NCBI RefSeq assembly: GCF_017591425.1
Contig: NW_024465655.1
Coordinates: forward strand, 681,501 to 745,500
DNA from: Ochotona curzoniae
Lineage: Eukaryota; Chordata; Mammalia; Lagomorpha; Ochotonidae
DNA length: 64,000 nt
Direction: 5' to 3'
Below are positions 1-64,000 of this stretch, piece by piece; the first letter of the stretch is position 1, and every line of letters starts with the position of its first letter. The notes beneath the pieces were generated by a model, which saw only the letters and a program-made list of their open reading frames with translations, did not search any database and had not been told where the DNA came from. A program made the translations under genes and the position numbers.

Positions 1-344
1 TCTGTTGGGGAGCAAACATGCTGATTAAAACACGGCTGCTAAGTGGGAACAAAGCAGCCTTAGGCTCTTGCTTTATGCTTCAGTTCTGTTACTACACTAA
101 CGCCAGGGCTGAAAGAAACCCTCTAATGTGACGCCTGGTGTCTCCCATGAACACATGTAGTGAAATGTCCCTTGTGCCCCATAAGTGTGGGAAGTCTCTG
201 CATCCATGAGAAACAAATGCAGAATGGCATGGGAAGGGCGGGCAGCCATCGTCAAGGCCCCATGCTTCGCACGCCATCCCGCCTCCCTCCCTAGGCTCCC
301 TGACTAGGACTTTGGCTTCATTCTTCATGTGTTTTGTCTATTCT
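1..344. other. Intron 1 of MCCC2, no recognised element
   Basis: Unique-looking sequence with no exon-like frame and no clear repeat. The next MCCC2 exon would be expected at lower coordinates outside the window. Confidence 0.5.
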
Positions 345-520
345 GGCTGGGCCGGCTGGAGTCAGAAGTCGGCAACTCAACCCAGGCCTCTCAAGTCATC
401 ATCAACCTGCTGCTTCCAGGGCCCACACTGGCAGGAAGCTGGAGTGGGAGGCAGAGCTGGGAATCAAGCCAGCCACTCACTCCAGTGCAGACTCGGAAAT
501 CCTAACCAGCATCCTTAAAT
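345..520 (-). mobile_element. Old SINE fragment
   Basis: Minus-oriented body piece with CAGGAAGCTGGAGTGGGAGGC, a diverged copy of the standard GGGAGCTGGATGGGAAG segment. Both ends are missing. Confidence 0.55.
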
Positions 521-631
521 GTTCCGGCTCGGTGTCTGCCCCTGGTTTTGTTTTGCTTTGACAAAAGACCTGACCATTTTGAATTGAGAAATTTTCCATA
601 AAGAACCTCATCCAAATTGTCAAATACTGGG

Positions 632-960
632 CCTGGCACCGTGGCCTAGCAGCTAAAGTCCTCGCCTTGCACATGCCGGGATCTCATATGGACAACAGTT
701 CTAATCCCAGCAGCTCCACTTCCCATCCAGCTCCCTGCTTGTGGCCTGGGAAAGCAGTCGAGAACGGCCCAAAGCCTTGGGACCCTGCACCCGTGTGGGA
801 GACCCGGAGGAAGTTCCTGGCTCCTGAATTCAGATTGACGCAGCACTGGCCGTTGCTGTCACTTGGGGGGTGAATCAACAGACGGAAGATCTTCCTCTCT
901 ATCTCTCCTCCTCTCTGTATATCTGACTTTGCAGTAAGAATAGGCAAATCTTTTTTTAAA
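632..960 (+). mobile_element. C-type SINE, full length
   Basis: tRNA-like head with A-box-like GTGGCCTAGCAGCTAAAG and B-box-like AGTTCTAATCCCAGC near 690-704, complete body, pyrimidine stretch, and an A-rich tail fused to a following older SINE. Confidence 0.9.
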
Positions 961-969
961 AAAATTCTG

Positions 970-1235
970 GGAATCTGGGTGCCAGGTTGAGCTTCGGCTG
1001 CTCCACTTTCAATCCAGCTCCTTGCTAATAGCCTAGGAAAGCAATAGGGGATGTCCCAAGTGCTTGGGCCCCTGCACCCACGAAAACCCAAAAGCAGCTC
1101 CTGGCTCCTGGCTTCACACTGGCCCAGCCCTACCTGCTTCAACCAGTTAGGGGAGTGAACTAGTACATGGAAGGTTCCCTCCCTCTCTCCTTGTTTGCAA
1201 CTCTGCCTTCCAAATAAATAAATCCTTCCCAAAGG
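970..1235 (+). mobile_element. Older C-type SINE
   Basis: Diverged body (GCTCCTTGCTAATAGCCTAGG) with tail CCAAATAAATAAATCC. The head is poorly preserved. Confidence 0.7.
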
Positions 1236-1439
1236 AAAAAGAATGTACCAGCTTTGATCATTAAAAAGCTGTGACTTGATTCTTGGAGCTTGCAAGTATT
1301 GTTCTGTGAGTATAGTACACTTTTTAAAGACTGGGTATGCACAGTCCGGGAGTAAAGTGTTTTTGCCTGTTAGTTCCCAAAGCTGCCCCCACCAGGTCCC
1401 TACGGACTTCACCAAGGGGCTTGACAAAGTCCAGAAGGT

Positions 1440-1985
1440 CTCCGGGGGGGAGTGCAGGCACCTGCCCACGCGACCGGCTGGCCAGTTCTGGAGTGGACCG
1501 ACACGGTTGACCCGGCTGCAGGGTCCGGACCGCCGCTTCCCTTAGCTGTGGTCCGCAGCCCGCAGGCGCGCCCTGCCAGCCTACCTGGTAGAGGGCAGAG
1601 CCCGAGTCCAGCTGCGTGCCCATCGGGGCCACCGCGTCCCCGTGGTAGGCGCGCGACCCGGGAACAGCGGCGCGCGCGCAGGGCCGCAGGGCGGCCCTCA
1701 GGAAGGCCCACATGGCGGCGGGCAGCACGACGGGGGTGCAGAACGAGAGCAGCTGCCCGCGCAGGACAAGCCGGAGACGAGGGGCCCTTCCCGGTCCTTC
1801 CCTGGCGGGCAGACACAGCCCGGTGCCCAGGCGCAGTGCGCATCCCGGAAGCGCCGCCTCAGCCCAGGCCTCGCCCAGGCCCGATTGGTCAGCGCCGCGT
1901 GCCGCGCCCCCTGCTGCAGCCAATAGGGAAGAGAGGCTCCTCCAGGCCCGTACTCTGGGCGGAAGTACTCTTCCGGGATGACCGG
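1440..1985 (-). promoter_or_regulatory. MCCC2: MCCC2 CpG-island promoter
   Basis: GC-rich, CpG-dense block around MCCC2 exon 1. Visible candidate sites: CCGGAAG at 1845-1851, CGGAAGT at 1960-1966 and its inverse TTCCGGG at 1971-1977 (ETS/GABP-like); CCAAT on the minus strand at 1884-1888 and on the plus strand at 1920-1924 (NF-Y-like); and paired GCGC half-sites at 1831-1842 (NRF1-like but one base too long). There is no TATA box. ETS, NF-Y and NRF1 sites are typical of nuclear genes for mitochondrial proteins; binding here is inferred. Confidence 0.75.
1585..1713 (-). CDS. MCCC2: MCCC2 exon 1: mitochondrial targeting segment
   Basis: Forty-three codons from ATG (1713-1711) to a perfect donor, CTACCAG|GTAGGC, ending on a codon boundary. 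The product starts [20 protein letters not shown] and continues [10 protein letters not shown] to SALYQ, an Arg/Ala-rich, acid-poor presequence. It matches the start of human MCCC2 in length and most residues. MCCC2 is the carboxyltransferase (beta) subunit of 3-methylcrotonyl-CoA carboxylase, which acts in the mitochondrial matrix in leucine breakdown with biotinylated MCCC1. The start context GCCGCCATGT has a purine at -3. Exon 2 is not in the window. Confidence 0.95.
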
Positions 1986-2349
1986 ATGCCCCAGTTGGCG
2001 TTCGAGGGGTGGAAATGGGCAGGGAAAGGAGACAGGGGAAGAAGGGTGGGAGGACCACGGGATGCAGGAGTGCACGGTCCATGCAGGACACACGTTCAAG
2101 GAACCGGAGGCAGAGTGCCCGGGGGGGAAGCCTCGTGTAGGTCGAAGGGAGAGAGGCAGTGGCCCCCAGAATCACCAGGCGTGACTCCCCAGGTGGACGC
2201 ACGGGCTGGCACGGCCGTGTGCTTGGATGATGTGAGAGCCTTAAAAATCACACCTGTAGAAGGGAAAGTCACAATGATTTGTATGTAGTGCTTGTTTTCA
2301 TTAATATTCGCTGTGTTCTTAAAAAAAAAAAAAAGAAAAGAAACAAAAA
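1986..2349. other. Intergenic, upstream of MCCC2
   Basis: Moderately GC-rich edge of the CpG island falling to AT-rich sequence, ending in a 14-A run near 2321-2334. No coding exon seen. Confidence 0.5.
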
Positions 2350-2570
2350 ACTCCCTGCTTGTGGCCTGGGGAAGCAGTCAAGGAAGGCCCAAAGCCTTGG
2401 GACGCTGCACCCACGTGGGGGACCTGGGGGAGGCTCCTGGCTCCTGGCTTTGGATCAGCACAGCTGCGACCCTTGCAGACACTTGAGGAGTGGACCATTA
2501 GATGGAAGACCTTCCTCTCTGTCTCGCTTCTCTGTATATCTGACTTTCCAGTAAAAATAATTTTTTTTTA
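2350..2570 (+). mobile_element. 5'-truncated C-type SINE
   Basis: Begins abruptly at CTCCCTGCTTGTGGCCTGGG directly after an A-rich run; body and tail (CAGTAAAAATAAT) are present. The promoter-bearing head is absent. Confidence 0.8.
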
Positions 2571-2845
2571 ACTAAGTTACAGAAAGACACACACACTCAG
2601 AAAGCGAACCATCCGCTGGTTTATTCCGCAAATGGCTGCAATGGGTAGCCCCGGGGTTGGACAGAAGCCCATGTGGGTAGCAGGGGTCCAGGAACTTGGG
2701 CCATCTTCTGCTTTTTCTCTGGCCATTAGCAGGAAGCTGGATAGAAAGCAGAGCAGCCAGGACTAGCTCCTCTCCTTGCCCACGTCCACACTCTCCCTCC
2801 CTCTGGTGCTCTTTCAAATAAATAAATTTCATTTAAAACAACAAA
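2571..2845 (-). mobile_element. Old minus SINE joined to a plus SINE tail
   Basis: Minus-oriented body to about 2775 (CCATTAGCAGGAAGCTGG), followed without a gap by a plus-oriented 3' tail, CAAATAAATAAATTTCATTT. Likely nested insertions. Confidence 0.6.
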
Positions 2846-3589
2846 ACCTTTCTCATCCTGAAGGGCAGAATGACTTAAGCCAGAAGGATAAGGGGTTAGT
2901 ACCATGTCCAATCTAACGAAATAACAAGGAGTGAGACAGCCCAGGCCATATATTAACAAAACAAAATTGAATAGATACACACTTTTTCCCAGCAATGGAA
3001 CCAAATATAAACAGGATACCAGTAAACAAAGTCTGCATGATTATAATAAAACCCAATTTTTAAGACTTCTATATGTCATAACGCCCCCTAAAAGGGGGCA
3101 GACAAAATGGGGACAATGCAGCCCATGTGAGTAGCTCTTTGATCGTCTGACAAAATCCAAGGCCAAGTTCTTGCGTGTCTCCCATCAGGACACTCATCAC
3201 AGACATCTCTCTTGACTAAACTTTTTTTGCCAGCCGAGATCCTATCAATGTCCACTTTGCAGGACTAAGATTTCCCAATTGTCTTTTTCTATAGAGAAAA
3301 TAAACTATGTGATGGGGCGGGGGGTGTGGGAATAAAACACAGGGCTCATGTGCCTAGGAGGACATTAAAAGCAGGCAGTTCTGTAGATGCCAATGCTGCA
3401 GCGAGAATGTTTGTTCTTCATTCTTTCCCTGGAGAAGAGCGAAGCTTCCATCACAGCAAACACACAAGAATAAAAATTAATTCCTGCAGGTGTATTTAAA
3501 CAGAAGGAAGGAAGAGTACACCTGAAAACAGTAAGTGATCCTGCTTAACTGAGCACAAATAACCGTTCAAAACAGACACAACCAAAGTA
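2846..3589. other. Intergenic between BDP1 poly(A) site and MCCC2
   Basis: AT-rich sequence with no exon-like frame. It includes the GT-rich downstream element of the BDP1 poly(A) signal at its upper end. Confidence 0.5.
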
Positions 3590-6016
3590 TTATAAAATAA
3601 CTTTTATTTACATAATGTATACCTATGGAACATAACTTTTCTTTAGAACAAGAAAATTTACAAATGACAGATACTGCATCTATTTGTCAAAAACTTCTTC
3701 AGGCGAGACAGAATGCAAGGTCCTTTCTCTACCAAGCAAGGTGGTACACAGAGGACACGGAAGTTTATACCTGGGCCCCAGTCACTTACCAACCACTGGG
3801 CTCTAAAGCCACCATGCCCATCACTTGCTGAGACCTAAGTGTTCCGGAAGAACAAGCAAGATAAACAGCTGTAATTGTATCTCCTTTGAGATTTATAAAA
3901 TAAATTCTTTGCAATATCTTTACATGAAATCAGACTTAGCATACATGTGTCCTTCCATCGTACAAGGCAAATACACTGATTCTGTTTCTTTTCTTCCAAG
4001 ACTCATTTTAAGAATAACTAGGATAATTTAGCTGGCCAATTTGATTCTCTAATACAAGGAATGCCCTGTGTGTTCACTACCCAGTAAGAAAGTCTATCTT
4101 CCATAAAAATAGCGGACTCTGGATGAACAGGGACATGTGCACACAGTTTAAAAATAAACATTACACAGGGACGGTAATCATGGCAACCTAACATCCAACT
4201 CAGTACTAACAGACAGAAGGAAATCCTTTCAGAATGAGATTTTTTTTTTTTTTTTAGAACTTACAAAAGCAAGTTATAAAACAGGACTGTGGTTTACTCC
4301 ATGATTTTTGTGACATATTAATCGCACAGAATAAATACATGTACATCCATGGAGAATGTCCATTCATACTAACACATCCTCCTTTGCGACAAAAGTTATT
4401 GTCAATTTCACTCTAAGGCTATGAGTAAAAACTCTGTTGACAGCGTTTCTGCAGATGAGCCATACTGTCATACTCGCTGAGCCCACGCACTGACCAAGCA
4501 CCTCGAAAACCAGCTACTAGGTTTGTTTTTTTTTTTTAAAACACAGAAGATTTTAAAAACTCTTTCAATTAAAAAATCTAATCATTTCATAATGCAATGA
4601 GCAGATCTGACTTATTCAGGCACAAATCGTGACTTCAATGACAACCAGGACACAGTGAGGTCAATACCAGAGAGGTTAGATCAGACTCGGAGCCCACTCC
4701 GGCCACTGCCCTTCACCCACGCCCTGCCCCAGACAGCGAGCCCGCACACCCCGAACGAATCTGCAGGAAATGCTGCCAACTCCTAATGAATGCCTGACTG
4801 ACTCCTGAACCAATGTTACCGACCCAAGACGTCTTTCAATGAAACCGCAACTGGTCTGCTCTTGGAATAGTTTTGACTTGAATCACTAAGATCCGTTTGG
4901 GCAGGTAACAGCCAAGGGTCTACTGTATTTGATAATCTGTAAATCATCAAATTTCAAAATTAAAAATCTTTAAATTCATATTGTGATAATCACTGATTTC
5001 CTACTGTGACATTAGTTTCTATTTTTAACATCAAAATTAAGTTGTGTACTCCTAAGTATTCCAGCAACAGAATTTTATGGGGAAAAAAAAAAAACTATCA
5101 AGAATTTTTTTTTTAAAAAAAAAAGGAGTGTGTGTGTATATATATGTGTAGGAAATTGCTCTGATAAATCAAGTTTTCCTCACCCATGAAAATCCTGAGA
5201 TTACCCAAGAAATAAAAATAAACCAAAAAAAAAAAAAAAAATTCACAGTATAAAGTTAATATACTAAATAGAAAAAAAGTATCCATTCCAGTTGTTATCA
5301 CTTTAAATATCTTTAAAATTAGAGAGGAAAAGACAACAGGCATAATTTGCTCATGTCTCCCTTACGCACAATCGGAGGGGTGGATATAATTAAGACTGAC
5401 TAGCATCATAAATAAAAAATTTAAAAATAAATAAGCTCTCTGATGTGTCATTTTTATAAATAATAACTTTAAATATTAGTTCTCCAATTAGGACTAATGT
5501 TATATCACCACGAATTAGAAAAATACATATTTTTCAGTCAGCCAAACAGCTGACAACAGCACAGTTTTCATCTTACCACACTAGAGTGGAGCTACGCAAT
5601 CTGCTTGCGGATAGTCCGAGGCAAACGCAAAGACCTCATCACGCTCTCAAAAAACAGACACAGGAAATTAAAAAAAAAAAAAATCAAAAACCCCAAACTT
5701 CAGAAAAGAAGTTCACTAAGCTAAACAGGACCACCCCACAGCCAGGGGCTCTGAGATCTCCACGTGACGCTCCGGAACCGGGGGGCTCGGCATGTGAACA
5801 CGAGGGGCGCGTCTGTCGGAGAAAGCTCAGTCGGAAGGAAGGGGCCTCAAGCGATCCTTTCCAGCGATTACAAAAGCTTCCAGCCAAGCTCAGCAAACAG
5901 GCAAAAGCAATCTAAACCAAAAACAGTGATTTTTCTCTCTCTGGAAACTGCTCTGTGGATGTAATTCAGTCCGTAAATATCAGCCTTTTTCAAAAGAAAC
6001 AAGGCCCAAGGCTGTC
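3590..6016 (-). other. BDP1: BDP1 3' UTR (predicted)
   Basis: About 2.4 kb of AT-rich, SINE-free sequence between the BDP1 stop and the only AATAAA hexamer seen on the minus strand in this interval. It contains several A or T runs (for example 4240-4256, 5084-5125, 5225-5241) and a short TG/TA run near 5131-5148. No long ORF is supported. The absence of insertions, against a window average of roughly one SINE per 0.9 kb, suggests constraint. Confidence 0.75.
3603..3608 (-). terminator. BDP1: BDP1 polyadenylation signal AATAAA
   Basis: Minus-strand AATAAA followed, 20-40 nt downstream, by a GT-rich element (GGTTGTGTCTGTTTTG, about 3585-3570). Cleavage would fall near 3585-3595. Confidence 0.7.
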
Positions 6017-6148
6017 TCATTCTGCTTCATCCACCTCAATGAAGATATCATTGAAGAAATACTCGGAGACGGTGGTCGGCTCCTCAGCAGGCGCCGCGTG
6101 CTGCCCGCTCTGACATTCCCCTCTCCGGGGGGCTTCATCACAAGACAC
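6017..6148 (-). CDS. BDP1: BDP1 exon w32: C-terminal coding end
   Basis: The last coding segment, 43 codons plus TGA (6019-6017), after acceptor CTGTCTCCTTAG. It begins VSCDEAPRRGECQSGQHA and ends PTTVSEYFFNDIFIEVDE-A-E. The terminal SEYFFNDIFIEVDE block is almost invariant with human. Known: a stop-loss variant of human BDP1 has been linked to hereditary hearing loss, which fits a constrained C-terminus. Confidence 0.96.
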   Translation of the reverse strand: MSCDEAPRRGECQSGQHAAPAEEPTTVSEYFFNDIFIEVDEAE

Positions 6149-9100
6149 CTAAGGAGACAGTGAAAATTAGAATACAATGCAACATTCACGCACTGCCAAC
6201 GATGAGCCACCTGCACCTCAACTGCTTCCAAAGCAATACGGCAATTCTGACTTCTGAACAAATTCATCCAGTTTATTTCCATACTGTTAAAATCAAGAAA
6301 AGAATCCTAAACATAGTGAGAGTGCTACTAACACGACCTTTGTAGCATTCCTTACAGTAACAGATCATCACTCAACCGAAACAACGCAAGAGACCTTACC
6401 AAAAAGGAACACGCCAATAAAAAATTAAGACAGCATGGTACTGGCACAGAAATGCACACCTTATGGGCAAAAAGCAAGAGGTGCAATCGTCCCAAAATAT
6501 GTGGAATTTTAGCATCAAACAAAAGAAGCGAAAGAAAAACTGGATTATTCAATGAATAACGAGGCATGCCTTCTGATGCCGCTTCCCTCCAGGAGGGCAG
6601 CAGCCATGGCGCAAGCCCGCAGGCCCTGCCAGTCACACCGAGCCCTGCAGCTCTGGGCTCCTGGCTTCCAGCTGCCGCACTCACTCAGAGTGAAGCCGCA
6701 GATGGAAGATTTCTCTCACACATACACACATACTGCCTTTCCAAAAAAAGAGAAATCTTTAAAAAAATAATAATAATGATGAAAATGAAAACTCATAAAA
6801 TCTTGGTCTCACAGACTAATTCTAGGGACTATTTTTGAGAAACTCTGAGGTGACTTGCAAGGCCTGCTCCTCGCCGAGGTCACGGATCACACCAGGATCT
6901 TTCCGGTCTCTGACACAGGTGGGCACTTCTCCATCACAATACTTGACTGTGGACAGCTTCAAAAATGCACAAAAATGATACATACAAACAACCCAGCTTT
7001 CACAGTTCCTGAAACCCTTGCAGGTGTCAGGGTAGGTCTAAGGTAAATAAAACACAGCACTGCTTCATTCTGTCTCCACAAGGCAGAAATGCCTCGAGCT
7101 GAAAGGAATGAATGAATTCTGTGTCGTGTATAGGGCTAGTTCAGTCCGACAGCATCCTTCACTTCCTAATCCAGTACCTTACCCTCCCAGCTGGGGGATT
7201 ATGGGGAAGAGACAGACCCAGTTGCTCTGGAATCATTTCAGATACCTAAGCCACCATTACAGTGCTCCCTCCAGTTAGGCGGGAAGTGCGGTCCATCTGA
7301 CGCACACCCTGGGGAAGGGATCACGCACCTGCACCTGGGCCGCTGACTCGCCAGGATTCTCAGGCTGGGACCCAGCGTCGGCGTTCGGGGCTGGAAGTGT
7401 GTCACGGGACTCCCACCTGGTCTCCTGAGGCTGGGACTCAGCATCCACGCTTGGAGCTGGAAGCGCATCCCAGGACTCCTGCCTGGTCTCCTGAGGCTGA
7501 CCTCTGGCATCCACGCTTGGAGATGGAAGCGCATCACGCAATTCCTGCCTGGTCTCCTGAGGCTGGGACCCAACATTGGCGTTCGGAGCTAGCAGCGTGT
7601 CACAGGACTCCTGCCTGGTCTCTTGATGCTGGGCCCCGGTGTAGACGCTCAGAGCTGGAAGCGCGTCATGGGGTTCCTGCCTGGTCTCTTGATGCTGGGC
7701 CCCGGTGTAGACGCTCGGAGCTGGAAATGTGTCACAGAGTTCCCGCCTGGTCTCTTGATGCTGGGCCCCGGTGTAGATGCTCGGAGCTGGCAGTGCGTCA
7801 CAGGGTTCCTGCCTGGTCTCTCGATGCTGGGCCCTGGCGTTGAGGCTCGGAGCTGGCAGCGCGTCACAGGGTTCCTGCCTGGTCTCTTGATGCTGGGCCC
7901 CGGCACTGACGCTCGGAGCTGGCAGCGCGTCACAGGGTTCCTGCCTGGTCTCTCGATGCTGGGCCCCAGCACTGATGCTCAGAGCTGGCAGAGCGTCACA
8001 GGACTCCTGACTGGTCTCCTGGATCTCACTTGGTGGGTCAGACCTCTTTACACTCTGTCTTGCTGCAGGGATCAGAGGTTTCAGGCGCTTCTTTCTGTGG
8101 ACTTGAGCGGGCTCATCAGACCCCAGACTGGTTTTTTTTGAACATATTAAAGATAAAAATCCCAGGGGTTTTCTGTGAGGTCTGAAAATGGAAAATAGAA
8201 AACATTAGTCAAACATAACCTAAGGAGATATGTTTTTTTTCCTCTGAATGCCAAGTAGCTTCTGTATTCTCTGTTTAAAAATTATCATACTCTGTATCAA
8301 GACACAAAGAGATGATAGATTTCACTTCTAAAGCTCAATATTAAATATTTGTATCTTTTTCCATTCTAATCCTACATAACCGAAAAGCAAAAACTAAAAC
8401 TCAAGTTATTTGAAGCGCGTCACACTTCTATGATTAGCCAGGCTATGTGATTTTATTCTTGTGCTGTGTGAGCAGATCTGGAGCCTAGAAAGATGGGACC
8501 AGGGTGTATCTGTTTTTGAAAAGGTGTGCTAGAGGGCCCGGCGCGGTGGCGCAAGTGGTTAAAGGTCCTCTCCTTGCACGCCCGGGATCCCATATGGGCG
8601 CCGGTTCTAATCCCGGCAGCCCCACTTCCCTTCCAGCTCCCTGCCTGTGGCCTGGGAAAGCAGTCGAGGATGGCCCAAAGCTTTGGGACCCTGCACCCGC
8701 GTGGGAGACCCGGAAGAGGCTCCTGGCTTCGGATCGGCATAGTATCGGCCCGTTGCGCTCACTTGGGGAGTGAATCATCGGACGGAAGATCTTCCTCTCT
8801 GTCTCTCCTCTCTGTATATCCGCCTTTCCAATGAAAAAATAATAAAAATAAAATCTTTAAAAAAAAAAAAAAAAAGAAAAAGAAAAGGTGTGCTAGAAAA
8901 ACAGACAGCCTGTTACAAGCCAGAACCCAAGGGAAGGACAGGGGCAAGGAGACTCTCATCCAGAAAAAATGCGACTTTCAAAGAGTCCCAGTTTGTACTT
9001 TTTTTTTTTTCTTTCTCTCAAAATGGTTAAGAGGAGGTTAAACCCTTTATGAGGAGCCGCAAAGTACTGCTTAGGGTCAGCGCTGCAACAGAGCAGCTGA

Positions 9101-12100
9101 AGCTGCCCTCTGCAGTGCCAGAACCTTATAAGCACCATTTCACAGCCTCGCTGGTCCACCTCCAATCCAGCTCCTGGTGAGCAGCTCAGGAAGGAAGCAG
9201 AAAACAGCCCAAAGGCTGAGTGAGGCCCTAGCAGCTCCGTGGGAGAGGTGGAGAAAGCTCCTGCCTTCAGCCTAAACCAACCCATCAGGATGCTTCCTGC
9301 CCCTTGCCTTCAGCATACTGCCCAAGACGCACAATACTGCTATGCTTCACTATCTGGAATTTTAATAACCAAGTAATTTATTAAATACACCTGCCTGCAT
9401 TACAGTCCTTTCTCATCACTTTCCTTGCGGGAGGTTATTATACGTCCTCCTCTACTTCAACTCCCATATCCCCCTTCGATGCTGCTGCTAAGCTGGAAGT
9501 TATCAACAGTCCAAAAACTCACTTGGTGACAATGAGGAAAACAAAGTGGGAGGAACTCGTTTTAGACTTAAATTCCAGTTATTCTTGCAAGGGGAAAACC
9601 ATGGTTTATTTCATTGCTATGCCAAGTCATCTTTTTTTTTTTTTAAATGGCCTGGCGCGATGTCCTAGTGGCTAAAGTCCTCGCCTTGCATGCCCGGGAT
9701 TCCATATGGGCAACAGTTCTAATCCCAGCAACTCCACTTGCCATCCAACTCCATGCCTGTGGCCTGGGAAAGCAGTCGAGGACGGCCCAAAGCCTTGGGA
9801 CCCTGCACCCACGTGGGAAGACCTGCAGGAAGAGGTTCCTGGCTCCGGATCGGCACAGCAATGGCCGTTGTAGTCACTTGGGGAGTGAATCATGGAACAG
9901 TCTGGTTTCTGGAATGAACATTCAGCCAAAGCATTTCGACCCCCCCGTAGAAGCTTCCTCCCTTTCCATTGCCAATGGAGGACTATGTTTCTAGAAAAGG
10001 ACCCTTGGGGCTTGACTTCACCTTCACAGATACACCTATGTTGTAGTCGCTGCCTACAGTGCATGTTCGTAACTGAGAAGGGGGGAGGAAGCTGCTTCTA
10101 CTGAAGGTTTTCTCCTGGTACCTGGACAGGGGCGGTTTCGTGGCGGGCATCTTGTCCTCCATCCACGGGGACGCACAGGCAGCATCTGTTCTTTCTTCCT
10201 GGGTCACCTCAACCCGAGCACACTGAGGCACACTTTTCTCGCCATGTGGGCTGGTGATTTCATTGACAGTTCCAGGCGCCAGACTTTGGCAAGCTGACTC
10301 CAGGTGTTCCTTTGCAGGGTCTGGATGCACTGAGCTTCCCAGGGAGGGGGAACCAGCTCGACCCTTACAGGACTCCCCTTAAAAAAACAAAGGCAAACAG
10401 CACACACAGGGAAATACCATATTCAGTTTAATTGCAGTATTTGAAGGAAAAAAGCAAGCCATTCTATAACAAACCTACCGTAAAAAGCTAAAGCTGAATG
10501 ATAATTGAGTTACTGGAACTATTTAAAATAGCACAACTTGCTAGATTTGGCAACAGCTCTGCATTCAGATACAAAGCTCAAACCACAACTTGCCTAGAAA
10601 ACTTTTGTTTACAAATATTCCTTGAAAAACAATAACAACCAAAAGCAAAAAACAAATATTCCTTGAACTTGATGATATTCTAAAAATCTAGGACTGAGAA
10701 GACAGTAACCACCAATCCAAAGCAGAGGGGCAAGGCCACGGGCACAGAAGGCATATGAACCACAGAGGCCCAAACAGTTAAACACGTCTTCCACAGCAAG
10801 GAGTGGGAACCAGAACAGTATTTAATTAGCACAAGACAGAGAAATTTCTTGTTAAATAAAAAACTTCATTTTCCCTTAAAATAGTTGCTTTTTTTAAGGT
10901 CTATTGCCAAAGAGTTCCAGCACCCACTAAAACAACCCAATTCCAGACAGCATGGAACAGACTCGTTGACAATGCTGGGCACTGTGACCCGCTAATGCCT
11001 CTACAGGACAGGAAGAGAACAGAAAGGGCAGCCACACACGAGCCTCCTGGGCCAAGCTGGGAGAGCCAAGGTGGGCCCGTGAGGACCACCGAGGTTACGG
11101 AACCTTCCCACTGCCAACACTCTTGGATGCCAAGAGCAGCAGCGTGGCTGCACGGGTCAGCAATGGCTATAGACACGAACGATGAGATTAACAGAGACTG
11201 CCGTAAAAGCACAAATGAAGACAAATGCATACAGTACAGGATACACATGTCTAGCTGTTTTACTTCTAAGAGAAATGGCCCCTAGAAGGTTTAATATCCC
11301 GGAGAGATTTTTCAATTCCTATAAAAAAGAAAAACTCAAACTGTCTTTTGAGCCTCTGTAGGTAACTTAAGCCTGAAAAGATCCCTGGTTTTAAATGAAC
11401 TCTCAGGTATAGCTAAGCACTGATTTAAACAATTTTATTCACAAGTTTCTAAGTCCTAAAAGGCAGTCAATGAACTTTTAAAAGAACATCTCTGTAGCCC
11501 CTATGGTTCCCTAATAATTACAGTGTGAAAGCAAGACGGACTTCCAAGAATAAAGGAATCACCCAGGGGAAAATGCATCAGATATATCCAGAAACACTCG
11601 GCAAAATGCAATGTTAAAATTTACTTCACTTACCTGTTTCATCCAAAACATTTATTAATTCCGTTGAGCATACCTGTTTTGAGAAAATTTATAAGTCATT
11701 AGAAATCCACTTACAAAGTAAAATTACAGTTCCTTCCTTCTTTAAGTAAATAAAGCATATCAGGGGCCTGGCACCATAACCTAATGGCTAAAGCCCTTAC
11801 CTTGCATGCGCCGGCATCCTTTATGTGCACCGGTTCAGGCTGTGGCGCACCACTTCCCATCCAGCTCCCTGCATATGGCATGGAAAAGCAGGCGAGGATG
11901 GCCCAAAGCCTTGGCACCCTGCACCCATGTGGGAGAGATCTAGAAGACGTTCCTGGCTCCTGGCCTAGAATCGGCTCAACTTTGGCCATTGTAGCCATTT
12001 GGAGAGTGAATCGGTGCATGCAAACAGAGGACTTTAGCCACTAGGCTGCCGTGCCAGGCCCTCGCAGCTGCTTTTGATGCCTGTACCGCATAGAAGAGTG

Positions 12101-15100
12101 TCAGTTAGCTGTAGGCATCTCCCATTCAGCTGCCCGCTGCCACATCCTAGGAGGCGGGTGACGGCGTCCTAGGTGTGCAGACACTGCCAGCCATGTGGGA
12201 GGCTCCTGGCTTCAGCCTGGCCGAGCCCTGGCTGTTGTCGGCATTTGTGGAGTGAACCAGCAGACGGAAGGTGTCTTTGCCTCTGTCTCTTCCTGCTTCT
12301 ATGCCTTACAAGTAGCTGAAAATAAATATTTTCTTAAAATATGGTCTTACTCCCTACCAAAATATTCTAATCAAGTCAACAGTATTAACTAGAAATTTTA
12401 CCTTAAATCTCAAAGATGTATAATCCCCAGAAGACACACATGAAAGGACTGATATTCGATTACGGAAAACAAAAACATTTTGTGTGCCTTTCTAAATAAA
12501 CTGTGTATGCAATCTTTCTCTTTTTTTCTTCTTCTTCTTCAAGACTTTCTTATTTTTATTTGAAACGCAGGTTTACAGACAGACAAGAGAGAGGTATTTT
12601 CCATCCCTGCTTCTCTCCCACAATGGTTAAGGCTGTGCTGGTCCAGAGCCAGGCGCTTCTTCTGGGTCTCCCACGTGGGTACAAGCGCCCAAGTGCTTGG
12701 GCCATCTTCCACTGCTTGCCCAGGCACATTAGCAGGGAGCCTGGATTGTGAGTAGAGCAGCCAGGACTAGAGTCAGTGCCCATGTTGGCTGCCCGCATTA
12801 CAGCTAAAGGCTTAACCTGCCATGCCATGGCGCTGGTTCCAAGCATTCTAAATTACATTCAGCAGAAGTGTTTACTGTTAAGGAAGATGAGGGAGTGGTT
12901 TTGAGCCAAGTGGCCAGGATGCCCATGGCTGGCATCAGAGCAACTGGCTTCATTTCCCAGCTTCAGTTTCCAACCAGCACACAGCCTGGCACGCAGGGGT
13001 GATGGCTCAAACACGCGGGTCCCTGTCAGCCACGTGGGAGATCAGGACTGAATCTCCAGTTCCCATTCACGGCTCCCGGCGTCCACCTGGCCCCAGCAGC
13101 AGAGGGTCCCTCGGGGAGGAAGCAGCAGATGGACAATCCATCCGCGATGCATTGGTCTGCCTTTCTCACTCTAAGCCTTTCAAATAAATAAATAACTAAA
13201 CACAAAAACTAAAGCACAATATGCTTAAGAGAAAAGAAGTGTAGCCAAAAGGTAAATGACACAAGAGGGACAAAACATGTAGGTAATCACAGACACCCCC
13301 AAGAATACAAACACTTGGAAATGCATAAAAACAAAAAACTAACCCAGCTGAAACTGGGTAAAGAACACCAAAACTCATTTCACAGAGAAGAAAATGTAAA
13401 AGGCTTTTTTTTGGATGATCTTTACATAGTTGCTTAGGGCTCAAAGGGTCAAGACTTACAGGAAAGAGGGTAAGACCATTGTTTCCACATTGTCTTTCCC
13501 TCCTGTATCTGGGGGAAGGTGAGAGACAAAGGGAGAAGCCACTCCCAGCCCTGGGAACCATCCCAGGGTCCCCAGTGGCTCTTAAGTATATGAAAAGATG
13601 TTTAATCTCAGCCACAACAGAAATCACAATTAGCTGGGATGACATTTCATTATTATTATCCCTTAAGATCCATAATTACTTGGTTTTTTGGTTTGTTTAT
13701 TTGAAAACCAGATCCCCCATGTGCTAGCATACTCCAATGGCTGCCAAGCTTGGGGACGGGCCAGGCCACATCAGGATCCTGGGGGCTGTTGGGGTCCCTC
13801 CCACATGCTTCTGCTATCACCCACTACATTCCCATCCACACAGCAGGGGGCTGGACACAAAGTAGGGCAGCTCTGATAAACTCAGCACCCCGAACAGATA
13901 AGCAAAGACCACTGCTCTGCATCCACTATCATCCTAGGACCAATGGTCTCCAATTCTCCCTTTGAGAATGGAGATTCCAAATCGACTGTTGCAAGAACTT
14001 TAGACACATGGTCTCATATTTCCCTCAGGCAGTGAGAAATCCTTTTGAAAAGATTTATTTATTTGGGAAAAAAAAAAAATACATAAAGAGGGAGAAATAT
14101 ATATGTATGGGAGTGCCTAGGCTCAATTCTCTTCATGTGCTGGTTCACTCCCCAGATGGCCACAACAGCCAAAGCTGGAAGCCAGGAGTTTCTTCCAGGT
14201 CTCCCAGGTGGGTGGCAGGTGCCCAAGGACTTGGGCAATTTTCTGCTGCTTTCCCAGGCACAACAGCATTGAATTGGAAGTGAAGCAGCAGTGGCTGAAA
14301 TCAGGGCCTAGGGCGATGGCTCAGTTGCCTAACCCTCCCCTTTTCAAGCACTAGGATCATGCAGGTGCCAGATCATGTCCCAGCTGCTCCAATTCACATC
14401 CACTTTCCTATTATGACTTGGGAAAGCAGTCGAGGACGGCCCAAAAGCCTTGAGACACTGCACCCATGTAGGAGACCCAGAAGCAGCGCTTGGCGCTTGG
14501 CTCTTGGCTTTGGATCAGGTCAGCTCCAGCTGTTGCAGCCACTTGGGGAGTGAACCAGCAGCTGAAAATCACTCCCTCTGTCTCCCTTCTGTGCAATTCT
14601 GCCTTCCATATAAATAAATAAGGCAATCTAAAGCCAGTTTTGCCTGGATTATTTTTTAATTTAAAGCAATTATGCTCATTCCATTTAGGTTTCATAGGTT
14701 TGTTATGGGTTTCATTGGTTTTAAATAATTTTATTTTATTTGAAAAGCATAAAGAGAAAGAAAGATCTTCCATCTGCTGGTTCACCCCTTAAATTCCCTC
14801 AACAGCTGGAGTTGGGCCAGGCTGACGTCAGGAGCCTGGAAGTTCAGGTAGCTCTCCCGAGTGAACGCCGGAGACCCAGACAATTCAGCCAGCACTGCTG
14901 TCCGGGCATGCGCATCAGCAGGACATGACCATGAGGAGAGGAGCTGGACTTTATCCCAGGATTCTGTTTCTGATGCAGTTACACCAAGCAGTGATGTAGC
15001 CGCTGAACCAAAGGCTTATGGCTGGATAAGCTATGGAGCAAAATGTCAGAACTACGTATCTATCTCAAAGTTCAAAGAGAATGAAGGAAAACAGAACCAG

Positions 15101-18100
15101 GATCTGCTGCAGTACGGCGATGCTAATTCGGCAGTGATTCGATCTTACCCCAGAGGCGTATTCTTGATGAAGAATTCTTGAAGTGAGTGAACTCTTTTTG
15201 GCAGGGGGAGCCTGATCGCTCTCCTCAAGGCTGCAATGAAACCTCTTTCTAGTGGTGAGATCCAAATTAGCAGGAGACTTCTCAGAACCATCTCTCCCAG
15301 AAACTGGTAAACACATGGCACCTTGATGAAGTGACGCTACCGGTAAATTCACACTGCACAGAAAATAAAAAATACTAAATCAATAAATTAGAAGTTAACT
15401 TACTAAGAATAAGACATAAATCATTACAACGAAAATTCAAAAGAAATTTTCAAATTTCCTAATTCATATATACACGGCCATAGTCGTAGAGCACATTCAC
15501 AAATGCTGGTTATAAAGTTTCATTCCTATTGAAAGGCTCACAGCCTATTCCATAAGACTGAGTTAAATCTGAGGCACACAGTGTTGTCCATGCCTGTAAA
15601 ATTAAATAAACCTAAAATGTCTCATCCTGAGGTGAAGGGCTTCAATTTCTAGGGTTACCTGATAGATAGTTAAGTATCATAGGCAATGGTGGTTAAAATG
15701 TGTAACACATCTACAACAAGGAATTAAGACACAAGCGTCAGGAATGTCCAAGAACATCTATTTCAATTTTGTATGCTTAAATATGCTTAACACACAGACA
15801 TTTATTTCTCCGAAGTATCATTTTATGATCCAGACTACTCACATTTTAGACTTCAAGATACCTTAAAATAACACACAAGTTTGATATCCCAGGTATTATG
15901 CCTCAAATAAATGGTATCCTTTAAAAACATTGGAAGCAGTTGTCTCACCCACTTCCCCCATTCCTCAACGCTCCTCCCCATCAATCATGGTCCACATGGA
16001 CATGCACTCCTCTCAACTATGTAAATATCATCAAAAATAAAATGACTTTACTATTAACAGGTATAAAACCACCTACATTGCATTTCCTTTGTTTTTATAC
16101 AATTACTAATTATGATAACAGAATAATGACAAATAATATTAGTTAGCACCTTGTTCCACTGCCACTGTTCTGCTCACACAGACCCTTTCTGCCACCCAGA
16201 ACAAGTCACTCATTACCTCCCGTCAGCCCTTTCTTCAGAGCTCGCTGACTTGACCAAGATGGGTGCTGGCAGCAAGGAGGCTGGCACTGATTGGGCAGTG
16301 GTGTCAGTAAATTCTGCGGCTGCGCTGGTTGGGATTTCCACCAGAGTCAGAATGAATGCCTGCTCGTCTTCTTGACGGATGTCAGCAGCCATCAAGCCTA
16401 GCGGAGTTACAAAGTTAACAACGTTATGCTGAGTCATGGAATAACACAAATCATTCATCTCTAAAAAATAATTTTATGACAACCTATCACCAAAACTAAA
16501 AAAACCACATCACATATTCACACCCCTTACAAAGTGGTTTCACAAAAAATAATGATGGTGGGTGAGTTAGTGTGCCACTTCACAAGTTAAGTCACCACCT
16601 GAGCGGCATTGCACATCAGAGTGACGGCTCACCTCCGGGCTTTTCTGCCTTTGATCCAGCTCCTGCTATTGCGCTGGGAAAGGCAGCATACAATGGCTCA
16701 AGTCCCTGGGCCCCTGCCATCCATACGGGACCCCCAAATGGAATTTAAGCCTGCCGTCAACTTAAAAATGCTGTTCTGCATTTCTGCCTAGTTAGATGAG
16801 GTGGTAAGTCACACCAGCAGGCACCCTGACACGCATCATACCTGTTAAATCTTGAGAGCTGATGACATTCCCCTGGTGGACTTCTGCAACATTAGCTGGT
16901 GTACACTGCTATAAAAATGCAAATGAAGGATGAGGTTAGCCAGATCTTACTTTCACAAAGTTTCCTGGACAATTTGACACAGCAAAGGAATTCTTCCAAT
17001 TCCAACAGCTGGGCCCAGCGCTATAGCATAATGGTTAAGGTCCTCTCCTTGAACATGCTGGGATCCCATATGGGCGCCGGTTCTAATCCCGGCAGCTCCA
17101 CTTCCCATCCAGTTCCCTGCCTGTGGCCTGGGAAGGCAGTCAAGGACGGCCCAAAGCCTTGGGACCCTGTACCCACGTGGGAGACCCAGAAGAGGCTCCT
17201 GGCTTCAGATCGGCATAGCATCGGCTGTTGCACTCACTTGGGGAGTGAATCATCAGACCAAACATCTTCCTCTCTGTCTCTCCTCCTCTCTTTATATTAT
17301 ATGTCTAACTTTACAATAAAAATAAATAAATCTTAAAAAAACAAAGTGCTATGGTGTGGCGGGTCAGGATTACACCTACAGCATGGCATCTGGCACAGGC
17401 ACTGGTTTGAGTCCTGCTGCTGCACTTCCGATCTAGCTCTCTGCTTATGATCTGGGAAAACAACAGAGGGCAGTCCAAGTCCTCAGGTCTCTACACACAG
17501 ATGGGAGGCACAGAAGCTTCTAGTTTCTGGCTTTGGACCAGCCACATCTGGCTGCTGCGGCCAAATGGGGGGTGAACGCTGCATGAAAGATCTCTCCAAC
17601 TATGCATTTCAAATAATAAATAAATAAATTCTGAGAAACTCATACTGGGGGCCCGGCGGCATGGCCTCACGGCTAAAGTCCTCGCCTTAGAAGCGCTCAG
17701 ATCCCATATGGGCGCTGGTTCTAATCCTGGCAGCCCCGCTTCCCATCCAGCTCCCTGCTTGTGGCCTGGGAAAGCAGTCGAGGACGACCCAATGCTTTGG
17801 GACCCTGCACCCGTGCGGGAAATCTGGAAGAGGTTCCTGGCTCCTGGCTTCGGATTGGCGCAGTACCGTTGTGCTCACTTGGGGAGTGAATCATCGGATG
17901 GAAGATCTTCCTCTCTGTCTCTCCTCCTCTCTGTATATCTGACTTTGTAATGAAAATAAAATAAATCTTAAAAAAAAAAAAAAGAAGAAGAAACCCATAC
18001 TGGAAATCTCTAAGACAACAACTGAAATGTGAGTGAAAACGTTAGATCACATCACATTCATAAATCGACTGTGAGCAACACTGAGTGGCAACAAAAGCAT

Positions 18101-21100
18101 CGCATCTCTGCAAGGAGAGGCCCCTCCCTGAGAGGGCGTACTGGGGTGAATGCTTCTCCTTGCAGCTTCCTTTCAGAGATCTAGAGATCTAGAGATGGAG
18201 AATAAGGCAGTGGGAAAGCTAGCAAAGCCAAGCGTTCACAGCGAATGAATTCAAGCGAAGGCATCGGAGAGTTCTTCTCTCACACTGCCAAGTGCCGGCA
18301 GCGCAGGACAGTGCAGCTGCCGGGCAGCATGTGCAAAGGAGGGCCCGGGCCTCGCAGTGGCCTCAGGCCCTGACGCCAGCCTCGTGCTCATGTGCATCCT
18401 GGTGCCCCGCTCACCCACCTGGGAGACCTCAGCTGAGAGCCCTGAGCATCACCTCCGGCACCGGGGAGGGGACCAGGCGATGGGAGCGCCGGCCGAAGGG
18501 CTCACGCTCTCTCTCCAGTGAATCAGCAGATGAGGTACTTCACAGCAAAAAATAAACGTTAGCTGAGAGTTGAGGGTTTTATAACTTTGGATACCCTGAA
18601 ACTCCCGAGAGGCTTTAAAAGCAATTTTATGATCTGTTGACAATCATTTCTTTTCTTTTTATTTCCTTTTTTTTTTTTAACTTTATCACTAAGCATTTCC
18701 TTCCTACTTCTTCTTTAAGATCAAGGCTTTTCTTGCCTGGGGGATTAGAAAAAAAAAAAAACTAATGCCTAAAGCCCATGCCCAGATGTCCAATTAACTG
18801 GACTCAGTTGAGGATGACTCCATAGAGTCTGACACAAATTTTTATCACAATACCTATCAAACTTCATGTAACCACGAGCCTGCTCATCCGCTTCCAAAAC
18901 ACCCGTAACCTTGGTACCTGAGCAGGTATACACGTCCCAGTAACAGCTCAACGAACACCTGTGCAGTGGGTGAACTGGGACTCCAGGTATGGGCAACAAG
19001 TTCATTCTTGATGTATAAAACACAGGCTTTTCCTTTCCAAGTTTGTAACAGGGTATTAGCTCTTTTTATCTGTAAGGCCTCAACACTGGCAACATGCACC
19101 ATTAAAATTCTACCTCAGTCACTCTAGCAAAGTTAAAGAGAAGGGGTCAGTGCTGTGGCACAGCAGCTTAAACCACTGCTTCCCACATCAACATTGTATT
19201 TCAGGGATTTTTTTTTTCAGACTGTGTTTATTTGGCACCTGGTGTGGTAACCTAGTGGCTAAAGGATACCATTGGAATGCCCATTCATGTCCCAGATGCT
19301 CCACTTCCCATCCACATCCTTGCTTTGGCCTGGGATAGCAGTAGAGGATGGCCCAAAGCCTTGGGACCCTGCACCCACGTGGGAGACCTGGAGGAGGCTC
19401 CTGGTTTCAGACTGGCTCAGCTCAGGCTATTGTGGCTACTTGGGGTGTGAATCAGCAGATGGAAGCCCTTTCTCTCCATCTCTCCTTCACTCTGCAAATC
19501 TGCCTTTCCAATAAAAATAAATAAATCTGGTTTGTTTGTTTTTATTGCAAAGGCAGTTTTACAAAAAGAGAATGAGAAACAGAAATAAAGATCTTCCATC
19601 CCAGCTGAGCCGATGTGAAGCCAGGAGCCAGGAGCTTCTTCCAGGTTTCCCATGAGGGTGCAGGTTCCCAGGATTTGGGCCATCCTCGACTGCTTTTCCA
19701 GGCCAAAGCAAAGTTGCAGATGGGAAGTGCAGCAGCCGGGACATCAACGAATGTCTGTATGGTATCCTGCCAGATGCAAGGCAAGGATTTAGCCACTAGG
19801 GTATCGTACCAGGACCCTCAGGGGATGTTAAGAATCCAAGCCACTCCACTTCCCATCCAGCCAACTGCTAACGTGCCTGGGAAGCCAGTGGATGATGGCT
19901 CAAGTCTATGGGTCCCTACCACCCATGGACGAGACCAGGATGGAGGTCCACCCTCCAGGCTTCAACCTGGTGCAAACCCAGGTGTTGCAGTCATTTGGGC
20001 GGAAGGTATATAGGCTGGAGGAACTCTACATCTCCTCTCTATTGCTCTTCCTTTCAAATACGTAATCTTTAAAACACACAAAGAAAGAAAACAGAACCAC
20101 ACTGGTAGAATTTGGAGGCAGAGAATAGCACTATGCAAATTCCAGAGACTGGAGGGGCAGTGGAACTATGCATGCATTGCTTACACCGTAGTGTATGCCA
20201 ATTAAACTTGAGCTTTGTGAAATGAGGTAAAGACACCCCCACACCCCAGTTCTAGCTGACATCATCACCTGTGGCACTTGAAGGGTGAGCACACCACCTC
20301 CTGCAGACTCCTGCCTCAGGAGCCCCTCACCAGAGATCTGGCTGAGAGCGAGCATGGGCACAGCTGGCTCCAAGGAGGAAACGAGTGGAGCAACAGGTGG
20401 CACCAGCACCACTTCTGAACCTTCCTCTTCCTCTGCATTTCTGAAAGAGAGCTGTATTAAGTTATCTGGAATGGGGCAACATAAACCAGAGAATTTCTTT
20501 TGAGCTAAGCACATTAAAGATCATCTAATTCAATAGCTTTGCAAACAGTTTGAATGTGCTTAATGCAACAAATGCCTTTTACCATCAGATTCCTACATTT
20601 ACATCTTCTGTCTAGAGCATATAAGCCATATATACAGAACATAATATATAAAGCATATACACAGAACCCCAAACCCAGAATCCCGGCCCTCCTTTACCTT
20701 TCAGCTACGTGTGCTTCCTGGGCAACACCCGTCTCACTGCCAGCGCAGGCGCATTCCACCCTGCTCTGCTGCTCACGCCCTGCTACTGTCACTGGTCCAA
20801 GGCTTCTAGCTTCCACCTCTGCTGTTTTGGAAGCACTTTCTTCTGTTTCTTTAACATAAAACACATGTAAGATATATATCAAAGTGTTACTGCTAATCTC
20901 CTAAATCTCTGTTAACTCAAAACCCATCTTAGTCACACAGCAGGAGGCTGAACCTGGTCAATGGGATTTTCCAACAGTAAAGGATGCTAATGAGCTCTGC
21001 GTTACCCATATTCCACTCCTGGCTGCCACAGCAGCAGTGCCCCCCGTTACAGCAACAGCACTGTAACGAGAAGGACATACACAAATGAGCATTCTAAGTG

Positions 21101-24100
21101 GGTACAAGGTCTTGCCAGCCCCTCTTAGGGCAAAACCCAGGAGGAACCCAGAAGTGTCACAAAGAGGAACGCTAATTTTTATTTTAAAAAGGTTCTGTGA
21201 GCTGACACACTCAGAGTTCCTGGATGTTGCAACCTAACTGCACATGCTCACTGCACCACAGGCATTGCAGAAGAGAGGAAATTCCAGAAACAGAAAACTC
21301 CTGAACAGGGACGTGAGGTTAGCTCTCCAGGCAGCGTGGAGCTGGCACTGCCTTTCAAACCCTTAATACCACCCAAGGGTGCTGAGTCCTGGAACAGGGA
21401 AGTGGAAGCGTGGGAATCCAGAGCCATGCACTCAGCTCAGAAACAATGACGTCATTAAAAACCAAGAGTGCTATGTGATCACATGGCAAATACCTCCCCA
21501 ATCTATTTGGCTTTAAGAACAGAAGGTGTTAATACCTAAAAAGTTGTTATAGCTCAATAAAAAGGCAGTCCAATTTGAAAACAAGCACACACCTGAACAA
21601 ACATTTCTCTAAAGATACAGAAGCAAGCACATGAAGATATTCAACACTGTCAACCAGAGGGGAACGCAATCAGAAGGCGTAACGAACCAACACTTCACAC
21701 CAAGACAGCTACAACCACACAGACAGATGGTGACGAGTGTCTGAAGGGAGGCAGGGAAAGGGATGCTTACAAAGACAGTTGGGTGAAAATATAAAGTAGT
21801 GCACTCCCTGTTGGAAGCAATCTGGCAGTTCCTCAAAAGGCTAACCACAGAATAATACAGGATTTTGTACACACACATACACATGCTCTCCCACTTAGAA
21901 CACTTCCAGGGCAGGCAGGGAAGCCGAGTTCACGGATGCATGGATCCAAGCCCAGCTGTGCTGCCAGCTCCAGCTTCCTGCTGATATACCCCAGGGAGGG
22001 AGCAGGAGGGGACCCCAGAAACTGAGTCCCCAACACCTAGGAGGGAGACCCAGACTGAGTTACTGAATCGCAGCGTTGGCTTGGGTCAGCCGTGCTGATG
22101 TGGGCACTTGGAGAATGGACCAAGGAGTTCAAGATTTCTGTCTCTAGTTCTCGAAGTCTCAGATCAGTAAGCACATTTTGAGTTTTTAAAAGTCTGTTTC
22201 TTAGCTGTTTGCCAATCAAAGTGAGAGTAAAAAGCTGAGAGACATTCCATGTCTTTCAGGCAGTGGCTGTATTTTTTGCTATGTTTTGTGTATGTGCCTA
22301 AGGGATGTGTTTATGCACACACTCACACACAGGAAAGACTGATCAAATTACACAAAAATGGTTCTCATTACTGAAACCAGATAGCACATTTATGATATTT
22401 ATTTCTTATGTAATTTTACTTTTCTCTATGTTAAGCATAATGTTAAAGATAGATCATTTTTAAATCTGAGTACTAAAGTGAATAGTTAATGTCACTTCTG
22501 GTGTCAAAGTCACACTGTAATTTGCAGTAGAGCAATAAAACTTACCAATCTGAGACTCTGTTACTACCTCTTGGGTTACACACAAACTGGCATCTTCCTT
22601 AAGCAACCTGTTGGTCCGTGAAGCTTGCTTAAGATTGGGTTTCGGCCTGGCAAATCTGCTTCTCATTCTCAAATTACTGGTCATTTTAGATACTGCACTC
22701 CTAGATACAAAGAAAGAGGCAGAGAAAGTAACCAACCTTGCAGGACCTCTCTGTCTAGTACTTACACCATAACTGTCACCTGTCAGCATTTATACTGCCT
22801 ACACCTGTTCATTATTTTTTTTTTAAGATTTATTCATTTTTATTGGAAAGTCAGATATACAGAGAGGAGGAGAGACAGAGAGGAAGATCTTCCATCCACT
22901 GTTTCACTCCCCAAGTGAGCGCAATGGCCAGTGCTGCGCCGATCTGGAGCCAGGAGCCAGGAACTTCCTCCAGGTCTCCCACACGGGTGCAGGGTCCCAA
23001 GGCTTTGGGCCGTCATCCACTGCTTTCCCAGGCCACAAGCAGGGAGCTGGATGGAAAGTGGAGCCGCCAGGATTAAAACCAGCGCCCATATGGGATCCCG
23101 GGGCGTTCAAGGTGAGAACTTTAGCTGCTAGATCATCACACTGGACCCACAAGTTCAGTTCTTAATGCTCAAAGTATAAAGTAGTCATTTTACTAGAGGT
23201 CCTGAAAAGACCATCTGGACCAAGTCTAAGAAACAAACACTACATTTACTTTAACTTCACTGAAACTCCAAAGACATAAGAAACAACTCAGGCCTCTGCT
23301 GAACCTCTGGCCTGCAGGACATACAAGGTCGACAAAAATCGGTCTGTCAACTGCATAAAGGCCTTCAGATTCAATAAATCTACACCAGGCTAAGTTTTCT
23401 TTTTTTTAAGTTGATAACATTTTTTTAAATCTTTTTTTATTTTGTGAAAGGCAAACTTAAAGGCAAAAGCGAGAAAGATCTTCCACCTGCTATTTTACAC
23501 CCAAGTTGCTGCAATGGCCAGCACTTGGCCAGACAAAGACCAGGAACCCAGAGGCTCCTCTAGGTATCAGACATGCTGCAGGGACGCAAACACTTAGGCC
23601 ATCTTCTACTGCTTTTCTGAAGCCATTAAGTAGAACAAACTGGTCTCAAAATGCCCAAATGGGATGCTGGTGTTACAGACAGCAACTTGCCCCCGTAGGT
23701 CGCAATGCCAGCCCTGATAAATACATCTTAAGGAAAAAGTTATTTCAAAGGCAGAGTCAGAGATAGAAAGGGAGCTTCCACCCTCTGGTTCCTGCTCCAA
23801 AGCCAGCCGTGCTAGGGCCAGGCAGCAGCTAGGAGCCTGGAACATCTTTACGGTCTGCCACCTGGGTTCAGAACCAAACTCTTGAACCATTCCTATTGCT
23901 CTCCCAGGCCCATTAGCAGGAAGCTGGTTCAGAAGTGAGGCAGCTGGGACTGGAACCTGAGGCGTCACAGGGAACACCTTAACAGACCCCCAGGTGATAA
24001 GTTTGCATGGCCCAAGAACATGTTATAAATATCCAAATGACCCTTGGCAAAAAAAAAGATTCCCCACTCCCGCAATACATGCTGCTACAATTTTATAGGT

Positions 24101-27100
24101 GAACCATTAAACCATTAAAATAAAAACCAATCAATTCTTTCTTAAAAGGGTAAGAAGCCACCATTACCTATCTTATATTTATAAAATAAGAATTATTCAA
24201 AGCTATTCAGTGAAATGATGATGGCTTTTTAACTGCATGTACTAATTAGATATTAAAATAAACCTGGTTGGTGTGGCAGTTCCCTTGACTTTTTCCACTA
24301 GACCAACTTCTTCTCTCGTACTTTGCTCCTCCAACACAATCTTGTTTTCTTCAAGCGATTCAAGAGCTGTACTGGTGACAGGTGAAGCAAGACCCCGACA
24401 CTCAGCAACGACTCCGACATTGACATCATCTGGACTAAAGGGAGCATGGCTCTTATCCTCCAAATGAGCATCAGCAAGCACACACACACCTACTGAAAGA
24501 AAAGTCAAAAAGGAAGGAGAATTAAACTGATTCACTATCAACAGGTGTCCAAACAACACTTCTAACACTAATTGTAAATTTCTATAAAGTTTGCACTTTT
24601 TGGCTCCACATTTGAATTTATGATCTTATATGTATCTCATGACCTTTTTGAAGCTTAATTCTTACAGTCTGGAAGCTCAAGACTATTATATCATTCAACT
24701 GAGTCCTTCTGTTTCTTTCAGGAAGAGTAACTCCAGATGGATTTCAAGACTGTGCTTATTAATGATTTTCTAAAAACCTGTATTTTATGTTCTAGAGATG
24801 CGTCATGGCCTCTACCATAATCTTCTGCATCTGAGAAAGAAGTGCTAAATGTACAGATTATGAACCAGAGGCTTTCCCGGTAAATACATGGTTAGGAAAG
24901 AAAAGACTAACAGTCAAAATGAAGCGCAGGCCAGCCATTACCAGTCAAAACTGTTATTAAAAAAAAAAACAGAATTACCATGACTTTCCATTTCACGTAA
25001 TTAAAGATCCCAAGAAGCAAAGGCCACAGCTTCTGGGTTTAGCCCACTATTTAAAAGCCCGACTGGCCTATCTCTTGGCTTGATCCAACAACCTTGCTGA
25101 CTGTGACTGGCCTTCTAGATTGGCTCCTGAGGAAGACAACCCCAGCAACAAGAGTTACAGAGTTAAAGTACTCACTAAGCTTGGCCAACCAACAGAAGCA
25201 CAGCATCCACTGCTACTGCATCATCCATCTCAAGATGGCTGCCACTACACCTTAAGGAGCTGAGTAAAACACTGGATGGATCAATATGTGGATGCCATCT
25301 TTTCTGGAAAAAGTCAAGTCTTGTTTGCCACTTCAACAGCGAAAGGCTTGTAACTCACTCACTATGGGTCTAATTTCTAAAGAGTCAGATTTTTCAGGTA
25401 GGAATTAGGTTTCCCTCTTACCATCCCCCTGTTCGGCACCGATCTCCGATTGCAGCACTAGATCTCCCATTGTAAGCAAAGCTATGGCAGCTTCAGCACT
25501 TCCGTCATTGGTAGCTAGTGAGGAAACACGAGAACATGAAGACAGAACCGTCACCCAGGAAATGTTTACTAAAAAAAGATTGTTTAATTCAGGTGTTTTT
25601 CTTCTAGTAACAGTTTCTAAAATCTTCCATACCATCATTTCTGTTCCATTACTTCCTTATTAGGGCAGTGAACTGCTCAGGTTGTATACAAGTAAAGAAA
25701 TCATACAATGTTGGCATTAAATTCAAAGTAAACACTCTCATCTTGGTACATCCAGAGGGAATGCTGAACCAACCTTTGTTTATTAAACATCTGACTTTGA
25801 AACAGGCATCTAGCACAGTGGCTGAGCCATAACCTGGGATGGCCACATCCTGTTCTGGAATGCCTGGGTTACAGAACCAGCTCCACTGCAAACTCCAGCT
25901 TCCTGCTAACGCACACACTGGTAGGCAGCGGTGATGACCCAAGTATCTAGGTTCCTGCCACTCACTCAGAGATCCAGACCGGACCCCAGTCTCAGTCTCA
26001 CTGTTGCGGGCAGGAGGAAAGTAAGCCAGTGGATTGGTGACCTCTCTCTTTACATTCTTCCAAATAAATTTAAATTAAAACAAAAAAACCCTATCTTTGA
26101 ACTTGCCTTCTAAATTTACAGTCTAAAAATCAAAGTTTCTCTCAGCTGTAGGCAACTGCCTAGGTGGCATTCTACCCTGGCAAGTGTTACACTGCTGTGA
26201 CAAAAGCAGCCAACAGCTGGCAGGCACACCGGGCTTGGCTACTGCCAAATCCGTGTTAACTATACCAGTGTGCCAACACAATTGCCTATTCTATTTTTTT
26301 TTAAAGATATGTGGAGAAAGCAGGGGATGCCAGGCTGGGTGCTGCCCCAGACCCATGCCACAAGCTGTAACACAGTAGAAAGGCTGCAGATTGCACACGA
26401 CTAGGGGTCTGGGGACATGCTGGAGTGGGGTTACTGAAGGCACGTTTGACAGGGGAGGAGTGACTTCTGGGGGCTTCCACATACCAGGCCACTAAACTCA
26501 GAGATACATTGAGAGAGCACAGACTAGGTAGTTTAGAGGGGGAAATTGGTGGGCATGTTTGGGTCAAGCCAGGACACCAGCCAACATGGGAGACCTGGGC
26601 TGAGCTAAATGACATCACCCGCCATCTGCTGAAACATGTAAAGGCTGGGGCTAGGGGCATGCCTGGCTGAGCTGGGCAGTAGTACCCACCTGCAGATCTC
26701 AAAGCAGAGGGTGGCCCACATCAGCCTGGGCCACAGCATCCATCAGAACATGAAAGAACCAGATCTGGGGACAGATTCTATAGGGGACTTATGGGCTCAG
26801 CTCTGTGGACTGCATGAGAACTAGGGGTGGTAACAGGCCAAGCCAGGCCAGGCTGTAGCACCCGCTGGAACATACAAAGGACAGGACCAAGGGCAGACCA
26901 CACCAAGCAGGACCACCGAACCCACCTGAAAGCAGGAGATCTGGGTCTGGGGAAAGGCCATGAGGGGAACTTGGGAACTCCATTGCTAGGCTGCAGCGTC
27001 CCCTGTTGAGTGAGGCAGCCAGGGCTGGGGGCAGGCCAGGCTGGGATGGGCCCCAACACCTACCAGTTCAAGTGAGTGCCAGGACCTTGAAACATTCTTC

Positions 27101-30100
27101 CCCACACTGGGTCTCTAAGGCATCATGAAATGACCATTCCCATCCCCAGATACTGATGCGACTGACAGCAAGGAGCAACCCCCTCTTCTTCCCTCCGAAC
27201 CTCCCCACCCTTATACAAACAGGAGAAAAACAAAGGGAAATAAAGGAAGAACTGAACCATGTGTCCCAACCACCTACTTCTAGATCTCAACCCTTCCCTA
27301 CCATAATCTAAGGCCCACATTGGCCGTGCATCCCTCTCAACAAAGTCAACAACATTAAAAATAAACTTAAACTTAAAACATCAGAGTTTTTAACAGACAC
27401 TGTACTAACAACAGGAATCATTTTGTCCAATTTTTCAGTAAATTGATTCACTTACTATCACCATCACTAGATCACTGTGCTAGATTTAAAAAGGAGTTTT
27501 AGGAGTTTACTTGTTAACAATTACCTGGCTCATCTTGGGTATGTACACTGCTGGTCACTTCCTATGAGAGGAAAAGATAAGCATCATGTTAAGCCTCTTC
27601 CCAAATACGTTTTGCATCTTAAAGAGCACTGCCCTTGGGAGACCTGCAGCCTGTGCTGGAGCTACTCCAATCCCAATTTAGGACCCTGCTCATTGCCTGT
27701 GAGAGCAGCTGATGTCGGGCCCTGCTACCCAAAGAGGAAGCCCAGGTGAAGTGTCTGGCTCCTGACTCTGACCCGGCCTGGCCTGGCCCCAGCTGTTGAA
27801 GGCATCTGGAGAGTGAACCAGCAAACAGAAAGTCTATCAGTCTCTCCGTGTTTCAAATAGAGGAAAATAAACAGACACCTTTTTAAAAAGCACTGTATTT
27901 GGAGCTGGCGTTGTGATGCAGTGCCCATAACGCCTACCTGCAACACCAGCACTCCGTAAGGCACCAGTCCAACTCCCTGCTAACATTCCTGCAAAGCAAG
28001 AGCAAGAGGGCCCAAGTGCTTGGCCCCTGTGCCCACCGACATGGAAGAGCTGCAAGAAGCTCCTGGCTAGCCCGACCTTGATCACTGCGACTAACTGGGG
28101 AGCAGATCAGTAATGGAGGATTTTGCCCTCTCCTACCCCACCTTACAAAACAAATAAATCTAAAAAAAAAAAAAAAAAGCAGTGCTTTCTGTGCTTTCTG
28201 GTTATAACAGTGGGCATATTTTCCGCTTAGTTACAACATTTATAAAATTTCTTGAACAATCGAAATAAAAGCCAAATTATTTATCTCATTCCTAACTTTA
28301 CCTTTTTCTTCTATTACAAACACATTTTAATTATGACCATACTATTATGTCCATGTAGCATCCTTATTTTACTTTTCACAACAAAGAAAATCCTTCATCT
28401 CTAGTCATAATTTTTAGTTTTTACACAATGAAAACCAAGGCCTGAAGACTACTGCAATTCTTATACCATTAAACTTAAAACTTCATTTAATAAAGAAAGA
28501 AGCGATAGAACTTGGGGGCTAGAGCTGTGGTGCAGCACGTTAAGTGGCCACATGCGACAGTGGTGTCCCTCCCACATAGGCACTGGATCTTATCCAGATG
28601 ACAGCACTTTTTAACCCAGCTCCCTGCTAACAGCCTGGGCAAAGCAGCAGAAGACGGCCCAAGTGCTCAGGCCCCTGGAAACACGTGGGAGATCCACATT
28701 AAGTGCCTGGCTCCTGCCTTACACTTGGCTGGCTCAGACATGGCCAGTGCAGTCCCTTGGGGAATGGTTCAGTAGATGAAAAATAGCCCCTTCCCTTCTG
28801 TAACTCTTTCAGTTAAATAAAACTTCAAAAAAAAAAATCGTTACAGGACTAACAAGCCCGAGGCAACCTAAGGAGCTCCAGAGAGCAGGGTTCCAAGGAA
28901 ACCAGTGAAGTTAATTAAAAACAACAACAAACAGACACCTGGGGATGGGCCCTCAGCCACCCACCTCCTGAACTGCTCCCTGGAGCACCCACAGCCCACC
29001 CTGGAGTTCCTGAGCTCAGGGCCTGGCTCTGCCTCCAACTTCCGCTTCCTGCTAATGCACACTCCGGGAGGTGGCAGGTGTTTGGGTCCCTGCTACCCGC
29101 CTGTCTCACATTCCTGACTCTGGCTTAGTCCAGCTTTGTCACTGAAGGAATCTGGGGAGAGAAACACTGGATGGACACATCCCTGGCTTTACCTTCAAGT
29201 TTTTAAAAAGAAAAGACTCTGCAACATCATTTCAAGTCTCTAGAAATGGCCCAAAGGGCAAGAAGCAAATGAAGAAGCATCCCTTCTAGGGCCAGCAATG
29301 TGGTGCAGTGGGTTAGGCTGCCGTCTGCACGTGGGAGCCAGCTCATGTCCCAGGTGTCGCACTTCCAACCTACATTTCGGCTAATGTAGCTGGGAAGCAT
29401 GGGAGATCTAATGGCCTGGGGAGGTAGCTGAGGATGGCCCAAGTTCATGGGCTCCTGCATCCACGTAGGAGTCTCCAAGGAAGCTCCTAGCTCCCCAACT
29501 ATGGAGCAGTCCAGCTCCGGTGAGAGAATCACTGGGGAGAATTACTGGGGAGTAATTCTGACTTGGAAGTGAAATAAACAATTTTTTTAAGTACTCCAAC
29601 ACTTTTTATGATAAAAAAATTTCTGTTCATCATTTACAAAAAATATGAAAGAAAACACACACACAAAAAAAGCAACTGAATTTAAGTAATTTACATTTGA
29701 TAAGTTTCATGCAATAGAATTTTAACGTAAAACTAAGGATATTAAGAGGTCATACACTGGAAACAAACAAAAGAAACCAATGCCTACCAAATCAAATGTA
29801 TATGATTATTCATACGTAGATGAATAATTTTTACTGCTCACATGAACAACTCCACACATGAAAGAAGCCAGCTACAAAGTGTTTGTATAAGTCTCCAGGC
29901 ATTTGAAAGCAAATGGAAATTAAAAAAAAGAAGTCATTGAATTGAAGGCTTACAAGTGATGATGCATTCCCATTTTCTTCTTGTTTCATTTCCTGAGCTG
30001 TCACATCTGTGTTTGGGAGCTGAGGTTCAACAACCACGATGCATTCCATGTCTGGAACATTCACGGTAATCTCAAACTGCCAAAATAAAGCTTTATTATT

Positions 30101-33100
30101 TAATTATGGCATCCCATTGCCAGCAAAACAAAGCTTCATTTTCCACACAGGTGAAGCCAACCATTAAAATGAAGAAATAATCAACTCACACATGATTAAG
30201 AAATTCTTAACGTTCCATGAAAGCAATTCGGCAATCCTAAAACATTTGAAGTTTTTGAAAGTTCTGTGACAATTAAAACCTGCAAATAAGTTTCTCTCCC
30301 GAGTGCCTATCATATCATTTTCCACACATTCCATTCTGGCCCCTTCGGTCTGCTAACGTTTCTGGCGTATTTTGCAAAAGCTGAAATGCTGTGGGTATAA
30401 AGATACCGAATCTGGTAAGACAAAGCTTGGTCCCACCCTCAACAAAGTCACCACCCAAGAGAAAGAGACACGTAATCAACTAATTCTATACAGCTCTACC
30501 TGCTAAAGCAGGGATAAGCTGAAGATGCTTAAAAAGACATATCAACCCATTCCTGCACTGCGCTCATCCTAAGCCACAACCCCAAAGCCTGCACGATTCC
30601 TAACCCTTGCAACAGCCATGTAAAATACGAGGCTCATTAATCTGACAAAAGCTTTATCAGCTGAGCCTCAGATACACACAACACAGTCTGGCTTTTATTC
30701 ACCTACTAAGAGTATAAAACGTTGCATGATTCAGCAGAAAACATGAGCAAAGAGTTCATACAAGACTCTGCTTCGAGACACCACAGTGATACTCAGTATG
30801 TTCTCGGCTCACTCAGAAGCAAGGACAAGAGAAAGACCTTGGTAATGCCTGATGACTGGAATGAATTAAAAAGGACCAAGTGATCTGAGAAGATAACTAG
30901 TTTTCTGAAAACCTAACCTTAAAGAATCATACAGAGGTAGTGCCTTCTAAAAAGTTGCTTTATTCAAATACAATTCATCCATTGAAAGTGCTAAATTTAC
31001 TGTATTTAGGAATAACACAGATATGTGCAACTGGCACAATTTTATGGCATTTTCCTCACTTTAAAAAGAATCCCCACACCCATTAGCTATCACTCCCCCA
31101 ATGCCATAAGGCCAACCCCAAAATCTAGGTCTTGACTTTTGTTTATAAATGTAACTACAGATTCAGGCAATCTGCTCATTACTTAAACGGCCTTCTTTCC
31201 CATTCTTTCTTTCATCAAGTTGAACTGGGATATCACAAGAATGCAGATATGAAATCCGGTCCTCTCCCAGTCATCAGAACAGGCAGGGAAAGAGAACAAT
31301 GGCTGCTAGCAAGGATGCTGGGACACTGACACCCTTACATGGTGTCTGTACGCATTACCATGTGATCCTCTAATTCCCACTGAAGACACAACTCCAAAGG
31401 GACTTAGAGCAGGGATTCAAAGTGGTATCCCTATAGCCGTGTCCACAGCATTACTTTCAATAACCAAAGGAGCAGAAGCTACCCAAGTGTCCACTGCTAG
31501 ACAGATGACTCAGTAAAATGTTACACACAAACGAACAGTAGCTACTCTTAAAAAAAAGAGGGGGGAAGGGGGCACCCCAAATTATACGACACAAACCTTG
31601 AAAACATTATGCTAACTGCAATGCGCCAGTCAAAATGAACAAATACTAAGTGAGTCCACTTGGATGAAGCTGCTAGACCAGCCAGATTCAGAAAGACAAA
31701 AAGGAAACAGGACTGGTCAAAGGTGGGGCAATGGGAATTAAAGCTTATTGGGTAGACTTCCATTGTGCGAGACAAGGATTCTGTGAATGGATGGTGATGA
31801 TGGCAGCATAACAAAGTGAATGTACTTAACGCCATTGAAATGTGCACTGGAAAATGGCCAAGATGCTAAATCCTACACAATAGATACTTTACTACAACAT
31901 TTTCCCCCTACTTCCTCTTTTTTACTGGAAGGCAATTTACAGAGCGAAAGAGAGGGAGAGATACAGAAAGATAGTCCGTCTCCTGGCTTATTTTCCCAAA
32001 TTGCTAGCTCAGTTGGAGCTGTGCCGAGCTAAAGGCAGGAGGCAGAAGCTTCTGAGCTTCCTACATGAGTGCAGGGCCAAGGATTTGGTCCAAGTTCTAT
32101 AGCTTTCTCAGGAGCATGGCAGGGAGTCGGATCAGAAACAGCTCCCAGTACTGAAACCGATGCCTTAGGGGATGCTAGTGTCACAGACATAATGTCAACC
32201 ACTACCACAATTTTTTTCCAATACAGGGGCAGGGTGGAGGGCAGGGGCAGAGGAGGGAGGGCCTTTCCACCTTCACTAACTACCAGAACTCAGCCTGAGC
32301 CCACAAAAAGGATGAACAGAAAGTAGACTAAGGGGCCACCACATACAAACACACACAGAGCTCTGTCATTGTTCACTGGTGCCGACGGCCTCGCTGGGCC
32401 TGCGTCGGAAGGGCTGAGTCATCAAGGGAGGTCACCTTAACCCACCGCTACTGATTCTTCATGTTCTCCACTGGGCTCGAAACAAATTATATTTAGTACA
32501 AGTTATTTTGAGAAGCAACTCTTCAAATCTTAATAACCAGTAACAGAAGATATCAGAGAAAGAGGAGGGGAAAAAAGCAAGGGAGATACAAGTGCTAAGG
32601 AGTCAAGAAAAACCAAGTACCTCTTCCATCGTTTCCTCAATCTGAGCAGAAACAGGCTCGGGAGACCTGAGACCCAAGGGCACAAACACGGGAGCCTTGT
32701 TGACTTCCTCCGGGGCGAGATGGCAGGGCTCTTCCTCGGTGAAGTCAAAATCCTCAGCATCATCTTCCTCTTCTTCGTGACCAGCCCGCAGAGTCACCAG
32801 TGTGGACCGGGATGTCTTGGGCTCCCTCTTGGAGGTCCTACCCCGGATTCGCTTGCATCCGCGTCCTCTGCTGACATTTGGCTTGATGTTCCTTTGCATT
32901 CTCCTTTTGTTATGACCCATCTTACTCTCAGAGCCAGAAGAGACGGCAAGCGTTCGATCAGAAGCAGTCTTACAGTGATCGGATTCATTGGTCAGTTGTG
33001 GACAGCTAAATGATCAAAAAGACAACACGGTCACATATGCACAAAAATAATTGTAAACTTTTTACTTCTTTACTTTACTTGAAGGAGACAGAGCTTGTCT

Positions 33101-36100
33101 GCTGGTTGTTCCCCAAATGCTCACAGCAGCCAGCTCTGGGCTAACTTGAAGCCGGGAACCCGTAACTCAACGCCAGGTCTTCATGTAGGCGAAAAGGCCC
33201 CTAACACGTGGGCCTCAGCTGCCGCCTGCCAGGGTGCACGTCAGCAGGAAAAGGAACGGAGCACAGACTCGCCAGGACCAGGTGCAGGCACGCCAACGCT
33301 GAATTAACGCTACATCAAATACCTCCACCACAAGGAATTTTAATGAAAACCAAAAAAGGTAATTCCTTTTCCAGTCATTCAAAGAAAACACCTACCACCC
33401 ATTCTTTTAAAGCCTTATGCTATGAGGCGAGTAAACAAATTAACAAGTAGCTATCAGTTCTTCAAACAAAGTGAACGCTTAGTTATATAATCATAAACTT
33501 TTCATGGTGAATTTTTAATTCTAGGCTACGTTTTCACTATGAAATGGAAGTGGAGATGAAATAAACAGCTGAGTCCGACGCTAAAGTCCTTGCCTTACAT
33601 GTGCTGGGATCCCATATGGGCACCGGTTCTAATCCCAGCAGCTCCACTTCCCACCCAGCTCCCTGCTTATGGCCTGGGAAAGCAGTCGAGGATGGCCCAA
33701 AGCCTTGGGATCCTACACCTGTGTGGGAGACCTGGAGGTGGTTCGTGGCTCCTGGCTCCAGATCAGCACAGCACCGGCCGTTGCAGTCACTTAGGGAGTC
33801 AATCATCGGACGGAAGATCTTCCTCTATCTCTCCTCCTCTCTGTATATCTGACTTTGTAATGAAAATAAATAAATCTTTTTAAAAATTTAAATAAATAAA
33901 TATTAAGAGAAAAGCACTACTGAAAACTCCAAGGAAAAGGGATGTGGGCAGGCACTGTGGCACAGTGAGTAAAGCCGCCGCCTGCAGCGCCAACATCTAA
34001 CAGGGGCCCTCCAAGAGCAGGCTGCTCCTCTCCCGATCCGTCTCCTGCTGATGTGCCAGGGAAGGCAGCAGCCCATGACCTCAATGTGTGGGTTCCTACA
34101 CCCAGGGGAGGCTCCTCACTCAGCTCTGGTCTGACCCAGCCCAGGTCCTTGCAGTCAATTCAGGAGTTAATCAGATGATGAATTCAGTCCCTCTCTCTCT
34201 CTCTCTTTGCCTCCCTCACTCTTCCTGTGTAACTGTTTCCAATAAAGAAATAAACTTTAAAGAAAGGAGAAAAAGGGAAGAAAGACATGGAACCTACAAA
34301 TACTGAATATGGAATCACAAAGTGATACTGATTTATATTACTGGATAAACAAATTAGACTTAAAAGCAAAAAAAGGCAGGAGGCAGAGAATCTCTGGGAG
34401 TTTGGAGAGCTCAGGCTCCTCCCAGCTTATCAGAGAGCCACGCAGGCAGGGCCCACTCCCGTCCCCAGCCCCAGCTGAAGGAGCACGCTCGTTACCTTGG
34501 CAGCATGATTCACACCACCTTATCAGGCTTCTGCTTGTCCCTGACGGACAACACAGAAACTGTAACCCTAGGGAAGAAAAACAATCTTCCTAGGGATTAA
34601 ACAAACAGGCTGTAATAAAAAAGTATGAGAAATAGGAAAGAAATAGACTTGTGATGAAAATCAACCCCCGCCTGTAGTAACAAATTATCGTTTCAGTCTG
34701 CCACTGAATTAAAGCAAGACGTCTACAAGGAGAGATGACTTCTCTGTCTTGGATCCCAAGCATGAGGTAAACTGAGCATTACCTCGCTGGCGTCCTGAGA
34801 GGCTGGCTCTCAGCAACGGGGTGCGGGCAGCCATCTCCGCCAGCTCCCAGCCGAGTATCCCGCTCAGCCACACTGGACTGCGCAGCACTTGTGTCGTCCT
34901 TTCTCGTGCAAACCTCCAGAGATGTCAGGAACTCGGCCTTCTCCTCAAATTTAAGCAGAAATCACTAACATTACTATGGAAACAAGCTCTGTGTAAACAT
35001 ACGGCTTGGTAGTTTGACCTACACCACTAAGCTTTTATCCACATCCACAACTGATTGACTTCTACATTCTTATACTGCTGTAAATTCATCCCTTTCCATG
35101 AAAATAGTTACAATACAATAATCACGACAGCATTTTATTATCATTTTCCTTCGTGATCCTAACAAAACAGAGCTGGCCGACAAGCAGCAGCTTCCCCCAG
35201 CTTACCTTGGGAAGCAGCCGGTGGTCGGCCGCTCCAAGCTGCTGGGCTCCAAGCTGCTGGGCACCAAGCTGCTGGGCTCCAAGCTGCTGGGCACAAGGCT
35301 GCTGGGCACCAAGCTGCTGGGCACAAGGCTGCTGGGTACCAGGCTGCTGGGCTCCGAGCTGCTGGGCTCCAAGCTGCTGGACACAAGGCTGCTGGACACA
35401 AGGCTGCTGGGCACAAGGCTGCTGGGCTCCAAGCTGCTGGGCTCCGAGCTGCTGGGCTCCAAGCTGCTGGGCACAAGGCTGCTGGGCTCCAAGCTGCTGG
35501 TCTCCAAGCTGCTGGGCACAAGGCTGCTGAGCTCCAAGCTGCTGGGCTCTGAGTTGCTGGGCACAAGGCTGCTGGACTCCAAGCTGCTGGGCACAAGGCT
35601 GCTGAGCTCCAAGCTGCTGAGCTCCGAGTTGCTGGGCACAAGGCTGCTGGACTCCAAGCTGCTGGGCACAAGGCTGCTGGGTACCAGGCTGCTGGGCTCC
35701 AGGCTGCTGGGCTCCAAGCTGCTGGTCTCCAAGCTGCTGGAAACCAGGCTGCTGGGCACAAGGCTGCTGGGTACCAGGCTGCTGGGCTCCGAGTTGCTGG
35801 GCACCAGGCTGCTGGGCTCCAGGCTGCTGGGCTCCAAGCTGTTGGTCTCCAAGCTGCTGGGCACAAGGCTGCTGGGCTCCAAGCTGCTGGGCTCCAAGCT
35901 GCTGGGCACAAGGCTGCTGAGCTCCAAGCTGCTGGGCTCTGAGTTGCTGGGCACAAGGCTGCTGGACTCCAAGCTGCTGGGCACAAGGCTGCTGGGCACC
36001 AGGCTGCTGGGCTCCAGGCTGCTGGGCTCCGAGTTGCTGGGCACAAGGCTGCTGGGCTCCAAGCTGCTGGGCACCAGGCTGCTGGGCATCAGGCTGCTGG

Positions 36101-38996
36101 GCACCGTCTTCGGGGCTGCTCGCCTCACGCTGTTCGGTTGTGTCTTTTTCCACCTCTGGCTCCTCTTTCTCACACTGTGCTGCTCCCAAATCCGGCTGAG
36201 TTGTTTGGAATTTCTCTTTTATCAATTGTTCAGGACTAGGAACATACAGCTTATTTTCATGTCTAGAATGAAGCACAAATCATGTTGAAGAACAAAAATT
36301 CTGAAGGGATTCTGATCCCTTGTTGATGCAACAGCTGTTAAATCAAACAATTCCGGATACAAACCAATTCTATGCTCAAACGACTATAGGGAAATTGGCT
36401 ATAAAACCAAGCATGTAAAATGAAACGACACATTACTGATATGAAAGAAAGAACATAAAAGCTTTTACAGCTTCCATTTTCTACAGAGCCCAGGGAACTG
36501 TGATAAAATTACATTAATCTCTTTTGTTTTTGGCTTACTTTCAGTCACTTATTTGGCATGTAGCTTCATGCTGCTTTAAGTAAGTTTCAAAAAATAAAAC
36601 TAGATAACTCAAGAATGCTAAGTACCTAAAGAATTTCATAACTGCGCTTTGAAACAAATGCCATGAACTCAGCTTCAAAACACACACAGTGGCCACAAGC
36701 TGTCCTGGACCAAGGGCAGCCTTCAGGACGAGCCGTCTCCCACCCGATGCCCGGCAACTCAGGGCAGCTCTGCGGACAGCCCGGGCCACAGGTCTTCAAG
36801 GTGGCCCTCCGCCTGCCCAAGCAGACTCTTCCAGAGGAGCCCTAGTTTCCTGGAAAATATTTCTAACAGCTGGCAAGGAACTCAACTAAGAAGTTTAAGC
36901 ACTAATAGAAACTTGGATATTCATTAAAAAAGAAAAAAAATCTGGGGTTTCTACTTTGAGTTATTTGAAAGATATGTATTAAAAAAACTAATCCTACAGG
37001 ATGTTTTAAAATAAATTACCTGAAAGAGGAAAGTGGATGGTAGTGAAGAAGTGCACAGGAAGTTCTAAGCTATGACACTGACTAATATATTGCAGTACAG
37101 GCTAATGTATTTGGGCAAACAAATTTAACTACAAACTGTTTACAGTCAAATGCGCTTCTGCAAAGTTATTTAAGAATAAAATATATACGTAAGCCCAAGC
37201 TGCCATTGAGCTCAAAAGGGACAACAAAATGTAGGGACATTAAAAGTTAATTATATTCACAGTATTTAGCGATGATTCCTCTAGTCACGGCACAGCTGAC
37301 AGCTGCAACAGGCTCTGAGGATTTAAAACAGGGGAAGAAGCAGGAGTGGGGATGGACTGCCCTACAGGAAGTTCAAGAGTTAAATCTTCCTCATTAAGAA
37401 AAACAAAGGCTGAGCATAAAAATGCTTCTTTTAGGAGACAATACCTGCGTAACTGCAGGAATCTGCTAGTCTGAAAGTCATAAATCCTAAGAACTAAAGT
37501 TTAGTAACGAAACTTCTGATTTCACTTTGAGACAGTCATTTAAATCTTCTATTTGCCTGACAATAAATTAAAACATTGGAAGAGGCTGAGCCCAAAGGTC
37601 CCTAGCGTTTTAAAGCCCATTCGGTAAAACTCACAGCGGCCCTGCAAAATCGACCCTCGCTGCCTCTTGCCCAGGCACTCCTCCGCCCCAGCTGCTCTGC
37701 TGCCCACGGGCCGCCTCCCTGCTCCTCCGTCAGGCCAGGCCTACACCTGCCTGGAGATCTGCACAGGGCTGTGCCTTCGCACCTGCAGAGCCCCTCGACT
37801 CGCTCCTTTACCTCCTTCAGGTCTTCTCATCAGTGGCACCCTTTCAACGAAGCATGCTCTGCTCACTGCTAATTAAAAATTACACCAATCACAATACTCC
37901 CTCCCCCTCATGTTTCTGCACTAAATCATTTCTTAGTTATTCAACTTATTTCTCATTTATATTCTGTTCTCCAAATTAGAATATAACTTTCACAATAAGA
38001 ATTTTTTGTCTGTCTATTATCAGCACCTAAGATAGATACAAGCGTCTTGAATGAATTTTAGTGACAAAATTCTCTAGTTTTATTAAGACCACAAAGGCAC
38101 TGAATTATACGTGAAAACTGGAGGTGGATGTTTGGCAGAGCAGTCAGGACATCTCTTGAGATGTCACTGTTCCATTTCAGAGTGGGTAAGGGTTGTTTGG
38201 GTTTAGCTGCAGCATCAGCTGGCAGAAGCTGGCACTGGGGGCTAGTTCAGTCAAGTCAAACCACAGAACTATCTGGAGAGTGCATAATCCGGGAGGGGGA
38301 GAGGCCTGGGAGGGAAATAGTGGGCTCATCCCTCTTGGGTTACCACTTCTACAGCAGGGCACGAAAACCAGGACAGGGGCTGGGGTGGAATGGGATGTGG
38401 GACAGACTGGACTAGTCTGCTACACATACTGGCAAACCAAGGCAGGAGATGGGTCTGGTGGGGGTTATTTTGGGTTGCTCTGACTAGGCTGCAGCTCCCA
38501 CTGGTTTATGCGAGGGCCGAGTATGTGCTGGGCAGAGCCAGGCTGGACTGCAACACCCATTGGTTCCAGTGGAAGTCGGGGCTGAAAACAGAATCAACCC
38601 AGCGATCGCAACCACCAGCTGTTTGGGGCCATGGACTGAGCCCTGTAGCTGTGCAATTCTTACAGTATTTGAAGAGGTAAATTTAAAATAGTTTCAAAAT
38701 GATCAACTTACACTTTCACTACATCTTCAAGATGCTAAGTAGCATAAAATCAACCATGCAAAATTTCAACATGTCTCTTCGAAAAATTTTGCGCTTTTCT
38801 CAGAAACAGCACACTCACCTCATCTCTTCAGCTAGAATATTTATTTGGTTAACTTGAACATTTTCTGGAAGAACCACATCATGACCTTCATTTTCATAAA
38901 TTCTGCATTCTGAAACTTTGCAGGACACAGCTTCAATTTCAGCTCCAATTTGTGAATTTGCCTACAAAGATAAAACCATATTACTTTCTTTTAAGG

Positions 38997-39028
<32 letters not shown>

Positions 39029-42000
39029 TTTTTTTTTTTTTAAAGATTTATTTTTATTATTTTTTCATTGGAAAGGCAGATATACAGAGAGGAGAGACAG
39101 AGAGGAAGATCTTCCGTCCGATGATTCACTCCCCAAGTGAGCGCAACGGGCCGATACTATGCCGATCCGAAGCCAGGAGCCTCTTCCGGGTCTCCCACGC
39201 GGGTGCAGGTTCCCAAAGCTTTGGGCCGTCCTCTGCTGCTTTCCCAGGCCACAGGCAGGGAGCTGGAAGGGAAGCGGGGCTGCCGGGATTAGAACCGGCG
39301 CCCATATGGGATCCCGGGCGGCAAGGTGAGGACCTTTAACCACTTGCGCCACCGCGCCGGGCCCATTTTGTTTTGTTTTTAATGAAAGGCAGAATGAAGG
39401 CGAGAGAGAGAAGCAGGGTAGGCGTAAGCACCGCTAGTTTATTACCCCAGATGTCTGCAGCAGGCGGCACAGGGCTGGCCGAGCGAGGAGCATGCAGACA
39501 CGGCAAGTGTGCCGTCAGTGGGCGGGATGCACTAGCACGAGACTGGACAGAACGCAGAATAACCAGGACTCCCACTGCCCTCAAAGTGCAGGCGCAAGCC
39601 AACACGCAACAATCGCACCCCAGTTCTGTCACCTTTTTAATAGCAGAAAATACTTTCTAAATTATTTCAATCACTAAAAAGGGTATTTAGTTTCTTAAAA
39701 TTAAGAACCAAACGGAGCATTCAACATGCATGCTCTGTTGCCAAAACAATATTACTTAAAGAAAGAGAAAGTTTGAAAGATTATTGAAGAAACGCACATG
39801 CTGCTTTAAGAGCACAAGTTATTCACTGCAAAATAAAAAGTAACTTCACTGCTTTTTTTTTAAATGCTTTGGAATCAAATAGAGATCTTAATCATTTTAA
39901 ATCTAGACTTTGTCCTGATAAAGTACTAAAAAAAAAAAAAAACTGGACATTTTAAAATATGTGTCCATATGTATTTAGATATATAGAGCGAGACAAAAAA
40001 AATTATTATGGAGAGGAAAAGACAGAGCGAGAAGTGAGTTCACAGGGAGAAAGACCAAGAGTGAGATGCCCCCCGCCCCCACCTGCTGTCACACTCCTCA
40101 AATGCCTGGTGATGGCCAGCTTGCGGATGCACTGGCCCACGCTGAAGCCAAAAGCCAGCAACTGATTTCAGGGCTCCCATGAGTGGACAGGATACAGGAG
40201 CCCAGCTTCCTAACTGACCATAACAACCTCCTCAGTAGGAGGCTGGAATCAGCAACCAGGGCTGAAATTACTCGGTCACTCCAATACGTAAGGTAAGGCT
40301 AGCTGCCCTGGCCTGCCCTGCACCTTGCAGGTGTCAACACTACAACGTGGACAGGTGTTCTACTACGAAAAGAATATATCACCAAGAAATTGATTCTACT
40401 GTCAAGGCAGTATAGCATTATAAACCAAAAAAATATTTTCCTCCAGATTTTTTTTTTTAAGATTTATTTATTTTTATTGCAAAGTCAGATATATAGAGAG
40501 GAGGAGAGACAGAGAGGAAGATCCTCTGTCCACTGGTTCACTCCCAAATTGGCCACAATGGCTGGAGCTGAGCCAATCTGAAGCCAAGAGCCAGGAACCT
40601 CCTCTGGGTCTACCACGCGGGTGCAGGTTCCCAAGGCTTTGGGCCGTCCTTGACTGTTTTCCCAGCCACAAGTAGGGAGCTGGATGGGAAACGGGACCGT
40701 CAGGATTAGAACCGGCACCCATAAGGAATCCCAGCTGGTGCACGGTGAAGACCCTAGCTACTAGGCTACCGTGCCAGGCCCTAATATAGCATTTTGTATA
40801 TGGCTGAACATTTGTATATGACTGAACATTTCTTAATAAATAACTTCAACAGTTCAGGAAAAAATTATTTTAACTTGCAAAACACAGAACAACAAATCTG
40901 AAACAAAACTAGATACATTATATATTCACTGAGTGGAGTAAGTGTCAGATAACTACATTTCAAATCAAATCTGAGTGATCACTTGAGATTTCACTAAAAC
41001 TCACCACACACAGGGACCTAAACTCACCACACACAGGGACCTAAACTCACCACACACAGGGACTTCTCGTTAGCTTTATCATTTTTTAATACTGCTGTTT
41101 CTTGCTGAATCGCACTTCTGGCTTCACCTTTTTGGATCTCTCTTTGTGCAGCCTTTCTTAAATTTGGTCTGGGTCTCTGAAGTCGGCCCCTTATTGGTTG
41201 AACAGTTTGGGTAACACTTTCCTTTGTTTCTTGCTGAATAGCATTTTTACTCTGGATTCTAAACAGGTAGACAGAGAGAAGTCATTTGACTACAGAAAGT
41301 TGAGAACCGCAATGAAAATAAAATTTGCATCTTCTGTAATAAACTTTCCACGAACATATATCTTAGTTCATTAAGAAATGTTTAACTCTCAGGAGGTAAC
41401 GGTAACAGATCTCACACTCAGTGTAGACTAAAGCTACAGGGGCAGGAAGTAGAATGTGGATCGCCAGCGAAGCAAAGTAAAGAATGCAAAACCTAACGCT
41501 CAGTGGCTAGAGGCTCGGCTACAAGGATGGAGACAGCTGTAGAGACGGATGGCGGTTAACAACTGCACAACAATGGAAGTATACGTAAAGCCACTGGCCT
41601 AAACATTCCAAAATGTGTGAAATAGTAAATATCACGTGATGTTTATTTAAACATTCTTTCAAATAAATACAGAACTTAATTATATGCTTTTGTAAATGAA
41701 GTGCCTTGCATAAAACATAACACAGCCAATAATGAGATAAGATAGCAAGCATTAAAAGATTTCAAACTCATAAAAATAAATCTTAAGAAAAAGATCTGAA
41801 ACTCAGTTTGGTTTTTCATGCCTAACACATCAAGAAAAACAAAGCAAGTATTACATTCACTCTTAAAATACATCGATACTTTTTAATGAAATGAAGAACT
41901 ATGACACAGAAGTATCTTGGTGACTTAGATATTCGAAGAAGCATCACTGCTTACCCACTGGAAGTGATGGCATCATGTGGCTGGATTTCTGCTGACTGAG

Positions 42001-45000
42001 CGCTCTCTGCAGGCTCGGAGGAGGCTGGAGGCGCCAGGCCCTTTGCAGGCTCTGACCAGGGCAGCCTTGCACTGGCATCCTTTTCTTTTGATGTCATGAG
42101 GGAAGCCACAGCCTAGAAGGCAGGAGAAAAATATCCATCCAGCGTTGGTAAAAAGAAAAAGGAAATAAAAACTTTCATGTGCTATTAGAATAAACTGATC
42201 TAGACTTTGCAGAGGGCACCATGGTAGTGGTAGCTACCAGAATACTACATTACTAGTGTTTTTCTTTCTACAAATGTGCTTTCTCAGGATCCTCCAGCAC
42301 AGGAGACTCCGCAGTCCAGCTGCTGTGGATGCGAGCATCCCAGAGTGGGTCCACACAGCTCCCAGTACAACTGGGGCTCAGACACAGCTCCTGCACAGGC
42401 CTGCTCCTGCACAGAATCACGGGCAGGGTCCAGCGGGAGCTCCTGGCTGCAGCCCAACTACGATGGGCATCAGGAAGTAAACCAGCAGATGAAAAACCAC
42501 TCTCTTCCTCTCCATTACTCTCTCAAGTTAATACAGAGAATCTTTATTGCAACACACATGCACACACTAAACACCTATGCAGAAATGTAAAGACAAAGAT
42601 GCTTATTGTGGCAATTTAAAAGATTCCCCCAAAAGGGGAGAAAAAAAACCAAGAAAATTGGAGAAAAGACAAATCAGTAGAAGACAGATAACTTCAGTTG
42701 TTCACAATGCATTACTATCCAGCCTTTAAATAAACTTCATACTAATCCAAAGATGTTCACAATTTTGTTCTAAATGGAAATCCACGACAAAAGACAATGC
42801 CATTTTTGTAAAATTAGAAAAATATTCGTACTGTTTTATCATCTGTAAATGTACACGTGGAAAAGTATGGGTGCATATATCCCAAACTGGTATCATTATC
42901 CTGGACTCGCAACTTTAAGAACATGTACTTTTCTAAATTGACATTTTTATAATCAGAAAAATAAATAATTTATATTTCATAAATTTATCTGTTATAAGCA
43001 TTGGTACAGAGTAAAGGATACAGTTATTTCCAGACACAAAATGAGAACTGCAATTCTAAAAAGTACTTTTTAGGTAAAAGATACTCATAAATTGAGCAAT
43101 TACATTTCACTTCTGCTATGGTCCAAATTAATGAGGTATATCTCTACTTAACTCATATGTGTCTTCCAACTTTTCCTCTCTCATTTGTAACAGAATAAAA
43201 TAAAGAAGGACTGTTATTGTCTCTCTTTGTTTTAACCACAGAGGCTCATACTACCAAGATCATATTGTTATGTTCACACAAGCCAGGCCTTGAACCGGAG
43301 CCAAGACCTTACCCCGACACACCAAGACTCTGACACAAACAGTGAGGGACAAAGGGGCATTTGACGCACCGGAATAGCACTGCACAAGATAAAAATTATT
43401 TGGTTCAATGTAATCCAGGCAGTTTTGGTGGGCTGATCACACACGCACACACACAAAGTGCCCATCTTACACAGCACTCACGTGTTGGCAAGGGGGGCTG
43501 CGAGCTTGCTGACCGTCCCGCGGTGCCGCACCGGCCTCCGCTGTGCCAGTCTCGGATCCCTCCCCAGGTACACACTTGGCTGCCTCCGCAGCCTCTCTCT
43601 TTAACACTGCTCTCGCGAGGTTTGGTTTGGGCCTCTTGAATCGACTTCTCACAAAGGATGCCGGTTTAACTTCGAGTGGCTTCTGCTCTTGAGGAAGAGA
43701 GATGCTTTTGGAACAAGGATTACCAAACGTTAGAATGAACTGCAGGGCGCTGGGAGGAGCATCTTGGACAATCTTAGAGAAACGACAGTCAACGTTTGCT
43801 TCTACAGAAAAACAAACAAAACTATCTGGTATATTCTAAAGAAACATGAGTTACAACCCAGTCACAAGCCTTGGAATCACACTTTGGGCCAAGGAAAATG
43901 GTAGTCTGTCAAATTTGTACTGACTTGGGAGCAGGTGTTAAACCCAGTTCTGATGTGCGGGTAATTCTTACCACCCCGTCAGGCTGACCCCACTTCTCTC
44001 CTCCAGTGATCAAGATGATGGACACTCCCCTGTACAGGCTCTGCTTTGAAAGCTCACTTAGCTTGACACAATCCACAAGCACAACTGTGCAAGCTCTTCC
44101 TTGACAAGCACACAGAGGCACACACACACCTTAAGGTGGCATCTGAAAATTGCTTCACAGCATCTGGAGGGTGCAGCTCCCGCTTGTCTTTTTCAGTAAC
44201 GTCGGCAGAAATCTGTGAGCGGGTCTCCAAGTCAGGGAAGTGACTCGATCCTTCCTTCCCGGAACTTCTGTTTTCTTCCGCAGCCATTGAGCACATCTCC
44301 GACAGTCCTTCACTGCCAGCGCTCTAGCACGGTTACCGGAAATTACACATCAGCACACAGACAGATACAGGTCTCAGAGCATGCCAGACAACAGACTCCA
44401 AACAAAAGATGACTAGACACTAAATACTCTCCTTTGAAGCTTGAAGAGCTTGTTTTTTCATTTTTTAATAAAATAAAACTTACTACAAGTTAAATCTAGA
44501 ATGCAGGAAAATCTTCCTTTGATAGATTCATCACCATTTTCCAAACCACAAATGCCATTATCTATGAAAACACTTAAAGGAAAAAAGTTCAAGAACATTC
44601 TAATGGCATGAATTTCAAGAAAAAAGACCTATTTTTTTTTTCATTGAAAAGGCAAATATACAGAGAGGAGGAGAGACAGAGAGAAAGATCTCCTGTCCAA
44701 TGATTCACTCCCCAAGTGACTGGACGGCCAGAGCTGTGCCAATCCAAAGCCAGGAGCCAGGAACCTCTTCCGGGTCTCCCCACGTGGTGCAGGGTCCGGC
44801 TTTGGGCCGTCCTCGACTGCTTTCCCAGGTCACAAGCAGGGAGCTGGATAGGAAGCGGGACTGCTGGGATTAGAACCAGCAACCACATGGGATCCTGGCG
44901 TATTCAAGGCAAGAAGATTAGCTGCTATACCATGCCAGGCCCGAAACTAGCAACTTTTAACAAAAATTTATTTGAATAGCAAAGTGGCACCGAGGCGATG

Positions 45001-48000
45001 TGACAGCCCGAGTCAGTCAGGGCCAGGGTTCAATAACAAAGTGAACAAGCGCTGCATGGGACCTATCAGGCTGCTGCGTCCCATCCCAAAGTGCCAGGAT
45101 TCAACACCCAGCTCCGGCTCCCAACAGCAGCCTCCTGCGATGCGGACTGAGGGAGGCGGTGGGAGTGGCTCCAGGCACTGCATGCCTGTCCCACACATGG
45201 GAGACCTAGGGTGAGTTCCTAGCTCCCACATTCATACATGGCCTGGCAATGCCACTTGAGAAATGAAACACTGGACAAGAGTTCGTTCTTTCTCTTGCCT
45301 TTCACAAGGATTTTATTTTTAAAGATTTATTTCTTTTTACTGGAAAGTCAGATTTACAGAAAGAAGGAGAGAAGGAAAAGATCTTCCACTACTGGTTCAC
45401 TCCCAAGTGGCTGTAACAGCTGAAGCTGAGTAAATCCGAACCGAGGAGCCAGGAGCTTCTTCCAGGTCTCCCATGTGGGTCCTGGGTCCAAAGGCTTTGA
45501 GTCATCGACTGCCTTCCCAGGCCACAGGCAGGGGGCTGGATGGAAGTGGAGCAGCTGAGACACAAACCAACGCTCATATGGGATCCTGGCACATGTAAGG
45601 CAAGAACTTCAGTGGCTAAGCTACCACACTGGTCCCTCAACTGAATCTTTTAAAATATTAATTTTTTTTAAGTTAAAAAAAAAGTGAAGTAGAATAGGGA
45701 AAAAGATAAAGCAAAAGCAGATACTGATATGACCAAAAGCATAATTAACATGATTGCAGCTAATGGTGTAATTCAGTTCAATTTCCAGCATTCAGTTCAA
45801 ATTCTTCCATCTTTTTTTAATGGAGAAATGATTTTATTAAACTACACTGCGGCCTTCATCCATGCTTTTTAGGATGATGCGTCCTCCAGCTTTTTAGCTA
45901 AAAAAGTTAACTTCAAAATGACACTAAGAGTAACTTGAGGGGAGAGAAGGACCTGGAGTTGTGGTGAAGCATGTTGTCAGATTGCTGGTCCCAGTCAAGC
46001 TGCTCTGCTTAAAAGTCAGAGTCCTGCCAATGAGCCAAGGAAGGCAGCAGCAGATGAGGCCCTGCCACCCACAGGAGAGACCACGACGGGGCGACTGCCT
46101 CCCGGCTGTGACTGTACCCAGCCTTGGTTGTTGCAGAAATGAAGGAAGTGAAAAAAAAAAAAAAAATAGGGCCCAGCACGGCAGCTTAGCAAAGTTCTTA
46201 CCTAGCACATGCCAGGATAACTTATGAGCGCTGGTTGTGTTCCGGCTGCTCCACTTTGCTTCCAGCTCCCTGCCTGTGGCCCGGGAAAGCAGTCGAGGTC
46301 GGCCCAAAGCTTTGGGAACCTGCACCCGCGTGGGAGACTCGGAAGAAGCTCCTCGTTTCAGAATGGCTCAGCTCTGGCCATTGTGGCCACTTGGGGAGTG
46401 AGGCAGTGGACAGAGGATCTCTGTCTCTCTTCCTCTCTGTGTATCTGACTTTCTAAAAAAAATCCTTAAAAACAAAGTCTTGGGCCCAGCGCGGTGGCGC
46501 AGTGGTTAAGGTCCTCGCCTTGCACGCCCGGGATCCCATATGGGCTCCGGTTCTATCCCGGCAGCCCCGCTTCCCATCCAGCTCCCTGCCTGTGGCCCGG
46601 GAAAGCAGTCGAGGACGGCCCAAGGCTTTGGGACCCTGCACCCGTGTGGGAGACCCGGAAGATTCTCCTGGCTTCGGATCGGCACAGCATCAGCCGTTGT
46701 GGTCACTTGGGGAGTGAATCATCGGACGGAAGATCTTCCTCTCTGTCTCTCCTCTCTGTATATCTGCCTTTCCAATTAAAAATAATAATAAAAATAAATC
46801 TTCAAAAAAAAAAAGTCTTTCTTCATTTCTCTAACTCTCCCTCAATGCTCTGTCTTTCAAATTAACAGATTTTTTTACAGGTTGGTGGTGCTGTCTCATA
46901 GTGATGAGAGCGCCACTTGGGATGCTGACGTGACGTATCAGAGCAATGGCTCTGCTTCCCACTGCAGCTTCCTGCACACGCACACTCAGGAGACATATTT
47001 CAAGCGCCTGGGCCCTGCTCCCGTGTGCAGACATCTGAGACCAGAACCAACGCACGGAACGTCTCTCCTTGTCTTTCATACAAACAGAAATGAGTAATAA
47101 ATTTAAAAAAATTCTTAATTGCTTTTCCATAATTAAAAAGTTTCATAAGATTTAAAAAAAAAAAAAAGAGTACAGTTTCTGCACAATCCTAAGACAGAAA
47201 TTTAAGGCTCGGAAGAAAGAGGGGAGCAGAAGGCATGCTGAACGCACTGGTGAGACTCCTGGCATGATTTTACAGGCTTTCTTTGTAGACTCCCGAGAGC
47301 TATGTCGAGGACAGGACATACCTCTGGCCCTGGGGGAGGCACGGTGGCTCTCCGGTCGGCACTGCTGCTCCGTAGAGAATCCAACTCAGCTTCTCCTGCG
47401 GGGCTCGTCTCCTCGGGCTTCTCCTCCCCAGCTCCCTCAGGAACAACCATGTCCTCGGAGGGTCTCTCCTCCAAGGGCCCTGCTCCTCCAGTCCGCTCCC
47501 ACGTCGCCCCTGCGTGCTGGGCAGCAGTTAGCCCTCCTGGTACCTCTTCTGATAGGGGAATGTCTTTTTTCCCATTTTCTTCCAAATGAAACTCCATTTC
47601 CTCACTGGCCTCCAGCAGTACATTTTCCCGTTGGGAAACTTCTCCAACTCCTTCTGGATCTGTTTCCATGTCACCTGTAGCTGTGATCCCCTCAGGGGCC
47701 TTGGTCTGTGTGGACAACTCTGTTCCTTCCAGAACTTCCTCTGTTTCCTCCATGGCGTCAGTCATCTCTGGTAACATCTCACTCGGGGGCCCTTCTCTTT
47801 CAATGCGTTTCAAATCTGCCTCCGTGTCAACTGTCACTGTGAGCTCCTCTGGGGTGTCTTCCTGTGGGGGTCCGTCTCCCGTGTGGGCATCCCGCACAGC
47901 CGTGCCTGCGCCCTCGGACACCTCCTCCCTGAGCGAAGTCTCTCCTGCAGTCATTTCTGAGTGCACTTCCATCTCTACAATGACGTCATCCACTTCTGGC

Positions 48001-48681
48001 ATTTTCTCCCTTGGAGAGATGATGCTTCCTCCAGCTTCTCCTGTATGTGACTCCAGTCCCTTCGCAGCAGAGACCTCCACCAGTACCTCCCCGCTTGGCA
48101 AGCTGTCTGGTCTCACAGTTTCTCTCAAAGATGCTGTCATGTCCTCAGAGACAAGAATCTCCTCGGGGACCACTTTGTTTGAACAAATTCCTCTTCTTGC
48201 AGCTCCTCTCACTATATTTGGCTTGGCTTTCTGAAATCTAGTCCTTTGACTGGGAACTTGTTTGAGTATATCGGTTTCATTATTCTCTTGAACGCTGTTT
48301 CAAAAGAAGATACATAAATTTAAAAAATGGTCAATTGAAGACATGCTGATGGAGTAGTTACTACAGAAATATCAGAAGCACTCAAGTTAAAAAAAAGATG
48401 GGCCTGACACAATGATTCGATTAGCTAATTCCCCCCCTTGTAAGCGCCGAGATGCCATATGGGTGCCGGTTAATGCCACGTCGTCCCGGTTGCAGCCCAA
48501 CTCCCCGCTTACAGCCTGGGATAACAGTGGAGAACGGTGACAGTGACTGAGCCCCATACCCACGTGGGGGACCCGGAAGAGCGTCTAGCTTCACACAGGC
48601 TCAGCTTCACCAGATGGGGGAGTGACCCAGCAAATGGGAGACCTCTCTCTGTCTCCCCTTTTCTAACTTTCAAATAAATTT

Positions 48682-48715
<34 letters not shown>

Positions 48716-51700
48716 TTACAACAACCACCACCCAAACCAAAACAACAAAATCCAGTACTAAAACTTCGTATAACATTTTTAAACAGCTACAATCAGCACC
48801 CTGGCATTACCTTGGAGAGGCACTGCCAGCCTTGGGCTCATCTGACGGTATCTCCCCAGAACCGTCTTTCCTCTCAGGCCCGGATGTGACGTCTCCACAC
48901 TCCACACTCTCACGTGACTGATCTTCCACTTGTTGAGAAATCTTGAGAACAAACACAATAATTTTTCAGCTTCGCAATAAAACATAACTTAAAAGAATTC
49001 AATGAAAACTGTTCGATTTAAAATGAGGAAATGGCCAAAACTTTAAAATTGTGCAGCAAATTCGAAAGCCACATTACAGCCCCCAGCTCCGACGCTCTCT
49101 GAAAGCCCCTGTCCCTCTCTTCCCAATCAGGACTGAGTCAGCCTCCTCTGTCACATGGAGGGCAGCCTCCCCATGGAGCCCAACATCCTGAACCTCGACT
49201 GGGAACTATCCGATGGGAACTATCCTACAAAATACCACACCTGACTGAGAAATCGAAATCAGGCCAACACTCGCCCTTTTCTCAAACACTATGTCAATAA
49301 CCTTTGTACCAGGAATCATATTTCAGGGGGGAAAATTTTAGTATTTTATTTTGTTAAAGCCCAGGTTAAAATTCACATATTCAGTAATCTTTTTAAATGG
49401 AAACTGTGGGCCCAGCATGGTAGCCTAGTGACTAAAGTACTCATCTTAAACTTGCACTGGGATCCCATATGGACGCCAGTTCTAATCAGGGCAGCTCCAC
49501 TTCACATCCAGCTCCCTGCTTGTGTCCTGGGAAAGCAGTCTAGCACGGCCCAAAGCCTTGGGACCCTGCACCCGTGTGGGAGACCTAGAGGAGGATCCGG
49601 GCTCCTGGCTTCGGACTGGCGTAGCACTGACTGTTGCGTTCACATTGGACAGAATGTCTCTTCTGTCTCTTCTGTCTATGTACCTAACTTTACAATAAAA
49701 ATAAATAAATCTTTTTTAAAAAAACAAAAAAGTAATCTTTTCAAATGGAAACTGTAACTAAAGTGTGCAATGAGAGGTAAAAGAAAACGTGAGGTCAGGT
49801 TGAGCAGATCATCCATTAGACTCTAAACTGTGCTAACTGGCAAAACTCGTACCTATGGCACTTGGACTACAAACTTACTGAATGATGCACATGAAACAGC
49901 AGCAACCTTGTTCTAAAACGGCTTCGCTTAAGGTTTAGGACCTCCAGCAGCTGCGGTAGAATAGGGAACTTACGCCACCATCAACACAGGGTGCAGCCTG
50001 AGTCTCTTCTGCAGCAGCTCCAAGATTTTCTTGTGATATCTGAGGCTTCCGTTCAGGCACGTTAGCAACATTCGGCTTTGGTCTTTGCAGGCGGCCCCGC
50101 GTGAGTCGTGCAGGTTTCAAGGCTTTGGGTGCACTGGCTTCCTGAAGACAAGCTTTCTCATCCAGCCTAAAACAACCACAAAAGAACGAAGTCAACGTTT
50201 ATTCTGCAGTTACAAACTTCTCTTTTATGGAAAACACTGGGACATAAAGTCAGTTAAAAAACGTCCTCAAGAATACCTGCGAACACTCCTATCTGTATTT
50301 TCGGGGGCAGACATAATACAGAAAGACTGACTAAGCAAAATATTTTAAAATCAATTCTTCTTTACAAAATTGGTAAACCTTATGTGATGAGCTCACGGTA
50401 TTAACTCCTCACCAGGACTGCTGGACAACTCGTAACTCCAGGGCTTAGCACCAACTGCAGGCTGAATACAATACCTACTGAGCAGATTCACATGGAACAA
50501 GGCTTTCCCACACCTCCACTTCAGTGTAAATTTTCCCACTTAGGGACAGGTGCCATGGTCCCACAGAGTCACGCTCCACACTGTGGCAGCAGCATCCCAT
50601 ACTGGTAACTGAGTCCCCGCTGCTCCGCTTCTGTTCCAACTCCCTGCTATCGGGAAAAGCAGTGAAGGTGGCCCAAGGTCTTAGACTCCTGAACCACATG
50701 GGAGACCCAAAGGAGGCTCCTGGCTTTGAATTGGCTCAGCTTTAGCTGCAGCCATTTGGGGAGTAAACCAGTGGATGTCTTTTTCTGTCTCCCCTTCTCT
50801 GTGTAACTCTGCCTTTAAAATAAAAGAAAATTTTTAATCAGTCACAGAGAATTCTTTTTTGCAAAGTGACCAGGTGAACGTGAACATGGAAAGACAGAAA
50901 GGAAAAGCACCTCTGGAAGAGGGCTAGGAGGCAAGACACCTCATTACAGAGGGAGAAAAAATGTAAAAACCACTGAGAGAAATTATCTAATTGCTAACTC
51001 AATGAACTCATCATTTATAACTACAACGATAAGGACAGAATGAAATATAAAATTGTTTCAACAGGGCCCAGCATTACAGCCTAGTGACTAAAGTCCTCGC
51101 CTTTAACATACCAGGATTCCATATGGGCACCAGTTCTAATTCCGGCAGCCCCGCTTCCCATCCAGCTCCCTGCTTGTGGCCTGGGAAAGTAGTTGAGGAC
51201 GGCCCAGAGTCTTGGGACCCTGCACCCATGTGGGAGACCTGGAGGAAGCTCCTGGCTCCTGCCTCCTGGCTTTGGATTGGCTCAGCTCCAGCCATTGCGG
51301 CTACTTTGGGAGTGAAGATTCGGACAGAAGATATTCCTGTCTCTCCTCCTCTCTGTATATCTGACTTTCCAATAAAAATAAGTAAATCTTTAAAAAAAAA
51401 AAAATGTTTCAACATTCTACACTTGAAAATGGATCAAAGCACATTATCAGCCGAAAACACAACCCAGGCCCCACTATGCAGCCAATAGGTTGGACAGACA
51501 AGGCTGAGGCTCCCACTGGCGCTCAGCGCATGCATACATACCGAGAGGCAGGCTCGGCCGGCAGGCTCTCGCTCTCAGGGCGCTCCATCCCATCCCCGTC
51601 ACACATCGGCATTGTGGCCTTTTCCACGTGACTCTGTGAATTTAATTTTTATACTTTACTAACCATAAAAATTGCTTAGACTTTAAAACGAACAAATGAA

Positions 51701-54700
51701 AACCATCTAGTTTCATTTCTAAATTGCTAGTTGGATTTTCCTAAAACTCCACATATGCAAGTCATATAAAATGGATAACCTGATATACTGTTAGAAATCT
51801 TTTTCCCAATATACAGTCTTTAAAATGTCCATATCATTTGGAAGACTATTCTAAGAAAATAATCAGAAAAAGATTTAAGTATCAACTAGGATCTCCACAG
51901 AACATTATATAAAATGTCAGATATTGCAAATACATAAGAACTACATTAATGAATAAACAGCTAAATAAATTACATTCAACAGACAGAATATGACAAGAAG
52001 TTCCTAAAAACACTGTTGTTTAGTGACACGGAGAAATATTTAGGAAATGTTTAGCATGAAAGAAAAAACACAAAAAGAATTGCCAGGGTTAGCGCTGTGG
52101 GACAGCAAATAAAGCGAGGTGCTGTGCCGCCAGCATGCCTACGGACAAAGGCCCAGGTGCAGCCGCGGCCTGCCACGCACGCTTCTCGCGACTGTGGAAG
52201 GCAGCAAAGACGGCACCACGTCCTTGGCCACCAGTCTGGACCTAAGAGAGCCAGAGGATGGGCCTGGCCCTTGGCTTCAGGTCAGCCCTGCACCAGCCAC
52301 TGAAGCCACTGAGGCAGTGAACCAGCAGAGAGAAGCTCGCTCTCTCTCTCTCTCTCTCACTTGGTCTTTCAAATAAAGAAATAAATCATTTTAAAAAAAC
52401 AAATCACACTGGCCGATTTTGTAGAAGATAACTGGCATAAATGTGAACAAATTTACTGTATCAGGATAATAAAATTATAAGCACTTTTTGCTTTAATTTT
52501 TAAATTGAATCTGCATTTATTTTACATGAGAATAGAGTAAAATATTCTAAAAAACTTTTAACAAAAATAATTTTCAGATACAAAAAAAAAAAAACCCAGA
52601 AAAATTTACGTATACTACAATGTAAATAGAGTTTTTCCTTTAAACTGTAAGTTTGACAATGCATAACGATAAGAGTCATGGATGTATTTAAAATATTTTG
52701 ACCCAAGAAATAAGTGAGCTCTGAAAAGCCAGACAATTTTATTCCCCAATGTTTTGGAAAGATTTTTCAATTCTTTAATTTTAACTTCCATACATTCTCT
52801 TGATCCCTACCGTATCAACAGAAGTTTCAGAAGGTGAACTCTTCCTCTCAGCACCTGTTTCGGCTTGTGGAAGAACAGCCTTCTTCCCAAGTGCCCTGGA
52901 CAGACTGGGTTTAGGTCTCTGAAGCCGACCTCTCACTCCCGGTTTAACATTTTCCGTCTGTTCCGTATTCCTGAAAAGTATGTGTAAATTACAATTAATG
53001 CAATGAATTTCTGAAATAGCCCACTCAGAACCACACAGAAACGGGGAAAGGGACTGCCTTATTTATCAAAGGTTAAAACACATGATTTAGTATTAGTCAT
53101 TACAACTCATCTCAACATGAGGTTAATAACACAGAAACACAATTTTAACATACAATAAGGGAAAAATCTCAAAACAGTGAGCAAAACATGAAATACAAAA
53201 CATTTTTAAAATATTAAAGAAAAGTTTAAAACAGAGTTGAAGAGGGCGCGGCAGGGTAGCCTAGTGCCTGAAGTCCTCGCACTGAATGGGCCGAGATTCC
53301 ATATGGCAACTGGTTCTAATCGTGGCAGTCCCGCTTCCATCCAGCTCCCTGCTTGTGGCCTGGGAAAGCAGTCAATGAAGGCCTAAAACCTGGGGACCCT
53401 GCACCATGTGGCAAACTCGGAAGAAGCTCCTGGCTCCTGGCTGCAGAATGGTTCAGCTCCAGCTACTGCGGCCAACTGGGGAGTGAACCAGTGGATGGAA
53501 GATCTTTCTATCTTTCTCCTTCTTTCTGTAAATCTCCCTTTCCAATAAATAAATAGTACATCTTTTAAAAAGTATATATATGTATATATTTAACCAGTAT
53601 CTGCATAGTGGAAGACGTACACACCTCCTTAAAGTCAATGCCCAAAGCCTATTACGCTGACAAAATGGGTGAACAGTAACTCCAGTGAAGTACAAGTGAA
53701 ATGCAGTAAATGCAGTTAAAATCCAGCAAGTATGTGGAGAGGGAATTAAAAGTAAGGCTACTTTGTTGCAAAAAACTTTTTTAAATCTGTACATAGTTTT
53801 TTATAATACAGATTTTCTGTAAGGTTTTTGAAGTATCCTGGTATCCCAAATTATTTTCAAATTTCATCACGTTAGTACTTTGCTAACAAAAACTCTTGGC
53901 ATTACTACACATCAGATATGGAAGAGAAGAAAACTTTAATGTCATATTCCTAACAGATCACAGCATAATTCTATGTTAAATGGTTTACATGACAAGCTAA
54001 CACCTACACGGAACATTAGCACATCCAAGAACCTTACGAAACTTCCGGAAACCAACAAAATCCAACCGTGGTAAAACACTTACGCGGATTCACTCTTTGT
54101 GCCAACATCTGTTTCTTCTGCACACCCAGCCTCGGCATCATTCGGCGCACACACTGCTGAAGCTTCGACTCCTGACGAAGGGAAGCCTGAAGGTTGGCCT
54201 GCCGCCGGCAGGGCCCCTGGGTGACCACTGTGGGCAGAAAAACACGGACGGGCGAAGATTCCTAGTAAATACACTGTCTATGCAGTAACCTGAAGGACGT
54301 TAGAAATGCACATAATCAAGGGAGATGATTCTTAGTATAGAATAATCAAAGCTCTCAGCTAACTGATTCCTCTCGCATCAGGTTACAGAAAACCTGTCAC
54401 TGTAGAGAGAGTAGCAATCCCAAATTAACACATGTGTGAAAGGATCAGGAGTCTCAAAATGAACACTATGTTATGAATTGGGGTTTACAAACAGAATGAA
54501 CCGTTACGGCTTCAGTCTTCACACAACCATGCTGATCCAAAGACATGCAACATGCACAAACACTGCAAGTTGCAGTTAACACCACACCCTGCAAATGGCG
54601 AAATACGAAGTACTTCAATTAACAATACCGCCGAGGCCCGAGGACCAACATTCCCTGCTAACATTTCAACACACATTTAGCCTGACGCTTCTCTCTCCTA

Positions 54701-57700
54701 CTGGGTGTTAATATTTTTGTGAGTTAACAATTCCCATTATATTCTACCTGTCTTCATATGTAGTTTTTTAGCTATATATCACATACAAAAATTCCCAATC
54801 ATTTTCGGCTGTTTTACATTCTTCATAGAGCCTTATTAAAGGCAGTATTTGATTTCGCGATGGGCAAACCTACTAATTTTATATTTTAAGGTCTGCGCTC
54901 AGGCAGCCATGAGGCACAGTATATGAGGCTGCAGCATTCCATCCCAGGATGCTGGATTCAGTCTCAGCCACTCCGTGCTCCTCCCAGCGTTCTGCTAAGG
55001 AACCTGGGGATCAACAGCTTAGAGCACAGCCGAGAGATGGGACACAGCTCTGAGCTCCTGGCTTCAGACTGATTCCTACCTGGCTCAGGGTGGAACTGCA
55101 CAGCAAGCCAGCAGTTTCATTATTTTCTGTCTCCACTTGCGTCACTTCTCTCAAATAAATACTTAAAAAAAAAAAACTAGGGACCGGCACGGGAGCCTGG
55201 GGGCTAAAGTTCTCACCTTGCTTGTGCCGGGATCCCTATGGGCATCAGCTCTAATCCTGGCAGCCCTGCTTCCCATCCAGCTCCCTGCTTGTGGCCTGGG
55301 AAAGCAGCTGAGGACAGTCAAAAGCCTGGGGACCCTGCACCATGTGGGAGACCCGGAAGAAGCTCCTGGCTCCTGGCTTCGGATCCGGCCTATGCAGCCG
55401 CTTGGGGAATAAATCGACAGATGAAAGATCTTCCTCTCTGTTTCTCCTCCTCTCTATATATCTAACTTTCCAATAAAAATAAAATAAATATTTAATAAAT
55501 AAATAAATAAGGCTCGGTGCGATAGCCTAGTGGTTAAAGTCCTCGCCTTGAACGCGCCAGGATCCCATATGGGCACCTCAATCCCGGCAGCTCCACTTCC
55601 CATCTAGCTCCCTGCTTATGGCCTGGGATAGCAGTTGAGGACAGCCCAAAGCCTTGGGATCCTGCATCCACTTGGGAGACCCAGAAGAGGCTCCTGGCTC
55701 CTGGCTTCAGATCAGCACAGCACCAGCCACTGTGGTCACTCGGGGAGTGAATCAGCAGATGAAAGATATTTCTCTTTGTCTCTTCTCCTCTCTGTATATC
55801 TGACTTTGTAATAAAAATAAATAAGTCTTTAAAATAAGTAAATAAATAACTACATAGATATCTCCAAGCTGTGGGCAACTGCCTACGTTGCATTGTACTT
55901 AAGCAAGCATTACACTGCTGGGTAATGCTTTAAAAGCAGCGAGTAGCTGGCAGGCATGCTGGGCCTGCTTAATGCCAAATCTGTGTTAACCATACCAGTG
56001 TGCCAACACAGTCACCTGGCCTATTCAATTTTTTTTTTTCCTTCTGAAGATATGTGGGAGGGATGCTGGGTCCATGAGCACCGGGGGCGAGGGTTCCAAT
56101 GGTGCCAGGTTGCCTGCTCTGGTCCTTAGCCCGCCTATGCAGTGGGTGCAAGCTCTGTTGAGCCCCACTGAGAGGGGTCTGCCAGGACCCAGACAACACA
56201 ACAACGGTGCCAGGTAAAGCATGCTGACCACACCACAGTGAGCCTATGGAAGCTTGCTTTGTGGGCTTGCAAGGGTTCTGGGGGATGGCACAGGTGAGGG
56301 TCTGTGGGGACAGTGAATGTGTCAGAACTGGGCCTCCTCAGTGGAAAAGGCAGAGCCATGGATGGCAGGCCCAGATGCACACAAAGGATATGGCAAGGCA
56401 CCGGGGCCTGCAGAGGACATATGACACCATAGCAGAGGAAGGAAGATAGGACAGATTGGACAACTCCCCCAACCAAGCACTGATAGCAAATATCTGGGTG
56501 GAGGGAGACTCTAAGGTAGCTTAACCAGCCAATGGACGTTGGAAGAATTTCCTCATCCTTGGATCAGTGAGATCCACAGTATCTCAGACCGATCAACACC
56601 ACCCAAGCAGAACCCTCAGAACATGCTCCACATGGGGGACCCTGAGCTGCTGCGCCATCTGCAGGGGGGACCAGTAGATGGAAGACGTCTCCTCTCTGTC
56701 ACTCTGTCTTACAAACAAATAAATGAATCATTCGGGGGAGAAAAAAAGACTAGTGAAGCTGCAGAAACGACCTGGATGGAAGGCTGGCGTCCGGGTCCTC
56801 TGGGGCTTCCTGACCGGAGACTGGGCATATGCTGGCATCCACGCTCTGCACACAGGATGACTCTTGCTTCTCACCGCACACAGCCTCCGTTTCTGCAGGC
56901 TCGAGCGACAAGCTCTTACCTGTGAACACAAGACAGAGGTTAGTCCACACAATGACCACAAATACACCCACTTTCAAAATAAAGGAATTTGGGCCAGGCG
57001 CGATAGCGTAGTGGTTGAGGTCCTCGCCTTACATGCGCCATGATCCCATATGGTCGCTGGTTCTAATCCTGGCAGCTCAACTTCCCATCCAGCTCCCTGC
57101 TTGTGGCCTGGGAAAGCAGGAGAGGACGGCCCAAAGCCTTGGGACCCTGCACCTGCGCGGGTTACCCAGAAGAGGATCTAGGCTCCTGGTTTTGAATTGG
57201 CTCAACTTGGCCTTTGTGGTCACTTGGGGAGTGAACCAGTGAACAGAAGATCTTCCTCTCTGTCTCTCCTCCTCAACGTATATCTGCCTTTCCAATAAAA
57301 ATAAATAAATCTTTAAATAAAATAATTTACATGCCATGTGCCTTTCCTACAAAACATTGAGTCACACAACATTCATATTCCTATTTGGAAGGCAAATGAC
57401 TCCCCTTCAGAGCAAAGTGAATACTGTGCAGGAAGGGCCGGAGCAAGGTTTCTGGACAGTCTGTAACGCCTTCCTTTGACCTTGCTGCAACTCAAGTAGC
57501 CAGATGGACAGATCTTATAGGTCCAATCAGAAAAACTGATTTGACAACCATTCTGCTGCTTTAAAAGCAACAGCAAATAGGGTTTGGAGCCTTGGCCTAG
57601 AGGCTGAAGTCCTCGCCTTGCACACACCAGGATCCCATATGGGTGCCAGTTCTAATCCCAGCAGCCTCACTTCCCAGCTGAGGTCCACCCAGAGCCTGGG

Positions 57701-60700
57701 GACCCTGCACCTGCATGGGAAACCCGGAAGAAGCTCCTGGCTCAGGATAGGCTCAGCTCCAGCCGTTGTGGCCGCTTGGGGAGTGAACCATTGGACGGGA
57801 GATCTTCCTCTCTGTCTCTCCTCCTCTCTGTATATCCACCTTTCCAATAAAAATAAATAAATCTTTTTTAAAAAAAAGTCATACTTGGTAAATAAAGAAA
57901 CTAGATTTTTTTTAAGTGGGATGAAGACTTATTTAACTTGAGAATCAGAGATACAGAACAGGACAGAGAGATGTTCCATCCACTGATTCGCTCCCCAGGT
58001 GGCCGCAATGGCCAGAGCTGAGCTGGACCAAAGCCAGCAGCAGGAACTTCTTCTGGTCTCCCTTTGAGCGCAGAGGCCCAAGGACTTAGATCACCTTTAG
58101 TTGTTTTCTCAAGGCATCAGCAAGGAGCTACATATCCAAATGTAACAGCTGGGACTCAAGCTGGCACCCACGTGGGATGCCAGCACTTCAACTGGAAGAT
58201 TATCGTGCAATGCCACTGTGCCGGTCTCAACAGCCAGATTTCAAGCATGGTCTGGGTGGGCATGACACACCCATTCCTCACATCAGAGAGACTGCATTCC
58301 CAGTCTGGCTCCAGCTCCTAACTCCAGCATCTACCAATGCAGATCCTTGCAGGAAGCGGTGAAGGTCCGAGACACCCGCCCCGAGCCCTGAGCGGGGTTT
58401 CCAGCACTCGGCCTCGAGGCAGCCCAATACCTAGAGATTATGGCCATGGGGGAAGTGAACCACCAGAGAAGGCTCTCCATCTCAAGGAAACATTTCTAGA
58501 AAACAAGCCAACCTCCTCCTCTCTGTATATCTCACTCTACAATAAAAATAAATCTTTAAAAAGAGTAAATAAATCTTAAAATTAAAAAAAAAAAAAGATA
58601 AGAAACTTACTCTTACGTTTTTCTCCTTTAGAAAGGCCAGACTGTACCATCGCATTTTCCGAAGGACTTTTTACTTCTTTGTTGTTGGTTTCATCTTTAG
58701 TCTTTCTTCTCCTTTTTTTCTGACTGATTTCCTGACCTGACACGGCCTGTTCTGAAGCCTGTCCCGAGCTCGCAGTCTCTTCTGCTGCTGCCTGAGCGCC
58801 CTTGGGAGAGCCTGCTACCCCGACCGCGCTCACTGACTCCTCTGCTCCATCAATGACATCTCCACTGGCAACTTTTTTTGCTGAAAACAAGATGGATGGT
58901 TATAAACAGACAATCTGCAGAAAAATTAACAGACAAATACTTAAAAATGTCTTCCAGGGTATTAGCCCCGTCATCAGGGAATGACAAACTATACAGTTCT
59001 GTAATAAAGAATTATGCTGCCACTAACTGCATTAAAGGAACAAATAGGTTTACAGTATAGTAAGTTGGTATGGTACGCTGCCACCATGGTACATATGGTA
59101 AGTTGGCATGGTAAGTTTACGGTATGGTATGGTACATGCTTGCAATGAAAGATTCTTGACTGGATTTGACTGTAATACTGCAACAAGGTGGAGGGATCCA
59201 CCATGGGAGGGAGGGCATGGGGAGGGGTTGGGGGCATCCCTGAGCCTATGAAAGTATGTCATAAAATGAAATGTAATTAATTTTAAAAAAAAGTATCTCA
59301 GAACATATTTATACATTGAAATAATCAGGTGGCAGGGTGTCTAAGCACCACAACCTAGTGGCTAAACTCCTCACTTTGCATGTGCCAGGGATCCCATATG
59401 GGTACTGGTTCAAATCCTGGCTGCTGCATGCTTGCGGCCTAGGAAAGCAGTCAAGGACGGCACAAAGCACTGGTACCCTACACCTATGCATAAGCTCCGG
59501 GCTCCTGGCTTCCAATCAGTTTAGCTCTAGTCATTGTGGACATTTGGGGAGTGAACCAGTGGACAGAAGATCTTTCTCTTTCTCCTTTTCTCTTTTCTTC
59601 TGCCTTTCCAATAAAAAAATTTTTTTAAATCTTAAGAAAAAAAAAAACATGGTAGAACACTATTGATGGTCTCATTTTTCTTCAAAACAATCAGAGGGCA
59701 GGTACATGTAGCCGGTTCAGCTTCATTTGGTGGTCCCAGCCTCCCATGAGGGGCCTGATTTGAGTCCCAGTTGTTCCACTTCCCATCCAACCTCCTGCTT
59801 ACACCCTGGGAAAGCAGCAGAGGACGCCCCAGGCCCATGTGCCACTGCACCCACGTGGGAGACCTGGATGCAGCTCCAAGTTCCTGACTTTAGAGCAGCC
59901 CAGCTACAGCTTTCGGACCCTTCAGGGAATGACCAGGGAGGGAGGATCTCTGTCTCTGCTTCTCAGGAAATCTGCCTTTCAAGTAAGTATGTGCTGGGCA
60001 GCGCCAGGCTGGACTGCAACACCCATCAGTTCCAGTGGAAGTCGGGGCTGGAAACAGAACCAACCCAGCGATTGCAACCACCAGCTGATCAGGGCGATGG
60101 ACTGTGCCGGGCCCTGTACCTGCTAGTACATACAAGAATCTGGTCCGAGAACACCTCAGACGGAGTTTCTTTAGTCTTTAGAGATCTCCCCAATTTAACT
60201 GCTGGACTCAGAACCCTAACCAAGAAAAGAGAGAAGACAGAACAGGTCAATCAACCATCTCAGCTATATGTTGGCAGCGAAATACGGGGCAAACAGAGAC
60301 TCTATGATGGACTATGTCAACCAGTGGATTCTTCAAAGACCTCATAGTGCCTGGAGTGGCAAGACTGGCAGCAATTTATAACTGTTGAACTATCAAAACC
60401 ACGTGAGCAAGACCCTCGGAGCATGCCCCACATCAGGGACGTGGGGAGGGTGGGAAATTGGGTGGGCCTTCTCCCTTAATACCCCCCTTTAAACATGAAG
60501 GAAACAATATGAAAATAATAGTCTTACCCAATTTCCTATAGCCCTTGAACCTTTTTACCCCAGTTAACTATGTAAAGATTGTCAAAAATATAATTTAAAA
60601 AATTTAAAAAAAAAAGAAACTCAAAACAAAAAATAAGCCCTTAAAAAAGTCTAGACTGTCTTTGTGCAAAACAGTTACTAAAGCCGACTTGACTGCTACC

Positions 60701-62374
60701 CTTTGAAAGGCTAACCCAGGGGCTTCGTCAAGGAAGCTTCAGACAGCTTCACCCCTCGAACTGTTAAGGCTGCTTCTCACTGCGCCTCAAGTCAAGCTGT
60801 TCTGCTAGGAGTCTGAACTGCGCTGTGCTCCAGGCAAGCAGAAGGGACTCCTGGGAGCCCTGCAGTCAATCAGCAAGGCTCGTGTGGCCCTCAGGAGCCC
60901 TGCAGTCAATCGGCAAGGCTCACGTGGCCCTCAGGAGCCCAGCAAGGGTTCTCACAGTTGCACGTTTCAGTCCAGCCTCGGCCACTTACACTGTGCAACC
61001 ACAGGGTAAGTAACAGGATCTCTGGCGGAGTTCCTCAGCCATTCAGCCAAATGGAAAAGAAGAGTAAGACGTGGACCAGCTAACACATAATGTCTCTTAC
61101 AGTCTTAAGGTTCTGGAAATCATGTAATTCTGGCTGCACATTATCTTCACAAACTAGAGTTTGAACAGCTATGGAAATATAAGCCCTGCAACTAACAGTA
61201 TGTAACTCGACACAAGCCTTTTCAAATTCTGCTCAAGCAATACAACCGAGTCATCACCTCCAAATACGAGAATTGCATTGCACTAAATATTAAAATTCAA
61301 CAGCAGAATGGTATTACAGAGGAAGTACACTAGATTCTAAGGCTCTCAAGAAGCCTCAAGGCCGTCTGACAGCCCCACCAGGTGAGCTTTAAAAAGCTGC
61401 TGCTGCTTCAGCAGGGGGCTGGCAAATGCACAGGGGTGAAGCCGCGCCAAGGCAAGCTCATCTTAGTTCCCTGGACTTCCAAGGACTCGCCAAGACCTGA
61501 AGACAAGGCTTGTGGGTTAAGCAGGTGATTAGTGCTGGGCAAGAACAGGAACTGGGCTTGTGGCTAGAAACACCTAGACTAATTGGACTCATCTGTATCC
61601 AATTTCCTGGCTAAATTAGGACTGGAGGGGAATAGTATATAAGGAGAGGTGAAGGAGCAATAGAGAGAAGACTTCGCAGAGACTTCCACCATCAGTGGTC
61701 TCCTGTCGGCACTATCTCCAGACCCTCTCCCTGTCCACGTTCCTGGTTCTGCTGGCTGGAGCAAAGGCTTACGCCCACCACTGCTAAATAAACAGCACTC
61801 CTTTCAGACTCAGTACCTTTCCCGTGTTTCGTTGATTTGGAGGCCTCCTTCTCCTTTACACTGTGGTTTTTAACCGACTTTTGTTTTCTTTTCTCTTCCT
61901 CAGCAAGAACTTTCTGAAGCAAATGAGCAAAAAAATCGAAGTCAAAAGGACGCTTTTCCTCTGTTCAAAAAAAAAGGAAAGAACTTTCAAGTTTTTATTT
62001 TTTTTTAAAGAAACTTTTCACCTTTAAAAAAAAAAAACCACAATTTCAAAACCAAGTGGGTCTATCAGCTGGACCACTGGAAAACAAGGCCACAACAGTC
62101 TACTACTTAGCAACGAAAGGGACAGAAATAAAATTATTACTACCACCACCAGCATTAACACAGGTGAGTTTCAAAAACACACTGAAGGAAAGAAATCAGA
62201 GTACATTCTGTATGATCCCATTCATCAGGTGCTAATTTAAGCAAAGGGCTTGGGGGATGGCAGCTGAATGTCGGTCGAGAAAGGGAAACGCCTGCAACAA
62301 GGAACCCGCTCCACACACTGTCGGAGCTGGGGCTTCCAAAGTATATTCTTTGTCAAAATGCAAACTACACTTTG

Positions 62375-62411
<37 letters not shown>

Positions 62412-62947: not shown

Positions 62948-63187
62948 CTGTCAACAACAAAAAAGTCTGTAAACATTTTCTCCAAGCAAAATCATTTTAG
63001 TTTTTTGTTTTACAACATCATTTTAATTGAAAAACAGCATACATTTAACATGCAATTCTTAAAAGTAACAAACTACTCTCTATGAAATGCTAGGCCTTTG
63101 CCAAGGCAAGTTACCAGTTAGACCACTAGCTTCTCGTTTGTCTGTTTTTAACAGAAAAAGCAGATATACAAACACAATGAGGTACAG

Positions 63188-63900
63188 AGAAGCTCCTGGC
63201 TCCTGGCTTGACTGGCTTAGCTCAGGCCATTGCAGCCACTTGGGCAGTGAATGGGCGGTTCTCTCTTGCTCTGTAAATATGCCTTTCCAATAAAAATAAA
63301 TAAAAAACAAAAAATCCTAGAAGTGATTGGTACAGTGGTTAAGTCACTGCCTAGCATGCCCACAGTCCAAACTGGAATTCTGAGGCTCAATTCCTGGCAC
63401 TGCTCCCCATTCCAGCCTCCTGCTAATGTGCACCCTAAAAGCCAGGAGGTAGAGGTTCAAGAACTGGGGCACCTGCCACCCAACAAACAAGATCCTGACC
63501 GCTTTGGGCTCCTGGCCCAGCCCTAGATGTTGCAGGCATTTGGGGATTTTCATTTGCAGGCAGATGAAAGGACCTCTCTCTATATATTTCTATCTCTCAG
63601 TCTTCCAAATTTTTTTTTTTTAAATCAATGTTTCAAAGTTCTTACAACCCGAGGTCTGCACTGTGGCGTGGCAGGCTAAGCCTCTGCATGCACACCAGCA
63701 TCCCAGATGGATACCAGTTCATGTCCCGGTTGTTCTTCTGACCCAGCTACCTGCTTAAGGCCTTGGAACGCAGCACAGGATGGATCAAGTCCTTGGGTCT
63801 CTGCAACCACGTGGGAGACCAAGAGGACGCTCCTAGCCCCTGACTGCAGCCAGGCCCAGTCCTAGCTATGGCAGCCATTTGGAAGTGAATCAGTGTATTA
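63188..63900 (+). mobile_element. Three SINE copies or parts
   Basis: A 3' half at 63188-63310 (tail CAATAAAAATAAATAAAAAA), an old copy at about 63312-63620, and another at about 63655-63900 (GGTCTGCACTGTGGCGTGGC). Confidence 0.65.
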
Positions 63901-64000
63901 GGAACTACAGACTTACAGGCCTTAGACTTGTTGGCCTGCCTGACAACTTGCTGCACTGCAAAACCCACCTTGGGCAAGCAGGGCCGCAGCAAGCAGGATA

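Follow-up and report, generated by a model that had tools for sequence, protein, structure and literature searches.

Coding minisatellites are tandem arrays of units about 10-100 bp long that lie inside a coding exon and whose length is a multiple of three; the Gln-rich repeats of involucrin and the MUC1 array are such elements, also termed protein VNTRs. In the tandem repeats of human proteins, according to the portion of Schaper 2014 (PMC3995336) drawn upon here, gain or loss of units is rare. For BDP1, the sections of Gouge 2017 (PMC5526994) used here indicate that basal transcription has no strict requirement for the tail, that the extension is important for regulation, and that a 1-484 construct is less active once its C-terminal part, a region well before the array described below, has been removed. 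The part of Dergai 2018 (PMC6004067) consulted gives the recombinant protein as BDP1(1-470) and describes a U6 assay in which recombinant BDP1 was used. Residues added to BDP1 are not always neutral, since a stop-loss that appends 11 C-terminal residues has been linked to human deafness (PMC3846559, in the excerpt available).

Here an array of pentapeptide repeats within BDP1 is characterized in a window (that is, the whole stretch of 64,000 nucleotides of Ochotona curzoniae DNA analysed). It is fairly probable that this array, a coding minisatellite, expanded through duplication of its units from a single QQ pentad, and that its product is a predicted disordered spacer of 290 residues that has been tolerated rather than favoured.

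The array occupies 35233..36102 on the minus strand (870 bp) and consists of 58 units of 15 bp (consensus GCCCAGCAGCTTGGA, encoding AQQLG). It has the features of a coding minisatellite: its unit length is divisible by three, it lies within a predicted exon, and its copy number differs between lineages. It encodes 290 residues, 116 of them Gln (40%), in a coding frame free of stops and shifts; each unit is 15 bp long and contains QQ (58/58). Outside the QQ pair residues vary freely (A/V/D/T/F, L/P and G/C/R/D), giving units such as AQQPG, AQQPC, VQQPC, DQQLG, TQQPC, AQQLR and others (an example peptide is AQQPCAQQLGAQQ), and at the DNA level there are 17 unit types with a mean pairwise identity of 84%. 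Six of the 116 Gln codons are variant, all through synonymous CAG to CAA changes that may reflect as few as two events. Units 9-14 repeat as units 35-40 (an internal block duplication), and unit order has a marginal period at a shift of 23 (0.286 vs a 95% limit of 0.273 from shuffles). Tandem Repeats Finder, with a threshold of 50, scores the array at 1080 for periods 45 and 75 and at 208 for period 15. One change among units, GGA to TGT, involves two bases; scoring one of these alone creates an apparent 'stop' type. Taken alone, the open frame is weak evidence, because on the minus strand a second frame likewise runs open through the array and the remaining one meets just one stop.

The left edge of the array (36088..36114, minus strand) reads PED-G-AQQPD; the first unit alone ends in Asp and, judged by eye, may correspond to an ancestral LLQQGD. 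The right edge (35206..35232, minus strand) reads AADHRLLPK and, aligned by eye, matches the leporid DSDTQLLLK without gaps. A preliminary description had reported 59 units and about 295 residues over 35224-36108 (885 bp). The array itself, its unbroken units, its reading frame within BDP1 and its 40% Gln all stand, but the count falls to 58 units with QQ and 290 residues: the longer span takes in flanking bases on both sides, and the supposed 59th unit, in the xxxQQ register, is LGAAD, which lacks QQ. Tandem arrays are prone to assembly error, and the length could be an artefact of a mis-sized repeat; this is very improbable as an explanation, however, given 17 DNA unit types that are all 15 bp long, flanks that are in frame on both sides, and a second BDP1 array (described below) that is in frame as well. 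The array's length may thus be in error to some extent, but it is implausible that the whole array is false.

The exon predicted to carry the array (35206..36262, minus strand; 1057 nt) begins with 1 nt that completes a codon and exits in phase 0. The preceding exon (38819..38961, minus strand) ends in phase 2, and the following one (34783..34943, minus strand) begins in phase 0 with EKAEFLTSLEV. As previously claimed, the splice sites are intact: an acceptor (TTCTAG/A) and a donor (AAG/GTAAGC) are present, and the phases agree with both neighbouring exons. In silico skipping of the exon causes a frameshift to RRRPSS followed by a stop (six codons). Because of this, and because every one of the 143 other BDP1 proteins retrieved has the site, the exon is probably constitutive. 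Internal splicing that would take out the array was considered and set aside: among internal donors the top score is 1.1 (in the left flank), and -2.2 within the array, vs 7.0 for the real donor. Internal acceptors reach 1.7 vs 1.8 for the real one, and the top three (35733, 35388 and 35373) would shift the frame. (Splice sites were scored with simple weight matrices, and frame effects were obtained by arithmetic on coordinates.)

The left part of the array exon matches human BDP1 (8ity_W) with an E-value of 7e-10; when the array is omitted and the neighbouring exons are joined, the match to human BDP1 is 5e-77 over 292 residues. Querying the array exon alone yielded no relatives at E 0.001 among 195 candidates. 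The gene model spans 6020..62947 on the minus strand, beginning with a SANT-region exon and ending at the stop codon; it comprises 27 exons, some others not having been found. Its C-terminus matches human BDP1 at E 2e-33, with one repeat unit kept, and its downstream neighbour is the first exon of MCCC2 (1585..1713, minus strand; residues 1-43, E 6e-15), in accord with the human gene order, in which MCCC2 lies beside BDP1. The flanking-exon match and the MCCC2 synteny support identification of the gene as a BDP1 ortholog, in agreement with the initial assignment. No Rfam family reached threshold over the window.

At the site of the array, the other BDP1 proteins are short in all 143 cases, hare included. 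The spacing between flanking anchors is 46-50 residues in 142 of them and 56 in the remaining one, a sloth, vs 334 in the window; similarly, PED and EKAEF are separated by about 15 residues elsewhere and by about 300 here. Human BDP1 has HLLQK at this position, as expected from the earlier statement that about five residues occupy the gap there, and the short site in hare and in every other BDP1 retrieved bears out the claim of a lineage-specific expansion. Because the PED-EKAEF interval is so much shorter in other proteins, about one ancestral pentad (DN-LLQQG-DSDTQ) would seem to have become 58 units. In line with a QQ-bearing seed, 42 of the 143 proteins carry a QQ pair here, among them those of lemurs, bats and a rhinoceros. 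In the BDP1 tree the window protein is sister to leporids, a position that on its own makes an Ochotona origin likely; no entry named as pika occurs among the BDP1 matches listed. Literature searches returned nothing for BDP1 with Ochotona and, among the matches listed, nothing on the array.

A second in-frame array, of 10 units of 66 bp (QETRQEPCDALPAPSVSAGAQH-like, 22 residues each), lies at 7362..8021 within a modelled BDP1 exon at 7329..8181, both on the minus strand. Here the coding frame alone is free of stops, and the site, which otherwise is constant in length, holds about one unit in human and hare. The preliminary description mentioned neither this array nor the gene-wide acceleration described next. 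Two arrays occur, in other words, at two length-constant sites of one fast-evolving factor.

The tree branch leading to the window protein is 0.51 vs about 0.14 on the hare side. Relaxed constraint is suggested by two features of the array exon: outside the repeat it is 61% identical to hare (hare-lemur, 85%), and of the 15 consensus residues of its RxRFQKxKPNL motif 8 remain, fewer than in any of the other seven copies compared (11-15). The gene might be a decaying pseudogene or duplicate, as the long branch could indicate, together with a conserved SANT-side exon that is 85% identical where hare and lemur are 98% identical, and with 5 of 26 modelled junctions that are out of phase (so that a frameshift between those exons is possible). 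This is extremely improbable, however: each of the 27 modelled exons is open (though exons were selected in part for being open), phases match at 21 of 26 junctions, those on either side of the array exon among them, identity to hare remains at 94% and 85% in the first two SANT-side exons, and MCCC2 synteny is preserved.

Replacements are also biased in base composition: unambiguous changes on the window branch number 188 AT-to-GC vs 49 GC-to-AT, as compared with 31 vs 26 on the leporid branch (Fisher p 0.0003), and the GARP/FYMINK ratio is 2.01 in the window BDP1 vs 0.81-1.38 in 29 others. Both biases are in line with high local recombination having driven both arrays and, via GC-biased gene conversion, the AT-to-GC replacements. 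Strong biased conversion, however, predicts high silent GC, and GC content is 44.6-44.7% at four-fold sites and 44.8% in introns; this ordinary silent GC sets back strong conversion as a sole driver and leaves the recombination explanation quite unlikely. A broader reading, unlikely at present, is that pika BDP1 has been remodelled as a unit--fast evolution, decay in one copy of its repeated RPKPN motif and two large in-frame arrays together--into a lineage-specific TFIIIB tail, perhaps via a conflict with SINEs transcribed by Pol III or a recombination hotspot. If true, this would provide a natural test of BDP1 tail function.

A single-sequence AlphaFold model of the array has a mean pLDDT of 40.7 and no structure, although in a model made without an alignment low pLDDT indicates disorder only weakly. 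The composition is one aromatic residue (Phe), six charged residues, two Arg among them, no Lys and no Asn among 290, and the longest Gln run is two. The array is predicted to be a flexible, nearly uncharged, Gln-rich disordered spacer in the BDP1 tail. Aromatic residues act as stickers in condensation. With one aromatic in 290, a condensation role is not supported by composition; nor do this composition and the low-confidence, structureless model bear out the proposal that the array affects condensation, stability or the binding of partners. Selection for a scaffold of Gln-rich repeats, changing how BDP1 binds its partners or how TFIIIB clusters, could account for retention of QQ in all 58 units, for an array length far beyond the range of other proteins, and for the expansion of a second array within a protein evolving fast in this lineage. 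Yet the free variation outside QQ, the scarcity of condensation stickers and the motif decay within the array exon, which suggests relaxation, make such selection unlikely. The array is probably tolerated rather than selected. Against a tolerated spacer, the near-constant length of the site in other BDP1 proteins argues that its length can matter, and the conserved QQ pairs are also explicable by selection; the regulatory importance given for the extension and the deafness-linked stop-loss, both cited above, likewise count against it.

Under the favoured explanation--a tolerated spacer--slippage or unequal exchange, acting on a seed that carries CAGCAG, would have multiplied the pentad unit. 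Growth would have been possible because the units are divisible by three in length and basal transcription does not strictly depend on the tail, and the effect on the protein may be mainly extra length and flexibility under relaxed constraint. An insertion of 290 residues would hardly be expected in a general transcription factor. The locus is a natural experiment in how far the BDP1 tail may vary.

The array was compared with several familiar classes. The pentapeptide repeat family PF00805 (motif A(D/N)LXX, a beta-helix) gives no match at E 1, and the low-confidence model contains no strands, so that this fold is set aside; a polyglutamine (CAG triplet) expansion is likewise set aside given a longest Gln run of only two; and the Pfam hits Extensin_1 (39.9 bits, cut-off 105) and HC2 (22.9 bits, cut-off 40) are sub-threshold and driven by composition. 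Prion-like domains are Q/N-rich and low in charge, with aromatic spacers; the array is 40% Gln and low in charge, but has no Asn and one Phe in 290. The VHL N-terminal acidic repeat (4wqo; a weak match, E 0.06) is likewise pentapeptide-like and in a mammalian protein, but has few, acidic, GxEEx-like units and offers no evidence of homology. Like the zinc fingers of PRDM9, as presented in the portion of Schaper 2014 (PMC3995336) used, the array is a repeated protein segment in which the number of units changes rapidly; unlike them, it has neither a folded unit nor a known ligand. Human BDP1 also carries tandem repeats in its C-terminal extension (8ity_W; PMC5526994, in the sections used), but these are acidic 55-residue units, and the array lies in a different exon and bears no sign of derivation from them. 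A close likeness is to involucrin and MUC1, whose short in-frame units (with a Gln-Gln core in involucrin) likewise grew from a short seed to lineage-specific copy numbers; those proteins, however, are structural or surface proteins, whereas the host here is a general transcription factor. The array is a known kind of element in an unusual place and context.

BDP1, a core RNA polymerase III initiation factor (a subunit of TFIIIB), was modelled on the minus strand of the window from homology and simple splice scores as 27 exons, extending from a SANT-region exon to the stop codon (62947-6020). These exons contain no in-frame stops, openness itself being among the selection criteria, and phases agree in 21 of the 26 neighbouring pairs (using the donor at 24264, not 24263); the five mismatched junctions (58611/54227, 52811/50166, 43482/41258, 20698/20465 and 15149/10377) probably reflect missing exons or wrong site choices. 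Downstream lies a conserved neighbour, MCCC2 exon 1 (1713-1585, minus strand), so that this BDP1 is the syntenic locus, given that MCCC2 also neighbours BDP1 in human. Elsewhere in the gene, a perfect tandem repeat (23 bp × 2.9; 40997-41063) spans and doubles the donor of exon 41258-41051, with equal scores at 41051 and 41028, and an exon at 47248-48294 matches the human 55-residue repeats with apparently fewer, more diverged units.

One predicted BDP1 exon (36262-35206, minus strand; 1057 nt) harbors a minisatellite array (36102-35233) of 58 units, each exactly 15 bp long, with consensus GCCCAGCAGCTTGGA (AQQLG); with both flanking junctions in phase, this bears out the in-frame array within a BDP1 exon claimed in the preliminary description. 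By simple weight matrices, the exon's donor (AAG|GTAAGC) scores 7.0 and its acceptor (TTCTAG|A) 1.8. Phase is 2 at the end of the preceding exon but 0 at the start of the following one, so loss of this exon would yield RRRPSS and then a stop. The array product comprises 290 residues: 116 Gln, 46 Ala, 38 Gly, 30 Leu, 28 Pro, 17 Cys, 5 Val, 3 Thr, 6 charged and 1 Phe. An open frame by itself proves little here, since a second minus-strand frame through the array is likewise stop-free. Codons 1, 4 and 5 of the unit vary both silently and by replacement; the Gln codons vary at 6 of 116 positions, always from CAG to CAA. As an identical CTC follows five of these six CAA codons, the silent changes may represent only two events and are thus weak evidence for selection.

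The corresponding site was found in all 143 distinct proteins compared (the best 120 of 323 plus the best 120 of 350 matches, from searches admitting roughly 900-3600 residues), of which those shown with names are mammalian and which, including many isoforms and close relatives, are not 143 independent cases. Anchor-to-anchor spacing across the site is 46-50 residues in 142 of these and 56 in one sloth; in the window protein it is 334. The commonest forms are QKGAS (23/143), QPGDS (22/143) and QQGDS (21/143), with QQ present in 42/143; the site reads PEDNILQPGDSDTQLLLK in Lepus europaeus, LEDNLLQQGDSDTQFLLK in Lemur catta and PEDG-[58 units]-AADHRLLPK in the window. A tree built with 29 of these proteins places the window protein as sister to Lepus and two leporid-like entries (support 1.0), and some window stretches resemble, in translation, lagomorph C SINEs. 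A lagomorph outside the leporids is in all likelihood a pika, although none of the names among the listed matches is that of a pika. The suspected lineage expansion is therefore upheld, all 143 listed proteins, that of Lepus europaeus included, being short at this site.

The first unit, AQQPD, is the sole one with a terminal Asp and resembles the ancestral QQGD; this, together with a right flank that aligns by eye without gaps, suggests growth from about one pentad to 58. Units 9-14 duplicate units 35-40 as a block (AQQxx register; numbered 8-13 and 34-39 when the register is shifted), and growth may have proceeded through slippage or unequal exchange, the frame being kept at every gain because the unit is 15 bp. 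The array lies beyond human residue 1716, and Dergai 2018 (PMC6004067) produced recombinant BDP1(1-470); the likeliest predicted effect is therefore a longer, flexible and tolerated tail. A single-sequence AlphaFold model (mean pLDDT 40.7, almost all array residues below 50) leaves the array structureless, which agrees with disorder, though weak as proof.

A second in-frame BDP1 array (8021-7362, minus strand) contains ten 66-bp units, 78% alike and encoding 22 residues each, at a site that in human and hare holds about one unit; the coding frame alone is open (0 stops versus 3 and 10). The anchors at the C-terminus lie 100-117 apart in 134 of the 143 proteins (the other 9 were not scorable) and 307 apart in the window. 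The branch leading to the window measures 0.51 substitutions per site, whereas Lepus lies about 0.14 from their shared node; as the rate was measured on BDP1 alone, this acceleration may be part of a lineage-wide speed-up. Among 389 window-branch replacements, 188 are AT-to-GC versus 49 GC-to-AT (63 ambiguous, 52 multi-step, the remainder GC-neutral); among 81 on the leporid side, 31 versus 26 (16 ambiguous, 2 multi-step, the remainder GC-neutral). GC at silent positions is unremarkable, at 44.6-44.7% for four-fold sites and 44.8% for introns; this combination is not fully accounted for by either simple relaxation or strong biased conversion. The RxRFxRPKPN motif copy in the array exon retains 8 of 15 consensus residues, the seven other copies compared 11-15, and its hare counterpart 12.

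Overall, the array is real: a coding minisatellite, in frame and specific to this lineage, that sits within a core transcription factor. Its interest grows because this protein also carries the second array and is accelerated. Coding minisatellites are an already known kind of element, to which this array adds another instance.
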